Shown here in pieces: positions 1 through 33,477 of a stretch of DNA of 33,477 nucleotides (positions are counted from its first letter, which is position 1; every line of letters begins with the position of its first letter). The stretch comes from Deltaproteobacteria bacterium (lineage in GTDB: Bacteria > Desulfobacterota > DSM-4660 > Desulfatiglandales > HGW-15): contig JAFGFM010000135.1 of NCBI GenBank assembly GCA_016931115.1, positions 1 through 33,477 of the forward strand, read 5' to 3'. The notes under the pieces were generated by a model. It saw only the letters and a program-made list of their open reading frames with translations, did not search any database and had not been told where the DNA came from. The translations under genes were made by a program, and so were the position numbers.

Positions 1-710
1 ACTGCGCTGATATCCCTTTCATCAGAAGGGTAACGTTCAATAGCCTCCATACCCAGTTTCATCATCTCTTTATGGTAGTTTGTAATTATAAGAGATTTAA
101 CTTCAGGACCAGTGGAAACAACAGTGTCGGCCTGTTCCCAGAGCCCTTTTTTATTTCTTGTGATCAGTCCAAGCTCCTGCAACACATCAAGCGCCTTTTC
201 TGCCTCCCTTGCAGTAATGCCGGGGTTTAATAATTGTGCAATTTTATCAGGGGTAATATTGTGATCTCCAAAAACCACAATTTCACGTATTGCAGGGTAA
301 TACCACTTTGAAAAATATGCATAGCCTGCCTTATCGATTTTGTGGGATTTGAGGTAACCGGTCACTGTCATCATTTTTTTATAATAATAATCCTTGTCAT
401 CATGGCTTGACGCCTGATTCATGTATACAAGGTTCTCAAAATAATCCCTTTCCTGTTTTTTAAATTCAAAGCCCTTTGCGACTTTTCCTGTACCTTCATT
501 TGACAGATTTCTCTTTCCATCAATTATTAATTTTAAAAAATTGGGTGATGAAAAACCGGCTTTTCCAGCAAAAACCCTGTATGAGAACAGGTAATTCCTC
601 TGTTTTTTGTATTCAAATAAATCTTTGAGAAAGGCCCTGTAATCAAGGTAGTCAAAGATTTTGGGCTTTTCTTTGTCCTTTTTTCCGGAAGTATTATCAG
701 GAGATCTCAT
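1..710 (-). CDS. TIGR02147 / DUF4423 family protein, 3' end cut by window edge
   Basis: Reading the minus strand from the ATG at 710-708 gives an uninterrupted frame to the window edge (236 codons), so the C-terminus is missing. The N-terminus contains FDYLDYRAFLKDLFEYKK, followed by a segment resembling SPNFLKLIIDGKRNLS and later KQERDYFENLVYMNQA. This is the characteristic layout of the TIGR02147 family: an HTH-like N-terminal part, then a region with DYYYKKMM and YAYFSKWYYPAIRE. Members occur in Fibrobacter, Bdellovibrio, myxobacteria and other deltaproteobacteria and are presumed transcriptional regulators; no reaction is known. A winged-helix-like stretch (EAEKALDVLQELGLITRNKKG) lies near residue 170. 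The ribosome site is weak. The gene is divergent from selD with about 350 bp of AT-rich DNA between them. Family assignment is confident, role is inferred. Confidence 0.85.
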   Translation of the reverse strand, partial: MRSPDNTSGKKDKEKPKIFDYLDYRAFLKDLFEYKKQRNYLFSYRVFAGKAGFSSPNFLKLIIDGKRNLSNEGTGKVAKGFEFKKQERDYFENLVYMNQASSHDDKDYYYKKMMTVTGYLKSHKIDKAGYAYFSKWYYPAIREIVVFGDHNITPDKIAQLLNPGITAREAEKALDVLQELGLITRNKKGLWEQADTVVSTGPEVKSLIITNYHKEMMKLGMEAIERYPSDERDISA

Positions 711-1058
711 ATTTATAACCCGTTATTGTGTGTAAAAATATAGCATTTATGTCTTGCCATTACTATGGAAATAATAATGAAAAAAGATTAAATGTATTCT
801 GATGAATACAATAATAAATATGTAATCAATTAATATATTGAAAATAAAGTAAATAATAGAATAAAATTAAACTAATCAATCGTCAATTATTATATATAAT
901 ATTGTTTAGAATTTATTTGCCATTGAAGGGGGTGATAGTAATCATACTTTTATAATGGTAATCAATGTGACAAGATAATAAATGACATATCTTACTGCAT
1001 GTGATAATTAATTTTACCGGTATTCATAATGCTGTGTAATTAATTGAGAATAATATTT
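711..1058. other. AT-rich divergent intergenic region
   Basis: This stretch separates the divergent TIGR02147-family gene and selD. It is very AT-rich, has stops in all frames and shows no RNA-gene fold that I recognise. It should hold both promoters, but no clean -35/-10 pair can be singled out by eye. The one clear structure is the inverted repeat at 793-810, listed separately. Confidence 0.6.
793..810. promoter_or_regulatory. Inverted repeat, candidate operator
   Basis: TGTATTC-TGAT-GAATACA is a perfect 7-bp inverted repeat around a 4-bp centre. It lies 83 bp upstream of the start of the minus-strand TIGR02147-family gene and about 250 bp upstream of selD. Its size and symmetry suit a dimeric regulator, possibly that gene product itself. 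Binding is inference only. Confidence 0.35.
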
Positions 1059-2108
1059 ATGACCGAGACAAAAGAAAATAAAAGACTCACAGAGACCGTA
1101 AAAGGCGCTGGTTGAGCATCAAAGCTGGGTCCGGAGGACCTGGCAAAAGCGCTTTGCGGGTTAAAGCTTCCTCAGAGTGATGATCTACTTATAGGGCTGG
1201 ATACATCGGACGATGCAGGTGTGCTCAAGCTCACTGATGATATTGCCCTGATACAGACAGTGGATTTCTTTACCCCTGTTGTTGATGACCCATACTCATT
1301 CGGACAGATAGCCGCAGCAAATGCCCTAAGCGATGTATATGCAATGGGCGGTGTGCCCATTACTGCCATGAATATTATAGCCTTTCCTGTTAGCAAGATG
1401 GATATCAGCGTGCTGCAGGAGGTGTTAAGGGGTGGCCTTGACAAGATAAAGGAGGCTGGCGCACTGCTTGTGGGCGGGCACAGTGTTGAGGATGATGAGT
1501 TCAAGTATGGCCTTTCTGTTACCGGTAAGGTGCACCCCAAAAAGGTGCTTGCCAACAGGGGGGGGCGGCCCGGGGATATGCTTGTGCTTACAAAACCGCT
1601 CGGCACCGGGATTGTGAACACTGCTATCAAGGGGAATCTTGCAGGGGAAGGGCTCATTAAAAAAGTGATCGAGATCATGGCTGGCCTCAATAAATACCCG
1701 GCAGAAGAGTTTGATGATTTTAAAATAAGCGCATGCACTGATGTCACAGGTTTCGGCCTTATAGGTCATGCCTGTGAGATGATAGATGACATGGCTGTTG
1801 GCCTAAGGCTTTTCAGGGATAGTATGCCTTTTATTCCTGAGGCCATTGAGTTTGCTCAGATGGGCATTGTGCCCGCCGGAGCCTTAAGAAACAGGAAATA
1901 CAGGGAGGGCCAGGTTGAAGGTATGGACAGTATTGATCCTGTGATCCTCGATATCTTATTTGACCCCCAGACATCGGGCGGCCTTCTTGTTGCAATAGAT
2001 AAAAATCAGGCCGGGGATTTTGTAGCAAGACTAAGGTCAAAGGGTATTCAGGATGCCGCCATTATCGGCGAGTTTATTGAAGGTTTCAAAGGTAAGATCG
2101 TTCTATAA
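1059..2108 (+). CDS. selD: Selenide, water dikinase SelD, selenocysteine-containing
   Basis: SelD makes selenophosphate from selenide and ATP, the selenium donor for selenocysteine and selenouridine in tRNA. The frame opens at ATG 1059 and carries an in-frame TGA at 1113-1115 (codon 19) within KGAG-U-ASKLGP. This is exactly where SelD enzymes have the catalytic Cys or Sec followed by an essential Lys (here Lys22). Downstream are the nucleotide-binding DDA-type segment, GGHSVEDDEFKYGLSVTG, RPGDMLVLTKPLGTGI and CTDVTGFGLIGHACEM, and the frame closes with FDPQTSGGLL and a normal C-terminus. The length of 349 residues is typical. Without recoding, the protein would appear to start at GTG 1221 and would lack the active site. 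The ribosome site upstream of ATG 1059 is weak. No selA, selB or selC is in the window, but use of Sec here implies the cell has them. Confidence 0.95.
1113..1143 (+). promoter_or_regulatory. UGA selenocysteine codon and bacterial SECIS-like hairpin
   Basis: The in-frame TGA (1113-1115) is followed by CTGGGTCC (1125-1132), loop GGA (1133-1135) and GGACCTGG (1136-1143). This is an 8-bp stem with two G-U pairs. The apical loop begins 17 nt after the TGA and starts with G, as expected of bacterial SECIS elements that bind SelB. The fold was drawn by eye. Confidence 0.75.
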
Positions 2109-2204
2109 TTATTGCCTTACCCCTCTTTTCATGCCACCTGAAATAACCGCTGTTCACTGTCCGTAATTCCAGATAAATGTGACTGGTTTTTCAGCCATTT
2201 TTAC

Positions 2205-2220
2205 TTTATGTATACATAAA
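2205..2220. promoter_or_regulatory. 16-bp perfect palindrome, candidate operator
   Basis: TTTATGTATACATAAA is self-complementary over 16 bp and is followed by ATGTACA, so TACAT-AA-ATGTA also forms an overlapping inverted repeat. It lies about 440 bp upstream of the first operon gene. The TACA/TGTA halves recall BlaI-type boxes, but the spacing is 4 rather than 2, so assignment to that regulator is weak. Confidence 0.35.
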
Positions 2221-2357
2221 TGTACACACTGTAATCCCACCATTTTTCTTAATGCAGTGTGACGCCTTCCGCATCCAGCCTGTAAAATTGCCTTCTTAAG
2301 GGCTAAAAAAAATAACAGTATTGATTTTTGAAATGATTTATTCTGTAAAAGGTAATA

Positions 2358-2420
2358 TTAAGTAGACATTTAAAGCCTTGCAGTGCTGATAAAAGTCCTT
2401 AATGGTATATTTAAGTAGAC
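2358..2420 (+). repeat. Direct repeat TTAAGTAGAC, two copies 53 bp apart
   Basis: TTAAGTAGAC occurs at 2358-2367 and again at 2411-2420, each followed by a nearly identical TTT-rich tail. The 53-bp offset is close to five helical turns, so both copies would face the same side of the DNA. They may be paired activator sites for the downstream operon; there is no evidence beyond position and spacing. Confidence 0.35.
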
Positions 2421-2659
2421 TTTTGATGGTCTAAATATGGCTTTTCCTCATAAATCCAAATGGTGTGATCAGGCTCAATATCGACCAGAAAAATATTTTA
2501 TTCTCTTCATAAAGTTTTTGTAACAATCTGAAAAATCATAAGTATTCCTGTTTTTACCTATAGATTCCACCATGGTGAATTATTTTTTGCACTTTCAATG
2601 GTATTGAAAATGCATTTCCATCTCAAAATTATAACAAGATGACATTTAAGGAGGCTGGC

Positions 2660-3289
2660 ATGTTCAACATGATTTCACAAGGTGGCATTTTTATGTACGT
2701 AATTCTTGGCGTTTCCATTATCGCCCTGGCCCTGTTTTTTGAAAGGGCTTCATATCTCTATTTCAGGCTCAAGCTAAACATGGATAAGGCCTTTTTCGGG
2801 ATTATGAAGGCACTGGAAAAGGCAAACTACAGTGATGCCCTTAAGGAGTGTTCAAAAATAGAAAACCATCCCCTGGGAAGGATTCTCAAGGCCGGTCTTA
2901 TAAAATCGGATAAAAAGGACAAGGATATTGAGCGGGCAATGGAAGAAAAGATACTGAGAGAGATACCAAGGATCAAGGCGCGTATAAACCTTCTCACACT
3001 CTTTGCAAATATCTCAACGCTACTGGGGCTGTTAGGAACAATACAGGGATTGATGCTCTCCTTTAAGAGCGTGGGCAGTGCATCAGAGGCCATGAAACAG
3101 GAGATACTGGCATCCGGTATATCGGTAGCCATGCTGACTACAGCATTCGGGCTTATTGTGGCGATCCCCTGTCTTATTGCTTATTACGTTTTAAATAACA
3201 GGGGGGAGTTCATCATTGACCAGTTCGAAGAAAAGGCCCTCTCCCTTGCCAATTCTCTTTCTACTTTAAAGAAAGATGGGAGCATATAA
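2660..3289 (+). CDS. TolQ/ExbB/MotA-family proton channel (AglQ-like)
   Basis: A 209-residue inner-membrane protein, the channel subunit of a proton-driven motor. The start is ATG 2660 because AAGGAGG at 2648-2654 lies 5 nt upstream; the ATG at 2639 has no such site. One membrane helix lies at residues about 10-32, followed by a cytoplasmic loop, then two helices containing LLGLLGTIQGLMLSF and SVAMLTTAFGLIVAIPC, the family signature. Its stop overlaps the next gene's ATG (ATAATG), implying translational coupling to the TolR-type partner. In the TolQR, ExbBD and AglRQS families this subunit forms the stator that turns proton flow into motion of a periplasm-spanning partner. The downstream AgmX, barrel and TPR genes point to an AglQ-like role more than to Tol-Pal or siderophore uptake; that choice is inference. 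Confidence 0.88.
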   Translation: MFNMISQGGIFMYVILGVSIIALALFFERASYLYFRLKLNMDKAFFGIMKALEKANYSDALKECSKIENHPLGRILKAGLIKSDKKDKDIERAMEEKILREIPRIKARINLLTLFANISTLLGLLGTIQGLMLSFKSVGSASEAMKQEILASGISVAMLTTAFGLIVAIPCLIAYYVLNNRGEFIIDQFEEKALSLANSLSTLKKDGSI

Positions 3290-3798
3290 TGTCTGCTTTT
3301 TTGCGGCTAAAAAGAAAAGAGATGGAGGATGGGGAACCAAATCTGGTACCCATCATGAACATGTTTCTGGTCATTATCCCGTTTCTTCTTATGTCGGCAA
3401 GCTTTTATCAGATAAAGGCTGTTAACACATCCATACCTGTCCTTTCAAGTGGTGGCGCAGATAAGGCCGGTGAAGAAAACTCTATCAGCCTGACTGTTGT
3501 TGCAGAACTAAAGAAGGAATCGATCAAGCTCTCGGTCATGAGCGACAGACTGACAGATGAAGAGATTCAGCAATTTAAAGCAGAATACACCGCTGATGAT
3601 AACAGTGGCTTTCCTATGGATAAATATACAAGCCATCTAAAGGATATAAAGGCAAAATACCCGAAGAGTGAAACCCTGATCCTGATACCTGACAACAGCG
3701 TTGATTATGAGACCATAATTCGCGCTATGGATATGGCAAGAAAGGCAGGGGAGGTAACCCTTTTCCCGAACGTAGTTTTATCAGGTTCAGTAGGATAG
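3289..3798 (+). CDS. TolR/ExbD-family protein lacking the conserved transmembrane Asp
   Basis: A 169-residue protein with a single N-terminal membrane helix (residues about 18-40, NLVPIMNMFLVIIPFLLMS) and a periplasmic domain ending in a TolR/ExbD-like fold (PKSETLILIPDNSVDYETIIRAMDMARKAG). ExbD and TolR normally have an Asp in this helix that carries protons through the motor. Here the equivalent position is Asn24 (PIMNMF), whereas the next gene keeps Asp. A degenerate and a competent TolR side by side suggest a heterodimeric stator, as with the two TolR-like proteins of the Myxococcus motor. It overlaps the channel gene by 1 nt and is followed 11 nt later by the next gene. The loss of Asp is read directly; its effect on proton flow is inferred. 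Confidence 0.82.
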   Translation: MSAFLRLKRKEMEDGEPNLVPIMNMFLVIIPFLLMSASFYQIKAVNTSIPVLSSGGADKAGEENSISLTVVAELKKESIKLSVMSDRLTDEEIQQFKAEYTADDNSGFPMDKYTSHLKDIKAKYPKSETLILIPDNSVDYETIIRAMDMARKAGEVTLFPNVVLSGSVG

Positions 3799-3809
3799 GA
3801 GTTAGATTA

Positions 3810-4304
3810 ATGGGACTCGGTGAAAGAAGAAGAAAACAAAGCGTTACACCAAAACTTATGCTCACATCCATGATGGATATGTTCACCATAGTGCTGCTGT
3901 TTCTTTTATGTTCACTTTCTGACAAACCGGAATCGATCAGGCTGGATAAGGATCTTGAGCTGCCGAAATCATCTGCCGAAATCGATTACGATCAAAATCT
4001 CAAACTGGTTTTAACCAGGAGCCAGTTGATGATTGATGATGAGAAGGTCGCCGAAGTGAAAAATGGAATGATAAGCGGTGTTGATGAAAAGGATCTTAAG
4101 AAATCTCTTCTGTATAAGCGGCTGAAAGAAACTTTTGAAAAGAGCAAAGAAACGGCAGCGGATAGCAATGAAGATAATGCAAAAGAACAGGAGATAGTAT
4201 TTGTCTGTGACAAGAGCCATGAGTTTAAAGTGATTAACCAGGTAATAAAGACAGCAGGGCTGGCAGGGTATCCCAACTTCCAGTTTGCAGTGCTGCAGGA
4301 ATGA
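3810..4304 (+). CDS. TolR/ExbD-family proton-motor subunit with intact Asp23
   Basis: A 164-residue single-pass inner-membrane protein. The helix KLMLTSMMDMFTIVLLFLL holds Asp23 at the position of the functional ExbD/TolR aspartate. The periplasmic part ends in EIVFVCDKSHEFKVINQVI-type sequence and AGYPNFQFAVLQE, matching the C-terminal ExbD fold. The charged middle (residues about 105-130, rich in Lys, Glu, Asp) is longer than in ordinary ExbD. The AGGAG at 3797-3801 overlaps the stop of the preceding gene and serves ATG 3810. Together with the two preceding genes it completes a TolQ-TolR-TolR set, the composition of the AglQ/AglR/AglS motor. Confidence 0.86.
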   Translation: MGLGERRRKQSVTPKLMLTSMMDMFTIVLLFLLCSLSDKPESIRLDKDLELPKSSAEIDYDQNLKLVLTRSQLMIDDEKVAEVKNGMISGVDEKDLKKSLLYKRLKETFEKSKETAADSNEDNAKEQEIVFVCDKSHEFKVINQVIKTAGLAGYPNFQFAVLQE

Positions 4305-4320
4305 TAAAAAGGAGAAAGGC

Positions 4321-4677
4321 ATGAAAGAAAAATTTTCAAAGATATTAGTAACAGGCCTTTTCACTGCCCTGTTCATCCTGTGCGCCTCATCAAATCTTTC
4401 TGCTGAGGATGAAAAGGCAGAAAAGATAGAGCAGGTTGACAAAGCAGATACGCCAGATAAGTCAAATCAGTCAGATAAAACAGACACTGCTCCTGATAAG
4501 GATTCCCTTATGGAGCGTATTGATTTTGGCAACTCTTATATCCTGGGCCAGAGCATAAAATCAGGCGCCGTATATCTGCTGCATCGTAAAAAGAGCAATA
4601 TAAAAAGCATGTTGAAGACCAGGGATGATTACAGGAAGGAGATCCTGGAAGATCTGAAAGTAAGTAAGAAAAGGTAA
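4321..4677 (+). CDS. Small exported protein of the motor operon
   Basis: A 118-residue protein starting at ATG 4321, with AAGGAG at 4309-4314. A signal peptide (KILVTGLFTALFILCASSNLSA) ends near residue 28, followed by a Lys/Asp-rich linker of repeated DK and SD pairs. A C-terminal block of about 50 residues follows: MERIDFGNSYILGQSIKSGA, then VYLLHRKKSNIKSMLKTRDD. The block looks like a folded conserved motif, and small exported proteins of similar plan occur beside TolR genes in deltaproteobacterial envelope clusters. I do not know a function. Position between the TolR gene and the FHA/TonB-like gene suggests a periplasmic partner of one of them. Confidence 0.7.
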   Translation: MKEKFSKILVTGLFTALFILCASSNLSAEDEKAEKIEQVDKADTPDKSNQSDKTDTAPDKDSLMERIDFGNSYILGQSIKSGAVYLLHRKKSNIKSMLKTRDDYRKEILEDLKVSKKR

Positions 4678-4736
4678 ATAATCCTGACCTGTAAATATTA
4701 AACATTACCAGTCAGTGATAAAAGGGTGGAGGTATT

Positions 4737-7277
4737 ATGGACAAGATACATGCAAATAACCAGGAGGTAAAACCGGATAGTGTCCCGGTTAAAGTCGGAA
4801 ACATGGCAGTTATGCATAATGAGAATAATCCCTCGGAATCAATAAGGATAGAGGTTTATAAGGGGAATGAATTCATAGGTAAAAAGATATTCTCACAGCC
4901 ACGCATATTGATTGGAAGAAGTCTTGAAGCAGACCTTGTACTCTCTGATGAAACGGTTGCTGATCAGCATGCATGTATCACATTGATAGATAAACAGGTT
5001 GTAATCCTTGATCAGACACAAAAGGCAAGCCTGATGATTAATGGCGCATCATGCGGCATTTCCATTATTAATCTATCCGAGCAGGTCGGTATCGGCCCCT
5101 ATACACTTACGATTATCCATCAGAAAGAGGTGATTGAAAATCAATCATCCGGTTCAACTCCTGACAATGAAAGTTTAAAAGAGATAAATACAGCATCAGG
5201 TAACGAAGATACCTCTTTCTCTAGTGCTACAGGTATTTTTATTGCAGAGCAGGCTAAAAGGAATATCGATCAAACAAAAAAGGTTGAAATACCGGAAGTG
5301 GATCTATTCAGCCTGTTACAGGGAAGCCAGAAGACAGAGGATACACTCTTTGACCTGGTGTTTGAAGGTGACATAAAAGCAGGCCTTAATGTTCAGTATG
5401 TTAAATCAGGCCTCGCAAAGATATTAAAGGTTGAGGAATCCCGCATAGAGCCATTTTTTAAAGGGAACAGGGTTATAATAAAAAGCAACCTTGATGTAGA
5501 GACCGCAAAAAAATATAAAGCCATTGTTGAAAAGAGCGGTGCAATATGCAGGCTATATGTAAGCAGGGCCTCAATAGCCAATGATCCTCTTCCTGAAAAG
5601 GTGCCGGAAAAAAAGGCTGTTGTAACCAGCGAACAGCCATCCGTAAAAAAAGAGACAGAAAATACTGCATGTTCAAAAAAGAGGGAGTCTTCTGAACCAG
5701 TAAGACAGTTCATAAAAAAGGCAGAAGAAAAGGCTGTCTGGAAGTTTTACGGGGCTGAGACAGAAGATGAATACGATGAGGATGATATTGACCTCCCTGC
5801 GGATTTTCTACTGAAAGACAAAATAAGTGACTTGAACAGGTCAAGTGAATCTCTGAATCCATCCAATGGAAAGTATCTTGAGATTCTTAAACTTAATGGG
5901 GATGAGATAATAGATATAAGACATCTGGATGAAAATGAGAGGTTTTTTATCACAGATGGTATGAACAAACGGTTCTGTCTCGCTGAGTATACAGGCGCTG
6001 AGGATGCCCGGTTTTATTTCAGGGAGGATCTGCAGGGATATCTTGAGACTGAAGAGAGGCCCCCTTTTGGTTTAGAAGAGCTTGTAAAGGATGAAAACTG
6101 CACAAACAGGCGTAAGAGGATATTTGGTAAAACAATACCTTTAAGGGGCAGGGCGGTCGTCTCTGACGGATATTTTGAATACCAGATGCGCCTGGTGAGC
6201 AGGTCGTTTATACCGGAAGCACCGGAAATAGCAAGGGCCCGTAAAAAACCATACAAGCACCTTGGTGTCTCCCTTGTCTTTCATATCGTCTTTTTAACAT
6301 TCCTCGGGTTTATCCCCTCTTTTCATAGTGAGAATAAACCAGTTGATGAGCCCCGTTTTGTTAAACTCGATTCCGCTCAGTTTGCAGAACTTGAAAAGGT
6401 AATCAAACCTCTGCCAGAACCAGAAAAGAAACCAGAGCCAAAACCAGAACCCAAACCATCGGTACAGCCGCCGGTAAAGGAACAGATAGTAAAGAAAAAA
6501 CCGGAACCTGTAATAGCAAAAAAGGAGCCGGTTAAACTCGCTGCTGACAGCAAACCCTCAGGGGCAAGTGCAGCTTCAGGGCCTGACAAGCATCCTGATG
6601 CAGGCGGCGGATTTGGTAAAGGTAATGTGTCAGCAAGGAATATCAACCAGACAGGAATCCTGAGTATGATTTCCGATACGGTTGGTATCCAGCCGCGCAG
6701 CGCCCTGGCAGCGGTTACGAACCTGGATGCTGTATCAACGCCAAATGTCAGCACTGCCAATTTCAAGGTGGGAGGCGTTGTCGGAAAGCTGGGCACAGGC
6801 GAGATATCGGTGCCCAAGGCATCAGCTGCAATAGTTTCCACAAAGGGCTCGAGCCAGGTGCTGAGGAGTCATGGCGCAAAGGGTGAAGGAAGGGTCGCTG
6901 CGCTTGAAAAAGGTACGACAGGAGAAAAAGAGGTCATGGGTATGGTTACTGTAACGCCTGACAAATCAGTCAGGATAAGCGGTGGCCTTTCAATGGAGGC
7001 GGTAAAGCGTGTTATTGATCAGCATCTGGGTGATATCACCTACTGCTATGAAACCGAGTTGATAAATAATCCATCAATTATGGGAAAGGTGATATTTGAA
7101 TGGAAAATCATGATTTCAGGAGAGGTTGGAGAGGTAAGAATCAAATCATCTTCAATCAATTCTCATGAGATCCATAACTGCATCAAGGAGTCAATTCGTG
7201 GATGGCAGTTTCCAAAACCCAGTGGTGCTGAGGTTATAGTCTCATATCCGTTTGTGTTTGATATTGTAGCATTTTAA
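4737..7277 (+). CDS. FHA-domain, membrane-spanning TonB-like protein with AgmX/PglI C-terminus (GltG/GltJ-like)
   Basis: An 846-residue protein preceded by GGAGG. It has an FHA domain at residues about 35-120 (RILIGRSLEADLVLSDETVA then DQHACI), which in general binds phosphothreonine. A compact domain at about 195-280 (GLAKILKVEESRIEPFFKGN, RVIIKSNLDVETAKKYK) recurs in envelope proteins of this type. A second cytoplasmic block lies near 380-495. A membrane helix (about 508-530) leads to a Pro/Lys/Glu-rich linker (about 550-605) like those of TonB and TolA, a Gly/Ala-rich spacer, and the AgmX/PglI C-terminal domain (about 749-846) with RVIDQHLGDITYCYETEL and IRGWQFPKPSG. The layout is cytoplasm, membrane, periplasm, suited to carry motor force outward. 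It resembles the Myxococcus inner-membrane proteins GltG and GltJ/AgmX in plan. Domain calls are firm; motor coupling is inference from family and operon. Confidence 0.87.
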   Translation: MDKIHANNQEVKPDSVPVKVGNMAVMHNENNPSESIRIEVYKGNEFIGKKIFSQPRILIGRSLEADLVLSDETVADQHACITLIDKQVVILDQTQKASLMINGASCGISIINLSEQVGIGPYTLTIIHQKEVIENQSSGSTPDNESLKEINTASGNEDTSFSSATGIFIAEQAKRNIDQTKKVEIPEVDLFSLLQGSQKTEDTLFDLVFEGDIKAGLNVQYVKSGLAKILKVEESRIEPFFKGNRVIIKSNLDVETAKKYKAIVEKSGAICRLYVSRASIANDPLPEKVPEKKAVVTSEQPSVKKETENTACSKKRESSEPVRQFIKKAEEKAVWKFYGAETEDEYDEDDIDLPADFLLKDKISDLNRSSESLNPSNGKYLEILKLNGDEIIDIRHLDENERFFITDGMNKRFCLAEYTGAEDARFYFREDLQGYLETEERPPFGLEELVKDENCTNRRKRIFGKTIPLRGRAVVSDGYFEYQMRLVSRSFIPEAPEIARARKKPYKHLGVSLVFHIVFLTFLGFIPSFHSENKPVDEPRFVKLDSAQFAELEKVIKPLPEPEKKPEPKPEPKPSVQPPVKEQIVKKKPEPVIAKKEPVKLAADSKPSGASAASGPDKHPDAGGGFGKGNVSARNINQTGILSMISDTVGIQPRSALAAVTNLDAVSTPNVSTANFKVGGVVGKLGTGEISVPKASAAIVSTKGSSQVLRSHGAKGEGRVAALEKGTTGEKEVMGMVTVTPDKSVRISGGLSMEAVKRVIDQHLGDITYCYETELINNPSIMGKVIFEWKIMISGEVGEVRIKSSSINSHEIHNCIKESIRGWQFPKPSGAEVIVSYPFVFDIVAF

Positions 7278-7293
7278 AGGAGGTCTATCAGTG

Positions 7294-8034
7294 ATGAAAA
7301 AGTATTTGGTAATAATCGCCCTTTCAATTTTTATATTTTTTCCTGTAAGTAATGCATCCGGTGAAGACACAAAGGATGAGGCAAGGGTCTATGCAGTTCA
7401 GAACCGTATTTTTCACAGGGATCACGAGATAAATTTTGATATCGGTTATATCGCAAACGAGAATTTTTTCCATCCATTTCCCATAGGGTTTGGTTACATA
7501 TTCAACCTGAACGAAAATTACGGATGGGAGGTTGCAAGGGCGCAGTTTATCCTGGCACCTGAAAATGATCTGAAATCCGATCTGGAATCACAATTCGGGG
7601 TAACCCCTTCTGAGTTTGCAAAACCTACCTTCATGATTCATTCCCATCTGGTGTTCAAACCATTCTACGGTAAAAATGCTGTGCTTAACAAAGGGGTGAT
7701 AAACCATGAAACATATCTTTTTGCAGGCGGCGGGGTTGTAAAATACGATTGGAACTACCCTGAGGGGAGCACCCAGAATGATGGTTCTACCGGTGAGATG
7801 GTTCCTTCTGCAAGCTTCGGGATAGGGAGTAAATACTTTATCAATGACAAGTTCTGCCTCAATTTTGAGATTCGCGACATTATGAACTTCTGGAGTGACG
7901 GCATGGAAAACAGGATCTATGTCGGAGTCGGTATTGGATACAGGTTTAACCTCAAACCCAGAAAGGTTGAGAAGGATGAGACCTTTGAGAAGTTGAACCG
8001 GTACCTGAAAAAGGAAAAAGATAATGACCGCTAG
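7294..8034 (+). CDS. Outer-membrane beta-barrel protein (OMP_myx_plus-like, GltA/GltB-like)
   Basis: A 246-residue protein with a signal peptide (KKYLVIIALSIFIFFPVSNA, residues 2-21). The mature part alternates hydrophobic and polar residues in strand-like fashion, with VYAVQNRIFHRDHEINFDIG, ETYLFAGGGVVKYDW and a terminal strand IYVGVGIGYRFNL. This fits the outer-membrane barrel family found mostly in myxobacteria (TIGR04565 type), which includes proteins of the Glt complex. AAAGGAGG at 7276-7283 serves either GTG 7291 or ATG 7294; ATG is preferred. The charged C-terminal tail (KVEKDETFEKLNRYLKKEKD) after the last strand is odd for a simple barrel. The gene overlaps the next one by 11 nt. Likely an outer-membrane anchor for the machine. 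Confidence 0.78.
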   Translation: MKKYLVIIALSIFIFFPVSNASGEDTKDEARVYAVQNRIFHRDHEINFDIGYIANENFFHPFPIGFGYIFNLNENYGWEVARAQFILAPENDLKSDLESQFGVTPSEFAKPTFMIHSHLVFKPFYGKNAVLNKGVINHETYLFAGGGVVKYDWNYPEGSTQNDGSTGEMVPSASFGIGSKYFINDKFCLNFEIRDIMNFWSDGMENRIYVGVGIGYRFNLKPRKVEKDETFEKLNRYLKKEKDNDR

Positions 8035-9577
8035 AATCAAACTCTATATCTGCCTTTTAGGGGCAGCCATTTTTTGCGGCAATGCATATGCCCTCTCACC
8101 GGTCGAGATGATAAAGTCGCCTGTTAATTACGTAAAGGAATTAATGGGATTTAAAAAGGAGTTAAAAGAGAGAGCTGTTGAGATGCCTGAAGTCATTGAG
8201 GGCAGTGAGGATGAAAAACTCAACCGGTTTAAAAGGGGGTATGCCCAGTTTACAGAAGAAAACTACCAGGAAGCGGCCATCGAACTGTACCGTTTTATGT
8301 CTATGTCTAATCATGATGAGGAAGATTATGAATGGGCACAGTTCTTCTTTGGCATCAGTATCAATAAACTTAAGATGTCACATGCTGCAAATGATGTGCT
8401 GGGTGACCTCGTTGCAAGAAAACCCAATCCCAAGATAGTTACATACTGTCTGGGACTGCTTGAAAATAATGTAAGCACACTTCCATACGATGAGGAGTTT
8501 ATTGTAAGCCAGGTGGTTGGTGACCAGGATTATGGATTTGTTGAAGGTGATACAGCAGACTTTATCAACTATCTGCAGGGGGTCTATGACTGGGAACACA
8601 GGTTTAAGGAATGGGGCAATGATCATTTTAAAAAGATAAATCCCTCATCCAGGTATTATTTCAATTACATCTATAAACTGGCCCTTTTCTCTGTCTATGA
8701 TGGTGATATTGACGGGGCGATCGGTTATCTGAAGGAGATATTGGGAAGCAGCCAGCCATCAAAGGAGCTGAAGGATGAGAGCAGAAAGACACTCGCAAGG
8801 CTTCTTTATGAAAAGGGTGATTATGACACGGCAGATATGATCTATATGGAGATAGAAAAAAACATAATAGAGCAGGCCGATAATCTCCTTGAAAGGGCAT
8901 GGGTTCATTACCGTCTGGGAAACAGCGAAAAGGCAATGGGGCTCCTATATTCCTTCCAGGCCCCGAGCTTTGAAAATGCCTTCAGGCCGGAGTATTTTAT
9001 ACTCAAATCATTTATCTTTAAGGATGTCTGCAACTACAAAAATGCCCTCTCTGTGGTCAATGAATTCAGAGAGCGTTATGGGGATGCTATAACCAAGCTT
9101 TATGAAAGAAGCCTGCCAGAGGAAAATACCCCCCTCATAATGGTACTTCTTAACAAACCCGGTGTAACTAAAACATTTAATTTCCTTGATCTCCTGGAAA
9201 AGGAAAAGGGGCAGTGTGAGGCTATTCCGGATGAGCTGTTAAAAAATTACCTTATCAAGATATATGAACTTCAGATTGAAGAGAGCAGTGAATCCTTAAG
9301 AAAGCAGATATATAACGGTTATGAAATGATTGCAGATGATCTGTTGAGATATGAAGAGGATGCCTACCTGATGGAATACGAGATAGGTCTGGATATGTAT
9401 CAGCGGGTCTATGAAAGTCAGTTTGCTGAAGAGAAGACGATAAAAGAGAAGGTGGCAAAAGGGCTGGCAATGTATGAGTTTCAGGGTGAATTCTGGAATG
9501 ACGAACTGGAGACATATGAGGTCACGCTCCAGAATAAATGCGAAAACATGGAAGAATGGGACATATTTTTCAAATGA
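8024..9577 (+). CDS. Exported TPR protein (GltC-like)
   Basis: A 517-residue protein with a signal peptide (IKLYICLLGAAIFCGNAYA, ending near residue 23). It has helical repeats of TPR type: RFKRGYAQFTEENYQEAAIE, ALFSVYDGDIDGAIGYLKEI, ARLLYEKGDYDTADMIYMEI and ERAWVHYRLGNSEKAMGLLY. It begins within the end of the barrel gene (ATG 8024, stop TAG 8032-8034) and ends in an ATGA overlap with the next gene, so the three are probably made together. In Myxococcus a periplasmic TPR protein (GltC) is encoded beside the barrels GltA and GltB, and the arrangement here is similar. It probably acts as a periplasmic adaptor between the inner-membrane motor and the outer-membrane barrel. The GltC comparison rests on layout and remembered pattern, not alignment. 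Confidence 0.75.
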   Translation: MTARIKLYICLLGAAIFCGNAYALSPVEMIKSPVNYVKELMGFKKELKERAVEMPEVIEGSEDEKLNRFKRGYAQFTEENYQEAAIELYRFMSMSNHDEEDYEWAQFFFGISINKLKMSHAANDVLGDLVARKPNPKIVTYCLGLLENNVSTLPYDEEFIVSQVVGDQDYGFVEGDTADFINYLQGVYDWEHRFKEWGNDHFKKINPSSRYYFNYIYKLALFSVYDGDIDGAIGYLKEILGSSQPSKELKDESRKTLARLLYEKGDYDTADMIYMEIEKNIIEQADNLLERAWVHYRLGNSEKAMGLLYSFQAPSFENAFRPEYFILKSFIFKDVCNYKNALSVVNEFRERYGDAITKLYERSLPEENTPLIMVLLNKPGVTKTFNFLDLLEKEKGQCEAIPDELLKNYLIKIYELQIEESSESLRKQIYNGYEMIADDLLRYEEDAYLMEYEIGLDMYQRVYESQFAEEKTIKEKVAKGLAMYEFQGEFWNDELETYEVTLQNKCENMEEWDIFFK

Positions 9578-12500
9578 GCAAAAACCAAACAGGAAAAATA
9601 ATACTAATGAGGCAATTCATTTGCACAGCCTGCATGCTCTTTATCCTGACAGGGGTAAGCCTTTATGCTGATGAGGCAATAGAGGATATCTACAAGACCA
9701 CGGACAAGGAAGAGGAGCAGAAGCAGTTTGTTATCAAACTCAATCAGGACAACAGGAAGATAGACCTTGCAATAGACAATACAAAGCTTCTGATAGACCG
9801 TTCAAGAAGCAAACCCTATGTACCTGAACTCTATATGCGCATGGCAGAGCTTTATATAGAAAAATCAAAGATCGTCTATTTCATACAGAGAGAAAAAAAT
9901 GGCAATCAAAAGGAATCTTCTCTGAATAAATTCGAGTATGAGGTGTTTAAAACAAAGGCAGTTGAAATATACCAGAGGATTCTGGATCATTACCCTGATT
10001 ATCCTGACAGGGATAAGGTCTATTTTTTTATGGCCCATGAACAGAGGGAACTTAACAACATAGATGAGATGGTGAATTGTTATAAGACCCTGATCAAGAA
10101 TCATCCAAAGAGTAATTATATCCCCGAGGCATATCTGCTTTTAGGTGACTATTATTTTGCGCAGCAGGAACTTGAGCTCTCTACTGACCATTATAAAAAG
10201 GTGCTTGATTACCCAAAAAGCCCTGCGGTTGCCATAGCGCGGTACAAACTTGCATGGTGTTTTATAAATGCTGTTGATTATGAGAATGCGATAAAGCTGT
10301 TCGAGGAGGCGGTAAGAGACATTGAGGCAAACAAGGAGCTGGATGTTGATACATACAGGCATGTTGATGTGCGTCTCGAATCGCTTATTGATATGGCCTA
10401 CTGCTATCCTGAATACTATAAGAACAGCACACCTGAAGAGGCGCTTGACTATTTCAAGAGATATTCCTGGTCAAGACAGTCATACACCATTGTTATGGAG
10501 AAGCTGGCAAACAGATACTTTGCAAAAAAGAAATGGGAAATAGCAGCGACCCTGTACCGGGAGCTGTGTGATATAAGGCAGGACCCTGAAAAACTGCTTG
10601 AATACTGTAACAGCATATTTGAGTGTGTACAGGCTATAGGCACCTATGACAGTGCAGACAGGGATGTGGATATAATAGTCAAGGCATTAAAAAGACAGAA
10701 ATATTCCACAAATGTTGAGGAGAGCCAGAAGGAAAAGGATATAGAAAAGTACGAGGCCTATGCAAGAAATATTGTAACTCATCTTCATGACAGGGCACGA
10801 AAAACAAAGTCAAAGGAATCTTTTAAGATAGCCGGGGCGGCCTATAAAAACTACCTTGAATTTTTCGAAGGCAGCCCTGTGAGAGCAGATATGCAGAAAA
10901 ACTATGCAGAGGCGCTCTTTTCTGCTGAAGAGTATCTTGAGGCGGGAAAAGCCTATGAAAAGATTTTTAATACAATCAAACTTGATCCGCAGGATAAACA
11001 GGAAAAATTATACAGTGCGGTCATATCCTATTACAATGCACTTAAGGATAAGGAACACCTTAACAATTATGAGATAACATACGCACGGCAGGGCATGAGG
11101 GCAACCGGAAAGATGTATGCCTCTTCCTATCCCCAGAGCCCGGTTATCTCGGATGTGCTCTTCAATGTTGCCTGGGTTGCCTATGACGCAGGTATGAATG
11201 ACAAGGCGGTAGAGGAATTAACAGACTTTATTGATAAATATCCGGAGGGTGATTCAGCAAAGGCTGCTGTCCATCTGGTGCTTGATATCTACAATATGGA
11301 TGAAAACTACAAGGGGCTTTATGAATATGGAGAAAAGATATTAGCAAACGACAGGATTACTGACAGTAAATTCAAACAGGAAATTGCAGGTATTGTAAAG
11401 AATGCAGACTCAAAAATAGTATCATCCATGACCCTTGCCGCTGTTGATAACTGGGATCAGGGTAAGAAGGAACTTTTATCCATTGCAGATGACGAGGCAT
11501 CCTCAGGCATGGGTGAGCAGGCCCTGAATGCGCTTGTTGTATCGGCAGTGGAAAAGAATGATTATGAAACCCTCTTTACAGCTGGCGAATCCCTGATCAG
11601 AAAATTCCCGGAATCTCCACGCTCCAAAGAGACAATGAACAGGATGATAGAAACATCATACAAGATCGGCCAGTTCAGACTGCTGGTTGAATATATGGAG
11701 TCATTCCTCACTCTTGAGCCGAAACACAAATCATCAGCAGATTTTTTAAGCCAGGCAGCAAAGATAAGGGAGAGTTTTGGTCAGTATGATATGGCAAATA
11801 AACATTATCTGGCCCTCCTGAACCACCCACTGTATTCAAAAAAGGATCAGGAGGAGGTAGTCTTTAGCATCGCAGGAAATGCCATTAAGGGTAACAATTA
11901 CGATGAGGCATTATCGATCCTGAAAAACAGGTATGCATCTCTTGGCACAACAGGGAAAATTCATGCAGATGCCATAATAGCCTGGATATATAGTCAGAAA
12001 AATGAAAATGAGAATGCAAAAAGATATTATGCAAACGCGCTGAAATCCTATGAAAAGGGGCTGGGTAAAAAAGATTCGGCCATGAATGATGCGGTTGCAA
12101 GGATTGTATTTGCAGAGGTTAACAGGCTGGAGGGCAGATACTATGCCCTGAAGCTTGTAGACAGTATAGATAATGCGATTGTAAAACAGAAGACAGATCT
12201 TTTAACAGAGCTTGAGAAAAAATATGAACAGGTAATCAGTTATCAGTCGCCTGAATGGGCACTCAAGGCATGTTACCAGACTGCACTTCTCAATTTCGAG
12301 TTTGCCTCATTTTTAAAGAATGCCCCGCTTCCTGAACTAACCGAGGAAGAAAAGCAGGCATATATGGCAGCTATAAACCAAAAGGCCTCCGGTTACTCAA
12401 AAAAGGGTGACCAGTACATGGAAACATGCTCCGAACTTTCAAGAAAATGGGAGATATGCGATCCTCAAATGGTTGCCTATTACCAGCCTGAATACAGGTC

Positions 12501-13017
12501 AGACACACAGGGCAAAACCTTTAAGATATTTAACGGCAGGATATCTGACAGCCAGGTCGGCAAAGAAAGTTTCAGCGACCAGCAGTTAAGGGCTATATAT
12601 GACAGCCTTTACAGAAAATCCGGACAGGTTGTGAGCCTCATTGCACTATCAAAGGCATATATAAATAAAAGGGATTTTGGTCAGGCAATCCTTGTTACAA
12701 GGAGCATGATGGAAAATGTCCCGGATAAGGATAAGCGGACAGAATCCACTCTCTTTACAATACTCGGGGTATGCCACCTGTATATGGGAGAGGACACCCT
12801 GGCAAGGGATGAATTTAAACATGCCCTGAATCTGGACAAGGATTCAATGGAGGCAAAGATAAACCTTGCAGGTCTCTATTCTCATTATGGACACAAGGAT
12901 AAGGCAATGGCAATGAAAGCGGAGATCAATGCTTCAGGAAATATTGGATCATCAGAGCTTATTCACCCGAAGGCAAAGGAATATTATTATGCTGATATGC
13001 GGACAACTAAAAATTAG
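9574..13017 (+). CDS. Very large exported TPR protein
   Basis: About 1147 residues, almost wholly helical repeats. I chose ATG 9574 because it forms an ATGA overlap with the upstream stop; ATG 9538 would prefix 12 residues read through the upstream gene, and ATG 9607 is also possible. A signal-like segment (RQFICTACMLFILTGVSLYA) ends near residue 31. Recognisable repeats include RVYFFMAHEQ-type helices near residue 150, DALFNVAWVAYDAG-type pairs near 530, and a C-terminal run TILGVCHLYMGEDTLARDEF then INLAGLYSHYGHKDKAM. Large TPR proteins (GltD, GltE, AgmK type) are part of the Myxococcus machine, and this is probably the main periplasmic scaffold. It shares 29 nt with the following lipoprotein gene. 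Which Glt protein it matches cannot be decided by eye. Confidence 0.78.
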   Translation: MSKNQTGKIILMRQFICTACMLFILTGVSLYADEAIEDIYKTTDKEEEQKQFVIKLNQDNRKIDLAIDNTKLLIDRSRSKPYVPELYMRMAELYIEKSKIVYFIQREKNGNQKESSLNKFEYEVFKTKAVEIYQRILDHYPDYPDRDKVYFFMAHEQRELNNIDEMVNCYKTLIKNHPKSNYIPEAYLLLGDYYFAQQELELSTDHYKKVLDYPKSPAVAIARYKLAWCFINAVDYENAIKLFEEAVRDIEANKELDVDTYRHVDVRLESLIDMAYCYPEYYKNSTPEEALDYFKRYSWSRQSYTIVMEKLANRYFAKKKWEIAATLYRELCDIRQDPEKLLEYCNSIFECVQAIGTYDSADRDVDIIVKALKRQKYSTNVEESQKEKDIEKYEAYARNIVTHLHDRARKTKSKESFKIAGAAYKNYLEFFEGSPVRADMQKNYAEALFSAEEYLEAGKAYEKIFNTIKLDPQDKQEKLYSAVISYYNALKDKEHLNNYEITYARQGMRATGKMYASSYPQSPVISDVLFNVAWVAYDAGMNDKAVEELTDFIDKYPEGDSAKAAVHLVLDIYNMDENYKGLYEYGEKILANDRITDSKFKQEIAGIVKNADSKIVSSMTLAAVDNWDQGKKELLSIADDEASSGMGEQALNALVVSAVEKNDYETLFTAGESLIRKFPESPRSKETMNRMIETSYKIGQFRLLVEYMESFLTLEPKHKSSADFLSQAAKIRESFGQYDMANKHYLALLNHPLYSKKDQEEVVFSIAGNAIKGNNYDEALSILKNRYASLGTTGKIHADAIIAWIYSQKNENENAKRYYANALKSYEKGLGKKDSAMNDAVARIVFAEVNRLEGRYYALKLVDSIDNAIVKQKTDLLTELEKKYEQVISYQSPEWALKACYQTALLNFEFASFLKNAPLPELTEEEKQAYMAAINQKASGYSKKGDQYMETCSELSRKWEICDPQMVAYYQPEYRSDTQGKTFKIFNGRISDSQVGKESFSDQQLRAIYDSLYRKSGQVVSLIALSKAYINKRDFGQAILVTRSMMENVPDKDKRTESTLFTILGVCHLYMGEDTLARDEFKHALNLDKDSMEAKINLAGLYSHYGHKDKAMAMKAEINASGNIGSSELIHPKAKEYYYADMRTTKN

Positions 13018-14398
13018 GCGTACATTCCATTTAATTATAACCATCCTGGCAGGTATGATGATTATATATGGATGTAATTCCAGGAAAAAAAATGGGGGAA
13101 CAGCCACAACCAACGAGCCCCCAGTGTACCAGCCGACAAATACAAGGCAATGGGATATGACCCTTGTGAAACATCTTGAGGCTGAAGGCCTCCTGACGCC
13201 AGGTCTAAGCGCTGTAAAGGGCAGTGATGGAAATATCAGGATTGCATATTTCAGTGACGGGACAGATTTTAATACTGAGAACCGTTACAATATAAATTTT
13301 ATCCTGTGGGATAGCGTTACAAACAGCATAGTTAGCGAAGAGACCTTTGACCCGACCCCTCCTGAAACAGGAGGGGAAGGGCTTGACAACTGTAACCCGC
13401 TTGCTTTAGCGCTCAATAATTCTAATGTCCCTGTTATAGCCTATCAGGGTGGATTATTCAGGGATCAGGCCCCCAGCGATGGAGAGCAGTCAGATGTAAT
13501 GTTCAGCATTCGGGGAGTCAACAGCTGGGCAGAATATACAGGCGCCATTGGCTATGTTGATCGTAATCCATTCTATGACGGCCTTGCAGGAAGTGATCTC
13601 TCCTTAGCTGTTGATTCATCAGGTAATATTCATATCGCCTTTCAGTTCTATTTTGAAGGCATGGATTCATACAATTTTGAATATCCTGCATTGAATTATA
13701 TCAGGCATGAGCAGAGTTCTCTTGGTGATCCTGTAGCTGACAGCGAATGGGCTGACATGGAAGAGACAGTATATGGAAGTGTTTTTACCCAGACATCAGC
13801 AGTGCACAGAGGGGTTGGTTACGGATGTAAACTGCTCCTTGATAACAGCAATAATCCGGTTGTATTTTTTACTGAATTTACTGATCACAGTAATACATAC
13901 GGGTTATGGTTTGCCAGAAGAAACAGTAATGGTGAGTGGTCAAGAGAGTGGGTGGAGCAGGTAGGCAGCGGCTGGACAATAGGAGATATCAGCGCTGCAA
14001 AGACAGCAAATGGGAATTTTGCAGTGGCCTATACAAAGGTGTGCCTCGATTGTGATGATGATGAGGGTGATCACCTCAAGTATGCAGTACAATCCGGAAA
14101 CGGCTGGGATGTGCGGGTAGTGGACCAGTCATCAATATGCGGTCACAGCCCCTCTCTGGCATTTGATAGTTCTGGCAACCCGGCAATAGCCTATTATGAC
14201 AGACGAAGCTACATAGGCAGGAGCAGGAAATATCTCAAGTTTACACAGTTTAACGGGTCAACTTGGAGGTCTGAAACCGTGGCAGAGGATCATGATTATG
14301 GTCATAACAATACTCTGTGGTTTGACTCAAACAACGTGCCATTAATTTGTTCATATTCAGAGGCAAGAGACAATATAGCAATATTTGTAAAACGTTAA
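12989..14398 (+). CDS. Repeat-rich lipoprotein with beta-propeller-like repeats
   Basis: A 469-residue protein starting at ATG 12989 (AAAGGA at 12975-12980, 8 nt upstream); an ATG at 12929 lacks a ribosome site and would spoil the signal peptide. Residues 12-29 form a hydrophobic stretch ending IIYGC, a plausible lipobox with Cys29. The mature protein has repeats of about 50-60 residues built on DSSGNIHIAF, DNSNNPVVFF, TANGNFAVAY, DSSGNPAIAY and DSNNVPLICS. These resemble the blades of sialidase/BNR-type propellers without the catalytic residues of a sialidase being evident. It is probably surface- or periplasm-facing and involved in binding. It begins inside the TPR gene, so it is co-translated with it. 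No specific ligand can be named. Confidence 0.72.
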   Translation: MLICGQLKIRRTFHLIITILAGMMIIYGCNSRKKNGGTATTNEPPVYQPTNTRQWDMTLVKHLEAEGLLTPGLSAVKGSDGNIRIAYFSDGTDFNTENRYNINFILWDSVTNSIVSEETFDPTPPETGGEGLDNCNPLALALNNSNVPVIAYQGGLFRDQAPSDGEQSDVMFSIRGVNSWAEYTGAIGYVDRNPFYDGLAGSDLSLAVDSSGNIHIAFQFYFEGMDSYNFEYPALNYIRHEQSSLGDPVADSEWADMEETVYGSVFTQTSAVHRGVGYGCKLLLDNSNNPVVFFTEFTDHSNTYGLWFARRNSNGEWSREWVEQVGSGWTIGDISAAKTANGNFAVAYTKVCLDCDDDEGDHLKYAVQSGNGWDVRVVDQSSICGHSPSLAFDSSGNPAIAYYDRRSYIGRSRKYLKFTQFNGSTWRSETVAEDHDYGHNNTLWFDSNNVPLICSYSEARDNIAIFVKR

Positions 14399-14456
14399 AG
14401 ATGGTTTTGATTGGTTTATACGCCCTATAAAGCATTAGAATTGAGGAGGTAAGGTC

Positions 14457-15269
14457 ATGAAAAATAAATTTAAGACAAGAATAATCCTAATAGTGGGTTG
14501 CGCCATTCTTTTATTGTGGCCAGTAAACAATGCATTTGCAGGATGGGCAAATGATATCTTTGATGAGTGCCCTGATGACCAGTGCGGCGCACCACCATCA
14601 GGCGGGATAGGTGGAGGTGGCGCAGGAGGCGGGCCCCTTGTAATTTCTTATAACTTTGGCCCAAGATTTTACCCGATGGAGGATTTTGATTATGACGGTG
14701 TATTTGACCTTCTTGACAACTGCCCCTTTACCCCAAATGAGCAGACTGAAAATCAGGATGGGGACGATTTCGGTGATGCATGTGACAACTGCCCTGATAT
14801 AGCAAATAATGATCAGCTCGATACTGATGGTGATGAGGAGGGAGACGCATGCGACACGGATGATGACGATGATGGTATTCTGGATATCCATGACACGTGC
14901 CCCCTGCACTATGACCCGAGCGGTGCTGATCATGATGGTGATGGCATAGGGGACATATGCGATGATGATGATGACAATGACGGCGTCCCTGATACGGTAG
15001 ATAACTGCCGGCTCGTTTCAAACCCCAGCCAGGAAAATGATGATTATTACTCGGTAGGGGATGATGAAGGCAATGCCTGTGACAATGATCTGGATAATGA
15101 CGGTTTCCTTGAGCCTGACGAAGACCTTTGCCCGAAGTGCAGGTCAGTTTCAAATAGTGACATGGATAATGATGATATCGGGGATGCGTGTGATAACTGC
15201 CCAAATATATTTAATCCTGATCAGACCGATACTGATAATGATGGAATAGGAGATGCATGTGATGACTAG
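14457..15269 (+). CDS. Secreted thrombospondin type-3 repeat protein
   Basis: A 270-residue protein with a strong GAGGAGGTAAGG ribosome site upstream. The signal peptide (IILIVGCAILLLWPVNNAFA) ends near residue 28, followed by a Gly-rich stretch (GGIGGGGAGGG). From residue about 78 to the end it consists of calcium-binding thrombospondin type-3 repeats: DFDYDGVFD, NQDGDDFGDACDNCP, DTDGDEEGDACD, DHDGDGIGDICDDDDDNDG, DNDGFLEPDEDLCPKC, DTDNDGIGDACDD. Cys residues recur in DNCP and DACD positions, as in disulfide-linked TSP3 arrays. It stops directly after a repeat with no C-terminal domain, and its last codons overlap the start of the VWA lipoprotein gene. TSP3 arrays bind Ca2+ and act as stiff spacers in adhesins. 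No anchor is visible, so it may be periplasmic or secreted. Confidence 0.83.
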   Translation: MKNKFKTRIILIVGCAILLLWPVNNAFAGWANDIFDECPDDQCGAPPSGGIGGGGAGGGPLVISYNFGPRFYPMEDFDYDGVFDLLDNCPFTPNEQTENQDGDDFGDACDNCPDIANNDQLDTDGDEEGDACDTDDDDDGILDIHDTCPLHYDPSGADHDGDGIGDICDDDDDNDGVPDTVDNCRLVSNPSQENDDYYSVGDDEGNACDNDLDNDGFLEPDEDLCPKCRSVSNSDMDNDDIGDACDNCPNIFNPDQTDTDNDGIGDACDD

Positions 15270-16905
15270 ACTTCTGTCTATTTTATTAACCCTTGCAATG
15301 TTTGCGGTACTCTCTGCATGTGATGCACCTCCTCTTGAAAGATTCAATGTAAGGGATGAGGTAACCATAAATGCAACTTTCCTGACAGAAGACCCTGAAA
15401 ATATCATCTTCCCGGTCAAGGTGCTCTTTGCAATAGACTGCTCAGGAAGCATGGGTGGTACAGTGCCCGGTATGGAAGGGGGGTCTGATCCTGAAGGCTT
15501 GAGGCTGGATGCTGTAAGGGAGTTTGTAAATACCTATAACACGGATGAATACCCAAATGTATCCTTTGAAGTTATGCTCTGGAACCTCTCTGTTATGGAT
15601 ACTACAGGTAATGACAGCGGCCAGCCAGGGTTTACCAGGTCTGCCACTGAGATAAGCAGGGTACTGGATGGGGCAAACAACCAGTCCATGACAGATTACC
15701 TGGGAACTATAGACGCTATAAGGGTGGATATAGAAAATGATATTCATCGTACAGCGCAGCAGGAGGGTGGGGCTGATACACTTGTAAGGACAAAATATAT
15801 TGTCCTGTTCTTCAGTGACGGCCTGCCAAATGTACCTGATGGGATTGGCAGTTCCATGACCCAGGCCGATGCGGATATATTTGAAAGGGTTGAGGAGCTC
15901 AACGATATGGTTAATGAAAATGGTGTTGGTGGTTTCAGTTTCCATACCTTTCTGCTTTCAGCCCTTTTCGGACCCGGCGATGAGTCGGATATGCAGCGGG
16001 CAATTAACACTTTGCAGCAGATGGCCCACAGGGCAGGCGGTATATTTATAGAGTTTGAGAATGCCGAGGCAATTGATTTTGTAAATGTTACAGACTTAAG
16101 ATTAACGGCTGAATATACAATAGAATTTGCCCTTGCATTTAATCAGAATGTAAAGCCCGGTACAGACCTTGTGCATACGGATAGTGATGGTGACTGGCTC
16201 AATGATGCAGAGGAGCTGATCTATGACACAGACCCTCAAAACCCTGATACAGATTATGATGGAATGGGGGATTATTTTGAGATCAAGGTCAGCTCGCCTC
16301 AGCAGGAGCTTGACCCTCTTGAAAATGACAGCCCGTGTCAGGCCTCTGAAGATGGAACATATCCTGACACAGACTTTGACGGGCTGACTGACTGCGAGGA
16401 ATACATCAAGGGTACAAACAGGTATATGACAGATACTGACCAGGATGGAATACCTGACGGTGTTGAGTTTTACATGGGGACAAATCCACTGATAGATGAA
16501 ATGATTAAGGACAGTGATTTTGACGGTAATCCGGACTGGCTTGAGGTGCGTGCTCATACAAATGTACTGGCGAGTGATCCTCAGGTTCAAAGGGATAACA
16601 GCTACCAGTACAACCTGATTGACCAGGGGTATCCGAGGGATGCAGAGACAGGGTCTCTTCTACCCATGCGCCAGTTTAACCTCACAGTATCCAATATTGA
16701 TATCATGAATACCCTTGGATACACGGTTGATGGCGTCACCTATCTTAATCCGGGTGATAATATTATACGTCTGTATATTGCCCAGAGGCCGGCTGATCTG
16801 CCAAACAGCCCGCTGATATACCGGATGGCCGAGATACAGATTAACTATAACGAGGCAGTGCGGGATATTTATTTGACCCCTAACGATTTTGAACTACTTG
16901 ACTGA
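15262..16905 (+). CDS. VWA-domain lipoprotein with calcium-binding repeats (CglB-like adhesin candidate)
   Basis: A 547-residue lipoprotein; ATG 15262 is 9 nt after AGGAG, while ATG 15253 abuts it. The lipobox LSAC gives Cys20. A von Willebrand A domain (about 50-290) begins VLFAIDCSGSMGG, giving the metal-binding MIDAS motif DxSxS (Asp59, Ser61, Ser63), with FFSDGLPN near residue 185 supplying a further Asp. After it come five EF-hand-like or TSP3-like loops: DSDGDWLNDAEE, DTDYDGMGDYFE, DTDFDGLTDCEE, DTDQDGIPDGVE, DSDFDGNPDWLE. Asp21 follows the lipidated Cys; in E. coli that would favour inner-membrane retention, but the rule may not hold here. In Myxococcus the VWA lipoprotein CglB is the gliding adhesin, so this is the natural candidate for the surface end of the machine; that equivalence is inference. 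Confidence 0.85.
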   Translation: MTRLLSILLTLAMFAVLSACDAPPLERFNVRDEVTINATFLTEDPENIIFPVKVLFAIDCSGSMGGTVPGMEGGSDPEGLRLDAVREFVNTYNTDEYPNVSFEVMLWNLSVMDTTGNDSGQPGFTRSATEISRVLDGANNQSMTDYLGTIDAIRVDIENDIHRTAQQEGGADTLVRTKYIVLFFSDGLPNVPDGIGSSMTQADADIFERVEELNDMVNENGVGGFSFHTFLLSALFGPGDESDMQRAINTLQQMAHRAGGIFIEFENAEAIDFVNVTDLRLTAEYTIEFALAFNQNVKPGTDLVHTDSDGDWLNDAEELIYDTDPQNPDTDYDGMGDYFEIKVSSPQQELDPLENDSPCQASEDGTYPDTDFDGLTDCEEYIKGTNRYMTDTDQDGIPDGVEFYMGTNPLIDEMIKDSDFDGNPDWLEVRAHTNVLASDPQVQRDNSYQYNLIDQGYPRDAETGSLLPMRQFNLTVSNIDIMNTLGYTVDGVTYLNPGDNIIRLYIAQRPADLPNSPLIYRMAEIQINYNEAVRDIYLTPNDFELLD

Positions 16906-16930
16906 TATACTTTTTAATGGAGGTGCTGTC

Positions 16931-19300
16931 ATGAAAAAAATATTTTATATAGCAATAATGGGTTTAATCTTAAGCGCCTGTAATTCAGATGGGCCGGACA
17001 ATAATGCTGATAATCAGGCCAATGGTGAATTGATGCTTAACCGGTCTGTTGCAGGCTCAATATCCGCTGAGGGAGAGGTAGACCTTTACCATATAAGTGT
17101 AAATGATGCCAATACCATTTTAACTGTCTCAGTCGAGGGGGATACTGTTCATCCTGATGTGGATCTCCTGGTAACAGCCTATCAGAATGAGGTCAATGAG
17201 GACAACAGGTTGATGGCAGATCATGCCCCTGAAGATTCATACCTGCCTGCTGATATTGATATGAATATATATATCGACCAGCCAAAGGAGATATATATTG
17301 CTGTTAGGGACCTCATGGATGATGAGGCTGATCCTGAACAGAGGTACCATCTTACTGTTTCTACTGCCAGCATTGAGGAAGAAAATAATGATTTTTCAAG
17401 CGCCACCCAGCTTACGGTTGATAACCAGGGCAGCATAGTAACAGAAAAAATAGATTATGTGGGAGATAAGGATTGCTTTGCATTCAATATAACCCAGGAA
17501 GGGATTTACAGTATTACAATAGATTACGAACCCTTTGTGGGCGGAACCCAGGTAAGGCCAGCAGCAAGGCTTTTTGGGCCTGACGGTGCGATGATTGACT
17601 CTGTAAGCAACATAACTGGTGACGGGTTTAAGTTCCTGGCACATCTTACCGCATCGGCTAATCCTTATCATGTTGTTATAGAGGACACGGGTAATGATGA
17701 TTCTGATCAGTCATCCTCATATGGGATCAGTATTGTCTCTTTTGACTCAGATGAAAACTATCAAAATGATTCAAAGGAAGAGGCTCTCCAGATGACACTA
17801 TCAGGAGGCAGTACCTATTCAGCTGATGCTGCCCTTGATTATGCATCATCATCTGAAGACCCGGATCATTTTGGGGACAGGGACTGGTATGTTATACCTG
17901 TTGACAGTGTTAATGTCACAGGCATAAAGGTCATAAATTTTACCATGACTGATCAGGATAATATCAGGAACCTTGACTACAGGATAAGCCTGATGGAGGA
18001 ATCAGGGGCTGTACTATTTGCCCATGATTATAATGGAGGCAGTTCCCCTTACGTATGCCAGATGAAGGCAGGTGCAGGCGACCATTTTCTGCTTGTTGAG
18101 GCAGCAGGAACAGACAGGGTGCAGGGAAGTGCAGCTTATACAGTTGATATCGAGGTGATTGGAGTAACAGACCCTGCTGAAGCAGGTAATGGCAATAATA
18201 CAGAGAGTAATGCAACTGTTATCACATCAGGTGCAGCGCTGGAAGGTAAAATTGCATTCAGGAGCGATGTCGACTGGTACAGGATACAGGTGCCTACAGA
18301 GAGCCCCAAGATCCTGGAGTTATCCCTTGATAGCGCTGAATCAATGGTGGAATATGATGTGCAGATCAGGCTGAATAACGATACCCTGAAAAGACAGTAT
18401 GACACAAACGGTTCAGATGCCGCTACAGAGCTATCGACCAGTATTTATATAGATGCCAATTCTCAGACAACAACAGATTATTACATTAAGGTTGCTGATT
18501 ACCAGGATGATGATGGTGACTCTATCCCCTATAACCTTTTAGTTAATGTTGTGCCGGTACCGGCTGATGCAAATGTTTCAACCGCACCCGGGGATGAGTA
18601 TCGCTATTACTTCAGTGAGGTGGAGGAAAGGGCAATGGATGCCAGCAGGTCAACTGACCTTGAGCTTGAGATCTGGACAACAGAACAGCCTGAGTTCAAG
18701 GCGGATACGAGCTTATTTAACTTCAGGGCAGCGGATCTTGCAGCCCTGCATATTACAAAGACAAATAACCCTGACGGCACTGTTACAATCACCTTTCCGT
18801 GGATAGCAGGTTTTGTTGATTACCAGGGTGACAGGGATTTTTACAAGCTTGATCTTAAAACCCTTGATCCGGCCATACCTGATACACAGTGGTACTATGA
18901 TGTAGAGATAAGGCTTGCGACCAGGGCCGCGACAGGAGTGGAATATAACTGGAAGTTCTATCGTGACCATAACGGGAACGGTATTATCATGGATAATCCC
19001 GGTGCAGATGACGGTTACAAGGCCAATAACGGTGATGTTACTCTTACCAGCGAGGCTATAGATATTACTACTCCTTCAGGTACAGAGACATTCTATGTCG
19101 GTGACAGGTGGACGACCGAAAATCCGAGAGATTACAGTGTCTATATAGGCATGAGCGATTTTGACTTCAGAAATCTGCCAACATCAAACCCGGATGACCC
19201 GGTGGCCAATCCTGATCCTGACAATGACTGGGGATATGATGCCCCATATTATTTTAAAGTTGTATTAACCTATCATCCGGGGGTCTCTTACCCGCAGTGA
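16931..19300 (+). CDS. PPC-domain lipoprotein
   Basis: A 789-residue protein starting at ATG 16931 after GGAGGTG; an upstream ATG at 16889 overlaps the previous gene but has no ribosome site. LILSAC gives a lipobox with Cys17. It contains several pre-peptidase C-terminal (PPC) type beta domains: near residues 25-130 (SISAEGEVDLYHISV, then YIAVRD), 145-255 (KIDYVGDKDCFAFNITQEG), and 415-540 (KIAFRSDVDWYRIQV). The pattern DxDxF/Y.I followed by a Tyr- or Phe-rich strand is typical. A C-terminal block has more Asp/Asn-rich loops. No protease or other catalytic domain is attached. PPC domains usually bind surfaces or carbohydrates in secreted proteins. Last gene of the operon, directly before a strong terminator. 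Confidence 0.8.
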   Translation: MKKIFYIAIMGLILSACNSDGPDNNADNQANGELMLNRSVAGSISAEGEVDLYHISVNDANTILTVSVEGDTVHPDVDLLVTAYQNEVNEDNRLMADHAPEDSYLPADIDMNIYIDQPKEIYIAVRDLMDDEADPEQRYHLTVSTASIEEENNDFSSATQLTVDNQGSIVTEKIDYVGDKDCFAFNITQEGIYSITIDYEPFVGGTQVRPAARLFGPDGAMIDSVSNITGDGFKFLAHLTASANPYHVVIEDTGNDDSDQSSSYGISIVSFDSDENYQNDSKEEALQMTLSGGSTYSADAALDYASSSEDPDHFGDRDWYVIPVDSVNVTGIKVINFTMTDQDNIRNLDYRISLMEESGAVLFAHDYNGGSSPYVCQMKAGAGDHFLLVEAAGTDRVQGSAAYTVDIEVIGVTDPAEAGNGNNTESNATVITSGAALEGKIAFRSDVDWYRIQVPTESPKILELSLDSAESMVEYDVQIRLNNDTLKRQYDTNGSDAATELSTSIYIDANSQTTTDYYIKVADYQDDDGDSIPYNLLVNVVPVPADANVSTAPGDEYRYYFSEVEERAMDASRSTDLELEIWTTEQPEFKADTSLFNFRAADLAALHITKTNNPDGTVTITFPWIAGFVDYQGDRDFYKLDLKTLDPAIPDTQWYYDVEIRLATRAATGVEYNWKFYRDHNGNGIIMDNPGADDGYKANNGDVTLTSEAIDITTPSGTETFYVGDRWTTENPRDYSVYIGMSDFDFRNLPTSNPDDPVANPDPDNDWGYDAPYYFKVVLTYHPGVSYPQ

Positions 19301-19324
19301 TATAATAGTTCCCTCCAAAAAGAG

Positions 19325-19364
19325 CCCCCTTATGAAGTTATTGTTGCTTCATAAGGGGGTTTTT
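19325..19364 (+). terminator. Strong intrinsic terminator of the motor/envelope operon
   Basis: CCCCCTTATGAAG (19325-19337), a 9-nt loop, CTTCATAAGGGGG (19347-19359), then TTTTT. The arms pair perfectly over 13 bp. It lies 24 bp after the stop of the PPC lipoprotein gene and is the first convincing terminator after 2660, supporting a single long transcription unit. Confidence 0.92.
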
Positions 19365-19370
19365 GTTTTC

Positions 19371-19434
19371 AGCTTTGAGCTTTGAGCTTTGAGCTTTGAG
19401 CCTTGAGCTTTCACCTTTCACCTTTCACCTTTTC
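19371..19434. repeat. Tandem heptamer repeat (TTTGAGC, then TTTCACC)
   Basis: About five imperfect copies of a TTTGAGC-type heptamer run directly into about three copies of TTTCACC. Similar blocks occur at 27705-27746 and 30793-30846, always between genes and in the same orientation. They are simple-sequence repeats rather than coding or CRISPR sequence; function unknown. Confidence 0.8.
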
Positions 19435-19488
19435 CAAATGCAAACTGTGAATAAATAATATCAATTTCATTAAAATATTATTTTCCTC

Positions 19489-19516
19489 TTGACACGCTTA
19501 CAAATGTAAGTATACT
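19489..19516 (+). promoter_or_regulatory. Sigma-70-type promoter of the TonB operon
   Basis: TTGACA (19489-19494), a 16-bp spacer and TATACT (19511-19516). The hexamers match consensus at 6/6 and 5/6. It is about 93 bp upstream of the DUF3450 gene start at 19610 and downstream of the previous operon's terminator. Three repressor-like boxes overlap it. Confidence 0.8.
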
Positions 19517-19545
19517 TACAATCGTAATCATGATTACATCAGTAA
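19498..19545. promoter_or_regulatory. Triple BlaI-type operator, TTAC-N4-GTAA with 18-bp period
   Basis: TTACAAATGTAA (19498-19509), TTACAATCGTAA (19516-19527) and TTACATCAGTAA (19534-19545) start exactly 18 bp apart. Box 1 contains TACA-N2-TGTA, the form of BlaI/MecI/CopY operators, and lies between the -35 and -10. Box 2 begins at the last base of the -10 and covers the expected start point, and box 3 is just downstream. TGTAAGTATACTTACA (19505-19520) between boxes 1 and 2 is also a perfect palindrome. A closely related box lies before the BlaI-type gene at 25353. Confidence 0.7.
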
Positions 19546-19609
19546 GTAAATGGCTAAGTTTAGAAATGATCAAAACTATTGGGTTGAATAACAGGCAGGG
19601 AGGTTAAAA

Positions 19610-20380
19610 ATGGTCAAGCATATTTTGGTATTTACAATAGTATTTATCTTTCAGGCAAATCCAGCGGTATTTGCCCGGGCTGATCTGGAGAAGACAGAAA
19701 CAGAGATGAAAAATGCCATTAAAATAGAGGGGGATGCGCAAAGAGAGGTTGATACCTGGGCATCAGAAAAGGATGACCTTGTCTCTGAAATCAGGACAAT
19801 CCAGACCACAAACACCTGGCTTGATTACCAGATTCAAAAATACAACCTCTATATCAACAGGTTAAATCAGGAGATTGCCCTGCTGAATACAAAGAAACTC
19901 GAGGCCAGAAAGGTCAGAGAAGGGCTTGAGCCCTACCTGGAAAAGGAGGTTTTGATACGCCTTGAGAGATTTATTGCAACAGACCTGCCATTCTATGAAG
20001 CAGTAAGGGCGCAGGGCATAAATGATATAAGAAATACCATGAGCGATCCTCACAGCACCCTTGCTGAGAAGCTTCGCCAGGTTTTGAGTGTTCTTGAGAT
20101 AGAGGCCAACTATGGCAAGGATGTAGGTACTTCAGACGTAACTTTGACCCTGGACGGGAAGGATACAGAGGTGACCCTTCTTCGCTTTGGCAGGGTGGCC
20201 ATGTTTTATACATCTATGGATGGAAAAAGGGTTGGCATGTGGAATGATCATGAGAGGAAATGGGAGCCCCTTCCAAAAAATCACGAGCGGGATATCAGCA
20301 GGGCCATGCAGATGGCAAGACGAGAGAGGACTATTGGACTGATTAATATTCCTGCAGGAGCAATAAATCATGGAAACTAA
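19610..20380 (+). CDS. DUF3450 family periplasmic protein, TonB-system associated
   Basis: A 256-residue protein with a GGGAGG ribosome site and signal peptide (ILVFTIVFIFQANPAVFA, ending near residue 22). A long coiled coil covers residues about 25-105 (DLEKTETEMKNAIKIEGDAQ and RLNQEIALLNTKKLEAR). A conserved globular part follows: DLPFYEAVRAQ, STLAEKLRQVLSVLEIEANY, LLRFGRVAMFYTSMDGKRVG. This is the DUF3450 pattern, usually encoded first in TonB2-type operons of Vibrio, Shewanella and deltaproteobacteria. Its biochemical function is not established. The stop overlaps the next gene by 11 nt, so it is probably made with the long ExbB. The upstream promoter carries BlaI-type boxes. Confidence 0.85.
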   Translation: MVKHILVFTIVFIFQANPAVFARADLEKTETEMKNAIKIEGDAQREVDTWASEKDDLVSEIRTIQTTNTWLDYQIQKYNLYINRLNQEIALLNTKKLEARKVREGLEPYLEKEVLIRLERFIATDLPFYEAVRAQGINDIRNTMSDPHSTLAEKLRQVLSVLEIEANYGKDVGTSDVTLTLDGKDTEVTLLRFGRVAMFYTSMDGKRVGMWNDHERKWEPLPKNHERDISRAMQMARRERTIGLINIPAGAINHGN

Positions 20381-21800
20381 AAAAATAAAATATCTGATCA
20401 TTTCATGTTTCTTCATGGTGTTGATTTCATTAACAGCAAATGCCCTGGCTCAGGAGGCGTGGCAGAAGGTGGAGCATGAGATCAATCAGGAAAAAATCAG
20501 GGCAGAACAGGATGCAAAAAAAACAGGGCAGCTTGTATCAATGGATCGTACTGATATGCAGAAAGAGGCGGCAAAACTCAGGGAAGAAAATAAAAACCTG
20601 GATAAGCAACATAAAACCCTGATCAAACAGTACGAAGATCTTGTTGGTCTTCAGGCAAAATTGGAGGCGGATCTTGCAGAGGAACAGCAGGATGTAGAGG
20701 AGGTAGAGGGTACGCTTCGCTCAGGTGCAAAGGAGGCCGAGAGTATGATCCGTGCAAATCCGATCACATCAGAAATCCCTGGTAGAGTGGGAATTATTGA
20801 GAGGTTGCGCGATCCTGACAGGGTCCCTGGCCTGGAAGGGATCAGGGATCTGATAGAGGTCTACTTTGGGGAACTGGAGGCCTCACGTAAAATAACAAAG
20901 AGGGAGGGTGAATTTGTTGCACCGGACGGGACAAATTCAAAAGGTGAAATCATACGTGCAGGGATCTTTATGACCTATTTTAAGAAACCGGATGGGGAAA
21001 CAGGTTTTCTTCAGCCGGAAACGGATGGAATGCGCCTCATTGGTGTTCCAGGTAATATACCCGGGTCCGTCCTGAAGACCATCAGCGACTATTTTGAAGG
21101 TAAATCGAAAATCATCCCGATAGATCCGTCACGCGGGGGGGCATTCACCTCCTATACAAAGAAGTTAAAATTTGCTGACTATCTGGAGGATGGCGGCAGC
21201 ATTATGTACTTCATTGCCGCTGTTGGCATTCTGGCCCTGTTAATAATTATTGAACGATTTTTTGTCCTCTATAGAACCAGGGCAAATACAGACAAGATCA
21301 CAGAACAGATTACAGGATTTGCAGAAAGCGGGGCATGGGAACAGGTCAATATTACCTGTAAAGAGAATAGCAGGGTGCCTACCTGCCGTATGCTGCAAGG
21401 CGCCCTGGGACATATTGGTGCAAGCCAGGATGTTCTTGAAAACACTTTGCAGGAAGGGATACTGCGGGAGACACCGCGTCTGGAGCGTCTTCTTCCAACA
21501 CTTGGTGTTCTGGCAACCATTGCACCTCTCCTTGGTCTCTTAGGTACGGTGACCGGCATGATAAACACCTTTAAGGTTATTACAGCACAGGGTACAGGGG
21601 ATGCAAATGCTATGGCAGGCGGTATTTCAGAGGCCCTCTTAACCACAGAGTTTGGTCTTATGGTGGCCATTCCGCTTATACTTACTCATCATATACTTTC
21701 ACGCCGTGTTGATAAGATTGTGGGTGATATGGAGGAAAAGGGTACTGCCTTTGCGGTAACCATGACCATGAGGGGCACTGTTACTTCAAGCGAGGTATAA
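20370..21800 (+). CDS. MotA/TolQ/ExbB protein with N-terminal periplasmic coiled coil (TtpC-like)
   Basis: A 476-residue protein. A signal-like hydrophobic segment (residues about 8-26) is followed by a coiled coil (about 30-115, rich in Lys, Glu, Gln) and a periplasmic domain to about residue 270. An ExbB core comes next, with helices near 275-298 (MYFIAAVGILALLIIIERFF), 371-400 (LGVLATIAPLLGLLGTVTGM) and 417-442 (GISEALLTTEFGLMVAIPLI). Ordinary ExbB is about 200-245 residues; the extended form matches TtpC of Vibrio TonB2 systems, which is needed for energy transfer to certain TonB-dependent receptors. It lies between DUF3450 and a short ExbB, as in those operons. Family and location are well supported; which receptors it serves is unknown. 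Confidence 0.88.
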   Translation: METKKIKYLIISCFFMVLISLTANALAQEAWQKVEHEINQEKIRAEQDAKKTGQLVSMDRTDMQKEAAKLREENKNLDKQHKTLIKQYEDLVGLQAKLEADLAEEQQDVEEVEGTLRSGAKEAESMIRANPITSEIPGRVGIIERLRDPDRVPGLEGIRDLIEVYFGELEASRKITKREGEFVAPDGTNSKGEIIRAGIFMTYFKKPDGETGFLQPETDGMRLIGVPGNIPGSVLKTISDYFEGKSKIIPIDPSRGGAFTSYTKKLKFADYLEDGGSIMYFIAAVGILALLIIIERFFVLYRTRANTDKITEQITGFAESGAWEQVNITCKENSRVPTCRMLQGALGHIGASQDVLENTLQEGILRETPRLERLLPTLGVLATIAPLLGLLGTVTGMINTFKVITAQGTGDANAMAGGISEALLTTEFGLMVAIPLILTHHILSRRVDKIVGDMEEKGTAFAVTMTMRGTVTSSEV

Positions 21801-21801
21801 A

Positions 21802-22416
21802 ATGCTTATTGATCTATTGGAAAGGGCTATTGAGCACATTGAGACAGGCGGACTGGTAATGTATCCTCTTTTAGTAGTCTCTATTATAATGTTCTTTTTG
21901 GTGATGAAGAAATTCATTGAAATACGCGATTTTACCAGGGGTGACATGCCTGTCCTTGAGTGTCTGCAGTCGATTGGAAAGCCCGGCTTTATGGCAGCTA
22001 ACTGGCAGATGGAGATTATCAAAGGGTTTTTATCAAAACGGACATTTAACGATGACCTTGACAGGAGTATTCTTGAAGTCCTGAGATTGCGCCAGATAAG
22101 ATTTGTCATGGGTTCTAATAAATCCATCGGAATTCTGGCCAGCATAGCGCCGCTCCTGGGTCTATTAGGGACGGTGAGCGGTATGATCACAACATTTCTA
22201 GTGATCGCCAAATCAGGAACAGGAGACGCAAAGGCACTTGCATCAGGGATATCCGAGGCATTGATCACAACTCAAACCGGGCTTGTGGTTGCTGTTCCAG
22301 GGCTGTTTCTGGCAAATTTTCTTCGCAGACGCTCAAATACTATTGAGGACCGGATCCAGAGATTCTGTCTTGGATTGCACAGATCACATAGAGACATAGA
22401 TAGTGAAGAGGGCTAA
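21802..22416 (+). CDS. exbB: ExbB-family biopolymer transport protein
   Basis: A 204-residue inner-membrane channel subunit of ordinary ExbB length. A first helix lies at about 16-36 (GLVMYPLLVVSIIMFFLVMK), then the cytoplasmic loop, then LASIAPLLGLLGTVSGMITT and ISEALITTQTGLVVAVPGLF, which carry the family signature. It starts one base after the stop of the long ExbB gene. The two ExbB proteins in one operon are the hallmark of TonB2-type systems: this one should form the proton channel with the ExbD proteins that follow. A 54-bp gap follows before exbD, with no terminator. Confidence 0.9.
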   Translation: MLIDLLERAIEHIETGGLVMYPLLVVSIIMFFLVMKKFIEIRDFTRGDMPVLECLQSIGKPGFMAANWQMEIIKGFLSKRTFNDDLDRSILEVLRLRQIRFVMGSNKSIGILASIAPLLGLLGTVSGMITTFLVIAKSGTGDAKALASGISEALITTQTGLVVAVPGLFLANFLRRRSNTIEDRIQRFCLGLHRSHRDIDSEEG

Positions 22417-22470
22417 TACTTTAAATGGATGTTTTGATGAAACAACTTTATTAAAAATGGATGGGATATC

Positions 22471-22896
22471 ATGAAGAAAATAATAGAAGGCGGTCGTCGC
22501 CGAATTGAGTCAAAACTTGATATGGCTCCCCTCATAGACATGATCTTTATCCTGCTGATCTTCTTTCTGGTAACGACCAGTTTTTCCAGAGAATCCGGGG
22601 TGGAACTCAAAAAGCCAAAGTCCGCACCGGCAGAACCCAATGCCCAGAAGAAGACAAATGTGACAGTGGAAATCGGTCACGATAACAGGGTGTTTATCGA
22701 TGAGAGGGTATATGATGTGCGCACTGTGCGGGCCTATATGGAACAGTTTCTGATTGATGTGCCAAAGGGTACTGTGGTGATCGCAACAGATAAAGACAGC
22801 TCTATTGGCCGCGTTATTGAGGTGATGGATCAGTGTAAACTTGCCGGTGTAATATATGTCAGTGTGGCTGAAAGAATCGAGACAAAAGGGACATAG
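22471..22896 (+). CDS. exbD: ExbD-family biopolymer transport protein, copy 1
   Basis: A 141-residue single-pass inner-membrane protein. The helix LDMAPLIDMIFILLIFFLVT contains Asp23, the functional proton-carrying residue of ExbD and TolR. The periplasmic domain (residues about 60-141) reads VTVEIGHDNRVFIDERVYDV and GTVVIATDKDSSIGRVIEVM, the standard ExbD fold. Ten bases separate it from a second exbD that is near-identical through the helix, so the pair looks like a tandem duplication. The ribosome site is weak. Confidence 0.9.
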   Translation: MKKIIEGGRRRIESKLDMAPLIDMIFILLIFFLVTTSFSRESGVELKKPKSAPAEPNAQKKTNVTVEIGHDNRVFIDERVYDVRTVRAYMEQFLIDVPKGTVVIATDKDSSIGRVIEVMDQCKLAGVIYVSVAERIETKGT

Positions 22897-22906
22897 GTGA
22901 AATGCT

Positions 22907-23317
22907 ATGAGGAAGATAATCAATAAAAATAGAGGCTCTGCATCAGCAGAGCTCGATATGGCTCCCCTGATCGATATGATTTTCATATTGCTGATTTTTT
23001 TTCTGGTATCAGGCAATTTTGTCAAGCAATCAGGGGTAATAGTTCAAAAATCTGTTGCCGAAACAGCTGAGGAAAAAAGTAAAACCAACATTATTCTGGG
23101 TATCACCCGTGATAATACAATATTCATAGAGGGCCATGAGGTTGATATCCGTGATGTACAGGGCCATATGGAACGTTTTATCCTGGATAATCCTGATGGC
23201 TATGTAGTGATATCACCGGATAAGGATAGCCGATCCGAAATAACGCTCAAGGTGCAGGAATACTGTCATGCTGCGGGTATAAAGCACCTGAGCATATCAG
23301 CAGAAAAACCTGAATAG
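22907..23317 (+). CDS. exbD: ExbD-family biopolymer transport protein, copy 2
   Basis: A 136-residue protein paralogous to the preceding one. ELDMAPLIDMIFILLIFFLV repeats the same transmembrane sequence, including Asp23, while the periplasmic parts have diverged (NIILGITRDNTIFIEGHEVD, YVVISPDKDSRSEITLKVQE). Unlike the TolR pair at 3289-4304, both copies keep the Asp. ExbD works as a dimer in the channel pore, so the pair could form a heterodimer. An AGAGGTGG site at its end serves the tonB gene. Confidence 0.9.
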   Translation: MRKIINKNRGSASAELDMAPLIDMIFILLIFFLVSGNFVKQSGVIVQKSVAETAEEKSKTNIILGITRDNTIFIEGHEVDIRDVQGHMERFILDNPDGYVVISPDKDSRSEITLKVQEYCHAAGIKHLSISAEKPE

Positions 23318-23328
23318 AGGTGGTTAAA

Positions 23329-24003
23329 ATGAATGTACCTGTATACACTGTCTGGAGGCCAAAAAATATTTGCATAATGTCTGTTTTCACCCTTGTGATT
23401 AATGCCCTGCTGTTTATGGGGTTACCTGCACTTACACGTATAGCAGACAGAGATCGTGATACCAAAACAGTCAGCCAGTACATGCTCGCAGCCCGTGATA
23501 CGCCCAGGCCCCATGAGGAACAGAAGGAAAAGAGATTAAGGCAGAAGGAGCTGAAACAGATCCCTGCCACAAAAATAACCAATGTTTCACAACAAAAGCA
23601 GGATGCCCCCAAGTTTGCCTTTGATACGAGCACTGGCGGCGCAGATGGGCTTGCAATCGAGATGATGGCACCGGAAGGGCTGAATCTAAGTGCGAATGAT
23701 TTAACCTTTACTCTAAAAGATGTGGATTCGCCACCTAGGGTTACCAGGGCGCCACCAGTGAATTATCCATTTAAGGCCATGAGCAGGGGGCTTGAAGGAC
23801 GGGTGTTTGTGCGTATCAGGGTGGGCACAGATGGAAAGGCGACAAATATCAGGGCAGAAAGGGCAGAACCTCCTGAGGTGCTTGACGACTTCAGAGAAGA
23901 GGCTGAGAAGGCTGTATCCAGGTATCGTTTTGAGCCGGCCAGACTCGGAGGTGAGGCTGTTCCTGTATGGGCTATGCAGCCAATATCATTTACGCTGAAC
24001 TAA
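23329..24003 (+). CDS. tonB: TonB energy-transducing protein
   Basis: A 224-residue protein. ATG 23329 sits 5 nt after GAGGTGG; GTG 23320 would leave no room for that site. A single N-terminal helix (IMSVFTLVINALLFMGLPAL, residues about 15-34) anchors it in the inner membrane. A charged linker of Lys/Glu/Arg rather than the classic Pro-rich type follows. The TonB C-terminal domain covers residues about 140-224, with PVNYPFKAMSRGLEGRVFVR, VGTDGKATNIRAE, SRYRFEPARLGGEAV and the final strand QPISFTLN. It links ExbB/ExbD proton flow to outer-membrane TonB-dependent receptors. No receptor gene is in the window. Confidence 0.92.
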   Translation: MNVPVYTVWRPKNICIMSVFTLVINALLFMGLPALTRIADRDRDTKTVSQYMLAARDTPRPHEEQKEKRLRQKELKQIPATKITNVSQQKQDAPKFAFDTSTGGADGLAIEMMAPEGLNLSANDLTFTLKDVDSPPRVTRAPPVNYPFKAMSRGLEGRVFVRIRVGTDGKATNIRAERAEPPEVLDDFREEAEKAVSRYRFEPARLGGEAVPVWAMQPISFTLN

Positions 24004-24007
24004 TTAG

Positions 24008-25273
24008 ATGAGCAACCGGAATAAAATGGGGATCAATATGCAAAAGCTTAAACATGTATTTATATATGGTCTGTTGCTTGTACTTCCTTTTGCAATAATT
24101 TCTAGTAGTATTGCGCAGGAGAGGGAAGGAAAAAAAGATGATAAATTAACGACCGAGGCAAGGCTCACAATTTTCAAGGCCCAGACAGCCATGAGCGAAG
24201 AGAAACCGGAAGAGGCTTTAACAATACTTGATAAATATCTTGCAACACAACCGGATGCTGTTCCTCCTGCTGTTTATGAGTTATACGCATATATATGGCT
24301 TGAAAAGAAAGATAATGAAAAGGCCCTTAAATATTTCAGGATCATGTATGAGGCTGAGCCGGATAATGCCAAAGTTTTGAAAAATCTGGCCTCCCTGACA
24401 TTTCAGGTAGAGCGCTATGCAGAGGCTGCTGTTCTTTTTGAAAAATTGTATGAGGTTGAAGATGCAACTACCCCGGGTGGATCACTCCCCTATGCTGTTA
24501 ATGCCTATATGATGGCGGAAGATCTGGTTAATTCCAAACGTCTCCTTAAAAAGCTTGTGGGGTTACCGGGCGAAATTGATGCCAAATGGTATGAATGGTT
24601 GATAAACATCTGCCTTGAACAGGATGAAATGAATGAGGCTGAAGAGTATATTATCGATCTGCTGCGAATAAACCCGGTTCAGGCAAGGTACTGGAAACAT
24701 CTGGCACAGATAAGAATTAAACGCGAAGAGTGGCAGGCAGCAACGAGCGACCTGGAGATTTCATATCGAGTGGAAGCGCCTCATAATCTGAGTGAATGGA
24801 TAATACTTGGAGATCTCTATAGAACAACTGTGAATGCACCGCTTATGGGCGCACGCTGTTATATGGAGGCATATAAAGAAAACAGCGCTGAAAAAGACTA
24901 TATATCTATCTCCCGCACATATGAGATGGCTTACCGATATGATGATGCTGTAAGGATCCTGAATGAAGGTATCAGAAAAAACCCGGCGAGTACGGCCCTT
25001 CTTTTGGAAAAGGGGAGGGTCTTATATGATGCCAGACGCTACACTGAAGCCATTGCCGCACTGGAAGAGTGTCTGAAGATAGATCCACAGTCAGGAGATG
25101 CATTATTCCAGATCGGGCTCAGTGCCTGGACCCTCAGGGAATGGGACAAGGCCAGGACAGCCTTTGTGCAGGCAAAACGGTTGTCGGAGAAATACAGCGC
25201 ACAGTGTGATTCTGTGATTGACCTCCTGGATGATCTGAACGAAGAGAAGGCTGAGGTGATGGCCACTAAATAG
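24008..25273 (+). CDS. TPR protein of the TonB2-type operon
   Basis: Up to 421 residues; ATG 24008 is 4 nt after tonB, but ATG 24026 or 24038 may be used, the last giving the cleanest signal peptide (HVFIYGLLLVLPFAIISSSI). It has serial TPR units: AYIWLEKKDNEKALKYFRIM, NLASLTFQVERYAEAAVLFE, DLLRINPVQARYWKHLAQIR, YEMAYRYDDAVRILNEGIRK and GRVLYDARRYTEAIAALEEC. A TPR gene regularly closes operons of the DUF3450-ExbB-ExbB-ExbD-TonB type. It is exported and probably supports complex assembly in the periplasm. No terminator separates it from the repressor gene 80 bp downstream, so some read-through is possible. Confidence 0.85.
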   Translation: MSNRNKMGINMQKLKHVFIYGLLLVLPFAIISSSIAQEREGKKDDKLTTEARLTIFKAQTAMSEEKPEEALTILDKYLATQPDAVPPAVYELYAYIWLEKKDNEKALKYFRIMYEAEPDNAKVLKNLASLTFQVERYAEAAVLFEKLYEVEDATTPGGSLPYAVNAYMMAEDLVNSKRLLKKLVGLPGEIDAKWYEWLINICLEQDEMNEAEEYIIDLLRINPVQARYWKHLAQIRIKREEWQAATSDLEISYRVEAPHNLSEWIILGDLYRTTVNAPLMGARCYMEAYKENSAEKDYISISRTYEMAYRYDDAVRILNEGIRKNPASTALLLEKGRVLYDARRYTEAIAALEECLKIDPQSGDALFQIGLSAWTLREWDKARTAFVQAKRLSEKYSAQCDSVIDLLDDLNEEKAEVMATK

Positions 25274-25283
25274 AAATTACTCA

Positions 25284-25313
25284 TTGACATAGGTCCTTAA
25301 TTGTATGTATTAT
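25284..25313 (+). promoter_or_regulatory. Promoter of the blaI-like/M56 gene pair
   Basis: TTGACA (25284-25289), an 18-bp spacer and TATTAT (25308-25313). It lies 40 bp upstream of the chosen start at 25353 and just after the TPR gene. The BlaI-type box at 25318-25329 covers the expected transcription start. Confidence 0.65.
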
Positions 25314-25317
25314 ATTC

Positions 25318-25329
25318 CTACAATTGTAA
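25318..25329. promoter_or_regulatory. BlaI-type operator at the repressor's own promoter
   Basis: CTACAATTGTAA contains the perfect palindrome TACAATTGTA, the TACA-N2-TGTA form used by BlaI, MecI and CopY. It begins 5 bp after the -10 hexamer, the usual place for self-repression. It differs by one base (C for T) from the TTAC-N4-GTAA boxes at 19498-19545. Confidence 0.7.
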
Positions 25330-25352
25330 TCCAATTGATATGGAGAAAAGAA

Positions 25353-25721
25353 ATGAGTAAGGTGCCAAAGATCTCAGAATCCGAGTGGCTGGTTATGAAG
25401 GCGATTTGGGATGAAAACCCTATCAGCTCCAACAGGGTTGTAGAGATTTTATCAGACTCAACCCAATGGAATCCAAAAACAATAAAGACACTATTAACCC
25501 GGTTGGTAAAAAAAGGGGCTGTCGGATTTGAGACTGAGGGAAGGAGTTATCTCTATTATCCTTTAATAGAGGAGCAGATTCTTGTAAAGGAAGAGAGCAA
25601 ATCCTTTTTAAAGCGGGTTTTTCGGGGTGCCTTAAAACCCATGATTGCCACAATGGTTGAGAGTGAAGATTTATCAGTGGAAGAAATAGAGGAATTAAAG
25701 CGTCTCCTTTCTAAAAAATAG
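25353..25721 (+). CDS. BlaI/MecI/CopY-family transcriptional repressor
   Basis: A 122-residue winged-helix repressor. ATG 25353 follows GGAG at 25342-25345; the upstream ATG at 25305 would place the operator inside the gene and has no ribosome site. ISESEWLVMKAIWDENPISS and WNPKTIKTLLTRLVKKGAVG, then GRSYLYYPLI, form the DNA-binding domain (residues about 5-75). The rest (FLKRVFRGALKPMIATMVES, SVEEIEELKRLL) is the dimerisation helix region. In staphylococcal BlaI the sensor protease cuts at an Asn-Phe pair in that region; here the equivalent looks like Thr-Met, so cleavage, if any, would use another sequence. It sits 9 bp before the M56 protease gene, the usual BlaI-BlaR1 pairing, and likely represses itself and the TonB operon. 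Confidence 0.93.
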   Translation: MSKVPKISESEWLVMKAIWDENPISSNRVVEILSDSTQWNPKTIKTLLTRLVKKGAVGFETEGRSYLYYPLIEEQILVKEESKSFLKRVFRGALKPMIATMVESEDLSVEEIEELKRLLSKK

Positions 25722-25730
25722 GAGGTAGAA

Positions 25731-27698
25731 ATGGCGCCTTTATTGTCCGGGTTGTCAGCCTTTTTCTCCTGGTTGATGGATTACACAATAGATATCAGCA
25801 TCCTGATTTGCCTCATATTTTTAATCAGATTAATTACATCAAAAAAACTGCCTGCCTGGTGGCATTACAACCTCTGGATCATACTCCTTTTGCGGATGGT
25901 TATACCTTTAAAGTTTAACAACCCTTTTAATATCCCGAGCGTTGTCCCCATTTCAATAGATGATAGACTGTTTGAATCAATATTGATTGAGGATAATTTC
26001 ATAATTACCAAAATTTCATCCGGGCTATCTTCAAACCAGGAGGGATTTAATATACAGGTTAATGATGTAATGCTGCTTATATGGATAACCGGGACTATTT
26101 TTTTTGGGATATATATCCTGGTTAAGAATATCAAGTTCAGGAACATCCTCAAAAAAGAACCGCTAATGACAGAAAAAAGGGTACTTTGCCTGTTTGAAGA
26201 ATGTAAGCAGAGGATGAAAACAAAGACCCTGCTGCAAATTACTGTTACAAACAAAATAAAAACCCCTGCGCTTTACGGGTATATTCACCCAAGGCTCCTG
26301 TTGCCTGCGCGTGTTGCTGAAAAACTAAGCCATGCCGAATTAACATACATTTTTATGCATGAGCTGGGTCATTTAAAACGTCACGATATCGGCGTAGCCT
26401 GGATTTTTACATTTCTGCATATTTTGCAATGGTTCAATCCTCTTGTATGGCTTGCCTTCTATCAGATGAGGATTGACCAGGAATCGGCCTGTGATTCAGC
26501 CGTATTATCCAGAATAAACAATAATCAGACCATAGATTATGCCAACACTATTATCAGTTTTCTTGAAAGCTTCTGTAAAAGCCGGAAACTGCCGGCCCTG
26601 GTGGGTATCCTTGAGAGTCAGACCCAGATTAAAAAAAGGATCACCATGATTATCAGTTACAGAAGAGGGTCAAAATGGATGATGTCTTTATCAACTGCAT
26701 CATTAGTATTTATAGGTTTCATCCTTTTTACCATTACCGGAGTGCAGAACAGGGATAATATCATTCAGGATAAACTTATTGAAGAGCCTGTAAATGCTGT
26801 GGTTGAACCCGCTAATGAGAGTCTGTTAACCGAAATAACAGAAGTGAAAATCCTGGCAGATAACAAAAATATTTCTGTTACAGCTCAGGATCAGTTACTT
26901 AAATATGAGGCAGTGCAGGAGGAAATAAGCAGGGCGATTCAAACGCCCCTGGCTGAGATTCAGATGGACAATATTAAAGATGAGATTGATTCAGCAAACC
27001 CGGCAAATGGAACTCAAAAGAGTGATCACGAAGATAAGATAGCAAATATCAGGCCTGACACGGATATACAAGAGGTCTTGAGTACCACTCAGATTGATAA
27101 TACAAAAAATGAGGAGATGATTCAGTCATCTGCCATCGTATTAAAAGAATCGAAGGATGCATATGATACCTATCCTGAAAATACAAACATTCAGGAAGAC
27201 AGTGCTTCAGCCCTGTATGAAAACAGGGAGAATTCACAAACGGCTCAGCTCACTGAAAATGGGCGCAATGATAGTGCAAAATATCTGGGTTTGGCCAGTG
27301 TGGTTTATCTCATCCCTGAAAAACTGGATCTCCTTGAAGAAACCCCTGCCATTTCTGAAAGCAGATCCGAAGGTATTAAAATATTCAATTTAAAAGAGGT
27401 TGATGAGCAGCCAAAGATAGTCAGTTATTATCGTCCGAGATACCCTTTTGAAGCCAAAGAAAGAGGAATTGAAGGCCGGGTCTTATTAAGATTTACAGTG
27501 GATAAGGCTGGAAATGTAATTGACCCACAGGTCGTCAGTGCTGAACCAAAAGGTATTTTTGAACAGGCAGCACTGGATAGCGTAACTAAATACAGATTAA
27601 AACCGGCTGTTAAGGATGGCAAGAGTGTGAATACTATTGTTAAGTTACCGATAAATTTTACCATGAATGAAAATTTTCTCAGGTTTGCACAAAGGTAA
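25731..27698 (+). CDS. BlaR1-like M56 membrane metalloprotease fused to a TonB C-terminal domain
   Basis: A 655-residue inner-membrane protein with AGGAGG upstream. Membrane helices lie near residues 16-34, 40-62 and 108-128. The zinc protease motif FMHELGHLKRHD has HELGH at 210-214, with RIDQESACDSAVL downstream supplying the third ligand region, and a fourth helix lies near 318-340. A periplasmic linker of about 220 residues (Asn/Glu/Asp-rich, low complexity) leads to a TonB C-terminal domain at about 564-650: YYRPRYPFEAKERGIEGRVL, then FTVDKAGNVIDPQVVSAEPK and KLPINFTMN. In BlaR1/MecR1 the same position holds a penicillin-binding sensor. Here a TonB domain implies sensing of, or force transfer to, an outer-membrane receptor, with the protease relaying to the BlaI-type repressor. 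M56-TonB fusions are known elsewhere; the regulatory model is inference. Confidence 0.9.
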   Translation: MAPLLSGLSAFFSWLMDYTIDISILICLIFLIRLITSKKLPAWWHYNLWIILLLRMVIPLKFNNPFNIPSVVPISIDDRLFESILIEDNFIITKISSGLSSNQEGFNIQVNDVMLLIWITGTIFFGIYILVKNIKFRNILKKEPLMTEKRVLCLFEECKQRMKTKTLLQITVTNKIKTPALYGYIHPRLLLPARVAEKLSHAELTYIFMHELGHLKRHDIGVAWIFTFLHILQWFNPLVWLAFYQMRIDQESACDSAVLSRINNNQTIDYANTIISFLESFCKSRKLPALVGILESQTQIKKRITMIISYRRGSKWMMSLSTASLVFIGFILFTITGVQNRDNIIQDKLIEEPVNAVVEPANESLLTEITEVKILADNKNISVTAQDQLLKYEAVQEEISRAIQTPLAEIQMDNIKDEIDSANPANGTQKSDHEDKIANIRPDTDIQEVLSTTQIDNTKNEEMIQSSAIVLKESKDAYDTYPENTNIQEDSASALYENRENSQTAQLTENGRNDSAKYLGLASVVYLIPEKLDLLEETPAISESRSEGIKIFNLKEVDEQPKIVSYYRPRYPFEAKERGIEGRVLLRFTVDKAGNVIDPQVVSAEPKGIFEQAALDSVTKYRLKPAVKDGKSVNTIVKLPINFTMNENFLRFAQR

Positions 27699-27704
27699 TG
27701 GTTT

Positions 27705-27746
27705 TCAGCCTTGAGCCTTGAGCCTTGAGCTTTGAGCTTTGAGCCT
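27705..27746. repeat. Tandem heptamer repeat (GAGCCTT/GAGCTTT)
   Basis: About five copies of GAGCCTT or GAGCTTT in tandem, starting 7 bp after the M56 gene stop. The block ends exactly where the homology of the truncated AlbA_2-family gene begins. It is the same repeat family as at 19371 and 30793. Confidence 0.8.
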
Positions 27747-28136
27747 ATTCCGCGAAAACCATTAATAGCCGAACCACTCTACCTTGTCCGATATATTGAG
27801 AAGGCAGGCAGCGGCACACTGGACATGATTGAACGATGTAATGATGCAGGCCTTCCATCACCGGATTTTGAGGAACGGTCAGGACAGTTTGTGACTACTC
27901 TCTGGAGGGACTTGCTGACGGATGAGATAATGAAAGGACTCGGCTTGAGTGAAAGGCAACTTAGAGCTGTAATATATATAAAAACGCACGGACGTATCAC
28001 AAGTGCGGAATATCAGAGGCTTGCAGATGTCAGCCGCCAAACTGCGACTCGCGATTTGGATGAATTCGAATTGGTGCAGAAATCCGTGGCTTCACGCTAC
28101 GGTGCCAAGCGGGGCTCCCACTATGTTCTAAAATGA
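27747..28136 (+). pseudogene. 5'-truncated AlbA_2 / RecG-like HTH regulator remnant
   Basis: The frame IPRKPLIAEPLYLVRYIEKA, GSGTLDMIERC..., then RQLRAVIYIKTHGRITSAEY and VSRQTATRDLDEF is the C-terminal third of the AlbA_2 domain family of putative regulators (COG2865). Those proteins are normally about 400-500 residues and begin with an AlbA_2 ATP-binding-like domain. Only the HATPase_c_4-like end and the winged-helix domain remain (130 codons). No start codon with a ribosome site precedes it: the upstream sequence is heptamer repeat, and the apparent TTG start lies inside that repeat. The remaining frame has no stops until TGA 28134-28136, so truncation may be recent. Confidence 0.75.
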
Positions 28137-28139
28137 CGA

Positions 28140-28214
28140 ATGCCTCAGAAATGACCCAATTGACCAAAAATAATTACAGTTGGTTATGCCTCAAATATGA
28201 CCCAAATGCCTCAA
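28140..28214 (+). repeat. Imperfect direct repeats ATGCCTCA...ATGACCCAA
   Basis: ATGCCTCAGAAATGACCCAA (28140-28159) recurs as ATGCCTCAAATATGACCCAA (28186-28205), 18 of 20 bases alike, followed at once by a third half copy ATGCCTCAA (28206-28214). The repeats begin just after the stop of the truncated regulator and may derive from a repetitive protein tail or a former insertion. Confidence 0.6.
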
Positions 28215-28355
28215 GGACAAAACCCGACATAAATCCGACAAACCCAATGATCCGAACCAGAAATACCGTCTTACATCCAAAGGAAAGGTGTTACAAAAAC
28301 AATTAAGAAAGAAGTAATAAGCAGGGAAAAATAAAAGAAGAAAGACCTGTTATAG

Positions 28356-28427
28356 ACTGTAACTTTATCAACTGATGAAATGGAAATCTTGAGGTCGCAA
28401 TTTGCGACTCCAAGTGGGAGAGGTTGA
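28356..28427 (+). pseudogene. Short ORF6N-domain-like remnant
   Basis: The frame reads TVTLSTDEMEILRSQFATPS then GRG and stop. This resembles the part of phage-type ORF6N proteins around LRSQFATSSWGGRR. There is an in-frame stop just upstream and another directly after, so only about 23 codons survive. The match is to a remembered motif only. The DNA here also forms GTCGCAA-T-TTGCGAC (28394-28408). Confidence 0.4.
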
Positions 28428-28540
28428 AAGAAAAAAAAGTATAATAGATATGTTATACCGCTTCTTGTCATGGTAGAATTTAATGGCATAAAATCTATTC
28501 CAAAATTGGTTTATTCAGGTATTTAAAACAGGTAAATATT

Positions 28541-28873
28541 ATGAAAAAACATGAATCTGATATAGATGACCTTGTTCAAAAAATTGGTGCATATGCTGAG
28601 TATATGAAAGGTCTCACGCAACAGGCTGTGAAACTGTATTCAGTTGAAGTTGAAGCCATTATAAGAGAGCGGAGCCAGGATGCAAAAAGAATTGAATGGT
28701 GTCTTACATACATGCTCGACTTCTGTTTCGATGATGGAATGCTGCTTTTATATAAAAGGCTCTGCCGGTACTATTATTACATCAATCCGGAAGCGACAGT
28801 TTTCTATGTCAATTCATATCGTGAAATGTGGGATGAGCAGGAGCCCCAGGAGGATGAAATTAGCCAAGAATAA
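28541..28873 (+). CDS. Small hypothetical protein
   Basis: A 110-residue protein starting at ATG 28541, with only a weak AGGT upstream. It is mostly helical and acidic at the end (EQEPQEDEISQE). It has no signal peptide, membrane helix or recognisable catalytic motif. Features are AYAEYMKGLTQQAVKLYSVE, IIRERSQDAKRIEWCLTYML and an aromatic cluster LLLYKRLCRYYYYINP. Regular amino-acid use and the absence of stops suggest a real gene. It lies between mobile debris and a toxin-antitoxin locus and is convergent with the latter. I do not recognise the family. Confidence 0.6.
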   Translation: MKKHESDIDDLVQKIGAYAEYMKGLTQQAVKLYSVEVEAIIRERSQDAKRIEWCLTYMLDFCFDDGMLLLYKRLCRYYYYINPEATVFYVNSYREMWDEQEPQEDEISQE

Positions 28874-28978
28874 TCAGGTATATTTGATTAACAGTCTTTT
28901 CTTGAATGGCATTTCGAGGGACAACCAGCGAAAATTATTTTTAATCGGGGATTCAAGTCGCTGTTTTGCATTTTTAAC

Positions 28979-29003
28979 AGTTCGTGACAAAGTGTCACGA
29001 ACT
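28979..29003. other. Perfect 11-bp inverted repeat between convergent genes
   Basis: AGTTCGTGACA-AAG-TGTCACGAACT has arms at 28979-28989 and 28993-29003. It lies just past the stop of the minus-strand antitoxin gene and 105 bp after the small plus-strand gene. It could end transcription from either side, but neither strand has a run of T after the stem, so it is not a textbook terminator. Confidence 0.5.
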
Positions 29004-29011
29004 CATACAAA

Positions 29012-30010
29012 TTAAAAAGCAAGATATTCAGCAAATTCATAACTAATTAATTCTTGATCAGCAGTCTCTTGGTAGGCTTTTTCTTTATGTGAGTAATCAC
29101 TTATTGCTTTTGCGGTGAAGGCTTTAAAAAACTCTTTAACTGTTGATAGCACTAGTATTTCACTGTCGGAAAAGGTGTACAGCATACTTTTTTCTTTTGA
29201 TATGTATTTTTCACCTACAATATTGGGATCAGGATAAAAAATCTCTTCAATCTCCAGATAACCATTTTTTAAAAAGGTAGACAGATAGATATCGTAATTA
29301 TTCGGAACAGGTCCATGTGGCAAGTGAACGTAGTTAACTCCGGTAATACCTAGTTTATATTCCTTGAAATGCTTAAAGTCAGCATAAAAAAGGTATTTAT
29401 TTATCTTGGTTTTCAACAGTCCATCTTTGCAAAAATATAGGATACAATTTAGTATCTTATCGATATTCAGGACCTGATACCCGGTAAATACTGATCTTTC
29501 ATCACTACCAAACAACTCCTCCATACATCGTTCAAGCGGATACTCATCCTTAGCGATCTTTTTAAGTTGCGATATTAACAAGTTTGATCTTTTTTCACCA
29601 AAAAGTTCAGAATTATCCCGCACAATTCGTAGCATATTGCGCGGATCACTTATCAACTTAAGTTGGCTATCATAGGCTTTATCCTGAAGCCCACCGTTTT
29701 CATAACGGCTTAATGTCGCTCCACCCAGACCTAAAATGCGCGCCAACTCACTTTGAGTAATCCCATATTTCCTTCTAATATCCCTTATCTCCTCCGGTTG
29801 TAACATATTATGAATCTCACGGTATTTCCGGTAGGCGATATTTAAAGGATCATTTTCAGGCGTTGATTCTAAAATTATCTCCTCGCACGCGCTACATTTA
29901 AAACTATTGTATTCAACATGGATTTTTTCGCCCCGGATATCGATATCTTCTTCCATTTTGATTTTTGTTATTGTTCCTTCGGTTTCGCATATTGGACATC
30001 TTTTTTCCAT
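29012..30010 (-). CDS. MqsA-type antitoxin with HTH and Panacea (DUF4065/SocA-like) domain
   Basis: A 332-residue protein. The minus-strand start at 30010 has a strong AGGAGG at 30016-30021. A YgiT/MqsA zinc finger has Cys5, Cys8, Cys39 and Cys42 (KRCPICETEG and FKCSACEE). An XRE-type HTH follows at residues about 73-125 (EEIRDIRRKYGITQSELARI, then LGGATLSRYENGG). The C-terminal half (about 185-320) is a Panacea domain: VLNIDKILNCILYFCKDGLL, LFYADFKHFKEYKLGITG, YVHLPHGPVPNNYDIYL. Panacea is a promiscuous toxin-neutralising domain, and many such proteins replace or accompany classical antitoxins. The toxin-like gene lies immediately upstream in the same operon (66-bp gap). It probably neutralises that toxin and represses the operon through its HTH. 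Confidence 0.88.
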   Translation of the reverse strand: MEKRCPICETEGTITKIKMEEDIDIRGEKIHVEYNSFKCSACEEIILESTPENDPLNIAYRKYREIHNMLQPEEIRDIRRKYGITQSELARILGLGGATLSRYENGGLQDKAYDSQLKLISDPRNMLRIVRDNSELFGEKRSNLLISQLKKIAKDEYPLERCMEELFGSDERSVFTGYQVLNIDKILNCILYFCKDGLLKTKINKYLFYADFKHFKEYKLGITGVNYVHLPHGPVPNNYDIYLSTFLKNGYLEIEEIFYPDPNIVGEKYISKEKSMLYTFSDSEILVLSTVKEFFKAFTAKAISDYSHKEKAYQETADQELISYEFAEYLAF

Positions 30011-30076
30011 TTTAACCTCCTCTCTTTAATCCTGTTTCTATCTTGGATTATTTTAAAATTAATCAATCCCTCCTGC

Positions 30077-30433
30077 TTATTTGAAAAAAAATTTCAGTTC
30101 CTTTTCTGCATAATGAAAAGAGAGGCAAACTGGCCTGTTATCCAAAGAGAGTTTAATTTTAATATAAATGTTTTCATTGTTGATTGTCTTTCCAAATTCC
30201 CAGATATCTCCCTTCCATTTTGGATCAATGTCAGGTTTTGGTCCGGAGATATAATCTTTATAGTCAAGTTTTAATAACTCTGTCTGCACATCAAAAATCG
30301 TGAAACCCATATCAATCAAGGACTCCATATTTTTATCTCTCCTGGGAAATAACAGAGATCTTTTACTGAGACACTTTTTATATTCTCCAAGGAATCTGTT
30401 TACTATTTCTTTTTGGGTCTCATTCTCTTTCAT
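30077..30433 (-). CDS. MqsR-like toxin
   Basis: A 118-residue protein first in a two-gene minus-strand operon with the MqsA/Panacea antitoxin. After a charged N-terminus comes SLLFPRRDKNMESLIDMGFT, DVQTELLKLDYKDYISGPKP and IYIKIKLSLDNRPVCLSFHY. The order (short helix, a D.Y..GP.PD-type turn, then two long strands ending in LSFHYAEK) resembles MqsR, an mRNA interferase of the RelE fold, whose end reads VYLKITVIHDVLIVSFKEK. Typical MqsR is about 98 residues. Catalytic residues cannot be assigned with certainty. The pairing with an MqsA-type partner is the strongest evidence. Confidence 0.75.
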   Translation of the reverse strand: MKENETQKEIVNRFLGEYKKCLSKRSLLFPRRDKNMESLIDMGFTIFDVQTELLKLDYKDYISGPKPDIDPKWKGDIWEFGKTINNENIYIKIKLSLDNRPVCLSFHYAEKELKFFFK

Positions 30434-30445
30434 ATCGACATTTTA

Positions 30446-30459
30446 TTATCATATGATAA
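30446..30459. promoter_or_regulatory. 14-bp palindrome in the toxin-antitoxin promoter region
   Basis: TTATCATATGATAA is self-complementary and lies 13-26 bp upstream of the toxin start codon, inside a very AT-rich stretch with further ATATATCA/TGATATAT halves. It is a likely operator for the HTH of the antitoxin; the assignment is by position only. Confidence 0.5.
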
Positions 30460-30514
30460 ATATATCAATAAAAATATATCATATAATATATTTTTCGTCA
30501 CATTTGAAGAGGCT

Positions 30515-30703
30515 ATGTGGCATTTTTCTGAACGGGCGTTTATGGTTGTTATACAACGAAATCGAATATTTCTTGAGGATGAAAAACCTTATCTTGAAGT
30601 TGGTTTTCGTTCTATGGAAAGCCCTGTCGACTATTTTCTTTGGATAATAGTCGCACTAAGGAATTCAAAAAAAATAACCAAAGGTATGGCTGTACGCTTT
30701 TGA
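30515..30703 (+). CDS. Small possible gene or gene fragment
   Basis: The frame MWHFSERAFMVVIQRNRIFL, EDEKPYLEVGFRSMESPVDY, FLWIIVALRNSKK... ends at TGA 30701-30703 (62 residues). The open frame extends further upstream through the AT-rich toxin promoter, which looks non-coding. GAAGAGG precedes ATG 30515 by only 2 bases, too close for a good ribosome site. The composition is protein-like, which argues for a fragment of a once larger gene. No family recognised. Confidence 0.3.
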   Translation: MWHFSERAFMVVIQRNRIFLEDEKPYLEVGFRSMESPVDYFLWIIVALRNSKKITKGMAVRF

Positions 30704-30792
30704 TTCATCTATTAAAAAGGCTGTAAATAGCATTTCTTGGCCCCATTTTATATTTACAAAATAGCATTTTCAGAAGCTAACCCACCATATTT

Positions 30793-30846
30793 ACTTTGAG
30801 TCTTGATCTTTCCCCTTTCAGCTTTGAGCTTTTACCTTTGAGCTTC
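30793..30846. repeat. Degenerate heptamer repeat block
   Basis: CTTTGAG, CTTGATC, TTTCAGC, TTTGAGC and TACCTTTGAGC units form a degenerate version of the repeats at 19371 and 27705, in the same orientation. It marks the junction between the toxin-antitoxin segment and the helicase locus. Confidence 0.6.
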
Positions 30847-30965
30847 TATTTTCCTGCCTTTCCTAACAGCCTCCAGCCTAAAATGCTTCAGCCTGTCTTT
30901 CTCATTGATAATTGCTCTCTTTTCTGCTAATACAAACCAGTCAAAAAAATAAGCAATCCCAATTA

Positions 30966-30979
30966 GTTAAATATTTAAC
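30966..30979. promoter_or_regulatory. 14-bp perfect palindrome upstream of the helicase gene
   Basis: GTTAAATATTTAAC is self-complementary and ends 117 bp before the helicase start. It may be an operator, but the sequence is AT-rich enough that chance symmetry is possible. Confidence 0.25.
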
Positions 30980-31096
30980 AGGGTGAAACCCGGCCACAAA
31001 AAGACCGGTAATCTGCTGGACCTGAAAATGATTTTATTTACACGAAATTAACAGCAAACATCAGCATTACATTGTTGTATTAAGGAGTAGAATAAA

Positions 31097-33477
31097 TTGG
31101 GGTATACATCTATTCGTGACAATCACTCTCATGGTACTGTTGGAGATTTTTTAAAACAGGTTATTAGTAACAACTCAGATGTTTCTATAGTTTCTGCATA
31201 TTTCACAATATATGCGTACCATCACCTGAAAGAAAACCTGGATCAAATCAATGGACTTCGTTTTTTATTCGGTGAACCAAAATTCATCAAATCAATAGAC
31301 CCGGATAAGACAAATAATAAAAAATTTGAAATAGAAGATGACAGAATTGTTATTCCTATTGAAAGTCGCCTTGTGCAAAAACAGGTTGCCAGAGAATGTG
31401 CTGACTGGATAAAGAATAAGGTGGAAATCCGATCTATGGTAAAGCCAAATTTTCTACATGGAAAGATGTACCATATCAGACAAGAAAGTGGCATCGAAAA
31501 AGCCATAGCGGGAAGCTCCAATTTTACTGTTAATGGCCTTGGGCTTGGCGGAACTAAAAACATAGAACTTAATATAGTAATTGATAGTGACAGAGACAGG
31601 CTGGAACTCAAGGAGTGGTTTGATTCTATATGGGATGATAAAACCGGTATTGTAGAAGATGTAAAGGAGCAGGTATTAAAGTATCTTGAACAATTGTATT
31701 TAGAGAATGAACCCGAGTTCATCTACTTTAAAACCCTTTACCATATTTTTGAAGACTATCTGGATGAACAGAAAAAAGGTGGTCTCCTAAATGAACGCAC
31801 TGGTTTTTTTGACAGTGAAATATGGAATGCATTGTATGATTTCCAGAAAGATGGTGTAAAAGGTGCCATCAATAAAATTTTAAAGCATAATGGTTGTATT
31901 ATCGCTGATAGTGTAGGGCTGGGTAAAACTTACGAGGCATTAGCCATTATCAAATATTTTGAACTGTTAAACAGTCGTGTTCTTGTATTGTGCCCCAAAA
32001 AACTCTCAGGAAACTGGACAATATACCAGGCAAACCAGAACCACACATTGAATCCCTTTAAAAAAGACCGGTTCAACTACACTGTGCTTTATCATACAGA
32101 TATGGGCAGGAAAACCGGGTTGTCCGGGGCAAACGCTATTGATCTCGAAAACTTTAATTGGGGAGCCTATGACCTGGTTGTTATAGATGAATCACATAAT
32201 TTTAAGGGTAACCCTACAGAAAAGGTAGCTGATGATGGCAAGAAAAAATTAAACCGTGCAAAATGGTTAATGGAGGAAATAATTAAATCCGGTGTCAAAA
32301 CCAGGGTTCTTATGCTTTCTGCAACCCCGGTTAATAACAGCCTACGTGATCTGCGTAACCAGATTGCATTTATCACCGAAGGTAAAGAAGATGCTCTTTG
32401 GGAGTTGTGCAAAATTAAAGATATCAGCGCAACACTTAAAAATGCTCAAACACAGTTTACAGCCTGGGCTGATCATAAAAAAAATCCCAAAAGAGCCCTG
32501 AAACAGCTTCTTGAAAAACTGGATTCAGCCTTTTTCAAACTCCTGGATGAACTCACAATCGCCCGCTCAAGAAAACATATAAAAAGTTTTTATAAAATTG
32601 AATCGGTCGGAAAATTCCCTGAAAGGGAAAAGCCACATTCTGTTTATCCGGGGATAGACCTTAATAATCGCTTCCCTTCCTATGACAGGCTCAATAAACA
32701 GATACTTGAATATAAACTTACTGTTTTCAATCCATCAAAATATGTTAAAGATGAAAAGAAACAAAAATACGAAGAGATCGCTGCATCTGAAGTTCTCGCC
32801 TTTAAACAGGAAGACCGTGAAAACTTTTTGATAGGCATGATGAAGATCAATTACCTGAAAAGGCTGGAAAGCTCCATAGAGTCCTTTGAGATATCAATGG
32901 ACAGAACCATCAGGAAGATAGAAAATCTTGAAAATAAGATCAACGCATTCTTAAGTCTGAAAAGTTGTTCACAGGAAGAAACCCTTGAAGGCCTTGAGCC
33001 GGATGAAGATGAGCTGGAAGAAAATGCAGAGGATATTGAACAGTGGCAGGTAGGTAAAAAACTAAAATTTGATCTTGCGGATCTTAAACTTGAAGAATGG
33101 CTTGCAGACCTCAAGAAAGATAAAGAGGCACTTTTAGATTTATATAACAATGCATGCGCAGTGACACCTGAAAGGGACGCAAAGCTTGCTGAACTGAAAA
33201 AATTGATTACAGAAAAGGTAAAGGCTCCTTTTAATGCCAATAATAAAAAGGTGATAGTGTTTACCGCATTTTCTGATACTGCACAATATATCTATTCAAA
33301 CATCAAAGAATGGTCTCTTAAAGAGGTTGGCATACACAGCGCCCTGGTATGCGGGAGTTATACCAGTACTACCTTAGGAAAAAATGATTATGACAGTATT
33401 TTAATGAATTTTTCACCTTTATCCAAGAATCGTTCAAAGATGGCATCTCTGGCCCAGGGTGAAGAGATCAATCTTCT
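31097..33477 (+). CDS. PLD-domain SNF2-type helicase, 3' end beyond window
   Basis: At least 793 residues. The start is TTG 31097: AAGGAG at 31082-31087 lies 9 nt upstream, an in-frame TAG is at 31088-31090, and the first ATG (31436) would cut the N-terminal domain. Residues 1-200 form a phospholipase D-like domain with HGKMYHI (His121, Lys123) and GSSNFTVNGL, an HKD-type motif. A superfamily 2 helicase follows: Walker A IIADSVGLGKTYEALAI near 270-285, DEAH-box form VVIDESHNFKG near 360-370, motif III LMLSATPVNNS near 405. Residues about 585-660 are a charged coiled coil, then KKVIVFTAFSDTAQYIYSN starts the second RecA-like domain. PLD plus SNF2 helicases are common in restriction-like and other defence loci (related parts occur in DISARM). 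Partners would lie downstream, outside the window. Confidence 0.88.
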   Translation, partial: MGYTSIRDNHSHGTVGDFLKQVISNNSDVSIVSAYFTIYAYHHLKENLDQINGLRFLFGEPKFIKSIDPDKTNNKKFEIEDDRIVIPIESRLVQKQVARECADWIKNKVEIRSMVKPNFLHGKMYHIRQESGIEKAIAGSSNFTVNGLGLGGTKNIELNIVIDSDRDRLELKEWFDSIWDDKTGIVEDVKEQVLKYLEQLYLENEPEFIYFKTLYHIFEDYLDEQKKGGLLNERTGFFDSEIWNALYDFQKDGVKGAINKILKHNGCIIADSVGLGKTYEALAIIKYFELLNSRVLVLCPKKLSGNWTIYQANQNHTLNPFKKDRFNYTVLYHTDMGRKTGLSGANAIDLENFNWGAYDLVVIDESHNFKGNPTEKVADDGKKKLNRAKWLMEEIIKSGVKTRVLMLSATPVNNSLRDLRNQIAFITEGKEDALWELCKIKDISATLKNAQTQFTAWADHKKNPKRALKQLLEKLDSAFFKLLDELTIARSRKHIKSFYKIESVGKFPEREKPHSVYPGIDLNNRFPSYDRLNKQILEYKLTVFNPSKYVKDEKKQKYEEIAASEVLAFKQEDRENFLIGMMKINYLKRLESSIESFEISMDRTIRKIENLENKINAFLSLKSCSQEETLEGLEPDEDELEENAEDIEQWQVGKKLKFDLADLKLEEWLADLKKDKEALLDLYNNACAVTPERDAKLAELKKLITEKVKAPFNANNKKVIVFTAFSDTAQYIYSNIKEWSLKEVGIHSALVCGSYTSTTLGKNDYDSILMNFSPLSKNRSKMASLAQGEEINL

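Follow-up and report, generated by a model that had tools for sequence, protein, structure and literature searches.

The closest described relatives of the locus reported here are the BlaI/BlaR1 and MecI/MecR1 systems of Staphylococcus and Bacillus licheniformis, in which a MecI-type winged-helix repressor is autoregulated and encoded next to an M56 membrane protease, TACA-type dyads lie over the promoter elements and a second regulated promoter is found nearby. The sensor of BlaR1 is a relative of the beta-lactamases, that is, of the type of protein that BlaR1 controls. The copper repressors CopY/CopR are related to BlaI; the operator of CopY has been refined experimentally to RNYKACANNYGTMRNY, and in the same work TACANNTGTA was found to be necessary, though not sufficient (PMC7253601). 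BlaI proteins also act on other targets: that of Mycobacterium tuberculosis acts on the ATP synthase operon (PMC12565901), and that of Clostridium thermocellum governs small regulons, with paired dyads at each target (PMC8457756). As would hold for the locus below, these two BlaI proteins repress an operon that lacks a beta-lactamase; unlike it, neither is described, in the passages considered, as having a TonB target or a sensor with a TonB tail (PMC12565901, PMC8457756).

Here we compare with these systems a stretch of 33,477 nucleotides from a deltaproteobacterial genome (GCA_016931115.1, contig JAFGFM010000135.1), referred to as the window; the promoters, boxes and genes described for its TonB operon and blaI-M56 pair are on the forward strand. 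It holds the autoregulated type of repressor, the adjacent M56 protease, the dyads over promoter elements and a second promoter nearby, but it has no beta-lactamase or penicillin-binding protein as a target, a TonB_C domain replaces the penicillin-binding sensor, and the target promoter carries three boxes at 18-bp steps. The parts are known and their combination is new: full-text searches, confined to an open-access library, turned up no BlaI-controlled TonB operon, as the earlier note had surmised, and no report of a function for M56-TonB fusions.

A seven-gene operon of the TonB2 type

The operon extends from 19610 to 25273. It begins with a TtpB-like periplasmic protein (DUF3450; 19610..20380; Pfam PF11932, 8.8e-64) and a TtpC-like protein in which a DUF3450-like N-terminal part is fused to a MotA/ExbB domain (20370..21800; PF01618, 2.8e-31; PF11932, 1.9e-11), followed by ExbB (21802..22416; PF01618, 3.2e-25), two copies of ExbD (22471..22896 and 22907..23317; PF02472, 8.1e-29 and 7.6e-24), a TonB with a GTG start (23320..24003; TonB_C, 6.4e-16) and a TPR protein (24008..25273; TPR families) at the TtpD position, which is held by ttpD2 in Vibrio. 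Judged by Pfam content, this is the gene order of the TtpB/TtpC-containing TonB2 and TonB3 systems of Vibrio vulnificus (TtpB-TtpC-ExbB-ExbD-TonB-TtpD; PMC6957404). The two have in common the DUF3450/TtpB-like gene in first place and the TPR protein at the TtpD position, and they differ in the second ExbD of the window. They also differ upstream: Vibrio tonB2 has a Fur box and is under iron control (PMC6957404), whereas the window operon has BlaI-type boxes instead. Fur was considered as a regulator of the operon but not favoured, the best Fur-like match near the TonB promoter, inside the box array, being a weak 13/19.

Elsewhere in the window, a second ExbB-ExbD-ExbD set stands ahead of TPR-like proteins and of a large FHA-domain protein whose middle part is rich in proline (2639-9577), a layout that we take to resemble energised envelope machinery of the Myxococcus Agl/Glt type. 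Between the two ExbB/ExbD systems (14457-19300) lie thrombospondin type 3 repeat genes, along with genes for a VWA-like protein and for a large secreted protein that matches no Pfam family. Short intergenic tandem repeats of the GAGCTTT/CACCTTT type (agctttgagctttgagc...) occur beside the TonB and M56 genes, at 19371-19430, 27708-27745 and 30795-30850.

Three probable operator boxes over the TonB promoter

The operon is preceded, at a distance of 65 bp, by a promoter at 19489..19516 (TTGACA at 19489-19494, a 16-bp spacer and TATACT at 19511-19516) that agrees with the sigma-70 consensus at 11 of 12 positions. Three exact TTAC-N4-GTAA boxes had been claimed to overlap this promoter, and they do: they begin at 19498, 19516 and 19534, in two steps of 18 bp, and sequence and sigma-70 scoring agree on the overlap with TTGACA-N16-TATACT. 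Box 1, TTACAAATGTAA (19498..19509), lies within the -35/-10 spacer, and its core is identical in a tonB promoter from another genus of the same family (G006) and in a desulfobacterial draft genome (L076). Box 2, TTACAATCGTAA (19516..19527), spans the -10 element to about the expected +1, and box 3, TTACATCAGTAA (19534..19545), the weakest of the three, lies in the early transcribed region. When compared with the 16-base CopY operator, boxes 1 and 2 match at all 16 positions, and box 3 and the box at the blaI promoter at 15 of 16. The description of the sites as BlaI-type, TACA-N2-TGTA, was borne out in part: the dyad is full in box 1 and in the blaI box, but its right half is degraded in boxes 2 and 3.

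Single TTACANNTGTAA sites number about 12 in the genome against an estimated 11 or so expected from base composition. Since they are no commoner than composition predicts, a lone box is uninformative without its promoter context, and it is the array and its promoter context that carry the weight; a genome-wide tally of single TTAC-N4-GTAA boxes, being at background, was discarded as evidence. The array itself is another matter. Among 40,000 Markov-simulated regions matched in composition to the 309-bp intergenic region, one box appeared in 236 and two boxes in 0, and a search of 395 genomes of the phylum found the exact double array in the window and in none of the rest. Chance is thus excluded for the three-box array. 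A non-functional origin of any kind, tandem duplication included, is very improbable: the 18-bp units are partly alike, as duplication would have it, and single boxes stand at genome background, yet the units share little beyond their half sites, the array sits over a promoter, and its boxes recur at BlaI and TonB promoters in other genomes.

The two inter-box spacers, GTATAC and TCATGA (within 19506-19537), are perfect palindromes. They form the centres of 14-bp perfect dyads, GTAAGTATACTTAC and GTAATCATGATTAC, that interleave with the boxes, a feature missing from the earlier note. A second regulator, or additional contacts, could account for these palindromes. A stronger proposal, in which the dyads are bound by a regulator from some other family and the TTAC-N4-GTAA boxes are their by-product, strikes us as improbable. 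It would account for the symmetry of the spacers, which exceeds that of boxes 2 and 3, and it could draw on the 13/19 Fur-like match, the best of the region, which falls there, and on the control of the Vibrio tonB2 operon by Fur (PMC6957404). However, the outer half sites would go unused under it, 13/19 makes a poor Fur box, and the spacer-centred dyads, when looked for in the G006 and L076 operators, were absent, whereas the TTACAAATGTAA core is kept in both.

The linked repressor and its TonB-tailed protease

Directly downstream of the operon, a second promoter (25284..25313; TTGACA-N18-TATTAT, 11/12) precedes a BlaI/MecI-type repressor gene and an M56 protease gene. The one-mismatch box that had been noted there is present: CTACAATTGTAA (25318..25329) lies just downstream of the -10 element, differs from TTAC at one base and contains a full TACA-N2-TGTA dyad, TACAATTGTA at 25319-25328, as in BlaI/MecI operators. 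Its partner is only degenerate, a weak half box, CTTAATTGTA (25296..25305), situated 23 bp upstream; the same 23-bp step is found in the blaI promoter of an unlinked paralog, C120.

The repressor (25353..25721; 122 aa) is full length, with Penicillinase_R (PF03965, 1.7e-35) covered from 1 to 114 of 115, a full-length match to MecI (1okr, 1.8e-27) and a MecI-like recognition-helix segment, WNPKTIKTLLTRL. Although its boxes fit the CopY operator (PMC7253601), the protein differs from CopY/CopR: it has no cysteine at all, and hence no C-terminal Cys-X-Cys metal motif, no copper genes are adjacent, and its score against the NCBIfam CopY model (103.7 bits) is below the cut-off of 121.95.

The M56 protein (25731..27698; PF05569, 5e-66; PF03544, 1.3e-21) has the HExxH motif and downstream Glu of BlaR1 and MecR1, as HELGH at residue 210 and ESACD at 251. 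Hydropathy places its last membrane helix at 320-338, and the part that follows, which ends in the TonB domain (residues 568-644), is presumably periplasmic. Where BlaR1 and MecR1 carry their C-terminal penicillin-binding sensor, this protein has TonB_C (1.3e-21), with the YP motif of the TonB domain intact (YPFEA at 571). The NCBIfam model blaR1_generic matches at 4.5e-65 and scores 220 bits, where the cut-off is 400, and covers residues 22-334 only, the N-terminal half. This M56-TonB protein would work like BlaR1 but is not filed as BlaR1.

In a tree of TonB domains, the tail of the window protease was nearest to the TonB of another system of the genome, C33 (58% identical), and the TonB of the window operon grouped with the M56 tail of G006 (support 87/92). 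The L076 TonB and a solo TonB of G006 are 74% identical over the domain. The pattern shows that M56 tails and working TonBs appear to be drawn from one pool and to have been swapped between sensor and operon in the course of evolution. Much as the BlaR1 sensor is akin to the type of protein that it regulates, the putative sensor in the window is akin to the TonB that it would control.

Recurrence of the operator in relatives

In G006, a blaI gene 64% identical to that of the window is followed by an M56-TonB_C gene and a solo tonB. The blaI promoter reads TTGACA-AGTGA-TTACAGATGTAA (in full TTGACAAGTGATTACAGATGTAATC) and the solo tonB promoter TTGACA-AAGGA-TTACAAATGTAA (in full TTGACAAAGGATTACAAATGTAATT), so that near-identical boxes occupy the -35/-10 spacers of blaI and tonB, with the TonB-tailed protease between them. 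Counting against the simplest reading, the box is here followed by a solo tonB alone and not by a whole operon. The whole operon has its ortholog in L076 (JAQYVR010000287.1), in the same order and with identities of 53% (DUF3450), 59% (TtpC), 74% (ExbB), 60 and 54% (ExbD), 39% (TonB) and 45% (TPR). The L076 operator matches the G006 tonB operator at 26 of 27 bases; its position 546 bp upstream of the operon counts against the favoured reading. No BlaI was found in the 2.9-Mb L076 draft, which is possibly incomplete, and this genome lends no support on that point.

Among 41 relatives, the pattern TTGACAN{2,7}TTACN4GTAA had six matches, two in coding sequence and four at BlaI or TonB promoters, namely those of the window TonB operon, C120 blaI, G006 blaI and G006 tonB. 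A tighter TTGACA-plus-box pattern recovered the same four from 395 genomes of the phylum, together with seven extra matches that had no BlaI, M56 or TonB-system neighbours. One of the seven, a TTGACA-box with TTACAAATGTAA in a distant relative (L219:1501-1525; G161 C132), lies upstream of a lexA-like gene, and the locus has no BlaI neighbour.

The expectation that the boxes would be conserved upstream of orthologous operons had a mixed outcome: L076 has such an operator, but no boxes were found upstream of the paralogous TtpC operons of the genus, C33, C240, G001 C116 and G015, a point against the simplest reading; box control therefore appears specific to the operon type of the window. The earlier note had also looked to TonB-dependent receptor genes; no such link was seen, with no boxes beside any of 24 plug-domain loci.

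BlaI paralogs and the choice of repressor

The genome has six Penicillinase_R genes, and TACA/CACA-type dyads are found at the own promoters of the BlaI paralogs C189, C120, G001 C106, G001 C26 and G006 C246; in this genome and its relatives such dyads mostly begin 4-5 bp after TTGACA. C189 and its G001 ortholog have paired TCACANNTGTGA-like sites, 21 bp apart and conserved between the species, and the G006 C246 promoter has ATTACAGATGTAAT. In a sister species, the G001 C26 BlaI promoter (L137:3987-4055) bears another multi-box array, of three TCTACANNNGTAGA-like boxes. A possible correspondence of recognition-helix Lys or Arg (IKT/IRT) with TTACA or TCACA boxes was weak, involved four proteins and was set aside.

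The proteases of further BlaI/M56 pairs of this genome (L058:2267-5118, L059:659-2673, L141:1970-4686, L057:5345-8137) end in four other modules: a penicillin-binding transpeptidase (C120), an SLT lytic transglycosylase (C218), TPR (C103), and TPR with two TonB_C stretches (C189). Because the pairs of one genome differ in this way, the comparison suggests that sensors are exchangeable on one signalling scheme.

The paralog C120 deserves weighing as the reader of the array, by itself or together with the 25353 repressor. Its promoter runs TTGACA-ATGT-TTACACGTGTAA and continues to a further box, TTACATTAGTAA; each of these boxes fits TTAC-N4-GTAA exactly (in context TTTACACGTGTAAA, then TTTACATTAGTAAA at a 23-bp step), and the only two TTGACA-plus-box sites of the genome are those at C120 blaI and at the TonB operon; the blaI box of the window, by comparison, is the less perfect match. 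As its M56 partner carries a penicillin-binding transpeptidase domain (3.2e-80), the TonB operon would then answer beta-lactams or cell-wall stress in trans. We nonetheless consider this arrangement unlikely. C120 is unlinked to the operon, its recognition-helix segment is divergent (WKSNTIKTFINRL), its boxes are flanked by T (TTTAC..GTAAA) whereas those of the array have C or A on the left, and the linked BlaI of G006 is paired with an M56-TonB, not with an M56-transpeptidase.

Discussion

Control of the seven-gene TonB operon by a BlaI-family repressor is, on these sequence comparisons, highly likely. Recurrence of the operator architecture at the BlaI-linked tonB of G006 and before the L076 ortholog gives good support to such control of a TonB system. 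The proposal that the repressor encoded at 25353 governs both its own pair and the TonB operon is supported in part, as far as the family is concerned; that this repressor is the main actor on the array we hold to be likely only. We favour a reading in which the boxes probably form a BlaI-type operator array, through which BlaI would repress an accessory TonB system and a BlaR1-like protease with a TonB-domain sensor would relieve that repression.

From the BlaI/BlaR1 family we infer dimer binding, repression and proteolytic relief. BlaI dimers, side by side, would cover the -35/-10 spacer, the -10 element and the start region and keep the TonB operon off, and the single box at blaI would provide autorepression of the blaI-M56 pair. 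The periplasmic TonB domain could be engaged by the TonB box of a receptor or when it is out of balance with the working TonB. On such engagement, M56 would act on BlaI and the accessory operon would be derepressed, as beta-lactam binding to BlaR1 derepresses beta-lactamase. By competing with the working TonB for receptors, the tail could measure demand. That the TonB tail serves as a sensor is possible, although we hold it slightly doubtful, and both the role and the ligand are proposed here without precedent. More tentative still is the idea that the M56-TonB protease tests whether receptors are served by TonB and destroys BlaI so that an extra TonB machine is made, in a feedback circuit whose sensor would be a decoy copy of the product, like the BlaR1 sensor in relation to a beta-lactamase.

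TonB systems are usually seen as iron- or substrate-controlled. If the favoured reading is true, the BlaR1 scheme would be a general design for sensing at the envelope, with exchangeable sensor domains; for the signal detected by M56-TonB fusions, there is now a directly testable proposal.
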